From positions 1-64,000 of the forward strand of contig NZ_WSTA01000004.1 of the NCBI RefSeq assembly GCF_009789225.1: a DNA stretch of 64,000 bases, read 5' to 3'. The notes under the pieces are model-generated. The model worked only from the letters and a program-made list of their open reading frames with translations, did not search any database and had not been told where the DNA came from. This document shows positions 1 through 64,000 of this stretch, one piece after another. Source of the stretch: Agromyces seonyuensis (lineage in GTDB: Bacteria > Actinomycetota > Actinomycetes > Actinomycetales > Microbacteriaceae). The first letter of the stretch is position 1. Each line of letters begins with the position of its first letter. The position numbers and the translations under genes are program-made.

Positions 1-347
1 CTTCCGAACCCCCGCAAAACCAGGGATCCAGGCGGTTGCACCCGGGGTTCCAGTCCGCGTTTTCCGCTTCCTGCGCCTCCGGGGCAACGAGGGAAAACAT
101 TACGCCGAACCCGCCCACCCCGCAAACCCAGCCCACACCCCGGGCGTGTCGCACCCCAGCACCCCACCCAAACCCCCGACCACGCCCGAATCGACCGCGC
201 GGACGCGCTCCGCGACCGGTCTGATCGCGACCAGCGCCGTCGCGAACGGTGCCGTCGCGAACGGGGCCGTCGCGGGCGAGCGATCCGAGCGGGCCGGCCG
301 CCTCGCCGTCCCTGGTGGGCAGCCGGTCAGCAGAGCACACTGACGGG
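1..347. other. Intergenic stretch with three 15-bp tandem repeats
   Basis: I see no convincing gene here. Three direct copies of a 15-bp unit beginning GCCGTCGCGAACG lie at 236-250, 251-265 and 266-280, the third diverged. A CACACT hexamer at 336-341 stands 6 nt before the ATG at 348 and could be a -10 for a leaderless transcript. Confidence 0.5.
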
Positions 348-773
348 ATGCCGACCTTCGACGACGTCCGGGACATCGCACTCTCCCTCCCCGGCGTGAC
401 CGAGGGAGTCGAGGGCCACCGCGGCGGTGCGGCCTGGCGGACGGCCCGCGGGATGGTCGTGTGGGAGCGCGGCCCCGGTCGGACCGATCTCGAGCAGCTC
501 GCCGAACTCGGTCGGAGCTGGCCCGACGGGCACGTCGCCGGCGCGCGAACCGACGGCGTCGAGTCGGCGGCCGCCTTGGTGGAGACGTTCCCCGAGGCGT
601 TCTTCACCATCCCGCACTTCACGGGCTACCCGGCGGTGCTCGTGATCCTCGACACCGTCGACCCGGCGCAGCTGCGCGAGGTGATCGTCGAGGCGTGGCT
701 CACGCGCGTGCCGGCCCGGGTCGGTGCCGCGTGGCTCGCGGGTCAGGGGAACGCCGAGGACCGCGAGCCCTGA
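348..773 (+). CDS. MmcQ/YjbR-like DNA-binding protein
   Basis: The 141-residue product starts MPTFDDVRDIALSLPGV, the usual opening of the MmcQ/YjbR family (small, CyaY-like fold, thought to bind DNA). The conserved TEGVEGHRGGAAWR segment follows, and a central segment containing FFTIPHFTGYPAVLV matches the FxTPHFxxYPxVLV pattern common in the family. The reading frame stays open upstream to 249, but ATG 348 is where family similarity begins and it sits 6 nt after a CACACT -10-like hexamer, so the mRNA is probably leaderless. The gene stands alone, and its function cannot be stated beyond the family. Confidence 0.75.
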   Translation: MPTFDDVRDIALSLPGVTEGVEGHRGGAAWRTARGMVVWERGPGRTDLEQLAELGRSWPDGHVAGARTDGVESAAALVETFPEAFFTIPHFTGYPAVLVILDTVDPAQLREVIVEAWLTRVPARVGAAWLAGQGNAEDREP

Positions 774-919
774 GGACGTCGCCTCCGGGGAGCGGCCCGA
801 CGGTCATCCGCGCCCGCCGTCATCCGCACCCCGCGGGCCCGGTCGTCATCCACGCCGGCGGTCATCCGCCCCGGGCTCGCACTCCGCTCTCGCGCGCCGT
901 GCGGGTGAGGGGCGCGAAC
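774..919. repeat. Intergenic GTCATCC repeats between convergent genes
   Basis: Four copies of GTCATCC start at 803, 819, 845 and 861, making two pairs each spaced 16 bp. They lie between the stop codons of two convergent genes. No clear hairpin terminator is seen. Their function is unknown. Confidence 0.4.
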
Positions 920-1699
920 CTACTGCTCAAGCCCCGCCGCGTAGACGAGGAGCGCGTCGCGCACGAAGGTCGCACCGTCGACGCCGCCGTAGTTCGCGGC
1001 GAAGCGCTCGTCGGCGACGTACATCTCCGCGAGCCCTTCGAGGTAGCCGCGCTGCGGCCGTCCCAGTTCGGATCCCGGTGTGCCGGGGATCGCGCCGAGC
1101 CACGCGGCGTGCCGCGCGGCGAGCTCCTGCGCCGAGGTCGACGCCGGGTCGATGCCGGCGGCGGCCGCTTCCTGCCAGTCGGTCGCGAGCCGGTCGGCGC
1201 GCGCCTTCCATTCGGCCTGGCCCTCCGCGCCGAGCCCTCGCCACCAGGCGTCGCTCGAGCGGTAGGCGTCGGCCCCCCAGCGCTCGGCGACCTCCTCCTC
1301 GTACTGCGTGTGATCGAATCCGTCGAACATGTCGGCCTCCATGAGCCCTGCTCCTTCGTCGAGTGCGGTGATGGTGCGCTCGACCGCCGCGATCTGGCGG
1401 CCGAGTCGTTCGCGCTCGCGTTCGAGCGAGCGCAGATGGGAACGGAGCGCGACGGGCGCCGAGGCCTCGGTGTCGAGGACGTCGGCGATGTCGCCGAGTC
1501 CGAGGCCGAGATCGCGCAGCAGCAGGATGCGCTGCAGCCGCACGAGGGCGTCCTCGTCGTAGTGGCGATAGCCGTTGGCCGCGACGCGGCTCGGCGGCAG
1601 CAGGCCCAGGTCGCCGTAGTGGCGGAGGGTGCGGCTCGTCGTGCCCGCGAGGCGCGCGACCTCCTGGATCGACCAGTCGGTGCTCGTTCGTCCGTTCAT
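920..1699 (-). CDS. MerR-family regulator with TipAS ligand domain
   Basis: The 259-residue protein has an N-terminal MerR winged helix (residues about 8-75, WSIQEVARLAGTTSRTLRHY followed by GLLPP and NGYRHY). A dimerisation coiled coil follows (about 80-115). The C-terminal TipAS-type antibiotic-recognition domain has the characteristic YEEEVAERWG and WKARADRLA segments and an EMYVADERFAANY helix. In TipAL-like proteins this domain traps thiopeptides or other hydrophobic ligands and switches promoter twisting. ATG 1699 is chosen over upstream in-frame codons because the promoter (1707-1737) lies just upstream of it. The promoter architecture indicates autoregulation. The ligand is unknown. 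Confidence 0.9.
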   Translation of the reverse strand: MNGRTSTDWSIQEVARLAGTTSRTLRHYGDLGLLPPSRVAANGYRHYDEDALVRLQRILLLRDLGLGLGDIADVLDTEASAPVALRSHLRSLERERERLGRQIAAVERTITALDEGAGLMEADMFDGFDHTQYEEEVAERWGADAYRSSDAWWRGLGAEGQAEWKARADRLATDWQEAAAAGIDPASTSAQELAARHAAWLGAIPGTPGSELGRPQRGYLEGLAEMYVADERFAANYGGVDGATFVRDALLVYAAGLEQ

Positions 1700-1706
1700 G
1701 GTGTCC

Positions 1707-1737
1707 ACGCTAGGAGTTGACGCCACGTCAAGGTCAA
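1707..1737 (-). promoter_or_regulatory. MerR-type promoter with 19-bp spacer
   Basis: On the minus strand TTGACC (1737-1732) and TAGCGT (1712-1707) are separated by 19 bp. The spacer contains a perfect dyad, TTGACG-TGG-CGTCAA (1731-1717). Over-long spacers with a central dyad are the hallmark of MerR-activated promoters. Transcription would begin almost at ATG 1699, so this is the regulator's own promoter. Confidence 0.85.
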
Positions 1738-1767
1738 GCGCTGCCACGAGCCGTTCGTCCCGAGCGG

Positions 1768-1820
1768 TTGCGATACGCCAGACTCGCGATATATCGTGAC
1801 ATTGCGTCAACGCGATATAA
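1768..1820 (+). promoter_or_regulatory. Promoter and probable PadR operator
   Basis: TTGCGA (1768-1773) and TATATC (1790-1795) form a plausible -35/-10 pair. The -10 lies inside the palindrome CGATATATCG (1787-1796), and a second, partial copy, GCGATATAA, follows at 1812-1820. AT-rich dyads of this kind are typical PadR targets, and a PadR gene is the second gene of the unit, so autorepression is inferred. Confidence 0.55.
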
Positions 1821-1842
1821 CTCGATCCTCAAGGAGCATGCC

Positions 1843-2706
1843 ATGGCCATCGAGAAGTGGCTCATCACCCCCGGCCAGACGAAGGTCATCGACCTCGAGC
1901 TCGTCCGCTCGCTCAAGGTCTCCCTCATCGGCGGCAAGGTGGACGTCATCGCCCACGACGAACCCGGCGCCCGCATCGTCGTCGACGAGGTGACCGGCAA
2001 GGACCTCGAGATCAAGATCGACGGCGACCGTCTCGAGATCGACCACCCCCAGCTGCGCTGGGACAACTGGATCGACGTCTTCAAGGGCTTCCGCGGCAAC
2101 GCCCGCGCGACCGTCTCGATCCTGGCCCCGCGTTCGGTCGCCCTGAAGTTCGGCATGGTCTCGGCCGACGGCCTCATCTCCGGCTTCACGGGGTCCGCGA
2201 AGCTCTCGACCGTCTCGGGCGACCTCGTCCTCGACTCCCACGTCGGCGACGTCGACCTCAACAGCGTGTCCGGCGAGCTCTCGGTCTCCCACCACGACGG
2301 CGGCGTCAACGTGCACAGCGTCTCGGGCGACGTCGTCGTCTCGGGCGACGTGACCAAGCTCAGCGTCGACACCGTCTCCGGCGACATGATCGTCGACGCC
2401 TCGGGCGTGCCCGACCGCATCGACACCAACACGGTCTCGGGCGACCTCACCGTGCGCTTCGACGGCACGAGCGGCGGCGCGCGCTACCGCGTCAACACCA
2501 TCTCCGGCCTCATCGTGCTCGACGACCTCACCATCAAGGGCAACCTCGGCCAGGGCTTCGAACGCACGGTCGGCAACCTCGACGGGCAGTGGCTCGACCT
2601 CGGGGCCAACTCGGTCTCCGGCAAGGTCTCCGTCCTGCGCCGGACGGCGCCCACGGACTCGGCGCGCGAGGCATCCGCCGATTCGGGCGCCGGAGCGGGC
2701 GCATGA
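1843..2706 (+). CDS. DUF4097 family beta-strand repeat protein
   Basis: The 287-residue protein has a DUF4097/adhesin-like repeat core. Repeats of the form VSGDLVLDS, VSGELSVS, VSGDVVVSG, VSGDMIVDA and VSGDLTVRF (about residues 120-215) should form a right-handed beta-helix rung series. No signal peptide or membrane span is seen, so it is probably cytoplasmic. Start ATG 1843 has an AAGGAG ribosome site 7 nt upstream. Its stop overlaps the next gene by 4 bp (ATGA), so the two are co-translated. In actinobacteria DUF4097 genes are often paired with PadR regulators; their biochemical role is not established. Confidence 0.85.
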   Translation: MAIEKWLITPGQTKVIDLELVRSLKVSLIGGKVDVIAHDEPGARIVVDEVTGKDLEIKIDGDRLEIDHPQLRWDNWIDVFKGFRGNARATVSILAPRSVALKFGMVSADGLISGFTGSAKLSTVSGDLVLDSHVGDVDLNSVSGELSVSHHDGGVNVHSVSGDVVVSGDVTKLSVDTVSGDMIVDASGVPDRIDTNTVSGDLTVRFDGTSGGARYRVNTISGLIVLDDLTIKGNLGQGFERTVGNLDGQWLDLGANSVSGKVSVLRRTAPTDSAREASADSGAGAGA

Positions 2707-3305
2707 CCCCGCCGGTCTTCGCGCACGGCAGCCTCCGCCTCTACCTGCTGAGCCTGCTCGAGGAGCGACCCCGGCACGGGTACGAGCTCATCCAGGCGCT
2801 CTCCGACCGGTTCGGCGGCACTTACTCCCCGAGCGCCGGCACGATCTACCCCCGGCTCGCGAAGCTCGAGGCGGAGGGGCTCGTCGCCAAGAGCGCCGAC
2901 GGCCGCAAGTCCGTCTACACGATCACGGACGCCGGCCGTGCCGAGCTCGACGCACGCCGGCACGAGCTCGACGCCATCGAGGACGAGGTCGACGACTCCG
3001 TCCGGCGCCTGGCCGACGGCGTCCGAGCCGGGGTCGAGGATGCGATGCGCACCCTCCGTGCGGAACTCGCCACCGCGGCGCGCGAGGCGCGCAAGACCCC
3101 GTCGGCGCCGCCGCCGAAGGAGCAGCGGGATGCCTCGGGGCGGGCCTTCGAGGAGGCCGAGCTCGTGCTCGGGGCGTTCCGGCAGCGGCTCCGCACCGAC
3201 CTGCGGACCCGCGCGCGACGGGGCATCCCGGAGGACGCGGTCGAGTTGCTGCGCGTGCGCCTCGACGAAGTGCGCCGCGACGTGCTCGCGCGGATCAACG
3301 GCTGA
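2703..3305 (+). CDS. PadR-family transcriptional regulator
   Basis: This is a 200-residue PadR regulator. The winged helix spans residues about 10-80, with LYLLSLLEERPRHGYELI and SAGTIYPRLAKLEAEGLV as diagnostic segments. It is followed by DGRKSVYTITDAGRAEL and a C-terminal helical dimerisation region rich in Arg, Ala and Glu. It overlaps the DUF4097 gene by 4 bp. The dyads at 1787-1820 are its likely operator. PadR proteins normally repress and are released by small ligands; the ligand here is unknown. Confidence 0.88.
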   Translation: MTPPVFAHGSLRLYLLSLLEERPRHGYELIQALSDRFGGTYSPSAGTIYPRLAKLEAEGLVAKSADGRKSVYTITDAGRAELDARRHELDAIEDEVDDSVRRLADGVRAGVEDAMRTLRAELATAAREARKTPSAPPPKEQRDASGRAFEEAELVLGAFRQRLRTDLRTRARRGIPEDAVELLRVRLDEVRRDVLARING

Positions 3306-3311
3306 CGGGCG

Positions 3312-3356
3312 CCCCCCGACCGGGGCACGCCCGCCCGCCGCGGGGAAAGGTAGTCT
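3312..3356 (+). promoter_or_regulatory. Polysaccharide-regulon promoter (wzz/BY-kinase)
   Basis: Palindrome CCCCCCGACCGGGG at 3312-3325, -10 hexamer TAGTCT at 3351-3356, motif centre to -10 about 32 nt. No TTGACA-like -35 is present, which fits activator dependence. It is one of the shared sites listed under findings. Confidence 0.6.
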
Positions 3357-3398
3357 GTCAGGCACCCGGAACGAGCCCGGATAGCACCGAGGGAACCA

Positions 3399-5240
3399 GT
3401 GACGCTCAAGCAGATTCTCGCCGTGATCTGGCGCGCGAAGTGGATGGTCCTCGCGATCGTCGCGGTCTCCGTCGGAGTCTCGTGGTACGTGGTGAGCCAG
3501 GAGCAGGCGGTCTACTCGTCCTCGACCACGATCCGCCTCAGTTCCACGATGGCCGATGCCGCCGAATCCAGCGAGTTGTACGGCGTCGTCGTCGACGTCG
3601 ATCCGACCGTGATCACGACCGACCTCGTACTCGGTCCGGCCTCCGACGCCCTCGGCGTCCCGCAGCGCGAGCTCGCCTCGACGACGACGGTGACGCTCGG
3701 CGACACGTTGTCCGCGATCATCACCATCGAGACGACCGCCGACTCCCCCGCCGCCTCGCGCGCCCGCGCGGACACGATCGCGAAGTCGTACGACGAGTAC
3801 CTGCAGTCCGAGACGGCGCGCGTGCTCACGGTGCTCCAAGAGCAGCAGGCCGCGGCGCAGCAGGCCGCGATCGACGCCGAGAAGGCTGCGACGGCCGCAC
3901 CGGACAGCGCCATCGCCCAGACGCAGCTCGTCACCGCGATCGGCGCGAACCAGACCGCGAAGCAGCAGGTCACCGACCTCACGGCCGACCCGCCGCCCAC
4001 CAAGACGCTGTTCGCGGCGGAGCCCGGCGTGCGTCTCGGCACCTCGCCGCTCACGATCATCCTCATCGCCTTCGCCGCGAGCCTCATCGCCGCGATCGGC
4101 ATCGCCCTCGCCCGCGACCAGTTCGACAACCGACTGCGCGGCGAAGAGGAGATCGAGGACCTGACGTCGCTACCGTCGATCGGCGTCCTGAGCCTCGACC
4201 GCGGTGTGGCGCGCGCCCAGGAGCGGCTGCCCGCCGCGAGCCGACGACGAACCGCCATCAGCGAAGATCTGCGCGCCCTGCGCACGTCGCTCCAGGTGGT
4301 GCTGCCGCGCCGACGCGGCATCCTCGTCATCACGAGCGTCGAGCCCGGCGACGGCAAGACCTTCATCGCCGCGAACCTCGCGCTCGCCTGGGCCCGCGCC
4401 GGCCGCAAGGTCGTGCTGGTCGCCGGCGACCTGCGCCGTCCCGCACTCGACGAGTACTTCTCGGTGGTCTCCGGGCTCGAGGGACTCGCCGACCTGCTCG
4501 ACCCCGAACTGCGGGACGAACCCCTCACGGGCGAGGCCGTGCTCAAGCTCCTCGCGCCGAGCGGGCACCCCAACCTGCTGATCCTGCCGCCCGGCGCCGA
4601 GCCGATCGACCCCGCCGATCTCCTGGCCGGTCCCGACCTCTCGACCGTGTTCGCCGCCCTGCGCGAGGCCGCGGACATCGTCATCGTCGACTCGCCGCCG
4701 GCGATGGCGATCACGGACGCGAGCCTCTTCGCCGGCCACGCGGACGGCGTGCTCGTCATCGCCTCGGTCCGCCGCACGGATCGGGCTCACCTGACCCGCA
4801 CCGTCGACACGCTGCAGGCGAACGGGGCGCCGCTGCTCGGCGTCGTGGTCAACCGCGCCAAGCGGCGCGTCCCGAAGTCGTACTCGCCGTACTACGTGCA
4901 ACGCAGCCAGACCGCCGGCGACCGCCGTGCGGCGATGGCGCAGGCCGCGACCGCACCGGAACCCGAGATCGACGAGCACGACGCGCTCCCCGAAGAGCCC
5001 GAGTCGGAGACGACGGCCGCCCCCACGCCGCCGAAGTCGTCCGCGCCGAAGGACTCCCGTCCGTCGGGCCCGGGCCGCACGAGCGCCGAACGCGGCGGCA
5101 CCGGCCGGCCGGGCACGGTCCGGTCGGGCAGCGATCGTCCGGGATCGGATCGATCGAGCTCGCGCAGCCCGTTCTCGGAACCCGAGGGTTCGGGTGACGA
5201 CCGCAGCCAGGACGGCCAGGCGCTCCGTCGCACGTGGTGA
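3399..5240 (+). CDS. Wzz/BY-type tyrosine autokinase fusion
   Basis: The 613-residue protein fuses a chain-length co-polymerase to a bacterial tyrosine kinase. Residues about 1-230 are the Wzz domain, with one membrane helix at about 12-32, an extracellular coiled-coil segment (LQEQQAAAQQAAIDAEKAA) and a second helix at about 208-230 (SPLTIILIAFAASLIAAIGIALA). The kinase domain has Walker A with GDGKT (Lys about 320), Walker A-prime VVLVAGDLRRP and Walker B DIVIVDSPP. Only three tyrosines (about 495, 498, 499, in SYSPYY) occur near the C-terminus. They are followed by about 110 tyrosine-free residues rich in Pro, Ser, Gly and Arg. Start is GTG 3399 after GAGGG. It is coupled to the phosphatase downstream and likely controls polymer length and export. 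Confidence 0.9.
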   Translation: MTLKQILAVIWRAKWMVLAIVAVSVGVSWYVVSQEQAVYSSSTTIRLSSTMADAAESSELYGVVVDVDPTVITTDLVLGPASDALGVPQRELASTTTVTLGDTLSAIITIETTADSPAASRARADTIAKSYDEYLQSETARVLTVLQEQQAAAQQAAIDAEKAATAAPDSAIAQTQLVTAIGANQTAKQQVTDLTADPPPTKTLFAAEPGVRLGTSPLTIILIAFAASLIAAIGIALARDQFDNRLRGEEEIEDLTSLPSIGVLSLDRGVARAQERLPAASRRRTAISEDLRALRTSLQVVLPRRRGILVITSVEPGDGKTFIAANLALAWARAGRKVVLVAGDLRRPALDEYFSVVSGLEGLADLLDPELRDEPLTGEAVLKLLAPSGHPNLLILPPGAEPIDPADLLAGPDLSTVFAALREAADIVIVDSPPAMAITDASLFAGHADGVLVIASVRRTDRAHLTRTVDTLQANGAPLLGVVVNRAKRRVPKSYSPYYVQRSQTAGDRRAAMAQAATAPEPEIDEHDALPEEPESETTAAPTPPKSSAPKDSRPSGPGRTSAERGGTGRPGTVRSGSDRPGSDRSSSRSPFSEPEGSGDDRSQDGQALRRTW

Positions 5241-5854
5241 ACGCCGGCGGCGGGCGATCGAGGCGCGGGGAGGCCCGCGTCCCGGTCCCCGCGCGCCCCG
5301 TCATCCTCTTCGTCTGCACGGCCAACCAGTGCCGCTCTCCCCTCGCCCGCGCGATCGCCGAGGCGCACGCCGAGGGCATGCCCGTCGAGTTCGACTCGGC
5401 GGGCCTGCTGCGCGGCGGCGCCCCGATGCCGCGCACCGGGCTCGAGGTGGCCGCCGAATCGGGCCTCGACCTCAGCGAGCATCGCAGCCGGCGTTACGAC
5501 CGGGCCGAGGTCGCCCACTACGACCTCGTGCTCACGATGACGCGCGAACAGGCCCGGGAGATCCTCGCGGAGAGCCCGGAACTCTGGCCGCGGGTCTTCA
5601 CGCTCAAGCAGTTCACGCGATGGGCCGACGGCCGCCGCTTCCCGAAGCATGCGGACCTCTCGGGATGGATCGACGCCGCGGCGGCGGACCGCCAGCGCAC
5701 CGAGCTGCTCGGCTCCGATCCCGTCGACGAGATCGTCGACCCGGTCGACCAACCGGTGAAGGTCTGGCGGCAGGTCGCCGAAGAGCTCGAGGACCACGTC
5801 GACCGGCTCCTCGCCTTCGTCGCCCCGCGTCGCGGGCGCCGACGCCGGGTCTGA
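5234..5854 (+). CDS. Low-molecular-weight protein tyrosine phosphatase
   Basis: The product is about 206 residues. The catalytic P-loop is CTANQCRS (C-X5-R-S, Cys about 28), preceded by VILFVCT. The C-terminal DPVDEIVDP segment supplies the general-acid Asp of the family. The N-terminus is extended by about 20 residues before the fold begins. Start is GTG 5234 or GTG 5237, both overlapping the kinase stop codon, so translation is coupled. Such phosphatases dephosphorylate the partner BY-kinase (Wzb/Wzc-type pairing). Confidence 0.9.
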   Translation: MVNAGGGRSRRGEARVPVPARPVILFVCTANQCRSPLARAIAEAHAEGMPVEFDSAGLLRGGAPMPRTGLEVAAESGLDLSEHRSRRYDRAEVAHYDLVLTMTREQAREILAESPELWPRVFTLKQFTRWADGRRFPKHADLSGWIDAAAADRQRTELLGSDPVDEIVDPVDQPVKVWRQVAEELEDHVDRLLAFVAPRRGRRRRV

Positions 5855-5869
5855 GCGTCGGGCTGCCGC

Positions 5870-7066
5870 TCAGGCGGCGGCGCTCGGGTCGTCCGCGATC
5901 GCCGGCTCGGTGCGCTCCGCGGGCAGGTGCACCGCGGCACCCGTGACCTCCGTCGCTGCCGCGACCGGCGAAGCGGCGACGCCCATCCACGAGGCGATCT
6001 TCGCGCCGAATCCGCTGCCGTCGAACTCCCACGCCCGCGCTCGGCACGCGGCAGGGTCGGCTGTCGCGGCGACCTCGATCGCGCGGCGGAGCTCGCCGGC
6101 GTCCTCGCCGCGCAGGTGCGCTCCGGTGAGCCCGTCCTGCACCGTCTCCGCGGCGCCGCCCACGGGGTTCGTGATCACCGGCGTTCCGGCCGCGAGCGCC
6201 TCGACCGGCATGATGCCGAAGTCCTCGATCGGCGCGAACACGTAGACGAGTGCGCGGCGGTAGAGCTCGTGGAGCAGGGCGTCCGAGGGCCGGTCCACGA
6301 AGAAGACCGCACCGGGATGCGTGGCTGCGACCGCCTCGAGCCGGGGTCGGTCGGGTCCGTCACCGGCGAGGACGACCGGCAGGCCCGCCGCACGGCCCGC
6401 CTCGATCACGAGGTCGAGCCGCTTGTAGGGGACGAAGCGCGAGGCGCCGAGCACGAAGGAGTCCGGCAGTGCGGCGAGGGTCGCCTCGTCCCGGAGGCTG
6501 AGGGTCTCTCGCGCGCCGGCGATCGCGGCGACGTCGACCGGCGGGTGGATGACGGTGCTCTCACGTCCCCAGGCACGGGCGATCCGCTCGGCGACGAAGC
6601 GGCTGTTCGCGGCGATCGACGTCGCCTCCTGGGCCCGGGCGCGGTCGATGCGTCGCAGGGACGGCGACACCGCGCGGCCGACGACGCCGCTGCCGCGGCC
6701 GTCGAGGTCGGGCTCCCAGATGTAGCGGGCGGGGGTGTGCGCGTACACGAACTTGGGCACGTCCCGATCCGCGAGCGTCGCGTGGTGCGCGAAGAGGTGG
6801 CTCGACACGAGCAGCCAGTCGGCGTCGGGGTGGACGTCGATCCCGCGCCAGGCGCCGAGCATGAACGGCATCGCGAGCGCCTTGCGGCGGCGCAGCGGCG
6901 TCTTGGCGAGCCACGTCTGATGGAGCCGGCCGGGCGCGAAACGGTCGTCGACGTCGTCCCACGCGCAGAGGACGGGGGCGTCGGGGAAGGCGTCGGCGAG
7001 GCCGTGCAGCACGCGTTCCGCACCGCCGCGCGGCTCGAGCCATTCATGGACGATGAGGCCGCTCAT
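5870..7066 (-). CDS. GT4-family glycosyltransferase
   Basis: The 398-residue GT-B glycosyltransferase opens with the EPRGGAERVL acceptor-domain motif and carries YAHTPARYIWEP. Its C-terminal donor domain has ASRFVPYKRLDLVIEA and the E-X7-E motif in EDFGIMPVEALAAGTPVI. It probably adds one sugar to the lipid-linked repeat unit on the cytoplasmic face. The start is ATG 7066. A 15-codon leader ORF ends 10 nt upstream. It converges with the phosphatase gene. Confidence 0.9.
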   Translation of the reverse strand: MSGLIVHEWLEPRGGAERVLHGLADAFPDAPVLCAWDDVDDRFAPGRLHQTWLAKTPLRRRKALAMPFMLGAWRGIDVHPDADWLLVSSHLFAHHATLADRDVPKFVYAHTPARYIWEPDLDGRGSGVVGRAVSPSLRRIDRARAQEATSIAANSRFVAERIARAWGRESTVIHPPVDVAAIAGARETLSLRDEATLAALPDSFVLGASRFVPYKRLDLVIEAGRAAGLPVVLAGDGPDRPRLEAVAATHPGAVFFVDRPSDALLHELYRRALVYVFAPIEDFGIMPVEALAAGTPVITNPVGGAAETVQDGLTGAHLRGEDAGELRRAIEVAATADPAACRARAWEFDGSGFGAKIASWMGVAASPVAAATEVTGAAVHLPAERTEPAIADDPSAAA

Positions 7067-7076
7067 CAGCCTGCTT

Positions 7077-7124
7077 TCAGGGGGTCGGTGCGAGCGCGAT
7101 CCACCGGGACTGAGCGGATCTCAC
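7077..7124 (-). CDS. Possible 15-residue leader peptide
   Basis: The ORF reads VRSAQSRWIALAPTP and stops 10 nt before ATG 7066. Its GTG lies at the transcription start predicted from the -10 TAGCCT (7137-7132), so it would be translated leaderless. It could be chance in GC-rich DNA; see the finding on leader ORFs. Confidence 0.35.
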   Translation of the reverse strand: MRSAQSRWIALAPTP

Positions 7125-7131
7125 GTTCGAG

Positions 7132-7192
7132 AGGCTACGCAGCGATCAGCGCCTGGCAGGATTCCCAGTTCGGGTGACACTCGTTCGGGGGG
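7132..7192 (-). promoter_or_regulatory. Polysaccharide-regulon promoter (GT4 gene 5870-7066)
   Basis: On the minus strand CACCCGAACTGGGA (7176-7163) is centred about 32 nt upstream of the -10 TAGCCT (7137-7132). A second partial copy, CCCCCCGAACGAG, lies next to it at 7192-7180. Confidence 0.55.
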
Positions 7193-7228
7193 CATCCAGC
7201 CGGGATGCGGGATGCACTCGGCCGCGGA

Positions 7229-10200
7229 TCAGGATACGACCCCGCGAGCCCCCTCGATTTCGCCCAGGACGGCCGCCATCGCGGCGGCCCGTTCGGACCA
7301 GTCCGGGACGTCGTCGAACTCGAGCGACGGCGTCCCCGCGAGCGCCGACCGCACCACTGCCGACGTGAACCCGTCCCCCGATGCGACGACGAGACCGGGC
7401 TCCCCGTCGGCCTCGACGAAGCCCGCGACCGGTGCCGCCACGACCGGTCGTCCGGCGGCGCGGTACTCGTAGCGCTTGATCGGGTCGAGGCTGCCCGTGA
7501 ACTCGTCGACGAGGTGCGGCACGACGAGCACCTCGGCGTGCTGCAGGTACGCCGCCACGGCGGATCCGGGCCGCGACCCGAGGAGCCGGATGCCGGCCTC
7601 GACCTCGAGCCGTGCCCGGTTCGCCTCGCCGAGGGCGACGGGGCCGAGCAGCACCAGAAGCGCGCCGGCCGCAGCGAGCGCGCGACCGGTCTCCACGACC
7701 AGGTCGACGTCGAGCCGGTCCTCGTGCAGGGTCCCCGCATACAGGGCGACGGGCCCGTCCGGCAGGTCGGCCGGGCGGGAATGCGGCGTGCGGGCGCGTG
7801 CGAGGTCGACGGCGTTGGCGATGAGCCGCACCGGCCGGGATGCGCCCTTGCTCGCGACGAGCGCGGGCGAGCAGACGACGACCGCCTCGGCCTCCGCGAC
7901 GAGCGCCGCGTCGCCGTCGAGCAGTCGGGCGCGCTCGCGCGGCGGCCGATCGGCGAGGGTCCAGTCGTCGGTCACGTCGTAGAGCGTCGACCAACCGGTC
8001 TCGGCCCGCAGCCCGGCCCAGCGCGGGTCGTTGATCCAGAGCAGGGGCCGTACCGCCCCGAGGCGGCGGACGACGCGGCGGACCGAACGGCGCAGCAGGC
8101 GGTCGGCGAGCGGGCCGGCCGCGCGCGGCAGCCACTTCGTGGGCTCGAACGCGCGCAGACGCCCGGCGTAACCGGGGATCGACCGCACGCCGCTCCCCGT
8201 GCGGGGACGACGGCCGGACCGGGCGTCGTGCGCGGGGTCGACCGGCGGCTCGACGAAGAGCACCGAGAGGTCGGGGTCGGCGCGCAGCAGCCCGTCGACG
8301 AGGTACTGGTTGCGTCGCCAGACCTCGTCCCACGCCTCGAGCGAGACGACGACGAGGAGACGCCCGACGGCATCTGGCTCGGTGCGGGCGAACCCGGCGA
8401 GCGCCTCGGCCAGTCGCTCGCCCTGGCGGCGGGCGTCGAAGGCCTCGCGCTGGCGTTCGCGGAGTGCGGCGCCCGCGGCGTCGCGCGCCGGTGCGGAGCC
8501 GATGAGCCGCTCGAGGGCGCGGGCCGCGGCGACGGCGTCGTCCGGTGCGAACAGCGCCGCGGCGTCGCCCGCCGAGCCCGCAGTCTCGAGGTGACCGCCG
8601 CCCGCGGCGGCGACGACCGGGAGCCCGTGCGACATCGCCTCGAGCACCGAGAACCCGAAGGGCTCGGCGGGCGCCGTCGCGAGGAACACGGAGGCTTCGC
8701 GGAAGCGGGTATCCATGTCGGCCTGGAATCCGACGAAGTCGACGGAGCCGGCGATGCCGAGCCGGTCGGCGAGCTCGCCGAGCGCCGCACGCTCGGCGCC
8801 ATCGCCTGCGAGCACGAGCCGCCACTCGCCGCGGTCCGCGACGAGCGCCCAGGCTTCGAGCGCGAGCGCGGTGCGCTTCTCCGCCTCGAAGCGCTGCGCG
8901 ACGAGCACGCTCGCCGAGCGCCGCTCGCCGTCGTCGTCGAGCGACGGCACGCCCGGCGCGATGACACGGGACGCTCCTTCGACGCGGTCGGCGATGAACC
9001 GCGCGCCCGCGATCTGCCCCGCGAGCCGGCCGGCGATCCACCGACCGGCGATCCGACCGAGCGCGTTCGATCCCCGCGTCGCCGCGAAGTGGCGCACGCT
9101 CACCACCGGGATGCCGCGACGTGCACCGAAACGGCAGGCGACGAGGTCGGCGGCGGTCATGTGGGAGACGAGCAGGTCGAGCCCGCCGAGGCGGCCGAGC
9201 GCGGCGTTCGCGGCCGGGAGCGTCGCACCGGGGAGCCAGCGGACGCCCGCCGCCTCGAGCGGCCCCCGCATCCGCCGTTCCTCACCGCCGACGACCGCGA
9301 CGTCGTGGCCGGCGGCGCGCTGAGCGAGCGCCACGCCGAGTACGTACCGCTCGGTGCCGGCGAAGGCGTCGGTGACGACGACGTGCGCGGTGCGCGGGCG
9401 GCCGGGAGCAGTCTCCGCCGCGAGACGGGCGGCGCGTTCGGCGTCCTCGAGGGCCGCGACGGGACCGCGGGCGAAGAGGTCGCGGCGACGACGGGCCTCG
9501 GCGCCGCGCTCGCCCGGCAGCACGAGTGCGCGCGCGGCCGCGCCGAGGAGGTTGGCGAGCCGGTACGCCTGCCAGCCCGCGGCGCCGTAGTGCTTGCGCT
9601 GGTAGCGCTCGGCGCTCGCGTAGAAATGCCGTTCGCGGACCGCCGGATCGCCGCCGGTGCCCGCGCCCTCGTGGGTCGCCGACGTCGGCACGACGTCGAT
9701 GCGCCAGCCGGCGCGGCGCGCGCGGTACTGCCAGTCGGTCTCCTCGGAGTACAGGAAGAACCGCTCGTCGAGTCCGCCGAGGGCGTCGACCGCCTCGGCG
9801 CGCAGGAGCAGGGCCGAACCGATCGCGAAGCCCCATCGCCGACGCAGCCCGCCGAGCCCGAAGGCCTCGATCCACGCGCCGAGCGGGGTGGGGAACGGCC
9901 AGCGCACCCGCACCGGCTCGCCCGTCGCGGCGACGGTCTGCTCGGCGCCCACCGCGGCGGTGCGCGGCGCCGCGCGGAGCGCCGCGTGCATGCGCCGCAC
10001 GTCGTCGGGTCCGATCCGGGCATCGGGGTTCAGCAGCATAACGTCCCCGCCGAGCCCCGTCGCCCCGCTGAGTTCTGCGAGGCCGAGGTTCACGCCGCCC
10101 GCGAATCCGCGATTGCCGCCCGCGTCGAGGTAGCGCGCCCCGTGCGCCTCGGCGACGGTTCGGGTGCGCGGCTCCGAGGAGTTGTCGACGACGAGCACCT

Positions 10201-11401
10201 CGAAGGCGCCGTCGAGGGCGGCGAGGCAGCCGTCGAGCTCGTCCGGCGGGCCGTAGGCGACCACGACGATGCGAGGCGGGACGTCGGCCGCCGCATCGTC
10301 GGTGCCGAGCACCGTGCGGTAGAGCGCGGCCTGCTCCGCGGCGACCGACTCCCAGGTGAAGTCCGCGGCGTGCGCCGTCCCGGCCGCGCGAAGCTCCGAC
10401 CATCGGGCGAGCGCCTCGTCGAGCCCCGCGGCGAGCGCCTCCGGATCACCGGGCGGGACGATCACGCCCGCCGTCCCCACGACGTCCGGGATCGCACCCG
10501 AATCGCTGCCCACGACGGGCACGCCCGACGCCATGGCCTCGACCGCCACCCGGCAGAACTGCTCGAGCCAGGTCGGGGTCGGCAGGCTCGGCACGGCGAC
10601 GACGTCGAGGGCGCGGTAGCGATCGGCGAGTGCACCGTCGGCGGCGAAGCCGGCGAACTCCACCCTCTCGGCGATGCCGAGGTCCGCGGCGAGCCGCTCG
10701 AGTGCGGGGCGCTCCGGCCCGTCGCCCGTGATGACGAGGCGGCGACCCGGCCGCAGCGCGATCGCGCGCAGCAGCACGTCGACCCCCTTGTGCGCCTCGA
10801 GGCGCCCGACGTAGCCGACCACGGCATCCTCGCCCGGCGCGTCGCGGTCGGCGGGCGTGAAGACGTCGACGTCGACGCCGAGGGGGATGAGCCGCGCGGG
10901 TCCTGCCAGCCCCTTCTCGGTCAGGATGCGTCCCGCCTCCGCGTTGCAGACGTACGCGCCCGCCCCGTGACGGAGTGCTGACCGCTCGAACCAGCGGAAC
11001 GGCACCGGATAACGCTTCGCGAGGTTCTGCGCCGAGTACATGACGAACGGCGCCCGGATGCCGCGCAGGCGCATGAGCAGGCGCACCTCGGCGACCGCGA
11101 GCGAGTTCGGCTCCTCGTGCAGGTCGACGACGTCGGGACGTCCGGCGAGGGCGCGCCAGATCGGTCGCGGGTCGTAGAGGAAGACGCTCGGATGCCGGCC
11201 GAACGTGCGCGCCCCGCGCACCCACCGCGCGTCGCCGCCGGGGCGGAGATCGAGGTCGCGGCCGCCCTCGTTCCACCGCTTCGACGACACGAGCGCCACT
11301 TCGAGCCCCTGGCGGCGGAGCTCGCGCTCGCGCTCGCGCCACGCGTCGACGACGGCGTGGTGGGCGATCCGCAGGACGCGCAGGCGACGCGGGTCGGTCA
11401 T
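7229..11401 (-). CDS. Four-module glycosyltransferase megaprotein
   Basis: A single uninterrupted 1390-residue frame contains four glycosyltransferase modules. Module 1 (about 1-365) is GT4, with VVGYVGRLEAHKGVDVLL and FCRVAVEAMASGVPVV. Module 2 (about 376-625) is a GT2 rhamnosyltransferase-like GT-A domain with VVVDNSS-type LVVDNSSE, NRGFAGGVN, LLNPDA and EETDWQYRARRAGW. Module 3 (about 670-1005) is GT4, with EPFGFSVLEAMSHGLPVV. Module 4 (about 1012-1390) is a TuaH-like GT-B domain with NDPRWAG, YDVTDDW and DPIKRYEYRAAGRPVV. The start is ATG 11401, with GGAG 8 nt upstream, 19 nt after the preceding stop. No membrane span is seen. It could add several sugars processively. The modules would usually be separate genes. 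Confidence 0.85.
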   Translation of the reverse strand: MTDPRRLRVLRIAHHAVVDAWRERERELRRQGLEVALVSSKRWNEGGRDLDLRPGGDARWVRGARTFGRHPSVFLYDPRPIWRALAGRPDVVDLHEEPNSLAVAEVRLLMRLRGIRAPFVMYSAQNLAKRYPVPFRWFERSALRHGAGAYVCNAEAGRILTEKGLAGPARLIPLGVDVDVFTPADRDAPGEDAVVGYVGRLEAHKGVDVLLRAIALRPGRRLVITGDGPERPALERLAADLGIAERVEFAGFAADGALADRYRALDVVAVPSLPTPTWLEQFCRVAVEAMASGVPVVGSDSGAIPDVVGTAGVIVPPGDPEALAAGLDEALARWSELRAAGTAHAADFTWESVAAEQAALYRTVLGTDDAAADVPPRIVVVAYGPPDELDGCLAALDGAFEVLVVDNSSEPRTRTVAEAHGARYLDAGGNRGFAGGVNLGLAELSGATGLGGDVMLLNPDARIGPDDVRRMHAALRAAPRTAAVGAEQTVAATGEPVRVRWPFPTPLGAWIEAFGLGGLRRRWGFAIGSALLLRAEAVDALGGLDERFFLYSEETDWQYRARRAGWRIDVVPTSATHEGAGTGGDPAVRERHFYASAERYQRKHYGAAGWQAYRLANLLGAAARALVLPGERGAEARRRRDLFARGPVAALEDAERAARLAAETAPGRPRTAHVVVTDAFAGTERYVLGVALAQRAAGHDVAVVGGEERRMRGPLEAAGVRWLPGATLPAANAALGRLGGLDLLVSHMTAADLVACRFGARRGIPVVSVRHFAATRGSNALGRIAGRWIAGRLAGQIAGARFIADRVEGASRVIAPGVPSLDDDGERRSASVLVAQRFEAEKRTALALEAWALVADRGEWRLVLAGDGAERAALGELADRLGIAGSVDFVGFQADMDTRFREASVFLATAPAEPFGFSVLEAMSHGLPVVAAAGGGHLETAGSAGDAAALFAPDDAVAAARALERLIGSAPARDAAGAALRERQREAFDARRQGERLAEALAGFARTEPDAVGRLLVVVSLEAWDEVWRRNQYLVDGLLRADPDLSVLFVEPPVDPAHDARSGRRPRTGSGVRSIPGYAGRLRAFEPTKWLPRAAGPLADRLLRRSVRRVVRRLGAVRPLLWINDPRWAGLRAETGWSTLYDVTDDWTLADRPPRERARLLDGDAALVAEAEAVVVCSPALVASKGASRPVRLIANAVDLARARTPHSRPADLPDGPVALYAGTLHEDRLDVDLVVETGRALAAAGALLVLLGPVALGEANRARLEVEAGIRLLGSRPGSAVAAYLQHAEVLVVPHLVDEFTGSLDPIKRYEYRAAGRPVVAAPVAGFVEADGEPGLVVASGDGFTSAVVRSALAGTPSLEFDDVPDWSERAAAMAAVLGEIEGARGVVS

Positions 11402-11420
11402 TCGGCGGCTCCGTTCGGGC

Positions 11421-12572
11421 TCAGGCGGGGTCGAGGGCCGACTCGAGGATGCCGCGCAGCGTCGTCCACGACCACCCCCAGTCGTGGGCGAGCGCTCGCT
11501 CGCGCGCCGCGCGCTGCAGCGCGCCCAGGCGCTCCCGGTCGTCGGCGAGTCCGGCGATGACGTCGGCGAGGGCGTCGGCGTCGCCCGGCTCGACGAGCAC
11601 GCCCGCGTCGCCGAGCAGCTCGGGGATGCCGCCGACCCGGCTTGCGACCACGGCCGCGCCGCTCGCCATCCCCTCGCCGATGGTGAGCGGGCACGGGTCG
11701 GCCCACTGCGAGGGCACGACGAAGACGTCGGCACTCGCGAGCAGCGCGGGCAGCGCGTCGCGGTCGACGAACGGTTCGAACCGGATGCCCGGGGCATCGC
11801 CCGCGAGGTCGCGGAGACCGCGTTCGTAGTCGGAGAGGTCGTCGCCCGCGGCGAATCCGCGGCTGCCCACGAGGACCACCTCGACGTCGGCGCGGTCGAG
11901 GCGGCGCGCCGCCCGCACGAGGGTCTCGGCGCCCTTGTCGGGGATCATGCGCCCGACGAAGCGCACGCGGAGCGGGCCGACCGGGCGCGCGTCCGCAGGC
12001 GCGAAGCGCTCGGCATCCACGCCGTTGACGACGACGTGCACGCGCTCGGCGAGCTCGGGCGGGAGCTGCGCGCGGTAGCTCGCCGCGAGGGCCTCGCTGA
12101 CGCAGACGATCGCGGCGACCTCGCCGAGGCTGCGTCGCATCTCGGCCCGGCTCATGGTGCGCAGGAGCTCGTTGTGCGCGTAGAGCACGACCCGGTGACC
12201 GGTGCCGCGGAGGAGTTCGGGCAGGATCGGCGCGTTGTGGGCGAGCACGATCGAGGGCGGCCGGGCCGCGATGGCGTCGGCCTGCGGCGCCCAGTACCGA
12301 CGGGTCGCCGAGCGCGGCATGCCGAGGCGCGCGAGCCCGAGCTCGATCGCGCGCTCGCGGCCGCTCGGCGCGCCGGTGCCGACGTACTCGACGATCTCGG
12401 CGCTCGGGTAGCGCGGGCGGAACGTCGACGCGTCGATCGCCACGGACTGGCGACCGCCGTCGGGATCGCGTTCCGCGGCGCGCGCGAGGCCGTCGACGAC
12501 GGTCGGCACCGCCGAACCGGTGCGCGGGGAGTAGTGGTCGCCCGGGGTGATCGCGTGGATGACCGGGATCAC
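11421..12572 (-). CDS. GT4-family glycosyltransferase
   Basis: The 383-residue GT-B enzyme has an N-terminal HAITPGDHYSPRTGSAVPTVV segment. Its donor domain has VRFVGRMIPDKGAETLV and DPCPLTIGEGMASGAAVV (E-X7-E-like). The GTG start at 12572 overlaps the stop of the upstream Wzy-like gene (GTGA), giving translational coupling. It forms one operon with the membrane protein before it and the multi-module protein after it. Sugar specificity cannot be read from sequence. Confidence 0.88.
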   Translation of the reverse strand: MIPVIHAITPGDHYSPRTGSAVPTVVDGLARAAERDPDGGRQSVAIDASTFRPRYPSAEIVEYVGTGAPSGRERAIELGLARLGMPRSATRRYWAPQADAIAARPPSIVLAHNAPILPELLRGTGHRVVLYAHNELLRTMSRAEMRRSLGEVAAIVCVSEALAASYRAQLPPELAERVHVVVNGVDAERFAPADARPVGPLRVRFVGRMIPDKGAETLVRAARRLDRADVEVVLVGSRGFAAGDDLSDYERGLRDLAGDAPGIRFEPFVDRDALPALLASADVFVVPSQWADPCPLTIGEGMASGAAVVASRVGGIPELLGDAGVLVEPGDADALADVIAGLADDRERLGALQRAARERALAHDWGWSWTTLRGILESALDPA

Positions 12573-13936
12573 GACGAAGCGCCGTCGCTCGGTCGTCCCG
12601 CTCGGGCCGCGATCGGCCGTCGTCGTCCCGTCGGCGGTCCTTGCGCCGCCGCTTCGGCGAGCGCGACGCGATCGATGCCGAGGGCGCGGTCCCGCTCGCG
12701 GACGCCGTAGCAGATCCCCGCGATGATCCAGAGGAGCGAGGCCTGGCCGGCCACCCAGTAGAGGTCGAACTGCGCCTGCACGAACCTCGTCGCGATGATC
12801 GCGACGCCCACGGTGCCGTAGACCGGGTCCATGCGCAGCAGCAGCCAGGCCGCCGCGGCGAACATCACGAGGAAGCCGATGAGCCCGACGACGCCCGTCG
12901 TCGTGAGCACTTCGAGCTCCGCGTTCGGCGGCTGGAACTTCTCGGGGAAGCGATCGGTGTACCACCAGCGCATGCCGACGCCGAAGAGCGGCGAGGTCAT
13001 CCAGATCCGCACCGACTCCTCGTACCAGCTCACGCGCTGGTTCGCGGAGTTGTACTGATTGCCGGACGCGAGCTGCTCGTTGACGTTGGCGAGCACGAAG
13101 ACGGATGCCGCGGCGCCGAGGAGCACGAGGAAGATCACGCGCCCGCGCTTGACGGCGCGGAGCCGGGGTCGGGCCGCGACGATGAAGATGCCGACGAGGG
13201 CGCCGATGATGGCCTGACGCGACTGCGCCGCGAGGATGCCGCCCGCGCAGATCACGGCGATCGTGTAGGCGAATCGCCGGCTCCAGGACAACCACACGGG
13301 TCGGGCGCACGCGATGACGAGCGCCGCAGCGAGCATCCCGCCGATCGTGTTCTTGTGGAGGCCCGGGAGGAAGACGGGCACCGTGAACAAGGACGGGAGC
13401 GCGACGACGACGGCGGCGACGCCGATCGAGGCGCACACGAGGCAGTAGATCGTGATCGCCAGCGACCCCTTGCCCTCGCGACCGAGCGCGAACCCGACGA
13501 CCATGCTGCCGAGGACGAGGACGACCTCGTGGAGCCACTCCACGAGGTTCGCGTCGTAGGGATTGAGGATGAGCGTCGGGACGGTCAGCGCGAGGTAGAC
13601 CGTGCCGGCCCAGATGAGCGGCTGCAGGGCGATGCCCCCGCGGCCGCGCAGGAGGAAGATGCAGATCGCGAAGGCGGCGGCGAGCACGAAGTCGGAGACG
13701 CTGAGCACCCCGCCGACGCGTTCCTGCACCAGAGTCGCCCCGAGCGCCAGCACGGGGATGACCATCAGGTCGAGGGCGCTCGCGCCGATGAGGAGCACGA
13801 CGAGGGCGATGGGCAGGGCCACGTCGGGCGCCTGCGCGCTGACGAACCCGAGCACGACGCCGACGCCCACGACCATCGCAGCAAGGGCGATCGGACTGCG
13901 GACGAGGGCGAGCTTCTCCCGGAATCCCCGCTGCAC
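12569..13936 (-). CDS. O-antigen ligase/polymerase-like membrane protein
   Basis: The product is about 455 residues with some 11-12 predicted membrane helices. A large extracytoplasmic loop (about residues 280-340, NVNEQLASGNQYNSANQRV to FGVGMRWWYTDRF) contains the RVSWYEESVRIWMTSPLFGVG signature of the Wzy_C/O-antigen ligase family. It should polymerise or ligate lipid-linked glycans outside the membrane. GTG 13936 is preferred because the -10 TATCAT (13948-13943) places transcription start at that codon; the frame is open further upstream to 14071. It is the first gene of a three-gene operon. Confidence 0.82.
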   Translation of the reverse strand: MQRGFREKLALVRSPIALAAMVVGVGVVLGFVSAQAPDVALPIALVVLLIGASALDLMVIPVLALGATLVQERVGGVLSVSDFVLAAAFAICIFLLRGRGGIALQPLIWAGTVYLALTVPTLILNPYDANLVEWLHEVVLVLGSMVVGFALGREGKGSLAITIYCLVCASIGVAAVVVALPSLFTVPVFLPGLHKNTIGGMLAAALVIACARPVWLSWSRRFAYTIAVICAGGILAAQSRQAIIGALVGIFIVAARPRLRAVKRGRVIFLVLLGAAASVFVLANVNEQLASGNQYNSANQRVSWYEESVRIWMTSPLFGVGMRWWYTDRFPEKFQPPNAELEVLTTTGVVGLIGFLVMFAAAAWLLLRMDPVYGTVGVAIIATRFVQAQFDLYWVAGQASLLWIIAGICYGVRERDRALGIDRVALAEAAAQGPPTGRRRPIAARAGRPSDGASS

Positions 13937-13942
13937 CTGGCC

Positions 13943-13986
13943 ATGATAGGGGGCGCCCGTCGATCCCGGCTCCCCCAGATCCGGGG
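13943..13986 (-). promoter_or_regulatory. Polysaccharide-regulon promoter (wzy-like operon)
   Basis: The palindrome read on + as CCCCCAGATCCGGGG (13972-13986) is centred 31 nt from the minus-strand -10 TATCAT (13948-13943). The predicted mRNA start coincides with the GTG of the membrane protein. Confidence 0.6.
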
Positions 13987-14006
13987 TCGCACCCCGTCGC
14001 GGGCAG

Positions 14007-14068
14007 CCCCCAGAACAGGGGAGATGTCCCGTTCCGACGTCGCGTCCCGGGGTTCCCGCGGTTAGATT
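14007..14068 (+). promoter_or_regulatory. Polysaccharide-regulon promoter (GT2-GtrA gene)
   Basis: The -10 TAGATT is at 14063-14068. The element at the usual 30-nt distance is the degenerate TCCCGTTCCGACG (14027-14039). A full palindrome, CCCCCAGAACAGGGG (14007-14021), lies farther upstream, between the two divergent promoters. Confidence 0.5.
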
Positions 14069-14074
14069 CAAGGC

Positions 14075-14125
14075 ATGCGCCCGTCCCGTCCGGGCTCCTG
14101 CCGCTCCGAAGGACCCGCCCCATGA
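14075..14125 (+). CDS. Possible 16-residue leader peptide
   Basis: The ORF reads MRPSRPGSCRSEGPAP. Its ATG sits at the start predicted from the TAGATT -10 (leaderless), and its TGA overlaps the ATG of the GT2 gene (ATGA at 14122). The downstream gene also has its own AAGGA site, so coupling is not strictly needed. Confidence 0.35.
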   Translation: MRPSRPGSCRSEGPAP

Positions 14126-15252
14126 ACGTCTCGATCATCGTCCCGACGTTCAATGAGGGCCCGAACATCGCCGAGCTGCTGCGTCGGATCGCGGCCGTCC
14201 TGCCCGCCGACTCGTACGAGGTCCTCTTCGTCGACGACTCCACGGACGACACCCCGGCGATCGTGACCGCGTGCGCCGCGGAATCCGAGGCGCCGGTCCG
14301 GCTCATCCACCGGGATGCTCCCGACGGCGGGCTCGGCGGTGCCGTGGTCGAGGGGCTCGCCGCGGCGCGGAACCAGTGGTGCGTCGTCATGGACGGCGAC
14401 CTCCAGCACCCGCCGGAGGTGCTGCCCCGGCTCATCGAGCGCGCCGGCCAGGGCGACGCCGACGTCGTCGTCGCCTCCCGCTACGCCGCCGGGGGCACGT
14501 CCGCCGGCCTCGCCGGGTGGCTGCGCACGGCGGTCTCCCGGCTGTCGACGCTCGTCACGAAGGCCATGTTCCCGGTGCGGTTGCGCGCCTGCTCCGACCC
14601 GATGACCGGGTTCTTCCTCGTCGACCGCGACGCGGTGCGCTCCGAGACGCTGAAGCCGCGCGGGTTCAAGATCCTGCTCGAGATCCTCGCCCGGGCCCGC
14701 TACCGCGTCGCCGAGGTGCCCTTCGATTTCGCCGAGCGCTTCGCCGGCCGGTCGAAGGCGTCGTTCCTCCAGGGACTGCGCTTCCTGCTCCAGCTCACGA
14801 TGCTGCGCTTCGGCCGGATGTCCGGGTTCGCCGTGATCGGCGCGATCGGCGCCGTCGCGAACCTGCTGATCATGGCCGGCCTCCAATCGCTCGGCCTGGA
14901 CTACCTGTGGGCGGCGATCATCGCGAGCGAGATCACGATCATCGGCAACTTCCTGCTCATCGAGCACTTCGTGTTCGCGGACCTCCGTTCGCACGCGAGC
15001 GCGACGTGGTCGAGGTTCGCGAAGTCCTTCGCCTTCAACAACGCCGAGGCGGTCATCCGCATCCCGGCCATGTCGCTGCTCATCGAGGCGACCCACATCC
15101 CCTCGGTGCTCGCAGCGGCGATCACGCTCATCATCGCGTTCGTGGTCCGGTTCGTCTTCCACTCGCTCGTCGTCTACGCGCCGAAGCACCTCGAGGACGC
15201 CGCCGCCGACCCCGCCGCGACGTCGGCCGCACGGGTGCGCACCGTCGACTGA
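14122..15252 (+). CDS. Polyprenyl-phosphate GT2 fused to GtrA domain
   Basis: The 376-residue protein has an N-terminal dolichyl-phosphate-mannose-synthase-like GT2 domain (about 1-225), with IIVPTFNEGPNIAELL, VLFVDDSTDD, VVMDGDLQHPPE and SDPMTGFFLVDR. The C-terminal GtrA domain (about 230-350) has four membrane helices. GT2-GtrA fusions make and flip polyprenyl-phosphate-linked sugars that feed extracytoplasmic glycosyltransferases such as the GT87 protein encoded at 18752. ATG 14122 has AAGGA 8 nt upstream. It is divergent from the wzy-like operon. Confidence 0.9.
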   Translation: MNVSIIVPTFNEGPNIAELLRRIAAVLPADSYEVLFVDDSTDDTPAIVTACAAESEAPVRLIHRDAPDGGLGGAVVEGLAAARNQWCVVMDGDLQHPPEVLPRLIERAGQGDADVVVASRYAAGGTSAGLAGWLRTAVSRLSTLVTKAMFPVRLRACSDPMTGFFLVDRDAVRSETLKPRGFKILLEILARARYRVAEVPFDFAERFAGRSKASFLQGLRFLLQLTMLRFGRMSGFAVIGAIGAVANLLIMAGLQSLGLDYLWAAIIASEITIIGNFLLIEHFVFADLRSHASATWSRFAKSFAFNNAEAVIRIPAMSLLIEATHIPSVLAAAITLIIAFVVRFVFHSLVVYAPKHLEDAAADPAATSAARVRTVD

Positions 15253-15256
15253 CGGC

Positions 15257-15300
15257 CCCCGTTCGCGGTCCTGCGGCGACGAGCACGACGCCTCTACCAT
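15257..15300 (+). promoter_or_regulatory. Polysaccharide-regulon promoter (GT2 gene 15343)
   Basis: CCCCGTTCGCGGTC (15257-15270) is centred 31-32 nt upstream of the -10 TACCAT (15295-15300). The short leader contains a start-stop ATG-TGA at 15326-15331 just before the AAGGA ribosome site. Confidence 0.55.
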
Positions 15301-15342
15301 GGGGACCACCTCGAACCCGGCCCCGATGTGAAGGATCCACGC

Positions 15343-16374
15343 ATGGGCGATTCCCCCGCACCGCTCGTCTCGGTCGTCATCCCCGCCTACAACGCCGAGC
15401 GCACGATCGGCGAGACCCTCGCCGCCCTCGCCGCGCAGCGCCTCGATGCGCCGTGGGAGATCCTCGTGTGCGACAACGGCTCCAGCGACGACACGGCGGG
15501 CGTGATCGACGAGTGGCGCGACCGGCTGCCGCCGGTGACGATCGTGGATGCCTCGCACCGACGCGGTCCGTCGGCGGCGATGAACACGGGCGCGCGCACG
15601 AGCCGCGCCGAGTTCCTCGTCTACTGCGACGCCGACGACGTCGTCGCGGACGACTGGCTCGAGACCTTCGTCGAGGCGCTCCGCACGACGCCCTACGTCG
15701 GCGGGCACGTCGAGTACGACCGCCTGCGCGCCGAGGGCAGCATCTCGGTCAGCTGGAACGACGCCGGCCCCTTCGTCTTCACCCTCCCGGCGATGCCCGG
15801 CCTCGCCGCGACCGGGTCGGGCAACTTCGGCATCCGCCGCGACCTCTACCTCGAGGTCGGCGGGTTCGAGGAGGCGCTCGAGAGCTGCGAGGACGCGGAC
15901 TTCTCGTGGCGCGTGCAGCTCACGGGCGCACCGCTCGTCATCTGCGACACCATGTACCACGTGCGCACGCGGCAGTCGCTGCGCTCGATCGCCCGTCAGG
16001 GCTATCACTGGGGCGCGTACCAGCCGACCCTCCGCCGTCGGTGGGCGCTCGTGGCCGCCGCCGTCGCGGACGACGCGGCCGCGGCCCCCGCAGCGGCGGG
16101 CACGGCCGCGTCGAGCACGCCTCCCGCGGAGGCCGAGCGGCGTCCCAATCCGATCGTCCGCTACTCCCGCACGATCGCCCGCCGCATCCGCGAGGGCCGC
16201 GTCCGCTCGCTCGCCGCGGACGTCACCTGGCAGACCGCGCACCGCCTGGGCCGCACGTTCGGCAAGGTCGACGAGTCGGTCGAGCAGATCCCCGCGTCGC
16301 CCGCGATCGCCGCCCGGGTGCGCGAGCTCCGCGCCGACCCGTGGCGCACGGCCGGGTCCGAGCGCACCGTCTGA
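15343..16374 (+). CDS. GT2-family glycosyltransferase
   Basis: The 343-residue GT-A enzyme has VVIPAYNAERTIGETLAAL, VCDNGSSDDT, the DXD-type YCDADDVV and the acceptor motif ESCEDADFSWRV. An Ala-rich linker near residues 245-265 is followed by a basic helical tail (RTIARRIREGRVR) that may touch the membrane or partner enzymes. ATG 15343 has AAGGA 8 nt upstream; GTG 15328 in the same frame is less likely. It is a single-gene unit with its own regulon promoter. Confidence 0.9.
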   Translation: MGDSPAPLVSVVIPAYNAERTIGETLAALAAQRLDAPWEILVCDNGSSDDTAGVIDEWRDRLPPVTIVDASHRRGPSAAMNTGARTSRAEFLVYCDADDVVADDWLETFVEALRTTPYVGGHVEYDRLRAEGSISVSWNDAGPFVFTLPAMPGLAATGSGNFGIRRDLYLEVGGFEEALESCEDADFSWRVQLTGAPLVICDTMYHVRTRQSLRSIARQGYHWGAYQPTLRRRWALVAAAVADDAAAAPAAAGTAASSTPPAEAERRPNPIVRYSRTIARRIREGRVRSLAADVTWQTAHRLGRTFGKVDESVEQIPASPAIAARVRELRADPWRTAGSERTV

Positions 16375-16382
16375 ACGACCAG

Positions 16383-16398
16383 CCCGTCGGTCGACGGG
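16383..16398. terminator. Short hairpin between convergent genes
   Basis: CCCGTC-GGTC-GACGGG gives a perfect 6-bp stem between the stops at 16374 and 16439. There is no U-tract, so termination is only inferred from position. Confidence 0.3.
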
Positions 16399-16438
16399 AC
16401 CGTGGGCGACCCCTCGCGGCGGCAGCGGTGAACCGAGC

Positions 16439-17398
16439 TCAGCCGGCGACGGTCGCGTCGGCGCGCACCGCGGAGCGCCCGGTGCGGGCGGACTCGAGCG
16501 CCGCCTCGACCGCGGCGAGCGCCGCGGTTCCCTCCTCGAGCGTCGCGATCGAGCTCGGGAAGCCCGCGATCGCGTCGCGGAACGCCTCCAGCTCCGCGCG
16601 CAGCGGTTCGGCGTCGCCGACCGGCAGCGGGCTCGTGGCGCGGCCGTCCGCCGCGCGCACGCCGAGCGTGCCGGCCGCGGTGTCGGCCACGAGCACGCCC
16701 AGCTCGCCCGTGACGATCAGCAACCGTTCCCGTACGGGGCTGATCCAGTTCGCCGTCGCCTGCACGCGCACGTCGTCGCCGAGGAGACCGTCGACGACGA
16801 GCACGTCCTCGTGCGGATGTCCCGCCGCCCGCAACGACCGTGCCGAGATCGGCCCCCAGGCACCCCCGCCGAGCCACGCGGCCAGGTCGAGGTCGTGGAC
16901 GGAGAGGTCCTTGCCGACGCCGACGTCGCGGATGCGCGCGGGGTACGGCGACTGGCGGCGCGCCTCGATGCGCGTGATGCGGCCGAGGCGGCCCGCGGCG
17001 AGCTCGGAGCGCAGCGCCGCGACCGCCGGGTTGAAGCGCTCGACATGGCCCACCGCACCGACGACGCCCGTCGCTGCGGCCGCCGCGGCGAGCCGCAGCC
17101 CGCCTTCGACGGTCTCCGCGACGGGCTTCTCGACGAGGAAGTGCACGCCGGCCTCGGCGAACTGCCGGCCGACCGGCTCGTGGGCGGCCGTCGGCACGGC
17201 GATCACGGCCGCGTCGATCCCGACGGCGAGCGCGTCGTCGACCTCCTCGAGTACCTCGAGCCCGCCCGCGACGCCGTAGGGATCGCCGCCGCGGTCGACG
17301 ATCGCGACGAGCTCGAGCCCGTCGATCTCGCGCAGCAGCCGGGCGTGATGCCGGCCCATCGCGCCGATGCCGACGAGGGCGACGCGGAGCGCGCTCAC
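16439..17398 (-). CDS. Gfo/Idh/MocA-family sugar oxidoreductase
   Basis: The 319-residue protein has the Rossmann motif VGIGAMGRHHARLL and the family signature FLVEKPVAETV with the catalytic EKP lysine. GHVERFNPAV and the KDLSVHDLDLAAWL segment, which carries the active-site Asp/His region, follow. It probably oxidises or reduces a nucleotide-sugar (WbpB-like). Start is GTG 17398, overlapping the aminotransferase stop (GTGA). The two together suggest synthesis of an amino sugar for the polysaccharide. Confidence 0.9.
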   Translation of the reverse strand: MSALRVALVGIGAMGRHHARLLREIDGLELVAIVDRGGDPYGVAGGLEVLEEVDDALAVGIDAAVIAVPTAAHEPVGRQFAEAGVHFLVEKPVAETVEGGLRLAAAAAATGVVGAVGHVERFNPAVAALRSELAAGRLGRITRIEARRQSPYPARIRDVGVGKDLSVHDLDLAAWLGGGAWGPISARSLRAAGHPHEDVLVVDGLLGDDVRVQATANWISPVRERLLIVTGELGVLVADTAAGTLGVRAADGRATSPLPVGDAEPLRAELEAFRDAIAGFPSSIATLEEGTAALAAVEAALESARTGRSAVRADATVAG

Positions 17399-18516
17399 GC
17401 GCCCGCCCCCGCGACCGCGGCGACCGCGGCCGCGATGCGCTCGAGATCGTCGGCGCCGACCGAAGGATGCACCGGGAGGGAGACGACCTCGGCGGCGGCG
17501 AGGTCGGTCTGCGGCAGGTCCGCACCGGCGTGCTCGCGGAGCGAAGGGAGCCGGTGCGCCGGGATCGGGTAGTAGACGCCGCTGCCGACGCCGTGCTCCT
17601 CCCGGAGCGCGGCGACGAACCCGTCGCGGTCCTCCGGCACCCGGATCGTGTACTGGTGGTAGACGTGCGTCGCCTCCGGCCGCACGGCGGGCGTCGTGAC
17701 GATCCCGGCGAGCGCGGCGTCGAGGAACGCGGCGTTCGCGCGCCGCTGCGCGGTCCAGGCATCCACCTTCGTGAGCTGCACGCGCCCGATCGCCGCATGG
17801 AGGTCGGTCATGCGGGCGTTGAAGCCGACCACCTCGTTCTCGTACTGCCGCTCCATGCCCTGGTTGCGCAGCAGCCGTACCCGGCGGGCCGACTCCTCGT
17901 CGGCGAGCACCACCATGCCGCCCTCGCCCGCGGTCATGTTCTTGGTCGGGTAGAGGCTGAACATGCCGCCGTCGCCGAACGTGCCGACCGGGGCACCGCC
18001 GAGGGTCGCGCCGTGGGCCTGCGCCGCATCCTCGAAGACCCTGAAGCCGTGCTCGCGCTGCAGTGCGGCGAGCGCTGCCATGTCGGCCGGCTGGCCGAAG
18101 AGGTGCACCGGCACCACCGCCGCGGTGCGCGGCGTCAGGAGCGCGGCGACCGCCTCGGGGTCGATGCAGAACGTGACCGGGTCGATGTCCGCGAAGACCG
18201 GCGTCGCGCCCGCGAGCACCACGGCGTTCGCCGTCGCCGCGAACGTGAACGAGGGCACCACGACCTCGTCGCCCGGCCCGATGCCGATCGCGAGCAGCCC
18301 CAGGTGCAGGCCGGAGGTCCCGGAGTTGACCGCGACGACCGGCCGGCCCGGCGTGAAGCGCTCGGCGAACTCCCGCTCGAACGCCGCGACCTCGGGGCCC
18401 TGCGCGAGCATGCCGGAGGCGAGGACGCGGTCGACGGCGGCGCGTTCCTCCTCGCCGATCAGGGGCTTGGCGACGGGGATCAGGTCGAACTGGCGGGCGT
18501 CCGGCTGCAGGGTCAT
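17395..18516 (-). CDS. DegT/DnrJ/EryC1/StrS sugar aminotransferase
   Basis: The 373-residue PLP enzyme has VNSGTSGLHLGLLAIGIGPG, DEVVVPSFTFAATANA, VFEDAAQAHGA and the Schiff-base lysine in YPTKNMTAGEGG (about residue 192). It transaminates a keto-sugar nucleotide. ATG 18516 lacks a clear ribosome site. A 17-codon ORF ends on it (ATGA), so coupling to a leader is plausible. The promoter is at 18577-18620, and the gene overlaps the oxidoreductase by 4 bp. Confidence 0.92.
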   Translation of the reverse strand: MTLQPDARQFDLIPVAKPLIGEEERAAVDRVLASGMLAQGPEVAAFEREFAERFTPGRPVVAVNSGTSGLHLGLLAIGIGPGDEVVVPSFTFAATANAVVLAGATPVFADIDPVTFCIDPEAVAALLTPRTAAVVPVHLFGQPADMAALAALQREHGFRVFEDAAQAHGATLGGAPVGTFGDGGMFSLYPTKNMTAGEGGMVVLADEESARRVRLLRNQGMERQYENEVVGFNARMTDLHAAIGRVQLTKVDAWTAQRRANAAFLDAALAGIVTTPAVRPEATHVYHQYTIRVPEDRDGFVAALREEHGVGSGVYYPIPAHRLPSLREHAGADLPQTDLAAAEVVSLPVHPSVGADDLERIAAAVAAVAGAGA

Positions 18517-18566
18517 GTTGGGTCGCTCACTGATGCCGAGAGCACGCGGGCATCGATCGGGGTCAC
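18513..18566 (-). CDS. Possible 17-residue leader peptide
   Basis: The ORF reads VTPIDARVLSASVSDPT, from GTG 18566 to a TGA that overlaps the aminotransferase ATG. GTG 18566 is about 4 nt from the start predicted from the -10 CACGAT. The downstream gene has no visible Shine-Dalgarno sequence. Confidence 0.4.
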   Translation of the reverse strand: MTPIDARVLSASVSDPT

Positions 18567-18576
18567 GGTGCGCTCC

Positions 18577-18620
18577 ATCGTGCCACGCGGGCGCCGCGCG
18601 GCGCGCCCCGTTTCCGGGGG
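18577..18620 (-). promoter_or_regulatory. Polysaccharide-regulon promoter (aminotransferase)
   Basis: CCCCGTTTCCGGGGG (18606-18620) is centred 31 nt from the minus-strand -10 CACGAT (18582-18577). It is one of a pair of sites in this divergent region, one per promoter. Confidence 0.6.
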
Positions 18621-18638
18621 TCCCCCGGGGACCCGACG

Positions 18639-18682
18639 CCCCGTTCTGGGGGCTGGGCCGGGCAGGGGCGCCCGGGTACGAT
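18639..18682 (+). promoter_or_regulatory. Polysaccharide-regulon promoter (GT87 gene)
   Basis: CCCCGTTCTGGGGG (18639-18652) is centred 31-32 nt upstream of the -10 TACGAT (18677-18682). The -35 position reads TGGGCC, unlike TTGACA. Confidence 0.65.
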
Positions 18683-18716
18683 TCGGAAGCCGGCTCCGCC
18701 GGTTCCACCGTTCGGC

Positions 18717-18740
18717 CGTCAGACCGGACCCGGTCTGACG
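18717..18740 (+). promoter_or_regulatory. Perfect 10-bp leader hairpin abutting the ribosome site
   Basis: CGTCAGACCG and CGGTCTGACG flank a GACC loop. The AAGGA ribosome site starts at the next base (18741). The hairpin lies inside the predicted 5' leader of the GT87 gene and may control translation or mRNA stability. Confidence 0.6.
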
Positions 18741-18751
18741 AAGGACGAACC

Positions 18752-20044
18752 ATGTCCGAGCTCCGAGGCACGTCCTCCGCATCACGCTGGCTCATCGTCG
18801 CAGCATGGGCTGGCGTCGCCGTGCTCACCGCGATCCTGCTCATCACCAAGTACAGTGCGGCGATCGCCGCCGACCCGACCGACGGCAGCCTCGAGATCTT
18901 CATCGAGGCCGCGCGGCTCGAGGCGTCGGGGGGCGACCCGTACGACGCCGCCGCACTCGGCGGCAGCTACCTCACCGGCTCCTATACCTACTCCCCCCTC
19001 GTCGCCTGGGCGCTCATGCCGTTCCTGCAGCTCGGCCTGTTCGGCCAGATCTGGACCGCATTCTGCCTGCTCTGCGGCGTCGTCGCCGTCGCGGCCGTCA
19101 CCGCCACCTTGTGGCCGCGGCTCACCCCGTGGGGGCGCGTGCTCGTCGCCGCGGTCGGGATCGTCACGCTCGACTACAACGAGGTCGTCAACTGGGAACT
19201 CCTCGATGGGCAGTCCCAGTTGCCGGTGCTCGCCACGACGGCGCTCGCGGTGTTCTTCGCCGCCCGCACGCCCGCGGTCTCCGGCGTGATGCTCGCGCTC
19301 GGCGCCCTCGTGAAGACGTGGCCGGCCATGTTCGGTCTGTGGATCCTCCGCGCGCACAACCCGAACCGCCGCAAGGAACTCCTCGGCGCCATCGGGACGG
19401 CGGTCGTCTTCGTCGGGATCATGATCCTCGTCGACGGACCGAACAGCATCGCCGAGTGGGTGCAGCGCACGCTCGACCTGCGCGAGCAGCCCTTGCAGAT
19501 CTACTCGGTCTGGTTCTTCGAACGCGAGCTGTTCGCCGGCTCCGCGGACCCCGTCGCGGCGGACGCGGCGCCGCTCGCGGGACGGATCGTGTCGTGGACG
19601 CTCGCCGTGATCGTCCTCGCGCTGCTCGTCCTCGCGCTCCGGCGACCCGGGGAACCCGGTTTGGCGATGTGGAACGTCGTCGCCGCGACCCTGCTGCTGC
19701 TGCCCGTCTCGCACCACTTCTACCAGCTCATCCTGCTGCCGATCCTCTGGCACTGGCTCGGCATCGCGCTCGCGGAGCGCCGGAAGCCGGACTCGTGGGC
19801 CCTCGTCGGGCTCATGGCGCTCTGGTGGCTCGTCGCGTTCCGCTTCGGGAACGACGGCGATCCGCTCGTGTCCTCGTTCGTCATCGTCACGCTCACCGTG
19901 CTCGTGTACGCCGCGTCGGTGCTCCTCGCCGCGCGCCGCGATCCGCTCGGGCTCCGTCTGCGCCGACGTCCCGTCGAGGGACCGGCCGCGACGGCCTCCG
20001 CCGACGAGGCCGTCACGGCGGCCCATCCGATCGGCGTCGAGTGA
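18752..20044 (+). CDS. GT87-family membrane mannosyltransferase-like protein
   Basis: The 430-residue protein has about 10 predicted membrane helices. An early extracytoplasmic loop with SGGDPYDAA and YTYSPLVAW matches the DUF2029/GT87 family of GT-C enzymes, which use polyprenyl-phosphate-mannose. LGALVKTWPAMFGLWILR is another family segment. It acts on the outer face of the membrane, probably with donor made by the GT2-GtrA protein. ATG 18752 has AAGGA after the leader hairpin. Its stop overlaps the deacetylase GTG (GTGA). Confidence 0.85.
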   Translation: MSELRGTSSASRWLIVAAWAGVAVLTAILLITKYSAAIAADPTDGSLEIFIEAARLEASGGDPYDAAALGGSYLTGSYTYSPLVAWALMPFLQLGLFGQIWTAFCLLCGVVAVAAVTATLWPRLTPWGRVLVAAVGIVTLDYNEVVNWELLDGQSQLPVLATTALAVFFAARTPAVSGVMLALGALVKTWPAMFGLWILRAHNPNRRKELLGAIGTAVVFVGIMILVDGPNSIAEWVQRTLDLREQPLQIYSVWFFERELFAGSADPVAADAAPLAGRIVSWTLAVIVLALLVLALRRPGEPGLAMWNVVAATLLLLPVSHHFYQLILLPILWHWLGIALAERRKPDSWALVGLMALWWLVAFRFGNDGDPLVSSFVIVTLTVLVYAASVLLAARRDPLGLRLRRRPVEGPAATASADEAVTAAHPIGVE

Positions 20045-20838
20045 GCGCAGCCTCCCTGGTCGTGCGGCTCGGCGACCTCGAGAACGGCGCGGCGGTCCGC
20101 AACTCGGGGAGCTTCGCCGACCTCGCCCTCTACGGCGGCCGCATCCCGAGCGTGCTCGCCCGCGCCCTCGCGCTCTTCTGCGTCGACACGGACGAGCACC
20201 TCGTCGCCGTCACCTACGACGACGGACCCGGCGCGGACACACCGCGGCTGCTGGATCGGCTCGCGGAGCGCGGTGCCGTCGCGACGTTCTTCGTGCTCGC
20301 CGAGCAGGCCGAGCAGCATCCGGAGCTCGTCCGGCGCATCGTCGACGAGGGGCACGAGCTCGCGCTCCACGGCGTCGACCACCGCTCCCTCCGGGAGTAC
20401 GGGCCCTGGGCCGGCGTCCGGAAGGTGCGCGAGGCGCGCCGCCGGGTCGAACGGATCGCCGGCATCCGCGTTCGCCGCTACCGGCCGCCGTTCGGCGAGT
20501 ACACGACCGCGCAGGCGCTCGGTCTGCGCCTGTCCGGCCTCGACGTCGTGATCTGGTCGGCCGACGCCGTCGACTGGCGCGACGACGACGGGGACGCCGT
20601 CGCCGATCGCGCGATCGCCGCCCTGCACCCGGGCGCGATCCTGCTGCTGCACGATCACCGCGGCGACCCCGAGACGCTCCGGCCGGACGAGGCGCTGCCC
20701 GCCTTCGACCGCGTCGCGGTGCTCGACCGGCTCCTCGACGCGGCGACCGCGGCGGGCTACGGCACGGCCACGGTCGGCGGGCTGTCCGAGCGCCACTCGA
20801 ACGTGCGCAGCCTCGCACGGTTCAGCCGGGCGGACTGA
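20041..20838 (+). CDS. Polysaccharide deacetylase (NodB homology domain)
   Basis: The 265-residue protein has the NodB motifs TYDDGPGADTPRLL (motif 1), ELALHGVDHRSL with the H-X3-H metal ligands (motif 2), YRPPFGEYT (motif 3), VIWSADAVDW (motif 4) and AILLLHDHR (motif 5). This is a metal-dependent CE4 esterase that removes N-acetyl groups. No signal peptide or membrane helix is visible, which is unusual for a CE4 enzyme and suggests action on a cytoplasmic intermediate. It is coupled to the GT87 gene by a GTGA overlap. Confidence 0.9.
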   Translation: MSAASLVVRLGDLENGAAVRNSGSFADLALYGGRIPSVLARALALFCVDTDEHLVAVTYDDGPGADTPRLLDRLAERGAVATFFVLAEQAEQHPELVRRIVDEGHELALHGVDHRSLREYGPWAGVRKVREARRRVERIAGIRVRRYRPPFGEYTTAQALGLRLSGLDVVIWSADAVDWRDDDGDAVADRAIAALHPGAILLLHDHRGDPETLRPDEALPAFDRVAVLDRLLDAATAAGYGTATVGGLSERHSNVRSLARFSRAD

Positions 20839-20853
20839 CCGCCCACCGAGCGC

Positions 20854-21999
20854 TCAGCCGCGCGGGCGGCCGAGGCGGTCCCGGATGCGCCGGGCGGCGG
20901 GGAGCGCGGAGAGCAGCCCCGCGGAGCGGACGCCGCCGTACGCGACGAGCAGGCTCGCCTGCGTCCGGATCCCGGGGTAGAGGCGCTGGCTCTCGACGAA
21001 GCTCGGGTTGATGCACGGGTCGAAGTAGTCGGTGCCGGGCGTGCGAAGGATCTTGTGCATCGCCGCGGCACGGCCGAGGACGCCGGGACGGAACTTGTGG
21101 AAGCGCCGGTCGAAGGTGTCGACGAAGCCGAACTCGGCCGACGCCGACCGCAGGTTCACGGAGAGGTGCACGTCGGTGCCGCCGCCGCCGAGGACGTTGA
21201 CGGTCAGCCGGCCGTCGGCGGCGAACGCCGCGAGGATCTCGGTGAACCAGCCGTCCTGCCCGGTGAGCCGGAAGCCCTCGCCGCCGCGCGCCGCGTCGCC
21301 CTTCCAGCCCTCGTCCTCGAGGTCGAGGAACTCGGCGGCGGAACCGGCCGGGTCGGCGCCGCGGTCGTCGAGCTCGAGCGGGGCGTCGAGCTGCGCCGCG
21401 AGCCCGCGCGCGTCGCGCTGGATCCGGCGCTTCGCCTCCCCGCCGCGATGCGGCAGCACGAAGTCCGGCGCATCCGTGCGCGCCCAGGGCGTCGAGCCCG
21501 CGGCATCCGGGAGGGCGATGACGCGTTCCTCGCGCTCGCGCTCCAGGACGCGCGCGCCCGTCGATTGCGCCGCCGCGGCGAGCGCTTCGGCGAGCGGGCC
21601 GTCGACTGGGAACCGGGAGAGGTCGAGCAGCCCCGGCTGCCGCAGGCGGCGCATGCCGCCGAGCAGGAGCTCGAGCGCGCGGGCGGGCGACGATGCGTCG
21701 ACGAGCGGATGATGCCGGCCCGCCCAGCGGCGCAGGAACGGTCCGTTCGTCGAGACCGTGCGGATCGGCAGCCCGCCGATGCGCGACTCGATGCCGATCG
21801 GCAGCACCGCGACGAGGTCGTCGCCGTCCTCGGCGAAGACCACCGCGAGGTCGCGCGCCTCGGCGCGGTGCCGCGCGGACGTCAGGAGGAAGCGCGGTTC
21901 GAAGAAGGGATGGGCGTCGATCGAGCGCTCCGCGAGCTCGGCCCAACGGGCGGCATCCCGGTCGGCGACCTCGGCGAGGGGCACGAGCCGGGCGCTCAC
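20854..21999 (-). CDS. FemAB/CelD-like GNAT-fold acyltransferase
   Basis: The 381-residue protein resembles the BcsL/CelD (BioF2-like) family. It has a FEPRFLLTSA segment near the N-terminus, VAVLPIGIESRIGGLPI, GGEAKRRIQRDARGLA (acceptor loop) and EFLDLEDEGWKGDAARGG in the second domain. Family members N-acylate sugars or transfer aminoacyl groups in exopolysaccharide loci. GTG 21999 has no good ribosome site. It overlaps the stop of a 19-codon leader ORF (GTGA). It converges with the deacetylase gene. Confidence 0.8.
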   Translation of the reverse strand: MSARLVPLAEVADRDAARWAELAERSIDAHPFFEPRFLLTSARHRAEARDLAVVFAEDGDDLVAVLPIGIESRIGGLPIRTVSTNGPFLRRWAGRHHPLVDASSPARALELLLGGMRRLRQPGLLDLSRFPVDGPLAEALAAAAQSTGARVLEREREERVIALPDAAGSTPWARTDAPDFVLPHRGGEAKRRIQRDARGLAAQLDAPLELDDRGADPAGSAAEFLDLEDEGWKGDAARGGEGFRLTGQDGWFTEILAAFAADGRLTVNVLGGGGTDVHLSVNLRSASAEFGFVDTFDRRFHKFRPGVLGRAAAMHKILRTPGTDYFDPCINPSFVESQRLYPGIRTQASLLVAYGGVRSAGLLSALPAARRIRDRLGRPRG

Positions 22000-22055
22000 G
22001 CGGGCATCCCGCCCAGCGTCCCGCAGCTCGTTCCGACAGTCGTCACCATGCCCAT
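21996..22055 (-). CDS. Probable 19-residue leader peptide with own ribosome site
   Basis: The ORF reads MGMVTTVGTSCGTLGGMPA. ATG 22055 has GGAGG 9 nt upstream. The TGA overlaps the GTG of the acyltransferase gene, which has no strong site of its own. This is the best supported of the leader ORFs. Confidence 0.5.
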   Translation of the reverse strand: MGMVTTVGTSCGTLGGMPA

Positions 22056-22109
22056 CGGCCGGAGCCTCCAACGTCTCGTTCGCCAACACCACGACGCCCT
22101 GGCCGTCCC

Positions 22110-22153
22110 AGTCTCCCCGATCCGCACGAGCCCCGCATCCACCCGAATTGGGG
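22110..22153 (-). promoter_or_regulatory. Weak regulon-type promoter (acyltransferase)
   Basis: CCCGAATTGGGG on + (22142-22153) is centred about 32 nt from the minus-strand GAGACT (22115-22110), a poor -10. Geometry is consistent but the elements are weak. Confidence 0.3.
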
Positions 22154-22196
22154 CCCCTCCCGGGCCCCCTGCCGGGCCCGGGGTGCGTGGTAGCTT
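22154..22196 (+). promoter_or_regulatory. Promoter of ABC exporter, weak regulon site
   Basis: The -10 TAGCTT is at 22191-22196. The element at the expected distance is CCCCTCCCGGG (22154-22164), which keeps the outer C/G arms but lacks the GAAC/GTTC core. Confidence 0.4.
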
Positions 22197-22270
22197 GAGG
22201 GTCCCGTGCGGCCTCGCATGGTGTCGCACCCCGCCGGGGGCGATCGAGAACACCCGGGAGCCCGAGCGAC

Positions 22271-23479
22271 ATGCGCGAGACCGCGATCACCGTCGAGGGC
22301 CTGTCGAAGACGTACCGGCTCAACCGGAATTCGGCAGGCGTCGACCGCATCACCGATGCGGTGTGGAACCGGATCAAGCATCCGTTCGCCCGCGCCGAGT
22401 ACGACCACTTCGACGCACTGTCGGACGTCGACTTCGAGGTGCCCTGGGGCGAGGCGCTCGGCATCATCGGCCGCAACGGCGCCGGCAAGTCGACCCTGCT
22501 CAAGCTGCTCACGCGCATCACCGCGCCGACGACGGGCCGCATCGACCTCGGCGGCCGCGTCGGCTCGCTGCTCGAGGTCGGCACGGGCTTCCACCCCGAG
22601 CTGACCGGTCGCGAGAACATCTTCCTCAACGGCGCGCTGCTCGGGATGACCCGCGGCGAGATCCGCCGCCGCTTCGACGAGATCGTCGATTTCTCGGGCG
22701 TCGAGCGCTTCCTCGACACCCCGGTGAAGCGCTACTCCTCGGGCATGTACGTGCGGCTGGCGTTCTCCGTCGCGGCCCACCTCGACACCGAGATCCTGGC
22801 GATCGACGAGGTGCTCGCCGTCGGCGACGCCGAGTTCCAGGCGAAGTCGCTCGCGAAGATGCGCGACGTCGCCAAGGACGGCCGCACCGTCCTGTACGTC
22901 AGCCACCAGATGCAGACGGTGACGAACCTCTGCACCTCGGCCATCTACCTCGACCGCGGCACCCTCCAGTACCAGGGCAGCGTCAACGGGGCCCTCGAGG
23001 TGTACCGCAGCAGCTTCGAGCGCTACCAGGCGACCCAGCGCGAGCCCGACAACCGGGCCGGCACCGGCCAGCTGCGGCTCCAGGACGTGACGCTCGGGGA
23101 GCTCACCCAGTCGCCGACCGACGACACCATCGTCGAGCTGGCCCTGCCGGCGGCCCCCGACCTCATCGGCGACTACTTCCTCTCGTGCCACATCAACGAC
23201 CAGAACGGCGTCGTCATCGCGCAGTGCGATTCGCGCCTGCTCGGCCGTTGGCTCGACCCGTCGCGCCCCCACGACGTGACGCTGCGGGTCCGCAACCTCT
23301 GGCTGAAGCCCGGCACCTACTCGGTCGACGTCTACGTCTGCCAGATGGGCATCCTGGATGCCTGGGAGGGCGCGGCCGCCTTCGACGTGCTGCCCTCGCT
23401 CCCCTACCCCGAGCTCACCTCCGAGGACGCGACCGCCAACGGCATCGTCCTCGCCGATTTCGACTTCGAGGTCGACTGA
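22271..23479 (+). CDS. Polysaccharide ABC exporter ATPase (Wzt/TagH type)
   Basis: The 402-residue protein has Walker A GRNGAGKSTLLKLL, signature YSSGMYVRLAFS and Walker B ILAIDEVLAVGD, with the GTGFHPELTGRENIFLNG segment typical of O-antigen/teichoic-acid exporters. Residues about 260-402 form a C-terminal Wzt-type beta-sandwich domain (YFLSCHINDQNGVV, LKPGTYSVDVYV). In related exporters this domain recognises the finished glycan. ATG 22271 is the first gene, and its TGA overlaps the permease ATG by one base (TGATG). Confidence 0.92.
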   Translation: MRETAITVEGLSKTYRLNRNSAGVDRITDAVWNRIKHPFARAEYDHFDALSDVDFEVPWGEALGIIGRNGAGKSTLLKLLTRITAPTTGRIDLGGRVGSLLEVGTGFHPELTGRENIFLNGALLGMTRGEIRRRFDEIVDFSGVERFLDTPVKRYSSGMYVRLAFSVAAHLDTEILAIDEVLAVGDAEFQAKSLAKMRDVAKDGRTVLYVSHQMQTVTNLCTSAIYLDRGTLQYQGSVNGALEVYRSSFERYQATQREPDNRAGTGQLRLQDVTLGELTQSPTDDTIVELALPAAPDLIGDYFLSCHINDQNGVVIAQCDSRLLGRWLDPSRPHDVTLRVRNLWLKPGTYSVDVYVCQMGILDAWEGAAAFDVLPSLPYPELTSEDATANGIVLADFDFEVD

Positions 23480-24297
23480 TGGCCCGCACGATCATCACCC
23501 CGCCCAAGGGACTCGGCCTGCCGTCGTTCCGCGAGATCTGGAGCGCTCGCGAGGTGCTCTGGCGCTTCGGAACGCGCGACATCCTGCTGCGCTACCGCCA
23601 GACGGTCGTCGGCGTTGCCTGGGTCGTCATCCAGCCGCTCGTGGGCGCCGGCATCTTCTCGCTCGTGTTCGGCGGCGTGGCGGGCCTGCCGAGCGGCGGG
23701 GTGCCCTACTTCCTCTTCTCCCTCGCGGGCCTGCTGTCGTGGAACCTGTTCGCGAGCGTCATCGACCGATCGGCCCCCTCACTGGTGTCGAACCAGGCGC
23801 TCGTCTCGAAGGTCTACTTCCCACGCCTGCTCGTGCCGGCCTCGACCGTGCTCTCGGTGCTGCTCGACACCGCGGTGGGCCTCGGTCTCTTCGTCGTGCT
23901 CCTCTTCGTCTTCGGCGTCAACCCCGGCTGGCCCGTGCTGCTGTTCCCCGTCTGGGCCCTGCTCGCGCTGATGGCGGGCCTCGGCCTCGGCATGGCGGCG
24001 TCTGCGATCATGGTGAAGTACCGCGACGTCGGCTACGTGCTGCCGTGGGTCGTGCAGGTCCTCTTCTACGCGACCCCGGTCGCCTACGCGCTCGAGGGCG
24101 CTCCGGCCGACCTGCGCTGGCTCTTCGAGCTCAACCCGCTCACGTGGATGATGGAGGCCTTCCGCTGGTCGATGCTCGGGCTCGACGCGCCGCCGCTCTG
24201 GCAGATGGGCGGATTCGCGCTCTTCGCGGTGCTCCTGCTCGCCCTCGGCCTGACCGTGTTCCAGCGGTACGAGCGCACGTTCGCCGACGTCATCTGA
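23479..24297 (+). CDS. Polysaccharide ABC exporter permease (Wzm/TagG type)
   Basis: The 272-residue protein is an ABC-2 permease with six predicted helices. The N-terminal cytoplasmic part contains WRFGTRDILLRYRQTVVGVAWVV, the polysaccharide-exporter signature. Later segments VKYRDVGYVLPW and FYATPVAYAL are also characteristic. With the ATPase it should move the lipid-linked glycan across the membrane. Start is ATG 23479 in a TGATG junction. Confidence 0.92.
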   Translation: MARTIITPPKGLGLPSFREIWSAREVLWRFGTRDILLRYRQTVVGVAWVVIQPLVGAGIFSLVFGGVAGLPSGGVPYFLFSLAGLLSWNLFASVIDRSAPSLVSNQALVSKVYFPRLLVPASTVLSVLLDTAVGLGLFVVLLFVFGVNPGWPVLLFPVWALLALMAGLGLGMAASAIMVKYRDVGYVLPWVVQVLFYATPVAYALEGAPADLRWLFELNPLTWMMEAFRWSMLGLDAPPLWQMGGFALFAVLLLALGLTVFQRYERTFADVI

Positions 24298-24307
24298 CCC
24301 GATCGCG

Positions 24308-24351
24308 CCCCCGAACAGGGGCTCACCCGGCGTGCCCGCCCGGGATACGCT
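24308..24351 (+). promoter_or_regulatory. Polysaccharide-regulon promoter (WbsX-like operon)
   Basis: CCCCCGAACAGGGG (24308-24321), nearly perfect, is centred 31-32 nt upstream of the -10 TACGCT (24346-24351). It lies immediately after the permease stop, so a new transcription unit begins here. Confidence 0.65.
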
Positions 24352-24382
24352 GAAACGCCCCGTACGGAATCCGGAGTCCTGC

Positions 24383-24436
24383 ATGTTCGCTCGCATCCCC
24401 GCGCCTCGGCCGCTCCGACGGGCGGCGGGCTCGTGA
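24383..24436 (+). CDS. Probable 17-residue leader peptide with own ribosome site
   Basis: The ORF reads MFARIPAPRPLRRAAGS. GGAG lies 6 nt before ATG 24383. The TGA (24434-24436) overlaps the GTG of the next gene, which has no ribosome site of its own. Translational coupling is inferred. Confidence 0.5.
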   Translation: MFARIPAPRPLRRAAGS

Positions 24437-25506
24437 GCGGGCTCGCGGCGCGGGCGATCGCGTTCTACCTCCCCCAGTACCACCCGATCCCCGAGAACAA
24501 CTCGTGGTGGGGCCCGGGCTTCACCGAGTGGACGAACGCGGCGAAGGCCCGCCCGCTGTTCCGCGGACACGAGCAGCCGCACCTGCCGGCCGACCTCGGT
24601 TTCTACGACCTCCGCCTGCCCGAGGCCCGCGAGGCGCAGAGCGCCCTCGCCCTCGAGCACGGCGTCGAGGCGTTCTGCTACTGGCACTACTGGTTCGGCC
24701 AGGGCTCGCGCATCCTCGAGCGGCCCTTCACCGAGGTCGTCGCGACGGGCGAGCCGTCGATCAAGTTCTGCCTCGGCTGGGCGAACCAGTCGTGGACGGG
24801 CATCTGGCACGACGCCGCCAACCGCGTGCTGCGCGAGCAGACGTATCCCGGCCCGGAGGACGACCGGGCGCACTTCGACGCCATCCTCCCGGCCTTCCGC
24901 GACGAGCGGTACCTGCGCGTCGACGGCAAGCCCGTCTTCTACGTCTTCCGGCCCGAGGAACTCCCCGACGCCCGGGCGTTCGTCGACCGCTGGCAGGCCA
25001 TGGCGGTCGAGGCCGGGCTCGGCGGGCTCTACCTCGTCGCCGAGGTCAGCGACCTGCTGGGTCGCGGGCCGAAGTACGTCGGCGTCGACGACGACGGCTT
25101 CGACTCGGGCGTGTACGTGCGGCTCCCGGCGACCGTCACCCCGGCGACGACCCTCCGGATGCGCGTGCGGCGCAAGCTCGGCGGTCCCGAGGCGTACCCG
25201 TACTCGACCGACCCCGCGCTCTGGGACGCCGTGCGCGCCGACCCGAAACTCCAGCCGAGCCTCTACCCGAACTGGGACAACACGCCGCGCTCCGGCGCGC
25301 GCGGCCTCGTGCTCACCGGCTCCGAGCCGACGCGGTTCGCCGAGAACGTCGAGCACGCCATCGGCACGCTCGAGGGCCGGCCCGACGAGGAGCGGCTGCT
25401 CTGGATCAAGTCCTGGAACGAGTGGGCCGAGGGCAACTACCTCGAGCCCGACCTCGCCTACGGGCGGGAGTGGCTCGAGACGCTCGCCGACGGGCTGCGG
25501 AGTTGA
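24433..25506 (+). CDS. WbsX-like glycan-biosynthesis protein (GH99-like fold)
   Basis: The 357-residue protein begins with AIAFYLPQYHPIPENNSWWG and GFTEWTNAAKARPLF, the signature of the Glyco_tran_WbsX family. FCYWHYWFGQG, FCLGWANQSW and a C-terminal IKSWNEWAEGNYLEPD complete it. Members occur in O-antigen and capsule loci; their fold is that of GH99 enzymes and the precise reaction is not settled. Start is GTG 24433, the only sensible one before the family core. It is the first gene of a six-gene plus-strand run to 29503. Confidence 0.88.
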   Translation: MSGLAARAIAFYLPQYHPIPENNSWWGPGFTEWTNAAKARPLFRGHEQPHLPADLGFYDLRLPEAREAQSALALEHGVEAFCYWHYWFGQGSRILERPFTEVVATGEPSIKFCLGWANQSWTGIWHDAANRVLREQTYPGPEDDRAHFDAILPAFRDERYLRVDGKPVFYVFRPEELPDARAFVDRWQAMAVEAGLGGLYLVAEVSDLLGRGPKYVGVDDDGFDSGVYVRLPATVTPATTLRMRVRRKLGGPEAYPYSTDPALWDAVRADPKLQPSLYPNWDNTPRSGARGLVLTGSEPTRFAENVEHAIGTLEGRPDEERLLWIKSWNEWAEGNYLEPDLAYGREWLETLADGLRS

Positions 25507-25508
25507 CC

Positions 25509-26609
25509 GTGGCCGGCGCGCCCCTCTCGATCGCGATCATCTCGTACTACCTGCCGAGCGGATCGAAGATCGGCGTCGGCTACCAGGTGCACGAGCTCGC
25601 GACCGAACTCGCGCGGCGCGGGCACCGCGTGGACGTCTTCAGCGACTGCCCGCCGGTTCCCGGCGCGATCTACGGCCACCGGCACTTCGCCTCGACGGGC
25701 GGGTTGCGCACGTTCCGGTTCGCCCTCGCGCTGCGCAAGGCGGACTTCTCCTCCTACGACGTCCTGCACGCCCACGGCGACGACTACTGGCTGTGGCGGC
25801 GCCGCGCGCCGCGGCACATCCGCACCGTCCACGGCTCGTGCTTCGAGGAGGCGCTGCGCATCCCCGGCGCGTGGGAGAAGCTCCGGATGGTGCTGCTCGG
25901 TTGCAGCGAGGTCCTCGCGAGCTTCGTCGCCGACGAGACGGTCGTCGTCTCCCCCGCGACGCGGCGGTGGCTCCCGTGGGTGCGGCGCGTGATCCCGAAC
26001 GGCGTCGACACCACGCGCTTCCGCCCGGATGCGAGCGAGCGTGCGGAGCATCCGACCGTGCTCTTCGTCGGCACGTGGGAGAACCGCAAGCGCGGCAAGG
26101 ACCTCGCCGCCGCCTTCCAGCGCGACGTGCTGCCCGCCGTGCCGGACGCGCGTCTCGAGCTCGTCGCCCGGGACGTCCCGGAGCACCCGGGCGCCGGCAT
26201 CGAGGTGCTCGGCCGGCTCGACGACGACGAGCTCGCCGCCGCCTACCGCCGTGCGTGGGCGTTCTGCCTGCCGAGCGACTACGAGGGCTTCGGCATCCCG
26301 TACGCCGAGGCCATGGCCTCGGGCACGCCGGTGATCGCGACGCCGAACATCGGCGCCCGGTACGTGACCGACGAGGGCCGCGCCGGCGTCCTCGCGCCGC
26401 TCGACGCGCTCGGTCCGGCACTCCGCGACGTGCTGCAGGACGAGGATCGTCGGGCCGAGCTCGCCGCCGCCGCGCTCGAGCGCTCGCGCGAGTTCGACCT
26501 CGCGGGCGTCGTCGACCAGTACGAGTCCCTCTACCGCGCGACGCCGGCGGGCGGTCCTCGCCGGCGCCCGCGTCGCACCGCCGCCCGCACGCCTGGAGCC
26601 GCCGCATGA
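25509..26609 (+). CDS. GT4-family glycosyltransferase
   Basis: The 366-residue GT-B enzyme has IAIISYYLPSGSKIGVGYQV at the N-terminus, VIPNGVDTTRFRPD, VLFVGTWENRKRGKDL and the E-X7-E motif in DYEGFGIPYAEAMASGTPVI. GTG 25509 is preferred because GGAG lies 6 nt upstream. TTG 25503, overlapping the previous stop, is the alternative. Its stop overlaps the next ATG (ATGA). Confidence 0.9.
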   Translation: MAGAPLSIAIISYYLPSGSKIGVGYQVHELATELARRGHRVDVFSDCPPVPGAIYGHRHFASTGGLRTFRFALALRKADFSSYDVLHAHGDDYWLWRRRAPRHIRTVHGSCFEEALRIPGAWEKLRMVLLGCSEVLASFVADETVVVSPATRRWLPWVRRVIPNGVDTTRFRPDASERAEHPTVLFVGTWENRKRGKDLAAAFQRDVLPAVPDARLELVARDVPEHPGAGIEVLGRLDDDELAAAYRRAWAFCLPSDYEGFGIPYAEAMASGTPVIATPNIGARYVTDEGRAGVLAPLDALGPALRDVLQDEDRRAELAAAALERSREFDLAGVVDQYESLYRATPAGGPRRRPRRTAARTPGAAA

Positions 26610-27439
26610 GCGATCACCGCCTCGTCGCCTACATCATCTGCTGGACCGGTTGGGAGGAGCGCTCCCGCGATCTGGCCGCCGCGCTGGTCGAGCACGTCGG
26701 CCGGCTCGTGGTCGTCTACTCGAATCGCGCGGGGACGATCGAGGACGGCGCGGGCCACTGGATGCAGGTGCCCGACGACTACTTCTACGGACGCAAGTTC
26801 GAGTCGTCGTTGCTCGACTTCGACGGCGACATCATGCTGCACGTGCAGGCCGACGCCGTCACCGAGGACTGGGGCGCGCTCGTCGCACGGTGCCGGGAGC
26901 GCTTCGCGACACGACCCGACCTCGCGATCTGGTCTCCCGAGGTCGACTACACCCCGCTGCCCGTCTGGCTGACCTCGCTCGCCGATCTCGGCGACGACCT
27001 GCGACTCGTGACGTCGACGGACTCCGTCGTCTGGGCGCTCTCCGCGGAGATCTGCGACTGGCTGCGCCCGCTCGACCTCGCACTCGACCACTACGGCTGG
27101 GGCATCGACATCGGCGTGGCCATCCACGCGCACGCCCTCGCCCGCGAGGTCGTCATCGACCACTCGGTGTTCGTGGACCACCCGAAGAGCCGGGCGTACG
27201 ACTCCGAGAACGCCTACCGCCTCGAGCTCGAGTTCCTCGAGGCCGCGCTCACGCCCGCGGAGCAGCGGCTGAAGGTCGTGCTCGACTCCGGCATGGCGAC
27301 GCGCCGCGAACTCGTGGCCCTGGAGGAGAACACCCGGACGATCCGCCGGGCTGCCCGGGCGCTGCGCGCCGGCCCCCGTGCCGTGTCCTCGACGCTCCGC
27401 CGTCTGCGCGGCGGCGCGACGCCGGCCGAGCCGAACTGA
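26606..27439 (+). CDS. Unrecognised protein, possibly GT-A-type transferase
   Basis: I do not recognise this 277-residue family. A segment IMLHVQADAVTEDW resembles a GT-A strand ending in a DXD-like Q-A-D-A motif, and HYGWGIDIGVAIHAHALA follows where a GT2 acceptor helix would lie. The C-terminus is a basic helical tail (RTIRRAARALRAGPRAV). No membrane span or signal peptide is seen. It overlaps the GT4 gene by 4 bp, so a role in adding or modifying a sugar of the same repeat unit is inferred from context only. Confidence 0.5.
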   Translation: MSDHRLVAYIICWTGWEERSRDLAAALVEHVGRLVVVYSNRAGTIEDGAGHWMQVPDDYFYGRKFESSLLDFDGDIMLHVQADAVTEDWGALVARCRERFATRPDLAIWSPEVDYTPLPVWLTSLADLGDDLRLVTSTDSVVWALSAEICDWLRPLDLALDHYGWGIDIGVAIHAHALAREVVIDHSVFVDHPKSRAYDSENAYRLELEFLEAALTPAEQRLKVVLDSGMATRRELVALEENTRTIRRAARALRAGPRAVSSTLRRLRGGATPAEPN

Positions 27440-27461
27440 ACCGCCTGATCGGAGGATGCCC

Positions 27462-28604
27462 ATGTCACGACGCGCGCTCATCACCGGCGGTGCCGGGTTC
27501 ATCGGCAGCCGCCTCGCGGCGCGGTTCGCCCGGTCGGGTTGGGACGTCGACGTCCTCGACCCGCTGAGCGAGCAGGTGCACGGCGTCGATCCGGTGCGCA
27601 CCTCGGCCTCCCTGCGCGGACTCGAGGACAGCGCCCGCCTCACGATCGGCTCCGTGTCCGACCCCGACGCGCTCGAGGCCGCGCTCGGCGACGCGGAGGT
27701 CGTCGTGCACCTCGCGGCCGAGACCGGCACCGGCCAGTCCATGTACGAGATCGGTCGCTACGCCGACGTCAACGTCGGGGGCACCGCGACGCTCCTGGAC
27801 CGGCTCGTGCGCGGCGGACACTCGGTACGGCGCGTCGTCGTCGCCTCCTCGCGGGCCGTCTACGGCGAGGGCGCCTACGCCGACGCGGACGGTCGGATCG
27901 TCTATCCGGCGGGCCGCGACGACGCCCGGTTGCGGGCCGGGGAGTTCGACCCCGCAGGGGCGGACGGACGGCCGCTGCGGCCCGCCCCGACGCCCGAAGA
28001 CGCCCCGCTCGCCCCGACCTCGGTGTACGGCATCACGAAGCTGACGCAGGAGTCGCTCGTCCGGGCGGTCTCCCCCGCGGTCGGCATCGAGCCCGTGACC
28101 CTGCGCTACCAGAACGTCTACGGACCCGGGCAGTCGCTGCGCAACCCGTACACCGGCATCCTCTCGATCTTCACCGGGCTCATCGCCCGCGGCGAGCCCA
28201 TCAACGTGTTCGAGGACGGACTGCCCAGCCGGGACTTCGTCTACGTCGACGACGTCGTCGAGGCCACATTCCTCGCCGCGACGGAGCCCGCCGCCGCCGG
28301 AGGCGTCTTCAACGTCGGCACGGGCGTCGGCACGAGCGTCCTCGACGTCGTCCGGGCGCTCTTCACCGCCGCGGGCGCCGAGGTCCCCGCGATCGTCTCC
28401 GGCGACTACCGCCTCGGCGACATCCGCCACAACATCGCCGATACGACCCGCTTGCGCGAGACCCTCGGTTTCGTCCCCGCCACCGACTTCGCCACCGGGC
28501 TCGCGGCGTTCGCGGCCTGGGCCGACGGCCGCGACGTCGGCGCCGACGGCTACCGGCAGTCCCTCGAGGAGCTCGAGTCGCGCAACCTCCTGAGGCGCGG
28601 ATGA
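27462..28604 (+). CDS. NAD-dependent sugar epimerase/dehydratase (SDR)
   Basis: The 380-residue extended SDR has ITGGAGFIGSRLAARFA (NAD-binding GxxGxxG), VVHLAAETGTGQSMY, VVASSRAVYGEG (catalytic Ser/Thr region) and the YGITK active site (Y-X3-K), with TLRYQNVYGPGQS and LPSRDFVYVDDVV. An insertion of about 35 residues (PAGRDDARLRAGEFD and onward) lies between the serine and tyrosine motifs, as in some dTDP-L-rhamnose-type enzymes. ATG 27462 follows GGAGG by 6 nt. It probably makes a nucleotide-sugar donor. Confidence 0.9.
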   Translation: MSRRALITGGAGFIGSRLAARFARSGWDVDVLDPLSEQVHGVDPVRTSASLRGLEDSARLTIGSVSDPDALEAALGDAEVVVHLAAETGTGQSMYEIGRYADVNVGGTATLLDRLVRGGHSVRRVVVASSRAVYGEGAYADADGRIVYPAGRDDARLRAGEFDPAGADGRPLRPAPTPEDAPLAPTSVYGITKLTQESLVRAVSPAVGIEPVTLRYQNVYGPGQSLRNPYTGILSIFTGLIARGEPINVFEDGLPSRDFVYVDDVVEATFLAATEPAAAGGVFNVGTGVGTSVLDVVRALFTAAGAEVPAIVSGDYRLGDIRHNIADTTRLRETLGFVPATDFATGLAAFAAWADGRDVGADGYRQSLEELESRNLLRRG

Positions 28605-29503
28605 CGCACCGGCCGGAGCTCGCCGTCATCATCGCGACGAACCGCATGAGCCCGTTCCTCGACGCCGCGGTGTCCTCGGCCCTCGCCCAGACCCTCCCGC
28701 CGAGCGAGATCCTCGTCGTCGACGACGGCGGTCCCGACCCCGACGCCCTCGACGCCGCCCTGGCCGCCCATCCGTCCGTCCGCGTGCTCCATCTGCCGGC
28801 GGGCGGCGTCGGCGCGGCGCGCAACGCGGGCGCCGCGGCCACCGGCGGCGAGTGGATCGCGTTCCTCGACGACGACGACCGCTGGCATCCGGAACGCCTC
28901 GAGCGCCAGTTCGCCTCGCTGGCCGGACACCCGGGCGCCGTGGTCGGCTACTGCGGGCTCCGCTCCATCGACGAGAACGACCGCGTCGTCGCGGAGCCGG
29001 ATCAGGTGCAGGTCGCCGACCGACTCGACATCGCGCGGCGCACGACCGGGATCCTGCTGCCGAACGCCCTCGTCCGCCGCAGCGCGTTCGAGGAGATCGG
29101 CGGCTTCGACCCCGGCCTGCGGCTGGCCGAGGACCTCGACCTCGTGCTCCGCCTCGCCGAGACGGGCGGGTTCGTGTTCACCGACGGCGCCCTCGTCGAC
29201 TACCGCACCCACCCCGGCAACACGACGGGCTCGTACCGCCCGCTCGCCGCGGCGATCCGCGACGTCGTCGAGCGGCATCGACGCGAGGCCGTCGCTGCGG
29301 GAGATGGGGCGCTCGCCTCGGCGCACCTGGAGAGCCGTCGGGCGAACGGTCGGTTCGCGTGGTGGGCGGCGCTGCGCGCGGCGAAGGCCTCCGCGGCGGC
29401 GGGGCGACGCGGCGAGGCCGCCGGCGCCGTCGCGTGGGCGGTGCGGTTCGCACCGACCGCGCCGTTCGATGCCGTGGGGCGACGCCTGCGCCGACGGCGC
29501 TGA
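28601..29503 (+). CDS. GT2-family glycosyltransferase
   Basis: The 300-residue GT-A enzyme has VIIATNRMSPFLDAAV, ILVVDDGGPDPD, GAARNAGAAATGGEWIAFLDDDDRW (DXD) and the acceptor segment RLAEDLDLVLRLAE. The ATG overlaps the epimerase stop (ATGA). It is the last gene of the 24433-29503 operon. Confidence 0.92.
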   Translation: MTHRPELAVIIATNRMSPFLDAAVSSALAQTLPPSEILVVDDGGPDPDALDAALAAHPSVRVLHLPAGGVGAARNAGAAATGGEWIAFLDDDDRWHPERLERQFASLAGHPGAVVGYCGLRSIDENDRVVAEPDQVQVADRLDIARRTTGILLPNALVRRSAFEEIGGFDPGLRLAEDLDLVLRLAETGGFVFTDGALVDYRTHPGNTTGSYRPLAAAIRDVVERHRREAVAAGDGALASAHLESRRANGRFAWWAALRAAKASAAAGRRGEAAGAVAWAVRFAPTAPFDAVGRRLRRRR

Positions 29504-29532
29504 TCCCGTCGCCGCAGGGGCGCCGGATCAGC
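29499..29532. terminator. Inverted repeat spanning two convergent stop codons
   Basis: GCTGATCC (29499-29506) and GGATCAGC (29525-29532) flank 18 nt and contain the stop codons of both convergent genes. It is a plausible bidirectional terminator without a U-tract. Confidence 0.35.
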
Positions 29533-30628
29533 CGGCGTGCCGGGCCCCGTTCGTCGACGCGGCGAACTCGTCGAGGAGCTCGGCGATCGGATCGACGCAG
29601 CGCGCCCAGCTGTAGCGCGTCAGGGCGATCTCGCGGGCTGCGTCGGGAGCCGTCGCCGTGTCCCGCTCCCGCAGCCGGTCGGCGATGAACGCCGCCCACT
29701 CCTCGGGATCGTCGCTCACGAAGGCCGGGGCGCCGGGCTGCGCGCTCGCGGCGTCCGAGGTCGCCACGACGGCGGCACCGGTCGCGAGCGACTCCGCGAA
29801 CTTCACGGCCGCACCGACGCCGTTACGCACCGGGACCGCGATCACGCTCGCCCGAGAGGTGAACTCCGCCAGGTCGGGCACGCGCCCGACCGCGACGAGG
29901 CCCTCGGGGAGGACCTCGGGGGTGCCGCCGCCCGCGATGAGTCCGCGCGCCCGCGGATACCGCTCGCGCACGAGCGGCCACACCTTCGCGGCGAACCAGG
30001 CCAGGCCGTCGCGGTTGGGCGCCCAGCCCCACGAGCCGAACAGCGCGACGATCGGTTCGCTCCGGTCGAAGCCGCGGTCGGGCCACTCCTCGGGGTCGAC
30101 GCCGAGCGGCGCCACCGTCACCCCGGCGACCCGCTCGGGATGCCCGGCGAGCAGGCGCTGCCGCTCCTGCTCGGAGCACACGAGCACGGTCCTCGAGCCG
30201 GCGAGCGCCGTGCGCTCCTCCGCGAGCCGGTTCGCGGCGAGCTCGAGTTCGCCGGACGCGGTGTGCCAGGCACTGTAGACGTTGTGCATGTCGAGGATGA
30301 CGGGGACGTCGAGTTCCCGGTCGCGCTCGCCGCCCAGGAGCATCCACCACGACTCGAGGTGCGAGACGACGACGGCGTCCCAGTTCTCGGCGGGCGACTG
30401 CAGATCGACGAGCAGCTTCGACGGCCGCCAGCTGAGGAGCGGCCAGCGGTGGCGCCGATAGCCGGTGACGGCACGGATCGACGCGGACTCGCGCCGCCGG
30501 CCGAGCGAGACGACGTCGATGCGGTGCCCGCGGGCCACGAGTTCCCGGATCTGGTGGAATTGGCGCCGCGCTCCGCCGTTGCCGAAGCGGTTCGGGGTCT
30601 CGGCGCTCAGCCACAGCACTCGGCTCAT
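29528..30628 (-). CDS. GT4-family glycosyltransferase
   Basis: The product is about 366 residues. It starts MSRVLWLSAETPNRFGNGGA and has DMHNVYSAWH, VAPLGVDPEEWPDRG, VALFGSWGWAPNRDGLAWF and a donor-site segment AVKFAESLATGAAVVATSD, as in exopolysaccharide GT1/GT4 enzymes (PelF/WcaL-like arrangement). ATG 30628 and ATG 30637 are both possible, and neither has an ideal ribosome site. A -10 TAGCCT lies at 30686-30681, but no regulon palindrome is seen at the usual distance. Confidence 0.85.
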   Translation of the reverse strand: MSRVLWLSAETPNRFGNGGARRQFHQIRELVARGHRIDVVSLGRRRESASIRAVTGYRRHRWPLLSWRPSKLLVDLQSPAENWDAVVVSHLESWWMLLGGERDRELDVPVILDMHNVYSAWHTASGELELAANRLAEERTALAGSRTVLVCSEQERQRLLAGHPERVAGVTVAPLGVDPEEWPDRGFDRSEPIVALFGSWGWAPNRDGLAWFAAKVWPLVRERYPRARGLIAGGGTPEVLPEGLVAVGRVPDLAEFTSRASVIAVPVRNGVGAAVKFAESLATGAAVVATSDAASAQPGAPAFVSDDPEEWAAFIADRLRERDTATAPDAAREIALTRYSWARCVDPIAELLDEFAASTNGARHAG

Positions 30629-30703
30629 GATCTCCATCCGTGTCGAATCGCCCTGGTGCCCGCGGCGATCGGCCTCCGAAAGGCTACTCGTCATGCAGGG
30701 GGT

Positions 30704-33700
30704 TCACGCGCCGGGCGCCCAGGCCGAGATGGCGCTGACGGCGGCGAAGTAGTCGCTCGTGGCGCTGAGCCCGAAGAAGGGCGGCGGGAGGCCGCCGGCG
30801 AAACTGCCGTAGTTCACCGAGAGGATCTCCGTATCGCGGACCAGCGTCCGGGGGATCGTCAGTCGGACCGCGGTCGCCTCGATCGGCTCGATCGCGAAGA
30901 GCGCGATGCGGTCGTGGAACTGCCCTTCCTGGGTCGCGACGACCTGCCATCCGCCGTCCGCGGTCTGCACCGAGAGCTCGTAGTCGCGCAGGCCGCTCTC
31001 GCAGCAGAGGATGGCGGGGCTCGCGACCGCGATCCGGTCGATGGTCGTGGGGCGCGCGAGCGCGATCTCCACGGCGGGCGCCTCGTCGATCGAGCCGTCG
31101 GCGAGCACGCCCGCGCGCCACGCGCGGTCCACGTCGGCGGTGCCCGAGGTGATCACGTCCGGGTCGAGCCCCTCGTGCGTGGAGGTCGCCTGCACGGGCA
31201 AGCCCTTGAGCACGTCCGCTCCGAACGATTCGGTCGGGCTCAGCCGCACGTCGGCGTCGCCGGCGTCGAGGAACTGGAGCGCGCCGGTGACGACGACCTC
31301 CGCGCGGCCGTCCACCACGTCGACGGTGCGTCGGCCGCCGTACTGGTCGATGACGACGAGCCGGTCGGCGCCCGTCTCGACGACGGCGCTCGTGCGCAGG
31401 TCGTCGGACCAGAACGCGGTCAACGGCCGCTCGCCGCCGAACTCGGCCGCGTAGACGAACGGGATGCCCGTGTCGAGCTGCGTCGGCGCCGGGGCATCCT
31501 CGAGCAGTGCGGACGTCGCGGCCATCGCGAGGCCCGCGGGCTTGACGTACGACCAGGCCTGCACCAGCGACCAGCTGAGGCCGGCCTCGCCCCAGGCGCC
31601 CTCGCTGAAGAAGTACGTCCACTCGTCGATGCCCTCGAGCCGGTTCCAGACCAGCTTGCGGGCCGTCATCGCCCCCTGCGCCCAGTAGTTGGCCGGCCCG
31701 TCGCTCGTCCAGCCCGTCTCGGTGTCCCAGAGGGGCAGCTCCCCGCAGCCGTCCCCGAGCGTCTCGCGGAACGCGTCGTAGCCGTCGCCGTCGGCCGCGA
31801 AGCCCTCCTCCTCCCAGGACCGGTACCAGCCCGTGTAGGGGTGGACGCCCACGACGTCGGCGTCGTCGCAGATCCCCGCATCGACGGCCTCCGGCCACCA
31901 GTCGCCGGCGAAACCCAGCGTGTTCCCCTCGATGACGACGGCCTCCGGGTCGGCGGCGTGCGCGGCGGCTTGGAAGGGCGCCGCGACCCCGCGGGCGTAA
32001 TCGCCGCCGCCGATGGCGAGGTTCGGCTCGTTCCAGGGCTCCCAGTACCGGATGCCCGTCCGCTCGGAGATCCCGGCCACGATGAGCTCGCTCCAACCGC
32101 CCCAGGTGCCGGCCTCGGCGGCGGCGAGCTCCGCCTCGGAGTTCTGCCCCACTTGGACGATGAGCTTCACGTCGTCGTCGCGCGCGGCCCGGGCGGCGGC
32201 GACGAGCTCGCCGAAGGGGCCGCCGTCCTCGTCGTCGGCCGCACCGGGCAGTCCCTCCCACTGGATCGCGTCGGCGTCGGGCTCGGAGGCGGGGTCGGGC
32301 ACGAGTGCGCCGAAGTCGAGCTGCACCCGGTGGCTGCCGATGCCGAGCCGGTCGGCGAGCTCCACACCGCGCAGCGGGGCGGCCCCGCCCCACCCGGCTT
32401 CGCCGTCGAGCCCGTCCATCGCGAGCTCGACGCCGGGGGCGCCGACGGTGTAGTGGAGGCAGGCGCCGGAGACGTACTCGTCGGAGCCGCGCTCGCGGAG
32501 CGCCATGTCGACGAGATAGGGGCCGGGTTCGGCTCCCGGCAACGTCACCGGGACGTCGCCGCCGCCGACCGCGGCCGGGAGGACCTCGGGCTCGGAGACG
32601 ATGGGCTCGGCGGCGAGCGGGTCGCCGGTCACGCGGACCACGAGCTCGTAGTCCTCCCCGGGTCGCTCGTCCCCGACCTCGCCCCACCCGGGATCGAAGC
32701 GGACCGCGACGGCGGGCTCGTCGCCGTCGTCGAAGTGCCCCTCGCTGTGGTCCGTCACCGGACCGATCCCGAGGCCGAGCTGCGCGAGCTGCCCTTCCGT
32801 GGACGCGGTCAGCCCGACGGGTGCCGCGAGTCCCGCGGCGAGGCGCTCCGGCGTGATACGGGCGAGGGCGACGATGCCCTCGTCCTCGTTCCGGACGAGC
32901 AGGTAGGCGTCGCCGCCGTGCACGACCATCCCGCCGTCGCCGACGAGGGTGTCGGGGAACTCCGAGGACGGCCAGATCGCGCGGCGCACGCCGACGGCGT
33001 CGACCGACTCGATGCCCGCATCCGCGGAGTAGAGCAGCGCGCCGACCCCGTCGGGCGAAGGCACGACATCGACCTCGTATTGCCGATACGGCGCCTGCTG
33101 CGCCTCGGCGTCCCCGTCCGGCGGATCGCCGAGACGGAATTGCGCGACGGGGTCCCCGCCGACCTCGTCGGCGATCCGGAGCATCCCATCGGCGCCGTAG
33201 GACACCGTGCCGCTGCCGAACGGACCGATCGGCCCCTCCCGGGTGCCGAGCGGGGTGCCGTCGAGTCGGAAGAGGGAGGTCGTTTCCTCGCCCTCGTTGA
33301 CGACGAGGGCCGGCGAACCGTCGACGTCGTCGAGGAGGGCGAGTCCGATCACGTTCCAGGGGTCGTCCGTGGTCTCCTCGGTCGCCGGCACGTCGAAGCC
33401 GCCGACGCGACGGCCGCCGAGGTCGTACTCGACGACGGCGCGACGGCCGTCCCAGAGGTCGAGCACGAAGAGCCGGCCGTCGTCGGTGAGCGCGGCCGGC
33501 GGGACGGGGCGGGAGTCCGGGTCGGATCGGAGGTCGAGATCGAACGATCCCTCGGCCCGGCCGTCGAGCCCGTAGCGCACGATGCGGTCGTCGCCGTCGA
33601 AGCGCAGCAGGATGCCCGCGTCGCTGACGAGCAGCTGAGACGGGCCTCCGTCGTCGATGCCGAGGTCGGCGACGACGGTCTCGAGCGGCGCGGGCGTCGG

Positions 33701-33916
33701 ACTGGATTCGGGGGAGTCCGCGACGAGCTTGTTCACGAGGTTCCCCGCGAATCCGCAGACCGGCGTCCATTCGGCGTCGACGGGGGTCGCGGGCGGGGCG
33801 GCCGAATCGGCGTTGCGGGCGGGCGGGCCGGATGCCGCGGCCACGACGATGCCGACGACGACCGCGACCGAGATGACGGAGACCGCCGCGATGGCTCCGC
33901 GCGCCGTCCGTCGCAT
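30704..33916 (-). CDS. Large secreted or anchored clan-A glycoside hydrolase
   Basis: The protein has 1070 residues. Residues about 7-29 form a signal or anchor helix (AIAAVSVISVAVVVGIVVAA) with no clear cleavage site. A beta-propeller-like region with repeating LFVLDLWDGRR/IVRYGLDG strands (about 90-370) is followed by a beta-sandwich. A TIM-barrel hydrolase (about 530-830) has the acid/base YWEPWNEPN (Glu about 630) and nucleophile LWDTETGWT (Glu about 733), as in GH39/GH5-like families. Residues about 930-1070 look like a discoidin/CBM32 module (IDRIAVASPAI, AVRLTIPRTLV). GGGGGAG precedes ATG 33916. It may trim or remodel the exported polysaccharide. Confidence 0.75.
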   Translation of the reverse strand: MRRTARGAIAAVSVISVAVVVGIVVAAASGPPARNADSAAPPATPVDAEWTPVCGFAGNLVNKLVADSPESSPTPAPLETVVADLGIDDGGPSQLLVSDAGILLRFDGDDRIVRYGLDGRAEGSFDLDLRSDPDSRPVPPAALTDDGRLFVLDLWDGRRAVVEYDLGGRRVGGFDVPATEETTDDPWNVIGLALLDDVDGSPALVVNEGEETTSLFRLDGTPLGTREGPIGPFGSGTVSYGADGMLRIADEVGGDPVAQFRLGDPPDGDAEAQQAPYRQYEVDVVPSPDGVGALLYSADAGIESVDAVGVRRAIWPSSEFPDTLVGDGGMVVHGGDAYLLVRNEDEGIVALARITPERLAAGLAAPVGLTASTEGQLAQLGLGIGPVTDHSEGHFDDGDEPAVAVRFDPGWGEVGDERPGEDYELVVRVTGDPLAAEPIVSEPEVLPAAVGGGDVPVTLPGAEPGPYLVDMALRERGSDEYVSGACLHYTVGAPGVELAMDGLDGEAGWGGAAPLRGVELADRLGIGSHRVQLDFGALVPDPASEPDADAIQWEGLPGAADDEDGGPFGELVAAARAARDDDVKLIVQVGQNSEAELAAAEAGTWGGWSELIVAGISERTGIRYWEPWNEPNLAIGGGDYARGVAAPFQAAAHAADPEAVVIEGNTLGFAGDWWPEAVDAGICDDADVVGVHPYTGWYRSWEEEGFAADGDGYDAFRETLGDGCGELPLWDTETGWTSDGPANYWAQGAMTARKLVWNRLEGIDEWTYFFSEGAWGEAGLSWSLVQAWSYVKPAGLAMAATSALLEDAPAPTQLDTGIPFVYAAEFGGERPLTAFWSDDLRTSAVVETGADRLVVIDQYGGRRTVDVVDGRAEVVVTGALQFLDAGDADVRLSPTESFGADVLKGLPVQATSTHEGLDPDVITSGTADVDRAWRAGVLADGSIDEAPAVEIALARPTTIDRIAVASPAILCCESGLRDYELSVQTADGGWQVVATQEGQFHDRIALFAIEPIEATAVRLTIPRTLVRDTEILSVNYGSFAGGLPPPFFGLSATSDYFAAVSAISAWAPGA

Positions 33917-33938
33917 CCGTCTCCCCCCGCTCCCGGGG

Positions 33939-33981
33939 AGCCTAAGCGTTCGACGAGCGGTTCGGCACCCCCAGTTCGGCC
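33939..33981 (-). promoter_or_regulatory. Polysaccharide-regulon promoter (glycoside hydrolase)
   Basis: On the minus strand GGCCGAACTGGGGG (33981-33968) is centred about 31 nt upstream of the -10 TAGGCT (33944-33939). Related G/C-rich elements occur at 34002-34013 and 34048-34060 (CCCCCCACAGGGG). Confidence 0.55.
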
Positions 33982-34062
33982 GTCGAACGGGCGCCCCGCG
34001 ACCCCCCGGACAGCCTCCGCACGGCCACCGCACCGGCGCCGCATCGTCCCCCCACAGGGGCC

Positions 34063-35244
34063 TCAGAGCATTGCGAAGATCTGCCGCGCGATCATGCGCC
34101 CGGCGCGGTTCGCGCCGATCGTCGAGGCTTGCGGGCCGTAACCGGCGAGGAAGATCCGGGGGTCCGACCAGGAGGCCCCCTGGCCGACCTTGATGCCGCC
34201 GGCCTTCTCCCGCAGCTTCAGCGGCGCGAGGTGCCGGAGGTCGGGGCGGAAGCCCGTCGCCCAGATGATGGCGTCGGCACGGGCCATCCCGCTCTCGTCG
34301 CCGTCCCAGCTCACGCGGTCGGACTCGATCCGGTCGAACATCGGCCGGGCCTCGAGCAGCCCGCGCTCGATACCGGCGGCGATACGGCGGCTCCGCGCGA
34401 CGCCCGTGCCGCTCACGATCGACGGCAGCGCCCGACCCGACCGCGCCGCCTCGTCCTGGACCGCGACGGAGGCCGAGGCGCCCTCGAGGTCGAGCTCCTC
34501 GCCGTCGCGCCAGTCGATCGGCCGCCGCGAGACCCACGTGAGCGAAGCGGCGACGTGCTCGAGTTCCAGCATGAACCCGATGGCGGACGTGCCGCCGCCC
34601 ACGACGACGACGTGCTTGTCGCGGAAGTCCTCCGCGCCGCGGTAGTCGGCCGTGTGGACGTGCCGCCCGGCGAACTCCCCCATGCCCGGGTAGAAGGGCA
34701 CGAAGGGCGAACCCCACGTGCCCGTGGCGTTCACGAGGAACTGACTGCGCAGGCGCTGCACGCGCGGCCCGCCCTCGTCCTCGACCTCGGCGGCCCGCCG
34801 GCGGCGGAACAGCCCGGCGCGCTTGGCGGCCGCGGGGTCCTCGACCGGCCGCGGGGTGAGGTCGACGAACTCGACGCCGAGCTCCACGCCCTCGTTGCGA
34901 ACGTGCTTGACGTCGATGGGTCGGTGGACCTCGAGGCCGAAGTGCTCCTCGTAGCGCGTGTAGTAGTCGGCAACGACGTCCTTCGCCGGCACGCCGCGGT
35001 CGGCCGTGGCGAAGCTGAGCCCGAGCTCGCCCATGCCCGGCAGGTCGTTGACCTTGTGCGCGGTGCCGAGCTTCAGGCTCGACCAGCGGTGCTGCCACGC
35101 GCCGCCGGGACCCGGGCCGCGGTCGAGCATCACGAAGTCCGCGCCGGGCTCGAGCCCGAATCGACGCAGGTAGTACGCGACGGAGAGACCGGCCTGCCCG
35201 GCTCCGATCACCGTGACGCGCGTCGCGCCGATGTCTTCGACCAT
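34063..35244 (-). CDS. Flavin-dependent monooxygenase/oxidoreductase
   Basis: The 393-residue protein has an FAD-binding Rossmann motif VTVIGAGQAGLSVAYYL at the N-terminus, GPGGAWQHRWSSLKLG (FMO-type) and a second nucleotide site VVVVGGGTSAIGFMLEL for NADPH. ATGF appears as AIIWATGFRPDLRHL near the C-terminus, and LAGYGPQASTIGANRAGR closes it. It is a group-B-like monooxygenase of unknown substrate. Start ATG 35244 has no evident ribosome site. Upstream ATG 35283 is in frame but lies before the fold begins. No regulon motif is seen, so it need not belong to the polysaccharide locus. Confidence 0.85.
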   Translation of the reverse strand: MVEDIGATRVTVIGAGQAGLSVAYYLRRFGLEPGADFVMLDRGPGPGGAWQHRWSSLKLGTAHKVNDLPGMGELGLSFATADRGVPAKDVVADYYTRYEEHFGLEVHRPIDVKHVRNEGVELGVEFVDLTPRPVEDPAAAKRAGLFRRRRAAEVEDEGGPRVQRLRSQFLVNATGTWGSPFVPFYPGMGEFAGRHVHTADYRGAEDFRDKHVVVVGGGTSAIGFMLELEHVAASLTWVSRRPIDWRDGEELDLEGASASVAVQDEAARSGRALPSIVSGTGVARSRRIAAGIERGLLEARPMFDRIESDRVSWDGDESGMARADAIIWATGFRPDLRHLAPLKLREKAGGIKVGQGASWSDPRIFLAGYGPQASTIGANRAGRMIARQIFAML

Positions 35245-35437
35245 GAGGTCAATCTCAGCACGTCCGGCCGCACACTCGGGCATCGAACCTGACCACGGCC
35301 TCGGAAGAAACCGAGTGTGGAGGGCGCGCGCAGGGACCCGATCGACCGGTGCTAAACTCGGTCAGCGATTGTTCATATTCAGCAGAGCGCCGGGCGAAGT
35401 CCATTCCGTCCGGCCAGTACTCGTAAGGGGGTCACGC

Positions 35438-35638
35438 ATGGGGCGCGGCCGTCAGAAAGCCAAGCACACGAAGGTGGCTCGGGAGCTGAAGTACTTCAGC
35501 CCCGACACGGATTACGGTGCACTCCAGAAAGAGCTCGGCGGGTCCCACGACGAGCATCTGCAGGAAGAACTCTCGAAATGGTCGGAGTACTCCGCCGACG
35601 ACGACCGGTACGTGCCGGACGACCGCTCGCATTCCTGA
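35438..35638 (+). CDS. DUF3073 family small protein
   Basis: The 66-residue protein starts MGRGRQKAKHTKVARELKYF and continues with SPDTDYGALQKEL, the invariant DUF3073 core, ending in an acidic tail. The basic N-terminus suggests nucleic-acid binding; the function is unknown. AAGGGGG precedes ATG 35438. A TAAACT hexamer at 35353-35358 is a possible -10. The family is conserved next to purM in actinobacteria, as here. Confidence 0.93.
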   Translation: MGRGRQKAKHTKVARELKYFSPDTDYGALQKELGGSHDEHLQEELSKWSEYSADDDRYVPDDRSHS

Positions 35639-35707
35639 CCGCCCCGCGCTGATGCGCTGCACCGGGCCGGTCGGGCCCCGCACCTGCGATCGCGTCGCGT
35701 CCGTCGG

Positions 35708-36478
35708 TCATCGTGCGAACCACTCGGCCGTGGTCATCACGAACGCCGTGAGTTCCTCGGCGCTGCCCGTCGGCGTGATCGCGCGCAGCACGAGCTCCTC
35801 GACCGCGTCGTCCGCGTCGAGGTAGGCGCGCAGCGCGTCGGGTCCGGCGACGGTTGCGTCGATCGCGCGGATACCGAGCCGGTCGAAGTTCGCGGCGTAG
35901 GCCGGGAAGGACGCGTAGGCCGACGCCTCGGCCTCCAGCGCACCCTGGGCCTCGCATGCGGCGATCGTGCGCGCGTAGAGGATGCTGCGGCCGGGTCGAC
36001 CGAGGGCGCCCGCGTCGCGGCGGAGCTCGCGAGCCTGCGCCGACGCACTCGCGGGGTCGAGCCAGTTGAGGACGGCGCCGTCCGCATGCTCGGCGGCGAG
36101 CCGACGCATCCGCGGCCCGAGCGCGCCGACGACGACCGCCGCATCCGTGCGCTCGCGGAGCGACGCGATGCCGTCGCCGACCAGTGCGACCGGACGGGCC
36201 GTCGCGCCCGAGCCGATCCCGATCGTCGTGCGGGCCGTCGGCAGCCCGGCGAGGTCCAGCGAATCGACGGGACGCCGATCGAGCGGGATCACCCCGGTGC
36301 CGAGCCGGAGCGTCTCGGTCACCTCCGCGACGGCGCGGAGTCCCGCGAGGGCGTCGCCGCCGGGGACGTCGTTGAGCCAGAGGCCGGCGAAGCCCGCGGC
36401 CTCGATGCGCGGCGCGAGCGCGCGGAGGACCGCGGCGTCCGTCCGGCCGTGCAGGCCGATGGAGATCCCGGTGGTCAT
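35708..36478 (-). CDS. LLM-class flavin/F420-dependent oxidoreductase
   Basis: The 256-residue luciferase-like TIM barrel has GFAGLWLNDVPGGDALAGL, LGTGVIPLDRRPVDSL and the coenzyme-site IGIGSGATARPVALV and EHADGAVLNWLDP segments. It is shorter than typical LLM enzymes (about 300-350), so part of the insertion region is absent. Substrate and whether FMN or F420 is used are undetermined. Start is ATG 36478. It lies downstream of purM on the same strand, separated by 41 bp. Confidence 0.8.
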   Translation of the reverse strand: MTTGISIGLHGRTDAAVLRALAPRIEAAGFAGLWLNDVPGGDALAGLRAVAEVTETLRLGTGVIPLDRRPVDSLDLAGLPTARTTIGIGSGATARPVALVGDGIASLRERTDAAVVVGALGPRMRRLAAEHADGAVLNWLDPASASAQARELRRDAGALGRPGRSILYARTIAACEAQGALEAEASAYASFPAYAANFDRLGIRAIDATVAGPDALRAYLDADDAVEELVLRAITPTGSAEELTAFVMTTAEWFAR

Positions 36479-36519
36479 CGCCGCGGTTCCGACTGGTCCG
36501 TCCGGCCCGATCCGACCGA

Positions 36520-37626
36520 TCAGTCCCGGTAGGCCCCGACGAGGCGGACCGCTCCGCCGTCGACGCCCTTGGCGCCCTGCTCGAAGCCGGCGAAGTCGCG
36601 CGGCGCGAACGAGACGGTGCCCGTCCGCCAGGCCGGGATGCCCGAACGTCCGAGCGCGGCGATCGCGGCGTCCGCCGAGGCGGCGTCGACGACGGCGAAG
36701 AAGCCGATGCCGAGGTTCCAGGTGCCCTCGGTCTCGGTCAGCGGCGTGCCGGCGAGGTCCGCGAGGACGCGGAACACGGGCTGCGGCGACCAGGTGCCGC
36801 GGTCGAGCTCGACCCACGAGCCCTGCGGGAGCACGCGGGCGAGGTTCGCCGCGATGCCGCCGCCGGTGACGTGCGAGAGCGAGTGGACGCCCGCGCCCGC
36901 GGCGGGGTCGTCGAGGAGGTCGAGGATCGGCGTCGTGTAGAGGCGCGTGGGCTCGAGCAGCGCTTCGCCCCACGTCGTGCCGAGGTCGGCCGACGCGTCG
37001 GTGTAGGCGATGCCGGCGCCCGCGAGGATGTGGCGAACGAGCGAGAACCCGTTGGAGTGCAGACCGCTCGACTCGATCGCGAGGACCACGTCGCCCTCGC
37101 GCACGCGGTCGGCGCCCAGTACGCGGTCGGCCTCGACGGCGCCGACGGCCGCACCGGCGACGTCGTAGTCGTCGGGACCGAGGAGGCCCGGGTGCTCGGC
37201 CGTCTCGCCGCCGACGAGCGCGGTGCCCGTCTCGGCCGCGGCGCGCGCGATGCCCGCGACGATCGCCGCGATGCGCGCCGGCACGACCTTGCCGCACGCG
37301 ATGTAGTCGGTCATGAACAGCGGCTTCGCGCCGACCACGACGATGTCGTCGACGACCATGCCGACGAGGTCCTGGCCGATCGTGTCGTGCACGTCGAGGG
37401 CCTGCGCGATCGCGATCTTCGTGCCGACGCCGTCGGTCGAGGTCGCGAGCAGCGGCCGCTGGAACTTCGTGAGGAACGAGACGTCGTAGAGGCCCGCGAA
37501 GCCGCCGACGCCGCCGAGCACATTCGTGCCGTGGGTCCTGGCGACCGCCTCCTTCATCAGCTCGACGGCGAGATCGCCCGCGGCGGTGTCGACACCGGCC
37601 GCGGCGTACGGCGAATTCGTGCTCAC
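36520..37626 (-). CDS. purM: Phosphoribosylformylglycinamidine cyclo-ligase
   Basis: The 368-residue AIR synthetase (step 5 of purine synthesis) starts MSTNSPYAAAGVDTAAGDLAV. It has TSTDGVGTKIAIA (ATP-binding), DLVGMVVDDIVVVGAKPLFMTDYIACGKV, LVGGETAEHPG and HVTGGGIAANLARVLP. GTG 37626 coincides with the start predicted from the TAGAAT hexamer (37638-37633), so the mRNA is probably leaderless. Confidence 0.97.
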   Translation of the reverse strand: MSTNSPYAAAGVDTAAGDLAVELMKEAVARTHGTNVLGGVGGFAGLYDVSFLTKFQRPLLATSTDGVGTKIAIAQALDVHDTIGQDLVGMVVDDIVVVGAKPLFMTDYIACGKVVPARIAAIVAGIARAAAETGTALVGGETAEHPGLLGPDDYDVAGAAVGAVEADRVLGADRVREGDVVLAIESSGLHSNGFSLVRHILAGAGIAYTDASADLGTTWGEALLEPTRLYTTPILDLLDDPAAGAGVHSLSHVTGGGIAANLARVLPQGSWVELDRGTWSPQPVFRVLADLAGTPLTETEGTWNLGIGFFAVVDAASADAAIAALGRSGIPAWRTGTVSFAPRDFAGFEQGAKGVDGGAVRLVGAYRD

Positions 37627-37632
37627 CCCGTC

Positions 37633-37680
37633 ATTCTACCCGGGCGCCTCGGCGCGCCCGTCGCCGCTCGGGGTTACACT
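37633..37680. promoter_or_regulatory. Divergent leaderless promoters of purM and the 37687 gene
   Basis: A minus-strand TAGAAT (37638-37633) lies 6 nt before the purM GTG, and a plus-strand TACACT (37675-37680) lies 6 nt before ATG 37687. Both spacings place +1 on the start codon. No -35 hexamer of good quality is visible for either. Confidence 0.6.
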
Positions 37681-37686
37681 GCCGCC

Positions 37687-38292
37687 ATGGGTGCGGGGGG
37701 CTCCTGGGTGATCCGAGAGGATGCCGGCAGACCGGTGCTGCTGGCCCTCTATCTGCGCGAGGTTCTGGGGATCGGCGCGCCGGTCGCGTTGCCGCGGTTG
37801 CGCGGCGTCGGGGCGACCTCGCCGCCGTCCGACGACCTGCGGGCGCTCGCGCTCGAGGCGCAATGGCTCGACCTCTGGGCGATGACGATCGAGCCGGAGC
37901 AGCATCCGTCGCCCGTGCCGCTCGCGCTCGTCGACGAGTACGGCACCGGGCTCGCCCTCGCCACGAGCGGCGCGGCGGAGCTGACGGCGGCGGTGCCCCG
38001 GCACGCGGAGGCCGCCCGAGCGTGGGTGGAGTGGTCGCATCAGCGCTACACGAGCGACTCGCGCTCGCGGCGCGGCGATGCGTACCGTGCCTACGCGGGC
38101 ACGATCGCGCAGCACGAACGCGTGGTGGGCCGCCGCGCCTACTCGTTCGAGCTCAACGTGCAGGTGCTGCCGTTCGATCAGACCGGAGTGTGGTGGATCG
38201 GCACGAACTCCATCGCCGTGACCGACTCGCTGCGTAGCGACGCGGCCGCATTCGACGCGGCGCTGCACCCGATCATCGCGCAGCTCGCATGA
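37687..38292 (+). CDS. Conserved hypothetical protein beside purM
   Basis: I do not recognise this 201-residue protein. It has no membrane span or signal peptide. Features visible are a WVIREDAGRPVLLALYLREVLG start, a central ALEAQWLDLWAMTIEP, and RAYSFELNVQVLPFDQTGVWWIG near the C-terminus. ATG 37687 is 6 nt after a TACACT hexamer, so the transcript is likely leaderless. The stop overlaps the thioesterase ATG (ATGA), so the pair is co-translated. Conserved placement between purM and purF is typical of the region but gives no function. Confidence 0.7.
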   Translation: MGAGGSWVIREDAGRPVLLALYLREVLGIGAPVALPRLRGVGATSPPSDDLRALALEAQWLDLWAMTIEPEQHPSPVPLALVDEYGTGLALATSGAAELTAAVPRHAEAARAWVEWSHQRYTSDSRSRRGDAYRAYAGTIAQHERVVGRRAYSFELNVQVLPFDQTGVWWIGTNSIAVTDSLRSDAAAFDAALHPIIAQLA

Positions 38293-38723
38293 GCATCTGG
38301 TTCGGGGAGCCGAGCGTCGAGTGGGCGAACTCCCGCATCGCGGGAACGATGATCGAGACGCTCGGCATCGAGATCACCGAGATCGCCGACGATGCCATCC
38401 GAGCGCGGATGCCCGTCGACGCGCGCTCCCGCCAGCCTGCGGGCGTCCTGCACGGCGGGGCATCCGTCGCCCTCGCCGAGACACTCGCGAGCTGGGGCGC
38501 GACCTTCGCCGCCGACCCGGCGACGAGCTACTGCGTCGGCCTCGAGATCAACGCGAACCACGTTCGCCCCGTGGCCGAGGGCTGGGTGTTCGGCGAAGCC
38601 AGGCCGCTCAACATCGGCCGCACGGTGCAGATCTGGGAGATCCGCATCACCGACGAGCGGGGCAAGCTCGTCTGCGTCTCGCGCTGCACGATGGCGGTGC
38701 TGCCGCGCCCGACGGAGTACTGA
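38289..38723 (+). CDS. Hotdog-fold acyl-CoA thioesterase (PaaI/YdiI-like)
   Basis: The 144-residue protein has the hotdog signature AGVLHGGASVALAETLASWGA, with the HGG and the Glu of the catalytic helix, and GLEINANHVRPVAEGWV. Members hydrolyse small or aromatic acyl-CoAs. The TMIETLGIEITEIADDAIRA region forms the first strands. It overlaps the previous gene by 4 bp. A repeat cluster begins at its stop codon. Confidence 0.9.
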   Translation: MSIWFGEPSVEWANSRIAGTMIETLGIEITEIADDAIRARMPVDARSRQPAGVLHGGASVALAETLASWGATFAADPATSYCVGLEINANHVRPVAEGWVFGEARPLNIGRTVQIWEIRITDERGKLVCVSRCTMAVLPRPTEY

Positions 38724-38885
38724 CGATCCGTCGGTCGAGGAGCGCGAAGCGCGTATCGAGACGGGGGCGGTCGGTCTCGATACGGCCGCGAGCGGCCTAC
38801 TCGACCGGCGGAGTCGTCTGCCGAGAGCGGGACGGTCGGTCTCGATACGGCCGCGAGCGGCCTACTCGACCAGCGGAGTCTCTCC
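38724..38885. repeat. Intergenic palindromic repeat cluster A
   Basis: Two copies of GGTCTCGATACGGCCGCG...CTACTCGACC (38775-38809 and 38839-38872), each with a perfect GGCCGC-GA-GCGGCC core hairpin, plus a diverged copy at 38730-38762. The repeat ends about 16 nt before the purF -10 TACGCT (38901-38906). Confidence 0.85.
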
Positions 38886-38968
38886 AAGCGGGCGTCCGGT
38901 TACGCTGTGCGAGGATATGCGGGTCCGTTTCGGACGCGTTTCCCACCACTTTGAGGAGTCCCCTCCGC

Positions 38969-40426
38969 ATGTGCGGCATCGTCGGAATCGTCTCGACCGA
39001 ACCCGTCAATCAGCAGATCTACGACAGCCTGGGGCTCCTGCAGCACCGCGGCCAGGACTCGACGGGCATCGCGACCGCCGAGGGCCCGACCTTCCACATG
39101 GCGAAGGCGCGCGGCCAGGTGCGCGAGGCGTTCCGCACCCGCGACATGCGCTCGCTGCTCGGCAACATGGGCCTCGGCCACGTGCGCTACACGACCAAGG
39201 GCGCCGCGGAGCGCGAGGAGGAGGCGCAGCCCTTCTACGTGAACGCCCCGTACGGCATCATCCTCGTGCACAACGGCAACCTCACGAACACGCGCGAGCT
39301 CAGCGAAGACCTCTTCCGCATCGACCGTCGCCACTCGAACTCGACGAGCGACACCGAGATGCTGCTCAACGTGCTCGCGACCGAGCTGACCGGGCAGATC
39401 CAGGGCTTCTCCCTCGACGCCGACCAGGTCTTCCGCGCCGTCGAGCAGGTGCACGAGCGCGTCGAGGGCTCGTACGCCGTCATCGCGATGATCGCCGGCT
39501 ACGGACTGCTCGCCTTCCGCGACCCCTTCGGCATCCGCCCCCTCATCCTCGGCCGCCGCGACGGCGCGAACGGCAAAGACGAGTGGATCGTCGCGAGCGA
39601 ATCGCTCGTGCTCGAGAACGGCGACTACGAGATCGTGCGCGACGTCGAGCCCGGCGAGGCGATCTTCATCTCCGTCGACGGCACGATGGCCTCGAAGCAG
39701 TGCGCCCGGAACCCGCGCCTCATCCCGTGCTCGTTCGAGTACGTCTACCTCGCCCGGCCCGACTCGGTCATGAACGGCATCTCGGTCTACGACGCGCGCC
39801 TGCGCATGGGCGACCGCCTCGCGAAGACCATCGCGACCCACATGCCGCTCGGCGACATCGACGTGGTCATGCCGATCCCCGACTCCTCGCGCCCCGCGGC
39901 GATGCAGGTCTCGCAGCAGCTCGGCATCCCCTACCGCGAGGGGTTCTACAAGAATCGCTACGTCGGCCGCACGTTCATCATGCCGGGGCAGGCGCAGCGC
40001 AAGCGCTCGGTGCGCCAGAAGCTCAACGCGATGTCGAGCGAGTTCGCCGGAAAGAACATCCTCATCGTCGACGACTCGATCGTGCGCGGCACGACCTCCA
40101 AGGAGATCGTGCAGATGGCCCGCGACGCCGGCGCCAACAAGGTGACGTTCACCTCGGCGGCCCCGCCCGTGCGCTTCCCGCACGTGTACGGCATCAACAT
40201 GCCGAGCCGCCACGAGCTCATCGCCCACGGCCGCAAGATCCCCGAGATCGCAGCCGAGCTCGGCGCCGACCACATGATCTACCAGGAGGTCGCCGACCTC
40301 CAGGCCGCGATCACCGAGGGCACGGGCATCACCGAGCTCGACCTCTCGTGCTTCACGGGCGACTACGTCACCGGCACCGTCACCGAGGAGTACCTCGAGT
40401 GGGTGGAGCGCACGCAGCTCTCCTGA
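38969..40426 (+). CDS. purF: Amidophosphoribosyltransferase
   Basis: The 485-residue enzyme catalyses the first committed step of purine synthesis. MCGIVGIVS at the N-terminus places the nucleophile Cys at position 2 with no propeptide. LLQHRGQDSTGIAT, VRYTTKG and LVHNGNLTN belong to the glutaminase domain, and NILIVDDSIVRGTTSKEI is the PRPP loop. GAGGAG lies 10 nt before ATG 38969. The -10 TACGCT (38901-38906) follows directly on the repeat cluster. A strong hairpin follows the stop. Confidence 0.98.
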   Translation: MCGIVGIVSTEPVNQQIYDSLGLLQHRGQDSTGIATAEGPTFHMAKARGQVREAFRTRDMRSLLGNMGLGHVRYTTKGAAEREEEAQPFYVNAPYGIILVHNGNLTNTRELSEDLFRIDRRHSNSTSDTEMLLNVLATELTGQIQGFSLDADQVFRAVEQVHERVEGSYAVIAMIAGYGLLAFRDPFGIRPLILGRRDGANGKDEWIVASESLVLENGDYEIVRDVEPGEAIFISVDGTMASKQCARNPRLIPCSFEYVYLARPDSVMNGISVYDARLRMGDRLAKTIATHMPLGDIDVVMPIPDSSRPAAMQVSQQLGIPYREGFYKNRYVGRTFIMPGQAQRKRSVRQKLNAMSSEFAGKNILIVDDSIVRGTTSKEIVQMARDAGANKVTFTSAAPPVRFPHVYGINMPSRHELIAHGRKIPEIAAELGADHMIYQEVADLQAAITEGTGITELDLSCFTGDYVTGTVTEEYLEWVERTQLS

Positions 40427-40437
40427 GCCCGGATGCG

Positions 40438-40467
40438 CGAACGGCCCCGCCTCGGCGGGGCCGTTCG
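40438..40467. terminator. Strong terminator-like hairpin after purF
   Basis: CGAACGGCCCCGCC and GGCGGGGCCGTTCG form a perfect 14-bp stem around a TC loop, 12 nt after the purF stop. It lies between purF and the convergent gene ending at 40508. No U-tract follows, as is usual in GC-rich actinobacteria. Confidence 0.85.
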
Positions 40468-40507
40468 TCGTCCGGTCGGTCTCGGCCGGACCGGGCGATG
40501 CGGCTCG

Positions 40508-40912
40508 TCAGTCGACGCGACGACCGGTCTCGTGCACGGCCGGGAGGCTCCGGGCGCGCTTGGTCGCCGCACGGTCGAGCAGGATGGCGGCGAGGCCGCC
40601 GGCCGCGCCGGCGATCGCCACGCACGCGAGCAGCAGGAAGCCGAAGACCTGGCCCTGGCTGTACTCGTCGTTCTCGGGGAACGAGAAGGTGAGCACGAGG
40701 GCGAGGATGACGCCGACCGCGGCGCCGAGCGCGAGGAAGCGCCCGTAGCGGGGCGCGTGCCGCACGACCACCGTGTCGGATTCCTCGGACTCCACGAGCT
40801 CGGGTTCGGGCATCGGCGCCGGCTCGTTCGCCGGCAGCGACTCGGCCTCCGGCCAGGGGGCGGTGGCGGGCTCGGCGGGCGTCTGCTCGGATTCGGCGGG
40901 GGTGCTGCTCAC
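40508..40912 (-). CDS. Small two-helix membrane protein
   Basis: The 134-residue protein has an acidic, Pro/Glu-rich N-terminal 55 residues, then a helix RFLALGAAVGVILALVLTF, a short SFPENDEYSQGQ loop and a second helix VFGFLLLACVAIAGAAGGLAAIL with a basic tail. GTG 40912 is chosen because GGGGGAG lies 9 nt upstream; ATG 40930 is in frame but has no such site. The family is not recognised with certainty (it resembles small membrane proteins found beside purF in this group). Confidence 0.65.
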   Translation of the reverse strand: MSSTPAESEQTPAEPATAPWPEAESLPANEPAPMPEPELVESEESDTVVVRHAPRYGRFLALGAAVGVILALVLTFSFPENDEYSQGQVFGFLLLACVAIAGAAGGLAAILLDRAATKRARSLPAVHETGRRVD

Positions 40913-41063
40913 GCCGGTATTCTCCCCCATCCGCCTGGGAGCGGGCGCCGCCCGAGGCGCTCGTCCCGCCTGCCGGCGGGGCCGGGTTCGGGTGCGGGAC
41001 GGAACGGGCGCGGCCCGGAGCATCCGTGGATGCCCCGGGCCGCGCCCGCGCGTTCGCGAAGCG

Positions 41064-45134
<4,071 letters not shown>

Positions 45135-45220
45135 GACGCGGTCCTTCTGCGGGCGCGCGGCAACCGGCACCGGAATGCAGCCGGGTGCCTGCGCGGATCG
45201 GGCGGATTGGGAGAAATGCC

Positions 45221-45241
45221 TCAGGTTAGGCTTGGCTAAGC
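45221..45241 (-). promoter_or_regulatory. DtxR/IdeR-type iron box at the htaA-type gene promoter
   Basis: TCAGGTTAGGCTTGGCTAAGC resembles the DtxR consensus (TTAGGTTAG-S-CTAACCTAA). The minus-strand -10 TAACCT (45228-45223) lies inside it, so iron-loaded repressor would block the promoter. Confidence 0.75.
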
Positions 45242-45270
45242 TAAACGACATTCCCCCCGAAACGCAAGCC

Positions 45271-45291
45271 GTAGGTAAGGCTAACCTCATC
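45271..45291 (+). promoter_or_regulatory. DtxR/IdeR-type iron box at the hmuT promoter
   Basis: GTAGGTAAGGCTAACCTCATC matches the DtxR consensus well. The -10 TAACCT (45282-45287) is inside the box and lies 7 nt before ATG 45295, which suggests a leaderless, iron-repressed transcript. Confidence 0.85.
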
Positions 45292-45294
45292 ACG

Positions 45295-46437
45295 ATGTCT
45301 TCGAGATTCCGACGTTCCGTCCTGTCCATCGCGGCGATCGCCGCCGCCGCCGCGCTCGCCGGCTGCGCGGCCGCAGTGCCCACCGGCACGGGGGTCCGGG
45401 CCGATGCGGCCGTGTCGCGCGAGGCGGAGTGCGCCGGCTCGCAGACGCCGTTCGCCGAGCTCGCGTTCGCCGCCGACCCGAAGGCCTTCGAGGGCCCGTC
45501 GACGGCGTGCCTCGAGGACACGAGCCTGCCCGTCGTCGACTCCGACGAGTCGCCGGCTCTGCCCGCGACGGTCATCGACGTCGACGGCCACGAGGTCGAG
45601 ATCGCCTCGATCGAACGCATCCTCCCGCTCGACATCACGGGCTCGATCGCCGCGACCGTCTTCAGCCTCGGGCTCGGCGAGCACGTCGTCGGCCGCGACT
45701 CCTCGACCGGCTTCCCCGAGGCGGCCGACCTCCCCGAGGTCACCCAGGGCGGCCACTCGCTCTCGGCCGAGACGATCCTGAGCCTCGATCCGACCGTCGT
45801 CATCACCGACACGACGCTCGGTCCCCGCGACGTGCTCGAACAGCTCCGCGACGCGGGCATCCCGCTCGTGATCGTCACGAAGGAGCGCTCGGTCGAGCTC
45901 ATCGACGACCTCGTCGTGCAGGTCGCAGACGCGCTCGGGGTCCCCGGGCGCGGAGCCCAGCTCGTCGCGGAGACCCAGAATCGGCTGGACGCCGTCTCGG
46001 CCGCGATCGACGACGCGATCCCCGCCGACGCCGCCGACCGGCCGAGGATGCTCTTCCTCTACGTCCGCGGCACCGCGAACGTCTACTACCTCTTCGGCGA
46101 GGAGTCCGGCGCGGATTCCCTGATCGACGCGGTCGGCGGCGTCGACGTCGCCGAGGAGATCGGTTGGACGGGCATGAAGCCCATCACCGCCGAAGCGCTC
46201 GTGCAGGCCGCCCCCGACCTCGTGCTCGTCATGACCCACGGGCTCGAGTCCACCGGCGGCGTCGACGGCCTGCTCGACCGCGTGCCCGCCCTCGCGGCGA
46301 CGCCGGCCGGCGAGCACCGCCGCATCGTCGACATGGCCGACAGCGAGGTGCTGAGCTTCGGCCCGCGCGCGCCCGAGATCATCGAGGCGCTCGCTCGCGC
46401 GATCTACGCCCCCGCCGACTCCGGTCCGCTCCAGTGA
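45295..46437 (+). CDS. hmuT: Haemin ABC transporter substrate-binding lipoprotein
   Basis: The 380-residue protein has a lipoprotein signal with lipobox LAGC (Cys about 23). A cluster III substrate-binding fold follows, with IERILPLDITGSIAATVFSLGLGEHVVGRDSST, LSAETILSLDPTVVITDTTLGP and VPALAATPAGEHRRIVDM. It carries haem from the HtaA-type receptor to the permease. Extra residues 30-85 with two cysteines precede the core. Translation is probably leaderless from ATG 45295. It overlaps hmuU by 4 bp (GTGA). Confidence 0.92.
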   Translation: MSSRFRRSVLSIAAIAAAAALAGCAAAVPTGTGVRADAAVSREAECAGSQTPFAELAFAADPKAFEGPSTACLEDTSLPVVDSDESPALPATVIDVDGHEVEIASIERILPLDITGSIAATVFSLGLGEHVVGRDSSTGFPEAADLPEVTQGGHSLSAETILSLDPTVVITDTTLGPRDVLEQLRDAGIPLVIVTKERSVELIDDLVVQVADALGVPGRGAQLVAETQNRLDAVSAAIDDAIPADAADRPRMLFLYVRGTANVYYLFGEESGADSLIDAVGGVDVAEEIGWTGMKPITAEALVQAAPDLVLVMTHGLESTGGVDGLLDRVPALAATPAGEHRRIVDMADSEVLSFGPRAPEIIEALARAIYAPADSGPLQ

Positions 46438-47627
46438 GCGCGCAGGACGCCGCGCCCCGCACCGACGAGCGGCCGGTCGGCGAGTCGGCGGATGCTCCGC
46501 CCGCTGCGAGCGCCGTCGGCGAAGTCGCCCCCGCGGCGAGTCGCGACCCCGACCGCCCGTCGACTGCGGACCCCGCGGCGCCGACCAGCCGCGGCACGGC
46601 CGCGCGCCGCGTCATCCTCTTCACCGGGCTCGCCCTCGCCCTCGTCGCCGTCGCGGTCGTCGCCGCGATGAGCGGCCAACTGCACCTGCCGGCGGGCGAG
46701 GTCTGGAACTCGATCCTCCGCGCGCTCGGCCTCACCGACGTGCCCGAGTCGGTGCCAAACGCCGACGCCGCGCTCTGGACCATCCGCTTCCCGCGCATCG
46801 TCATGGCGATCCTCATCGGCGCCGCCCTCGCCGTCGCCGGCACGATCATGCAGGCCGTCTTCTCCAACCCGCTCGCCGAGCCGGGCGTCGTCGGCGTCTC
46901 GTCGGGCGCCGCGCTCGGCGCCGCCGCCGCGATCGTCTTCGGCTGGACCGCCGCGGGCGACTGGGTCACGGCCGCGATCGCGTTCGGCACCGGCATCCTG
47001 ACGACCTTCGCCGTCTACTTCGCGAGCCGCTCCGGCGGGCGCACCGAGGTCGTGACCCTCGTGCTCACGGGCATCGCGGTGAACGCGTTCGCGTCCGGCG
47101 GCCTGGCCCTGCTCACGTTCCTCGGCGACAACCAGAGCCGCGAGGAGATCGTGTTCTGGCAGCTCGGCTCCCTCAACGGCGCGCGCTGGGAGGAGGTTCA
47201 GGTGATGCTCCCGGTGATCGCCGCGGCGCTCGTCGCCGGCTTCGCGCTCGCCCGGCGCCTCGACCTGTTCTCCCTCGGCGAGCGCGGCGCCCGCCACCTC
47301 GGCGTGAACGTCGAGCGCACGCGCGTGATCTCGATCGTCGTCGTCGCCGTGCTCACCGGCGCGGCCGTCGCGTTCGCCGGCATCATCGGCTTCGTCGGCC
47401 TGATCGTGCCGCACCTCATGCGGATGGTCATCGGGCCCTCGCACCGCGGCCTCATCGCCGCCTCCGCACTCGGCGGCGCGCTGCTGCTGCTGACCGCCGA
47501 CCTCGTCGCCCGCACCGCCGTGCCGATGGCGGACCTGCCCATCGGCATGCTCACGAGCCTCGTGGGCGGACCGTTCTTCTTCTGGTTGCTCCGGCGCCAG
47601 CGTCGCAAGTCGGGAGGGTGGGGATGA
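46434..47627 (+). CDS. hmuU: Haemin ABC transporter permease
   Basis: The 397-residue FecCD-family permease has about nine or ten helices. The N-terminal 55 residues are a hydrophilic Ala/Pro-rich extension, longer than usual. Family segments are WTIRFPRIVMAILIGAALAVAG, NPLAEPGVVGVSSGAALGA and FVGLIVPHLMRMVIGPSHR (the ATPase-coupling loop). It imports haem with HmuV. Start is GTG 46434. Confidence 0.94.
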   Translation: MSAQDAAPRTDERPVGESADAPPAASAVGEVAPAASRDPDRPSTADPAAPTSRGTAARRVILFTGLALALVAVAVVAAMSGQLHLPAGEVWNSILRALGLTDVPESVPNADAALWTIRFPRIVMAILIGAALAVAGTIMQAVFSNPLAEPGVVGVSSGAALGAAAAIVFGWTAAGDWVTAAIAFGTGILTTFAVYFASRSGGRTEVVTLVLTGIAVNAFASGGLALLTFLGDNQSREEIVFWQLGSLNGARWEEVQVMLPVIAAALVAGFALARRLDLFSLGERGARHLGVNVERTRVISIVVVAVLTGAAVAFAGIIGFVGLIVPHLMRMVIGPSHRGLIAASALGGALLLLTADLVARTAVPMADLPIGMLTSLVGGPFFFWLLRRQRRKSGGWG

Positions 47628-48463
47628 GCCCGATCAGGATGCCTCGCGGCGACGCCGCGCCCGCGGCGACGGTCGCCCCCGGACCGGGCGGCGTCGCCGC
47701 AGCGCTCGAAGCCGTCGGCGCGCGGGTCGTCGTCGAGGGCGCCGTGCTGCTCGACGGCGTCGACTTCACCGCCCACCCGGGGCGGGTGCACTCCCTCATC
47801 GGTCCGAACGGCGCCGGCAAGTCGACGCTGCTCGGGGTGCTCGCCGGCGACCGCGCGGCGACGGCGGGCGAGGTCCGGCTGGGCGGACGGCCCCTCGCGG
47901 ACATCCACCTGCGCGACCTCGCGCGCGAACGCGCGGTGCTCACCCAGGAGCACGCCGTGACCTTCCCGTTCCCGGCCCGCGAGATCGTCGAGATGGGCCG
48001 CCACCCGTGGGCGAAGACGCCCGCAGAAGACGACGACGAGCGGATGATCGCCGAGGCGATGCGGCTGACCGACGTCGCCCACCTCGCCGAGCGCACCCTG
48101 CCGAGCCTCTCGGGCGGCGAACGGGCGCGCGTCGCCCTCGCGCGGGTGCTCGCGCAGGCGACGCCGATCCTGCTGCTCGACGAGCCGACCGCCGCCCTCG
48201 ACCTCAAGCATCAGGAGGACGTGCTGCGGCTCGCGCGGGAGCGCGCGACGGCGGGCGCCACCGTCGTGGTCGTGCTGCACGACCTGGGCCTCGCCGCGGC
48301 CTACTCCGACGACGTGACCCTCATCGCGCACGGCGCCGTCGTCGCGACGGGCGCGCCGTCCGATGTGCTGACCGCCGAGCGCATCGAGGCCGTCTACGGG
48401 CAGCCGGTCGAGGTGCTCCCGCACCCGCGCACGGGGGTGCCGCTCATCCTGCCGATCCGCTGA
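47624..48463 (+). CDS. hmuV: Haemin ABC transporter ATPase
   Basis: The 279-residue ATPase has Walker A IGPNGAGKSTLLGVLAG, signature LPSLSGGERARVALARVLAQ, Walker B ILLLDEPTAALD and the H-loop VVLHDLGLAAAYSD. Residues 1-35 are an Ala/Pro-rich extension before the ABC fold. GGGAGG precedes ATG 47624, which overlaps the hmuU stop. It powers haem import. Confidence 0.95.
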   Translation: MSPIRMPRGDAAPAATVAPGPGGVAAALEAVGARVVVEGAVLLDGVDFTAHPGRVHSLIGPNGAGKSTLLGVLAGDRAATAGEVRLGGRPLADIHLRDLARERAVLTQEHAVTFPFPAREIVEMGRHPWAKTPAEDDDERMIAEAMRLTDVAHLAERTLPSLSGGERARVALARVLAQATPILLLDEPTAALDLKHQEDVLRLARERATAGATVVVVLHDLGLAAAYSDDVTLIAHGAVVATGAPSDVLTAERIEAVYGQPVEVLPHPRTGVPLILPIR

Positions 48464-48510
48464 GACCCCGCCGAGGGCTGCGCACAGCCGGGATTTCACC
48501 GCCCCGGGCG

Positions 48511-48999
48511 TCAGCGCACCATGCGGATCTCGGCGAGGTCCTCGATCTCGGGGTCGATGACGCGTTCGCCGTCGGGTTCGAAGCCGTGCTTGCGGTAGAA
48601 GGCGATGGCGCGCACGTTCCGCTCGGCGACCCACAGCGAGGCCGGGCGGCCGTCGAGCGCCGCGTCGAGCAGCGCGGCGCCGAGACCGGTGCCGTAGGTC
48701 TCGGGCAGCGTGTAGAGCAGTCCGAGCTCGGTGTCGCGCACGGGATGCTCGTCGCCGCACGGCCGAGCGACCGCGAAGCCGACGACCCGGCCGTCGAGCT
48801 CCGCGACCGGCACGTGGTGGCCGCGCTCGATCGCACCGCGCCAGATCGCAGCGGTGTCGGGCAGGTCCGCGAGGAACGCGGCCGAGAGCATCCCCGCGTA
48901 CGCGACCCGCCACGACGCGATGCGCACGTCGCTGATCGCCTCGGCATCGGCGGGGACGGCGGCGCGGACGGTGAACGCGGGGACCGGTGCATCGGGCAT
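48511..48999 (-). CDS. GNAT-family N-acetyltransferase
   Basis: The 162-residue GNAT fold has an N-terminal VRAAVPADAEAISDVRIASWRVAYAGML, motif A in LGLLYTLPETYGTGLGAALLDAAL (acetyl-CoA pyrophosphate loop) and LWVAERNVRAIAFYRKHGFEPDG at the C-terminus. The opening is typical of RimI/PAT-like enzymes. Substrate is unknown. Start is ATG 48999. It converges with the haem operon. Confidence 0.9.
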   Translation of the reverse strand: MPDAPVPAFTVRAAVPADAEAISDVRIASWRVAYAGMLSAAFLADLPDTAAIWRGAIERGHHVPVAELDGRVVGFAVARPCGDEHPVRDTELGLLYTLPETYGTGLGAALLDAALDGRPASLWVAERNVRAIAFYRKHGFEPDGERVIDPEIEDLAEIRMVR

Positions 49000-49093
49000 G
49001 GGGGCGACGGTATCGGCCCGCGCGCGGCTCACGCCAGCAGGACGATCCGCGGGCACGAGAGCAGCGCGCCTCTGCCCAGTGCCACGCCGGCGC

Positions 49094-49483
49094 TCAGCGG
49101 ACGCGGTCGATGAGCGGGACGAGGCCGGTGAGGTCGGCGCGGGTGCCGGAGGCGCGGATGCGGCCGTCGGCGCGGGCATCCGCCCAGCCCTCGTCGCCCA
49201 CGGCGAGCGCGAGCCAGGTCGCTGGGTCGGTCTCGACGACGTTCGGGGGAGTGCCACGCGTGTGCCGCGGGCCCTCGACGCACTGCACGGCGCCGAACGG
49301 CGGCACCCGCACCTCGACGCTGTTGCCGGGCGCCTGCTCGGCGAGCAGTTGGAGGGTGTACCGCACGGCGAGGGCGAGGGTGTCTCGATCCACCGCGGTG
49401 CCGGAGCCGGCCGTGCCGTCCGCCGTCGCCCACGCGCGCACGGCGTCGCGCCCCTCGACATCCGCGATTCGTGCTCTGGCCAT
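49094..49483 (-). CDS. Sterol carrier family protein
   Basis: The 129-residue protein has NSVEVRVPPFGAVQCVEGPRH and PATWLALAVGDEGWADA, the core of the bacterial SCP-2-like family found near purine genes of actinobacteria. It would hold a hydrophobic ligand; the role is unknown. GGGGGA precedes ATG 49483. It is divergent from purD. Confidence 0.85.
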   Translation of the reverse strand: MARARIADVEGRDAVRAWATADGTAGSGTAVDRDTLALAVRYTLQLLAEQAPGNSVEVRVPPFGAVQCVEGPRHTRGTPPNVVETDPATWLALAVGDEGWADARADGRIRASGTRADLTGLVPLIDRVR

Positions 49484-49610
49484 TCCCCCATCCTCCCAGC
49501 CGCGAGCGGACGCCGGGTGCGGCGCGGGGTGCCTCGCGGGTCCGCACCCGGGGTCCGCTCTCGACGGCGATCGCCGCCCGACGGCGCGTGGCCCCGCGAG
49601 CGGGCCGGGG

Positions 49611-49616
49611 TAGCCT
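49611..49616 (+). promoter_or_regulatory. purD -10 hexamer, leaderless start
   Basis: TAGCCT lies 6 nt before GTG 49623, so transcription should begin at the start codon. No good -35 is visible. Confidence 0.6.
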
Positions 49617-49622
49617 TGCCGG

Positions 49623-50933
49623 GTGAAGATCCTCGTCGTCGGGTCCGGTGCCAGAGAGCACGCCATCGTCCTCGCCCTCCTCGCCGAGGATGCGGGACAC
49701 GAGATCGTCGCCGCCCCCGGCAACGCGGGTATCGCGGCATCCGCCCCGGCGCCCGGCGCCGCGAACGTGCCCGGCACCGTCGAACTGCTCGCGCTCGACG
49801 CGAACGACCCCCGCATCGTCGCGGACGCGGCCGTCGATGAGGACGTCGACCTCGTCGTGATCGGCCCGGAGGCGCCGCTCGTCGCGGGCGTCGCCGACGA
49901 GGTGCGCCGCCGGGGCATCCCGGTGTTCGGCCCCGACCAGGCGGCCGCGGCCCTCGAGGGCTCGAAGACCTTCGCCAAGCGCATCATGGAGGCCGCGGGC
50001 GTGCCGACCGGCGGCGCCGTGCAGGCCGCCGACCTCGCCGCCGTCGAGGCCGCGCTCGACGAGTTCGGCGCCCCCTACGTCGTCAAGGCCGACGGCCTCG
50101 CCGCGGGCAAGGGCGTCATCGTGACGGAGGACCGCGAAGCAGCCCTGGCGCACGCCGCCCACTACCTGCCCTTCGGCCCCGTGCTCGTCGAGGAGTTCCT
50201 CGACGGCCCCGAGGTCTCCCTCTTCCTGCTCAGCGACGGCGAGCACGTGCTGCCGCTCTCCCCCGCGCAGGACTTCAAGCGACTGCTCGACGGCGACGCC
50301 GGCCCGAACACGGGCGGCATGGGCGCGTACTCCCCGCTGCCGTGGCTCGACGAGCGCTTCGGCAGCGAGGCATCCTTCGTCGACGAGGTCGTCACGACGA
50401 TCGCGCTGCCGACCGTGACGCAGCTCCGCGACGAGGGCACGCCGTTCGTCGGCCTGCTCTACGCGGGCCTCGTGCTCACGTCGAAGGGCATCCGCGTCAT
50501 CGAGTTCAACGCCCGCTTCGGCGACCCCGAGACGCAGTCGGTGCTGCCGCGGCTCGCGACGCCCTTGTCGGAGCTGCTCTTCGCGGCGGCGACGGGCGAC
50601 CTCGCCGGCCGCGCCAAGCCGGAGTTCCGCAGCGAGGCGGCCGTGACGGTCGTGCTCGCGAGCGAGGGCTACCCCGACGCGCCGCTCACGGGCCGCGTGC
50701 TCGAGGGCGTCGAGGCGGCGCACGCGACGCCGGGGGTGCACGTCGCGCACGCCGCGACGGCCCGCGCCGAAGACGGACGCCTGCTCGCCACGGGCGGCCG
50801 CGTGCTCGGCGTCGTCGCGCTCGGCGAGGACCTCGCGGATGCACGGGACCGCGCGTACGCGGCGCTGTCGGGCATCTCGCTCGAGGGCGGCCAGTACCGC
50901 ACCGACATCGCGCTCGCCGCCGCGGGCCGCTGA
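49623..50933 (+). CDS. purD: Phosphoribosylamine-glycine ligase
   Basis: The 436-residue GAR synthetase (step 2 of purine synthesis) starts [19 protein letters not shown]. The ATP-grasp region has [15 protein letters not shown] and [13 protein letters not shown], and [15 protein letters not shown] carries metal ligands. Start is GTG 49623, with a probable leaderless message. The next gene, purC, follows after 17 nt. Confidence 0.97.
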
Positions 50934-50950
50934 ACGCAAGGGTGATGAGG

Positions 50951-51898
50951 ATGACCGACGAGACCGAACTCTCCGCCGCCGGCTGGACCCACGTCGCGAG
51001 CGGCAAGGTGCGCGACCTCTACGTGCCGACGTCGACGCTCGACGACGACGACACCTGGACGGGCGACCCGCTGCGCACCTCCCCGATCGTGCTCGTCGTC
51101 GCGAGCGACCGCGTGAGCGCGTTCGACTGCGTGCTCGAGCCCGCGATCCCCGGCAAGGGCGCCCTGCTGACGGCGCTCACCCGTTGGTGGTTCGACCGCC
51201 TCCCCGACGTGCCGAACCACCTCGCCGAGCCGCTCGACGATCGCTGGCAGTCGTTCCTGCCCGAGATCCCGGCGTCCGTCGCCGACCGGGCCATGCTCGC
51301 CCGCACCCTCGACATGTTCCCGATCGAGTGCGTCGTGCGCGGCTACCTCACCGGCTCCGGCTGGAAGGAGTACGTCGCCACCGGCGCGATCGGCGGGCTC
51401 GTGCTGCCCGAGGGCCTGAGCGACGGCGATCGCCTGCCCGAGCCGATCTTCACCCCGGCCTGGAAGGCACCGCAGGGCGAGCACGACGAGAACATCTCCT
51501 ACGAGCGCATGGAGGAGATCGTCGGCGAGGTCGTCGCGGCGCAGCTGCGCGAGCTCTCGCTGCACGTCTTCGCCGAGGCTTCGGCGATCGCCGAGGAGCG
51601 CGGCGTCATCCTCGCCGACACGAAGTTCGAGTTCGGCGCCGACCGCGAGACCGGCATCGTCACGCTCGGCGACGAGGTGCTGACGAGCGACTCGAGCCGC
51701 TACTGGGATGCCGAGGCCTACGTGGGCGCGCCCTCGAAGGAGCTGCGGCTCGCGAGCTTCGACAAGCAGATCGTGCGCAACTGGCTCTCGGCGAACTGGG
51801 ACCAGCACGAGTCGGAGGAGCCGCCGGTGCTGCCCGCCGAGATCGTGGCGAAGACCGCCGATCGCTACCGCGCACTGCTGGACCGGCTGCAGGGCTGA
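50951..51898 (+). CDS. purC: SAICAR synthetase
   Basis: The 315-residue enzyme (step 8) has VASGKVRDLYVP, VLVVASDRVSAFDCVL, ECVVRGYLTGSGWKEY, ILADTKFEFG and TSDSSRYWDAEAY. This is the longer, fungal/actinobacterial form. ATG 50951 has AAGGG 8 nt upstream; ATG 50945 is in frame but too close to it. A repeat array begins right after the stop. Confidence 0.97.
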   Translation: MTDETELSAAGWTHVASGKVRDLYVPTSTLDDDDTWTGDPLRTSPIVLVVASDRVSAFDCVLEPAIPGKGALLTALTRWWFDRLPDVPNHLAEPLDDRWQSFLPEIPASVADRAMLARTLDMFPIECVVRGYLTGSGWKEYVATGAIGGLVLPEGLSDGDRLPEPIFTPAWKAPQGEHDENISYERMEEIVGEVVAAQLRELSLHVFAEASAIAEERGVILADTKFEFGADRETGIVTLGDEVLTSDSSRYWDAEAYVGAPSKELRLASFDKQIVRNWLSANWDQHESEEPPVLPAEIVAKTADRYRALLDRLQG

Positions 51899-51902
51899 CC
51901 CG

Positions 51903-52220
51903 CCGGTCGAGTAGCGCGCGTATCGAGACCCGTCGGTCGAGCGAAGCGTATCGAGACCCGCCGGTCGAGTAGCGAAGCGTATCGAGACCCTGCTGGACGC
52001 TCGCCCGCTCCGGCAGGTCAGCGCACCAGGTCTCGATACGCTCCTTCGTCGCTACTCGACCGACGGGAGGCGAGCCGTCGGTCGAGTAGCGAAGCGTATC
52101 GAGACCCGTCGGTCGAGTAGCGAAGCGTATCGAGACCCCGCAAGATGCCCTCCCCGCTCCGGCAGGTCGGCGCACAAGGTCTCGATACGCTCCTTCGTCG
52201 CTACTCGACCAACGAAAACC
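51903..52220. repeat. Intergenic palindromic repeat array B
   Basis: At least five direct copies of GGTCGAGTAGCGAAGCGTATCGAGACC-type units and two inverted copies. Two blocks share an extra CCGCTCCGGCAGGTC spacer before the inverted copy (about 52006-52020 and 52154-52168), showing that a composite unit was duplicated. The whole can fold into long stems. It fills the gap between purC and the next gene; nothing else is seen there. Confidence 0.9.
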
Positions 52221-52257
52221 GACCGACGGATCGGGAATGTTCTCAGGTGCGTCGCGT

Positions 52258-52278
52258 TGAATACTTGTACCTGCAAGT
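52258..52278 (+). promoter_or_regulatory. Promoter with MarR-like operator
   Basis: An inverted repeat ACTTG-TACCTG-CAAGT (52263-52278) overlaps a possible -10 (TACTTG, 52262-52267) just upstream of ATG 52285. Sites of this type are bound by MarR/HxlR-like repressors of catechol-dioxygenase genes. The regulator is not in the window. Confidence 0.5.
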
Positions 52279-52284
52279 GATTGG

Positions 52285-53175
52285 ATGCTCCGCATGACCG
52301 CCGCGAACCCCGACCTCCTCGCCGCCGACACCGGCATGGGCGCCGTGACCCTGAAGGTCGGCGACCTCGACCGGATGATCGCGTACTACCGCGACGCCGT
52401 GACGCTCGAGCTGCTGTCGCTGCACGACGGTATCGCCGTGCTCGGCCGCGGCACGACGCCGATCATGATCCTCGAGCACGCTCCCGAGCTGAAGCACGCC
52501 TCCCCGAAGGACGCCGGGCTGTACCACACGGCCATCCTCTTCGACTCGAAGGCGGCGCTCGCGGCCGCGATCTACAACGTCGCCGTGCGTCATCCCGGTT
52601 CCTTCACGGGCTCCGCCGACCATCTGGTGTCCGAGGCGTTCTACTTCGACGACCCCGAGGGCAACGGCGTCGAGCTCTACTGGGACCGCGACCGCTCGAC
52701 CTGGAGCTGGGTGCACGGGCAGATCGAGATGAACTCCCTCTTCCTCGACCCCAACGCCTTCCTCCGCGAGCACCTCAGCGAAGCGGGGGCCGCCCCCGAC
52801 GCGAAGCTCGGCGACGCCGTCGTCGGCCACGTGCACCTCTCCGTCGGCAACATCCCCGCCGCCAAGCAGTTCTACGTCGAGCAGCTCGGTTTCGAGCAGA
52901 CCACGATGTTCGGCTCGCAGGCGCTCTTCGTGAGCGCAGGCGGCTACCACCACCACATGGCGATGAACACGTGGAACAGCGCGGGCGCCGGCAAGCGTCG
53001 CCCCGTGCTCGGCCTCGGCAAGGTCGAGATCGTCGTCCCGAGCGCCGACGACCTCGGCGCCCTCGGCGAACGGATGCGCCACTTCGGCGTGCAGACCGCC
53101 GACGACGGACGCACCCTCGCCTTCGAGGACCCGTGGGCCAACGTCATCCAGGTCGAGGGCCCGTCGGTCGAGTAG
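52285..53175 (+). CDS. VOC-family ring-cleavage dioxygenase-like protein
   Basis: The 296-residue protein has two vicinal-oxygen-chelate modules. Module 1 (about 15-140) has MGAVTLKVGDLDRMIAYYRDAV, KDAGLYHTAI and YFDDPEGNGVELYWD. Module 2 (about 175-290) has VVGHVHLSVGNIPAAKQFY, GYHHHMAMNTWNS and FEDPWANVIQVE. This layout is that of CatE-type catechol 2,3-dioxygenase homologues. His and Glu ligands are present in both, so the metal site is plausible. ATG 52294 is an alternative start. The C-terminal residues GPSVE and the TAG stop are encoded by the first unit of repeat array C. Confidence 0.85.
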   Translation: MLRMTAANPDLLAADTGMGAVTLKVGDLDRMIAYYRDAVTLELLSLHDGIAVLGRGTTPIMILEHAPELKHASPKDAGLYHTAILFDSKAALAAAIYNVAVRHPGSFTGSADHLVSEAFYFDDPEGNGVELYWDRDRSTWSWVHGQIEMNSLFLDPNAFLREHLSEAGAAPDAKLGDAVVGHVHLSVGNIPAAKQFYVEQLGFEQTTMFGSQALFVSAGGYHHHMAMNTWNSAGAGKRRPVLGLGKVEIVVPSADDLGALGERMRHFGVQTADDGRTLAFEDPWANVIQVEGPSVE

Positions 53176-53441
53176 CGGAGCGAATCGAAACCCCGCCACC
53201 AGGTCTCGATACGCTCCTCCGTCGCTACTCGACCAGCGGGAACGTCTCGATACGCTCCGTCGGTCGAGTAGCGAAGCGTATCGAAACCCCGTCACCAAGT
53301 CTCGATACGCTCCTTCGTCGCTACTCGACCAGCGGGAACGTCTCGATACGCTTCGTCGGTCGAGTAGCGAAGCGTATCGAGACCCCGTCACCGGGTCTCG
53401 ATACGCTCCTTCGTCGCTACTCGACCAGCGGGAACGGCCTA
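53163..53441. repeat. 96-bp tandem repeat array C between convergent genes
   Basis: Three units start at 53167, 53263 and 53359 (period 96 bp; the third is incomplete). Each contains a GTCGAGTAG...TATCGA arm and an inverted GTCTCGATACGCTCC...CTACTCGACC arm, giving a long hairpin. The array supplies the TAG stop of the upstream gene and reaches the stop of the convergent gene at 53439. Confidence 0.92.
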
Positions 53442-54038
53442 GTCGAGGCGGCGATCGTCCGCGTGGCGTGCGAGGCTGCGCGCGTAGCGCTCGGTGAGCT
53501 GCACCATGAGGTCGGGGGTGTCCCGGTCGACGCCGAAGACGTAGCCCGGGAAGTCGAGCTCGCGCTGCGCCTCCCAGATCGCCTCGTGCTCGTGCGGGGG
53601 CAGGATGCGCGTCGGATCGCCGACCGCGACCCACCCGATCGGCACGACGGATCCGGGCTCGAGCTTCGTGCGCAGGTGCACGATCGCGTTGATGCGCACC
53701 TCGCTGCGATCCCCGATCACGGCGCCGTTGAAGATGCGCACGCCGGTCGCGAGGAACACCTCCTCGCCGATCGTCGCCCCCGACACGCTCGCCATCGGTC
53801 CGACGAGCGAATGGTCGCCGATGTGCACCGAGTTCACCGACGTCGCCCGGATGAGGGCGTTCTCCATGACGACGACGTGCTCGCCGATGACGATCGGGCC
53901 GCCCTCGGCGGAGATCACGGCGCCGTGCAGCACCTGCGCATCGGCGCCGATCGTGACGTCGCCCGAGATCACCGCGGTGGGCGCGACCACGGCGTCGGGG
54001 TGGATGCGGGGCTCGGCCCCGAGATGCTCGAACCGCAT
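53439..54038 (-). CDS. Gamma-carbonic-anhydrase-like left-handed beta-helix protein
   Basis: The 199-residue protein has hexapeptide repeats (IHPDAVVAPTAVISGDVTIGADAQVLHGAVISAE-type turns) over residues about 12-130, forming a left-handed beta-helix. Its GDHSLVGPMASVSGATIGEEVFLATG segment resembles gamma-carbonic anhydrase/YrdA proteins. The metal-ligand histidines are not all present where expected, so the catalytic role is doubtful. Start is ATG 54038. The gene end borders repeat array C. Confidence 0.8.
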   Translation of the reverse strand: MRFEHLGAEPRIHPDAVVAPTAVISGDVTIGADAQVLHGAVISAEGGPIVIGEHVVVMENALIRATSVNSVHIGDHSLVGPMASVSGATIGEEVFLATGVRIFNGAVIGDRSEVRINAIVHLRTKLEPGSVVPIGWVAVGDPTRILPPHEHEAIWEAQRELDFPGYVFGVDRDTPDLMVQLTERYARSLARHADDRRLD

Positions 54039-54091
54039 GGGCAGAGCGTAGCCACGGCGCGGCGTCGCCGTGCCGAACCCGCACCGCGGCC

Positions 54092-54097
54092 TAGGGT
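54092..54097 (+). promoter_or_regulatory. kynU -10 hexamer, leaderless start
   Basis: TAGGGT lies 7 nt before GTG 54105, so that codon is probably at +1. GTG 54096 in the same frame overlaps the hexamer and is unlikely. Confidence 0.45.
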
Positions 54098-54104
54098 GAG
54101 CCGC

Positions 54105-55361
54105 GTGCTGGATGCCCGACTCGCCTACGCCCGACGCGCCGACCGCGCCGACGGGCTCGCGCACTTCCGCACCCGGTTCGTCGGCGCCGACACCGACCTC
54201 GTCTATTTCGACGGCAACTCGCTCGGGCGCCCGCCGATCGCCGCGGTCGAGGGCGTCGAGCGGTTCCTGCGCGAGCAGTGGGGCGGCCGGCTCATCCGCG
54301 GCTGGGACGAGTCCTGGCTGCGGCTGCCGCTCGAGCTCGGCGACCGCATCGGGGCGTCCGTCATCGGCGCGAAGCCCGGTCAGACCGTCGTGGGCGACTC
54401 GACGACCGTGCTGCTCTACAAGCTCATGCGGGCCGCGGTCGACGGCCAGCGCCGCCGCGACCCGAACCGCGTCGAGATCGTCATCGGCGACGACGACTTC
54501 CCCACCGACCGCTACCTCGTCGAGGGCATCGCGGCCGAGCGCGGGGCGCGCGTGCGCTGGGTGCCGGTCGATCGTTCCCGCGGGCTCACGCCCGAACTGC
54601 TCGCCGCGGCCGTCGGTCCGCGCACGGCGCTCGTCGTGGCATCCCACGTGTCCTACCGCTCGGCCTACCTCGCCGACGCCGCACTGCTCTCGCGCATCGC
54701 GCACGACGCGGGTGCCCTCGTGCTCTGGGATCTCTGCCACTCGGCCGGCTCGGTGCCGATCGAGGCGGATGCCTGGGGCTTCGATCTCGCGGCGGGCTGC
54801 ACGTACAAGTACTTGAACGGCGGCCCGGGCTCCCCCGCCTTCGCGTATGTGCGCGACGACCTCCAGCCGCTGCTGCGCCAGCCGATCCAGGGCTGGTTCG
54901 GCTCCGCCGACCAGTTCGCGATGGGGCCCGGCTACCGCCCCGAACCCGACATCCGCCGATTCCAGTCGGGCACCCCGCCGATCGTCGGGATGCTCGCGAT
55001 GGTCTCGACGCTCGAGATGATCGAGGATGCCGGGATGGCCGCGGTCCGTGAGAAGTCGGTGGCCCTGACCGAGTTCGCCATCGACCTCGCCGAAGAACTG
55101 CTCGCCCCGCTCGGCGTGACCCTCGGATCGCCGCCTGACCCCGCCGAGCGCGGCGGCCACGTGCTGCTGCACCACGACGCGATGCGCGAGGTCAACGCCC
55201 GCCTCTGGGAGCGCGACGTCATCGGCGACTACCGCGACCCCGGCGGCCTCCGGATCGGCCTCGCCCCCCTCTCGACGAGCTTCGAGGAGGTGCACCGCGG
55301 GCTCACTGCCGTGCAGACCGTGCTGCGCGAGGTCCTCGCCGAGCGCGCCGGGCTCGGGTGA
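54105..55361 (+). CDS. kynU: Kynureninase
   Basis: The 418-residue PLP enzyme has LVYFDGNSLGRPP, VVGDSTTVLLYKLMRAA, SHVSYRSAYLADA, WDLCHSAGSVPIEAD and the Schiff-base lysine in CTYKYLNGGPGSPAF (about residue 235), with FQSGTPPIVGM near the end. It cleaves kynurenine to anthranilate. No tryptophan 2,3-dioxygenase or kynurenine formamidase gene is nearby, so it stands alone. The start is GTG 54105. It converges with the LCP gene (stops 55361 and 55381). Confidence 0.93.
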   Translation: MLDARLAYARRADRADGLAHFRTRFVGADTDLVYFDGNSLGRPPIAAVEGVERFLREQWGGRLIRGWDESWLRLPLELGDRIGASVIGAKPGQTVVGDSTTVLLYKLMRAAVDGQRRRDPNRVEIVIGDDDFPTDRYLVEGIAAERGARVRWVPVDRSRGLTPELLAAAVGPRTALVVASHVSYRSAYLADAALLSRIAHDAGALVLWDLCHSAGSVPIEADAWGFDLAAGCTYKYLNGGPGSPAFAYVRDDLQPLLRQPIQGWFGSADQFAMGPGYRPEPDIRRFQSGTPPIVGMLAMVSTLEMIEDAGMAAVREKSVALTEFAIDLAEELLAPLGVTLGSPPDPAERGGHVLLHHDAMREVNARLWERDVIGDYRDPGGLRIGLAPLSTSFEEVHRGLTAVQTVLREVLAERAGLG

Positions 55362-55380
55362 ACCCGGTCCCGTCGGCGCG

Positions 55381-56691
55381 TCATCCGTTCGCGCGGGCGC
55401 AGGTCGCGACATCCGCGCTCTGGCCCGTCAGCCCGTCGAGCACGGGCGGACCGGTCTCTGTCGGCGGCACGGTCGCCCCCGGATCGGCCGTGGCGGGACC
55501 CTCGGTCGCCGGCTCGACGGTCGGGTCGGTCGGCGATTCGGTCGCCTCCGCCTCGACGCCGTAGCCGAGCGAGCCGTCGGCGAGCGTGAAGGTCTCGTCC
55601 GCGACGATCGCGGCGACGAGCTCGTCCGCGAGCTCGGTGTTCGGCACGACCTTGCCCGGTGCGTCGACGCTGTCGAGCACCGGGTACTGCACGAAGACGA
55701 TCCGTTCCAGCGGCACCTCGCGCAGGGTGAGGGCGAGCGAGGCCATGGTGATGGGATCCGCGAGCGAGGTCGAGACCTCCACGTGATCGGCCGCCGTCCG
55801 CGCGAGGGCGAACAGGGTCGCGGGGTCGGAGAAGGTGTCGTCGGCCTGCAGTTTGCGCACGAGCGAGGACAGGTACGCCTGCTGGTTCGAGATGCGCGCG
55901 AGGTCGCTGCCGTCGCCGACGCCGTGGCGGGTGCGGAGGTACGCGAGCGCGTCGGCGCCCTCGATGGTCGAGATCCCTGCCGGCAGCTCCAAGCCGGAGT
56001 ACGGGTCGGAGATCGCCTCGTCGACGCACACCTCGACCCCGCCGACGGCGTCGCTGAGCGCGATGACCCCGAGGAACGAGATCGACGCCGCGTAGTCCAT
56101 CTGCACGCCCGTGAGCTCGCCGATCGTCGCGGCGACGCACGCGAGCCCGCCCCGGCCGTAGGCGGTGTTGAGCGGCTGCGCCGACATCGCCGGGTACACC
56201 GTGCCGTCGTCGGGGTCGGTGCACTCGGGATGCGGGATGACGAGGTCGCGCGGGAAGCTCACCGCGACGGCGTCCTCGTGGTCGTCGGCGACGTGCAGCC
56301 AGATGTTCACGTCGTTGAGGGTGGCATCGCGCTCGCCGAAGGCGTCGCCCTGCTCCGCGTCGTTGTCGGTGCCGACGAGCAGCAGGTCGAAGCCGCCGTC
56401 GATGCTGCCGATGCCGGCGAGCTCGGGCAGTTCGCCCGCGTCGCCGCCGAGGTCGACGGCGTCCTCCTGCACCGAGCGCACGGTGTCCCAGATCACGAAT
56501 CCGACCGTCGCGGCGAGGGCGACCAGGAGGATCGCCGTCACCGACGCGATCCACTTGAGCGCCGGACGCCACATCCCCTGTCCGGTGAGACGGCCGTGGC
56601 GCACCGGGCCGGCCTCGTCGACGGCGCCCTCGGGCTCGAGGAGCCCGTCGACGTCCACGTCGACCTCGTCTCGGGGTTCGGATTCGTCCAT
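55381..56691 (-). CDS. LytR-CpsA-Psr (LCP) family glycopolymer ligase
   Basis: The 436-residue protein has an acidic cytoplasmic N-terminus, then a membrane helix (about 48-70, WIASVTAILLVALAATVGFVIW). An extracytoplasmic LCP domain has LLLVGTDND, ERDATLNDVNIWLHV, AVSFPRDLVIPHPE, AYGRGGLACVAATIGELTGV and GADALAYLRTRHGVGDGSDLARISNQQ with the conserved arginines. It transfers lipid-linked glycopolymers to peptidoglycan and may act on the polysaccharide made by the locus. A Pro/Thr-rich tail ends in a Cys. A TAGGTT hexamer at 56775-56770 is a possible -10. Confidence 0.93.
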   Translation of the reverse strand: MDESEPRDEVDVDVDGLLEPEGAVDEAGPVRHGRLTGQGMWRPALKWIASVTAILLVALAATVGFVIWDTVRSVQEDAVDLGGDAGELPELAGIGSIDGGFDLLLVGTDNDAEQGDAFGERDATLNDVNIWLHVADDHEDAVAVSFPRDLVIPHPECTDPDDGTVYPAMSAQPLNTAYGRGGLACVAATIGELTGVQMDYAASISFLGVIALSDAVGGVEVCVDEAISDPYSGLELPAGISTIEGADALAYLRTRHGVGDGSDLARISNQQAYLSSLVRKLQADDTFSDPATLFALARTAADHVEVSTSLADPITMASLALTLREVPLERIVFVQYPVLDSVDAPGKVVPNTELADELVAAIVADETFTLADGSLGYGVEAEATESPTDPTVEPATEGPATADPGATVPPTETGPPVLDGLTGQSADVATCARANG

Positions 56692-56830
56692 CAGTCGGCT
56701 CCAGCTCGGCGCAGCGGCTGCGAGCAACCGACCGCCGCCCGGCGGGATCCCGGCGGCGCGCCCGGCTCGAACCTACCCCGGAACCCTGAGGGTCCCTCGG
56801 CTGGAGACCCGGTGCGGCGGCCTGCTCCGT

Positions 56831-58096
56831 TCACTGCGCCGCGATGGCGGCATCCACGGCGGCGAGCAGATCGCCCGCGTGGAAGGGATGCTCGGCGGGC
56901 TCGATCCGGTCGAGGAACTCGGCGTAGACGGCAGCGAGCAGCCAGTGCTGGAGCGCCGCCGAGAGCGCGAGGGCGCGATCCGGGTCCGAGCCGGGACAGT
57001 CGGCACGCCAGCGGCGGGTGAAGTCGGCGGCGAGGACCGCGCGCTCGGCGCCGGGCAGGCCGACGCCGAGGACGTGCAGATCGAACGAGGGCAGCCCGAG
57101 CGCCGCGTCGCCCCAATCGATGATCGTGAGCGGCCCGCCCCGGGCGGCGCGCGTGTTGCCGGCGTGCAGGTCGCCGTGGACGAGCGTGTCGGGCAGTCCC
57201 GTCGCGCCCAGCTCGGCCGCGAGCACGTCGAAGCCGTCGAGGAACCGGTCGAGTCCGTCGCGCCGCTCCCGGTCGAGTCGGCGCCCGACCGCGAGGAGGC
57301 GATCGGGCAGCGTTTTCGCCGTGCGGTCGGGCACGCCGAGCGAGCGCCACTCCGCCGCCCGATCGAGCCCGGCGACGTGGATGCCGTGGGCGGCGGCCGC
57401 GATCCGCCTCCGGACGCTCAGCGGGGCATCGTGACCGTCGCTGCCGGGGACGTGGGCGAGGAGCATCCGGCCGTCGGCCTCGGCGAGCACCTCCGGGAGC
57501 GCGCCGTCACCGGGATGCGCCGAGTCGGTCGGCGACCCGGCGAACCGCGACTCCGGGGGCATCCCCCGGCGCAGCTCGGCGAGCCGGCGGATGACCCGGG
57601 GCTCGTGCGCGAAGAACCACGGCACCTCCTTGAGCCAGACCGGGCCATCGACCGTGTCGAGTCGATGGAGGCTCGAGAGATTCCAGGTGCGCAGTTGCGT
57701 CGCGCCGGTGGCGCGTCGTCCCGCCGCGGCGAGGGCGTCGTGCGCCCAGGCGAGGGACGCCGCCGGTCCGCCGGGCCGCGCGTACGGCGCGCGGCGGGGT
57801 TCCGGGGCATCGTCGGCGAACGCGGGCGCGAGCTCGAGTCCCGCGGGCAGGCCGCCGACGACCTCGGCGAGGTAGCGCACCCGGCCGCCGCTCGGCCCGT
57901 CGCTCACGGCATCCAGAAAACGCAGCACCTGCACCTCGACGCCGTCGCGCCGCCGGACGAACTCCACCGCCTCGCCGATGTCCGGCCACCACGGCGTCGA
58001 GAGCCCGATCTCCGGCAGTGCACCGAGCACGGCGCCCGATCGCTCCACGAGCACGAGCACGGCCGTGCGCACGGGGACGATCGGGCGCTGGGTCAT
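56831..58096 (-). CDS. Aminoglycoside-phosphotransferase-like protein
   Basis: The 421-residue protein has residues about 1-105 forming a separate N-terminal domain (PVRTAVLVLVERSGAVLG, RVRYLAEVVGGLP; degenerate NUDIX-like). An APH-fold kinase domain follows, with VHGDLHAGNTR (catalytic Asp, Brenner motif) and IIDWGDAALGLPSFDL (metal-binding Asp). The ATG overlaps the transporter stop (ATGA). The substrate is unknown; resistance to a drug exported by the MFS partner is possible but not shown. Confidence 0.85.
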   Translation of the reverse strand: MTQRPIVPVRTAVLVLVERSGAVLGALPEIGLSTPWWPDIGEAVEFVRRRDGVEVQVLRFLDAVSDGPSGGRVRYLAEVVGGLPAGLELAPAFADDAPEPRRAPYARPGGPAASLAWAHDALAAAGRRATGATQLRTWNLSSLHRLDTVDGPVWLKEVPWFFAHEPRVIRRLAELRRGMPPESRFAGSPTDSAHPGDGALPEVLAEADGRMLLAHVPGSDGHDAPLSVRRRIAAAAHGIHVAGLDRAAEWRSLGVPDRTAKTLPDRLLAVGRRLDRERRDGLDRFLDGFDVLAAELGATGLPDTLVHGDLHAGNTRAARGGPLTIIDWGDAALGLPSFDLHVLGVGLPGAERAVLAADFTRRWRADCPGSDPDRALALSAALQHWLLAAVYAEFLDRIEPAEHPFHAGDLLAAVDAAIAAQ

Positions 58097-59598
58097 CGGG
58101 ACTCGACCGACGCCGGGGTGGGCGTCTCGGGCGAGGAGGCATCCGCGGGACGCTCGCCCCACGCGACCGTGACCTTGGGCTTGGCGAAGCACGCCACGAC
58201 GACGAGCCCGACGGCGAAGGCGGCCGCCGGCAGCCAGAGCGCCTGGCTCATCGCGGTCGAGAAGCCCTCGGCGAGCTGCGGCGGGAGCGCTCCGCCGCCG
58301 CCGGCCTGCTCCGCGGAGCCCGCCGTGAAGCCGGGGAGGTTCGCGCTGAGTCGGGCATCCAGGAGCGCCGCCATGGCGGCCGAGCCGAGCACGCCGCCGA
58401 TCTGGCGGGTCATGTTGTAGACGCCCGAACCGGCGCCCGCCTGCTGCGGCGGGAGGTTGCGCGTCGCCGTCGAGGCGAGCGGCGCCCACACGCCCGACTG
58501 GCCGAGGCCGAGGATCGCCGACGGGATCAGCAGCACCCAGAGCGGGCGATCGGGGGTGAGCAGCACGGCGTAGAGCACGAGGGAGACGACCACGAGCGCG
58601 AAACCGGGGATCGCGAGCCACTTCGGGTCGATGCGGTCGTTGAGCCGGCCGACGAGCGGCGCCATCACGAGCGCGGCGATCGCCATCGGCGCCAGCATGA
58701 GCGCGGACTGCGTCGGCTCGAGGCCGCGCGCCACCTGGAAGTAGAACGTCAGCGGCAGGGCGAAGCCCGTGATCGCGAGGCCCACGAGGGTGATGCCGGC
58801 GTTGGCGAGCGAGAAGTTGCGATCGCGGAACAGGGCGAGCGGCAGCAGCGGCTCGGAGCGGTTGAACCGCTGCCAGACGACGAACCCGGCGAGCACGAGG
58901 ACGCCGCCCGCGATGAGGGCGATGATCCAGCCGTTCCAGTCGTAGGTGCCGCCCTCCTGGATGCCGAAGATGAGCAGGAACATGCCGACCGCGGAGAGCG
59001 CGACGCCGAACCAGTCGAAGCGGTGCGGGTGCGTGGGCAGATCGGGCACGAGTCGCCAGGCGAGCAGGAAGCCGACGATGCCGACGGGCACGTTGACGAA
59101 GAAGATCCACTGCCAGCCGGCCGCGTCGACGAGCACGCCGCCGAGGATCGGGCCGACGAGGAGGGCGACGCCCGAGGTCGCGCCCCAGATCGCCATCGCC
59201 CCGCCGCGCTGGGTCGGCGGGAAGATGCGGGTGATGACCGCCATCGTCTGCGGGGTCATGAGCGCGGCGCCGAGGCCCTGCACGACGCGCGCCGCGATGA
59301 GCATCTCGATCGTGCCCGCGAAGCCGCACCACAGGGACGACAGCGTGAACACGGCGAGGCCGATCAGGTAGAGCCGCTTCGGGCCGAACCGGTCGCCGAG
59401 GCGCCCGGTGATGAGCAGCGGCACCGCGTAGGCGAGCAGGTACGCGCTCGTCACCCACAGCACGCTCGTGAGGTCGGTCTGGAAGTCGGCGAGGATCGCG
59501 GGGTTGGCGATCGACACGATCGTCGAGTCGACGAGGATCATGAAGAAGCCGAAGACGAGCGCCCAGAGGGCGGGCCACGGCTTGGTCTCGTGCTGCAT
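58093..59598 (-). CDS. DHA2-family (EmrB/QacA) multidrug efflux transporter
   Basis: The 501-residue MFS protein has 14 predicted helices. Motif D1 (ILVDSTIVSIANPAI), motif A (GRLGDRFGPKRLYLIG) and motif C (GPILGGVLVDAAGWQWIFFVNVPVG) mark it as a drug:H+ antiporter of the 14-TMS class. A Thr/Pro/Ser tail follows. It is the middle gene of an operon behind a PadR regulator. Start is ATG 59598. Confidence 0.95.
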   Translation of the reverse strand: MQHETKPWPALWALVFGFFMILVDSTIVSIANPAILADFQTDLTSVLWVTSAYLLAYAVPLLITGRLGDRFGPKRLYLIGLAVFTLSSLWCGFAGTIEMLIAARVVQGLGAALMTPQTMAVITRIFPPTQRGGAMAIWGATSGVALLVGPILGGVLVDAAGWQWIFFVNVPVGIVGFLLAWRLVPDLPTHPHRFDWFGVALSAVGMFLLIFGIQEGGTYDWNGWIIALIAGGVLVLAGFVVWQRFNRSEPLLPLALFRDRNFSLANAGITLVGLAITGFALPLTFYFQVARGLEPTQSALMLAPMAIAALVMAPLVGRLNDRIDPKWLAIPGFALVVVSLVLYAVLLTPDRPLWVLLIPSAILGLGQSGVWAPLASTATRNLPPQQAGAGSGVYNMTRQIGGVLGSAAMAALLDARLSANLPGFTAGSAEQAGGGGALPPQLAEGFSTAMSQALWLPAAAFAVGLVVVACFAKPKVTVAWGERPADASSPETPTPASVESR

Positions 59599-59661
59599 GC
59601 GGGGTGTTCCGTTCGGAGAGTGGGATCGGGTCGGCGCCGGGTCGGCGCAGCCCGATCGGGG

Positions 59662-60264
59662 TCACGGTGCCTCGCCGGGCGAGGGCTGGGGGCGGGCGGG
59701 GCGGGCGGCGGGCCAGTCGAGGCGTCCGTCCCGGAGTTCGGCGATCGTCGCGTCGAGCCACTCGAGCTCGGCGCGGCGCATCGCCACGAGGTAGGGCAGG
59801 TCGAGGAGGTACGGGCGCGGGACGCCCTTGGCCGCGGTCAGCTCGATGACGCCCGAGAAGAGTTCGAGCTGGGCTTCGAGTTCGTCGCGGCGCTGCTCGA
59901 GCAGCACGACCGCGTCGCCCGGCGGGAGGTGGCTGATCTCGCTGATCGCGAGCACGAACTCGGGGTACTCGTCGGCGACGCGCCCCAGCATCCGCGCGAC
60001 CGCGCGGCGCAGGGCCTCGCGCCCGTCGTCGGTGATCGCGTAGACGGTGCGCTCGGGGCGGTTGCCCGCGCGCTCGACGCCCGCGGCGGCGATGAGGCCG
60101 TCGGCCTCGAGGCGTTCGACGGTGCGGTAGAGGGTGCCGGCGCTGACCTTGACGACGCGGTCCTCGCGGCGGTGGAGCATCGTCTGGAACATCTCGTACG
60201 GATGCTGGTCGCGCTCGACGAGGAGGCCGAGCGCGGCGACACCGAGCGGCGCGAGCGGTTTCAT
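59662..60264 (-). CDS. PadR-family transcriptional regulator
   Basis: The 200-residue protein has a winged helix (LGVAALGLLVERDQHPYEMF, VSAGTLYRTVERLEADGLI, RPERTVYAITDDGREAL). A C-terminal PadR-like helical domain follows, with ending segment LDATIAELRDGRLDWPAARP. AAGGA precedes ATG 60264. It is the first gene of the PadR-MFS-phosphotransferase operon and should repress the promoter at 60337-60378. Confidence 0.9.
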   Translation of the reverse strand: MKPLAPLGVAALGLLVERDQHPYEMFQTMLHRREDRVVKVSAGTLYRTVERLEADGLIAAAGVERAGNRPERTVYAITDDGREALRRAVARMLGRVADEYPEFVLAISEISHLPPGDAVVLLEQRRDELEAQLELFSGVIELTAAKGVPRPYLLDLPYLVAMRRAELEWLDATIAELRDGRLDWPAARPARPQPSPGEAP

Positions 60265-60336
60265 CGCGATCGTTCCTTCCTCCTGCGGCGGCGTCCGGCG
60301 GCCCGCCGATCGGGCTCCGGAGCACTCCACCTCGAC

Positions 60337-60378
60337 TATTCCGCGTGGAATATTACGCTCGGAGCTTCGAGATGACAA
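60337..60378 (-). promoter_or_regulatory. Strong promoter and PadR operator
   Basis: On the minus strand TTGTCA (60378-60373) and TAATAT (60355-60350) are separated by 17 bp. The perfect palindrome TATTCC-GCGT-GGAATA (60337-60352) overlaps the -10 and +1, ideal for autorepression by PadR. The rest of the gap to 60567 holds only the purS promoter (TAGACT, 60524-60529). Confidence 0.8.
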
Positions 60379-60567
60379 GTCCGACGACGTCGAGTCGCCC
60401 TTCCTGATCGCTGCTCAGGGCGCGGGAGCGGCGGAACCGGCGAGTCGGTGGACTGGGATTCGGTCCCGCAGGGGCGGCGGAGCGTGCGGCGGCCGCGCGT
60501 GAGGGATGCTCCGCGCAGCCGGGTAGACTCGTGGCATCCCACCCTCGACCCGGACAGGAGTCCCACG

Positions 60568-60822
60568 GTGCCCACCATCGTCGTCGACGTGATGCCGAAG
60601 CCCGAACTGCTCGACCCCCAGGGCAAGGCCGTCGCCGGCGCCCTCTCCCGCACCGGTCACGGCGAGATCGCCGGGGTCCGCCAGGGCAAGCGCTTCGAAC
60701 TCACCGTCGAAGGCCCCGTCACCGACGAGGTCAAGGCCGAGATCACCAAGATCGCCGAGGAGATCCTCTCCAACTCGGTCATCGAGGACGTCGTCAACAT
60801 CGACTTCGGCGACGAGTCCTGA
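60568..60822 (+). CDS. purS: FGAM synthase subunit PurS
   Basis: The 84-residue subunit has [22 protein letters not shown] and [10 protein letters not shown]. It is the small subunit of the PurSLQ complex. AGGAG lies 6-7 nt before GTG 60568. The -10 TAGACT is at 60524-60529. It precedes purQ by 14 nt. Confidence 0.96.
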
Positions 60823-60836
60823 GGGGCGAGGCGATC

Positions 60837-61535
60837 ATGCGCATCGGCGTCATCACCTTCCCCGGCTCGCTCGACGACCGCGACGCCCAGCGCGCGGTCC
60901 GCATCGCCGGCGCCGAGCCCGTCGCCCTCTGGCACGGCTCGCACGACCTCGAGGGCGTCGACGCCCTCATCCTCCCGGGCGGTTTCTCGTACGGCGACTA
61001 CCTGCGCTGCGGCGCGATCGCCTCGCTGTCGCCGATCATGACCGAGGTCGTCGACGCGGCGAACGCCGGGATGCCCGTGCTCGGCATCTGCAACGGCTTC
61101 CAGATGCTCGTCGAGGCGCACCTGCTCGAGGGCGGCCTGATCCGCAACGACCACGGCTCCTTCATCTGCCGCGACCAGGTGCTGCGCGTCGAGAACGCGT
61201 CGACCGCCTGGACGGGCGACTTCGCCGCCGGCCAGGAGATCACCATCCCGCTGAAGAACGGCGAGGGCGGGTTCATCGCTTCGGAGGAGACCCTCGACCG
61301 CCTCGAGGGAGAGGGCCGCGTCGCCTTCCGCTACGTCGACGTCAACCCGAACGGCTCGCTCCGCGACATCGCCGGCATCACGAACGACCGCGGCAACGTC
61401 GTCGGCCTCATGCCGCACCCCGAGCACGCCGTCGAGGCCGGCTTCGGCCCCGACACCGCCGCGGCCATGCGCTCCGGCGTCGACGGCCTCGGCTTCTTCA
61501 CGTCGGTGATCCGCTCGGCGCTCGTCGAGGCGTAA
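60837..61535 (+). CDS. purQ: FGAM synthase glutaminase subunit PurQ
   Basis: The 232-residue class I glutaminase has [19 protein letters not shown], the nucleophile in [11 protein letters not shown] and the His/Glu pair in [11 protein letters not shown]. It supplies ammonia to PurL. Start is ATG 60837. In contrast to many relatives, purL does not follow; a repeat array and a convergent gene do. Confidence 0.97.
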
Positions 61536-61551
61536 GACCCGCTCGACTTCT

Positions 61552-61715
61552 CCGCTGGTCGAGGACCCGCTGGTCGAGTAGCGACGAAGGAGCGTATCGA
61601 GCCCCTCCGCGAGTCCGGGTCTCGATACGGCGCTGGCGCGCCTACTCGACCGACGGGGCCTACAGCGGGTCCGGGTCTCGATACGGCGCTGGCGCGCCTA
61701 CTCGGCCGACGGGGG
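61552..61715. repeat. Intergenic palindromic repeat array D
   Basis: One GGTCGAGTAGCGACGAAGGAGCGTATCGAG unit (61566-61600) and two GGTCTCGATACGGCGCTGGCGCGCCTACTCG units (61618-61652 and 61673-61709). The last one supplies the stop codon (TAG on the minus strand) of the mechanosensitive-channel gene. Confidence 0.9.
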
Positions 61716-62957
61716 CCCGCCGGCCGGCGAGGAGCCGTCGGCGCGCTCGGCCTCCTCCTCCTCGAGCCGCACGATCGGGATCGCCTGCGTGAACTGCGCC
61801 GCCCGCTGCTCGGCCTCGGGGCTGCCGCTGAACAGCCCGTCGTGGCGGTGCTCCTCGGGTTCGGCGGGCGGGACGGTCGCCGCAGCGCCGTTCTCTCCGG
61901 CGCTGCGCTTCGACGGGGCCTTCCGCTGCTCGACGAGCACGTGCTGGGCGGGCTCGGCGGCCTCGTGCTCGCGCTGCACCCAGTCGACGAGTTCCTCGCG
62001 CACGAAGCAGCGCAGGTCGAAGAGCGTCGGGGAGTCGATCGCGGTGACGAGCACGCGCACTCGCACGAAGCCGCCGACGGCGTCCGTGACCTGCAGCACC
62101 TTGGCCCGCCCGTCCCAGAGGTCGGTGCGCTCCAGGATGCGATCGAGCTCGTCGCGCATGCGCCGCGCCGACACCCGCCAGTCGAGGTCGAGCTCGACGG
62201 AACCGAGCAGTTCGCTGCCCGTGCGAGTCCAGTTCTGGAACGGTTTCGTCGTGAAGTACGTGCACGGCAGCACGAGCCGGCGCTCGTCCCAGATGCCGAC
62301 GACGACGTAGTTGAGCGTGATCTCCTCGATCCGCCCCCACTCCCCCTCGACGACGACGACGTCGTCGACGCGGATCGCGTCCGAGAAGGCGAGCTGGATG
62401 CCCGCGAACAGGTTGGCGAGCGTCGACTGCGCCGCGAGGCCCGCGACGATCGAGACGATGCCCGCGGAGGCGAGCAGCGACGCTCCCAGCGCGCGCGCCT
62501 CGTCGAACGTGAAGAGGATGACGCCCGCCGCGAGGAACACCATGACGACGACGACGAGCCGCCGCAGCACGGCGAGCTGCGTGCGCGCACGGCGCGCGCG
62601 GCGATTGTCGGCGACGTCGATGGGGTAGCGCGCGATGGCGAGGTCGGTCGCGAAGAGGATCGCCTGGCACAGGAGCCACGCGGTCGACGCGATCAGAACG
62701 ATGAGGAACGTGTGATCGACTGCGCCGCGCGCGTGGTAGTCGGGGTACCTCGTCGAGATGACGACCCAGAGGCCGATGACGACGAGCAGCGTGCGGAACG
62801 GCCAGCGCAGTCGCACGATGAGCCGGTTCGCCCACTCCCGTTTGCGGGCGATGGCACGCAGGATGAGCGCGGCCAGGCCCGAGATCGCGAAGACGACGAG
62901 TGCGAGCGCGAGGAGCGCGAGGCCGAAGAAGAGCCAGTCCTGCCAGGTCTCGTTCAT
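61698..62957 (-). CDS. MscS-family mechanosensitive ion channel
   Basis: The 419-residue protein has four predicted helices. The third pore helix is ALGASLLASAGIVSIVAGLAAQSTLANLFAG, followed by the MscS beta domain (IRVDDVVVVEGEWGRIEEITLNYVVVGIWDERRLVLP, FQNWTR). A hydrophilic C-terminal tail of about 90 residues follows. It releases solutes on osmotic downshock. ATG 62957 lies within an in-frame stretch open to 62993. The last residues (PPSAE) and the stop are encoded by repeat array D. Confidence 0.93.
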   Translation of the reverse strand: MNETWQDWLFFGLALLALALVVFAISGLAALILRAIARKREWANRLIVRLRWPFRTLLVVIGLWVVISTRYPDYHARGAVDHTFLIVLIASTAWLLCQAILFATDLAIARYPIDVADNRRARRARTQLAVLRRLVVVVMVFLAAGVILFTFDEARALGASLLASAGIVSIVAGLAAQSTLANLFAGIQLAFSDAIRVDDVVVVEGEWGRIEEITLNYVVVGIWDERRLVLPCTYFTTKPFQNWTRTGSELLGSVELDLDWRVSARRMRDELDRILERTDLWDGRAKVLQVTDAVGGFVRVRVLVTAIDSPTLFDLRCFVREELVDWVQREHEAAEPAQHVLVEQRKAPSKRSAGENGAAATVPPAEPEEHRHDGLFSGSPEAEQRAAQFTQAIPIVRLEEEEAERADGSSPAGGPPSAE

Positions 62958-63027
62958 CGCCTCAGCCTGGCCCGCCAGGGCGGACCACCGCAACGACGGG
63001 GCGGGGTGAGCAGTGCGCCGAACCGGG

Positions 63028-63723
63028 TCAGGGCGCGGGAGCCGGCGTCGGCTCGTGCACGCAGCCCGGCGGCTCGGAATTGCCCGAGATCGAGAAATCC
63101 TCGCAGGTGAGGAAGTGCTCCTGATTGGCCCCGAGCGCGTAGGAGCCGACCGTCGTCACGACGAGCGCGAGGATCGCGACGAGGCGCCGACCCCGACCGA
63201 GCTGCGAGCCGAACTCCGGCCAGACGAGGCGCGCGAGCGTCCAGATCGTGAACGGGATGCCGAGCAGCGCCACCGTGAGGGCGAGGATCTCGCCGAGGAG
63301 CACGCCGAAATTCTCGTCGTCGTCGGCCGGCACGAAGGTCAGGACCAGCCAGAGCGTGGGGATCAGCAGCAGCGCCACCTGCAGCGCGCGGCGCGGGTAG
63401 GGCCGCGGCTGCAGCAGCACGACGAACACCATCACCGTCGAGGCGACCCAGACCGTCAGCAACTGGTCGAAGAAGAGGTCGCCCCACGCGCCGAGGGTGA
63501 AGGCGGGCCACCACATCGCGATGGCGATGCCGAACAGGAGCACACCGCCGACGGGCGGACGGCGCGACCGCGGCGCCTTCGCACGCGGATCGACGATGTC
63601 GTCCGGTCCGACCGGCGGTGCTGACGGCAGTGCGACGTGCCCGCCCACGACGGCGTCATCGGGCTCAGCACCCTCATCCGCTGCGGCGCCGTCCTCCGGC
63701 GCGGGTCCCCCGATCCCTGCCAC
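63028..63723 (-). CDS. Four- or five-helix membrane protein of unknown function
   Basis: I do not recognise this 231-residue family. The acidic 55-residue N-terminus is followed by a proline-arginine stretch and about five helices (VGGVLLFGIAIAMWWPAF, LTVWVASTVMVFVVLL, LQVALLLIPTLWLVLTF, LALTVALLGIPFTIWTLA, LVAILALVVTTVGSYAL). The external C-terminus has two Cys residues (LTCEDFSISGNSEPPGC), which may form a disulphide. The start is GTG 63723. Confidence 0.7.
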   Translation of the reverse strand: MAGIGGPAPEDGAAADEGAEPDDAVVGGHVALPSAPPVGPDDIVDPRAKAPRSRRPPVGGVLLFGIAIAMWWPAFTLGAWGDLFFDQLLTVWVASTVMVFVVLLQPRPYPRRALQVALLLIPTLWLVLTFVPADDDENFGVLLGEILALTVALLGIPFTIWTLARLVWPEFGSQLGRGRRLVAILALVVTTVGSYALGANQEHFLTCEDFSISGNSEPPGCVHEPTPAPAP

Positions 63724-63781
63724 GGCGTCACCGTAGCATCGCCGCGGGCGGACCCGTCGGCGCGCGCAGGCCGGTGCGGCC

Positions 63782-64000
63782 TCAGAACTTGAGCAGGCTG
63801 AAGACCTCGTAGCGGTCCTCGAGCAGCGCGCGGCCGCCGAGGTCTTCGAGTTCGGCGACGACGGAGATGCCCGCGACCTCCCAGCCGGCGCGCTCGACGA
63901 GTCGGGCCGCCGCTGCGACCGTGCCGCCGGTGGCGAGCACGTCGTCGACGATGAGCACCTTCGCGCCGGGCTCGAGCTCCCCCTCGTGCACCTCGATCGC
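63782..64000 (-). CDS. apt: Adenine phosphoribosyltransferase, 3' end only
   Basis: The C-terminal 72 residues are visible and run off the window. VLIVDDVLATGGT is the PRPP-binding loop. The AIEVHEGELEPGA and AELEDLGGRALL segments match Apt. The enzyme salvages adenine to AMP, fitting the purine genes nearby. Confidence 0.9.
   Translation of the reverse strand, partial: AIEVHEGELEPGAKVLIVDDVLATGGTVAAAARLVERAGWEVAGISVVAELEDLGGRALLEDRYEVFSLLKF

Follow-up and report, generated by a model that had tools for sequence, protein, structure and literature searches.

The central question raised by this locus is whether a single gene near one end of the window (the 64,000-nucleotide stretch of Agromyces seonyuensis DNA analysed here) encodes four consecutive glycosyltransferases (GTs), and, if it does, how such a gene arose and what its product may do. 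An unbroken frame of 4.17 kb had been reported in an earlier note, and this is accurate: 1390 codons extend on the minus strand, which the note did not specify, from an ATG at 11401 to a stop codon ending at 7229 (both coordinates exact), within a stop-to-stop frame of 1571 codons and inside a contig of 80,974 bases. The stop codon of an upstream GT4 gene precedes the ATG by 19 nt, and the third-position G+C of the four-module gene stays at 0.88-0.94 in all of its 100-codon blocks. The length of the frame is by itself weak evidence for a gene at the G+C content of the window, because the longest stop-free frame in 40 simulated first-order Markov sequences of 64 kb had a mean of 690 codons and a maximum of 1093, and because an ORF of 1258 amino acids (7205-10981, plus strand) lies antisense to the gene. 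This antisense ORF is probably a by-product of the high G+C content. It is homology over all four modules in many genomes that, at the level of sequence comparison, establishes the 1390-codon frame as a gene. The explanation that we regard as probable is that it encodes a natural four-module glycosyltransferase (11401..7229, minus strand; identified by Pfam and homology), which would have arisen when a two-module GT4-GT2 gene was fused with two neighbouring GT genes.

The four modules, here called A to D, are all encoded on the minus strand. Module A (residues 1-372; 10286..11401) is a GT4 enzyme according to Pfam (domains at residues 27-339), PDB relatives, a structural model and an EX7E motif at residues 280-288, and module C (residues 666-1002; 8396..9406) was assigned to the same family from Pfam (residues 683-984), PDB relatives and an EX7E motif at residues 913-921; in both cases the Pfam match is above the cut-off. 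Module B (residues 373-665; 9407..10285) belongs to GT2, as indicated by Pfam (residues 379-621; PF00535 with 38.9 bits versus a cut-off of 23.3), the model and conserved columns. It has the motif LLNPDA at residues 456-461 and long C-terminal helices (586-664), and a search for PDB sequence relatives at E<=0.01 returned none; the nearest named NCBIfam model is GlfT1/rhamnosyltransferase (TIGR01556), with a score far under its curated cut-off. Module D (residues 1003-1390; 7232..8395) was recognised from its model, Foldseek and a profile search. The model of the C-terminal 405 residues (986-1390; mean pLDDT 89.2, pTM 0.85) adopts the two-Rossmann GT-B fold, the leading Foldseek matches include MshA (3c4q_A, TM 0.66/0.68) and sucrose-phosphate synthase (6kih_A, TM 0.64/0.65), and the profile search points to the same two proteins. 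TuaH is the nearest named NCBIfam model for this module, but the score of 29.1 bits against a cut-off of 550 places module D outside TuaH proper. In the model of A-B (residues 1-670; pLDDT 87.8, pTM 0.59), a GT-B domain is connected through a short weak linker (369-371) to a GT2 domain, which is followed by the long C-terminal helices; the Foldseek list of this model is made up of GT-B proteins, corresponding to module A. Structure prediction, proposed earlier as a check of the module boundaries and run on A-B and D, thus recovers a GT-B domain plus a GT2 domain, and then a GT-B domain. Joint modelling of C and D was abandoned, as rows of C had aligned to D.

To place the gene among its relatives, we compared loci from other genomes. 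Matches at E<=1e-60 occur in at least 24 of 60 genomes of the genus, at least 13 of 299 of the family and at least 11 of 99 of the order (each count including the own genome), with the best 2, 6 or 10 candidates scored per genome, depending on the search; one exact-peptide-pattern scan of genome contigs gave 35 loci. The comparison is based on 46 relatives, defined as loci with all four modules inside one fetched stretch. Set apart from these were the copies L022 (of L083), L023 (of L085) and L086 (of L024), with other copies possibly remaining; L027, L033, L035, L036 and L041-L056, nearly all of which were without at least one module among the hits; and G014, G078, G079 and the genomes from a later search, which did not enter the comparison as long stretches. 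When a conserved column is defined as one with the same residue in at least 95% of the 46 relatives, the window matches 92 of 94 such columns in A, 74 of 75 in B, 42 of 47 in C (departing from five) and 90 of 93 in D (departing from three). Judged by these alignments, the strongly conserved residues are nearly all kept in the four modules. The polypeptide thus has more than the two GT domains that define a multi-module glycosyltransferase, and the earlier claim of four GT modules in one protein is upheld by Pfam, the models, homology and these largely retained residues.

The arrangement of the modules differs among the relatives. All 46 have A and B in a single frame; B and C are additionally joined in three (L081, L082 and L083, i.e. 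ABC|D), C and D in one (L084, AB|CD), and all four modules in none of the 46. Split versions, for which a search of related genomes had been recommended, are accordingly the rule, with the modules distributed over more than one gene in 46/46. C and D elsewhere are separate genes, frequently with overlapping stop and start codons, and in L024, L025 and L057 the AB, C and D genes are consecutive and overlap in this way. The fusion state varies even among near relatives, as L085 (AB|C|D) stands beside L081-L083. The module order GT4-GT2-GT4-GT-B, considered unusual in the earlier note, is confirmed, and the loci read contain no other complete fusion of four modules, but partial fusions at its junctions are known in relatives. 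Two genomes (G139 and G346, open frames of 1423 and 1436) were considered as carriers of four-module frames and rejected, as the DNA shows a stop between C and D and both are ABC|D; the open-frame length figures for relatives run through stops, and the figure of 1376 for G395 is identical to that of G045, which is AB|C|D.

Some loci display further arrangements. The gap between the end of the AB frame and C measures 2.27-2.44 kb in the 20 own-genus rows. In L059, this stretch is occupied by a GT4 gene and by another GT4 domain that is joined to C, giving a 738-aa GT4-GT4 fusion (L059:9446-11662) with module C as its second half. In the own-genus locus L058 (6709-9870), the AB frame carries a third module of the GT4 type, making a GT4-GT2-GT4 protein of 1053 aa according to Pfam; the AB frames of L064, L067 and L093 are also long (Pfam was applied to L058 only). 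A, B and C are separate genes in different frames, with A on the other strand, in an Acidimicrobiaceae MAG (L042:5285-8476), and the joining of A and B may therefore itself be a derived fusion. The C-D fusion of L084 has an in-frame GTG at its junction, so that translation of D might also begin independently at that point. At the AB/C junction of the same locus (minus strand), the beginning of the C-D gene carries roughly four 15-base tandem repeats, and each of them contains an overlapping stop and start (ATGA); these repeats may be prone to slippage.

The junctions in the window bear on two ways in which the single frame could mislead. Codon scanning of the B/C junction (residues 636-690; 9331..9496, minus strand) showed residues 636-680 to be free of ATG, GTG, TTG and stop codons in every frame. 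At the C/D junction (residues 990-1020; 8342..8434, minus strand; codon scan and model), stops are absent in all frames and the sole start is an out-of-frame ATG near residue 1010, with disorder predicted for the linker (about 1001-1011) in the model of D. According to the earlier note, a homologous locus with the same sequence in separate genes would indicate a sequencing error here. Such loci do exist, in every one of the relatives with all modules, but they do not imply an error, since start/stop overlaps are absent from both junctions in the window and other genomes have partial fusions at each of them. We hold it to be very improbable that a sequencing or assembly error fused truly separate genes: the separate C and D genes of relatives, lying in other frames, and the lone out-of-frame ATG would agree with it, but both junctions would have to be wrong, B/C offers neither a start nor a stop in any frame, and fusions at either junction are present in other assemblies. 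Moreover, a single frame shift would not yield a normal pair of coupled genes, because the other two minus-strand frames continue past both junctions (ending at 9282 and 9157 past B/C, and at 7972 and 7146 past C/D). It also appears improbable, if less so, that the fusion protein is cleaved, or internally translated, into separate enzymes. In-frame GTG codons at residues 627 and 690 and the predicted disorder of the linkers would favour it, but C usually starts at neither of these GTG positions, no in-frame start exists at residues 628-689, and D has none between residues 924 and 1046.

The history of the fusion was approached with a quick tree (47 rows, 1364 columns, without bootstrap; the groups tested were chosen after the tree was seen). 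The window groups with seven rows (L024, L081-L085 and L087; SH-aLRT 99), away from the 20 own-genus rows, and a constraint uniting it with its own genus is rejected (p-AU 1.3e-64), so that the simplest reading is an acquisition of the locus by horizontal transfer. Constraints placing together the four B-C-joined rows (p-AU 7.9e-8) or the two C-D-joined rows (p-AU 0.0027) are likewise rejected; as far as this tree can be relied upon, a single origin of the fused forms is rejected. The minimum numbers of changes on the tree are at least three for B-C and at least two for C-D, the forks inside the group of the window being poorly resolved.

The surroundings of the gene are those of a polysaccharide cluster. 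Two more GT4 genes flank the fusion, one downstream (5870..7066, minus strand; Pfam) and one upstream (11421..12572, minus strand; Pfam and motif), the latter adjoined by a gene for an O-antigen ligase family (Wzy_C) protein (12569..13876, minus strand; Pfam 47.5 bits, cut-off 31.7). Profile matches further identify a polysaccharide tyrosine autokinase with a weak Wzz domain (3399..5240, plus strand) and a low-molecular-weight protein tyrosine phosphatase (5234..5854, plus strand), and the cluster also has two GT2 genes. Gfo/Idh/MocA oxidoreductase and DegT aminotransferase genes (16439..18516, minus strand; profile matches), overlapping by a few bases, may provide a 3-amino sugar for the glycan; the oxidoreductase is nearest to UDP-GlcNAc 3-dehydrogenase in NCBIfam, with 194.9 bits, below the cut-off of 450. 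Genes for a Wzt-like ATPase (with a Wzt_C match below the cut-off) and a Wzm-like permease (22271..24297, plus strand; profile matches), about 11 kb from the fusion, represent an exporter of the kind that accompanies WbdA and WbbM. In stretches of about 20 kb, both Wzt and Wzm have homologues close to the modules in 7 of the 17 loci tested, and in none of the three own-genus loci among them. Homologues of genes on either side of the fusion also surround these modules in L057, L081, L083, L084 and L087. The three own-genus loci have hardly any match to the other genes of the cluster, and the pathway context therefore seems not to be common to all carriers of the modules. Searches of the own genome for a flippase of PF13440 or PF01943 gave no match. 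Contigs other than that of the window encode two PF02397 transferases, and the genome also has one MurJ along with a MurJ-family match that is weak (23.9 bits, under the cut-off; contig C131). A PF02397 initiating sugar transferase lies near this weak match (G000:C131, about 14484-17801; L101 and L107), in a region that is perhaps a second polysaccharide cluster.

For the fusion protein, the likeliest role, as predicted from its modules and neighbours, is to extend a lipid-linked surface glycan by several sugars in succession. It would thus be a multi-step glycosyltransferase for a surface polysaccharide, each module presumably being active and acting in sequential order on a lipid acceptor, and the fusion would fix the stoichiometry of the enzymes or pass the acceptor from site to site; relatives usually keep the two added GT genes separate, often translationally coupled. 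The earlier suggestion that a tetrasaccharide is built without release of intermediates is a possible prediction, given that the same modules operate as separate proteins in relatives and that two further GT4 genes flank the fusion. We regard as rather unlikely an assembly line in which four consecutively acting GTs lead one lipid-linked acceptor through four active sites, as the furthest point of repeated fusions affecting different junctions of one operon in Microbacteriaceae. Somewhat more credible, though still short of an even chance, is a neutral fusion, in which closely packed genes lost their stop codons with no effect on function, each module working just as it would as a separate protein. 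Separate proteins suffice in relatives, fusion states vary among close ones and the C/D linker is predicted to be disordered, all of which would suit neutrality, but the recurrence of fusions at several operon junctions might mean selection. The protein could alternatively be a processive polymerase of the WbdA/WbbM type, making a whole chain for Wzm/Wzt export instead of one repeat unit, as the Wzt/Wzm-like genes in the cluster and around the modules in other loci, and the missing PF13440/PF01943 flippase, would suggest. We find this rather unlikely: the O-antigen-ligase/Wzy-family protein and the Wzz-type kinase fit block polymerisation, a weak MurJ-family match is present on C131, and no protein of the WbdD kind, whether terminator or molecular ruler, was recognised among the scanned proteins of the window.

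Long proteins with several GT modules are listed in CAZy, so multi-GT-module proteins are known; what is unusual here is the degree of fusion, with four modules in one. The closest counterparts are the two- and three-module fusions of Microbacteriaceae (L081-L084), which have orthologous modules in identical order in a related cluster, but with only ABC or CD joined. WbdA, WbbM and WbbB of Klebsiella and E. coli O-antigen synthesis are characterised polymerases that each carry two or three GT modules and belong to pathways with Wzm/Wzt export (PMC11231755); likened by description, they share with the window protein multi-GT polypeptides in Wzm/Wzt pathways, but it has four modules. WsaE and WsfC from S-layer glycan clusters (PMC2943079) combine two GT domains with a methyltransferase or glycerophosphotransferase and, by description, resemble the window protein as large Gram-positive multidomain enzymes accompanied by wzm/wzt, but differ in this additional activity. 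The few phrases searched in the open-access literature returned no bacterial protein with four GT domains, which does not prove absence; the exact phrase 'four glycosyltransferase domains' led, in the texts retrieved, to human exostosins only. The natural series AB|C|D, ABC|D, AB|CD and ABCD offers orthologous modules for comparing how the joining of GTs affects the yield of polymer, the order in which sugars are added and the release of intermediates, and a four-step fusion, if working, would be useful for in vitro glycan synthesis.

Two other regions of the window deserve mention. The only match of a 1070-aa protein (30704-33916) is a weak discoidin-like one close to the C terminus, below the cut-off. 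Further on (41064-48463), a 1351-aa HtaA-domain protein is encoded beside a periplasmic-binding protein, a FecCD permease and an ABC ATPase, a cluster that probably serves haem uptake.
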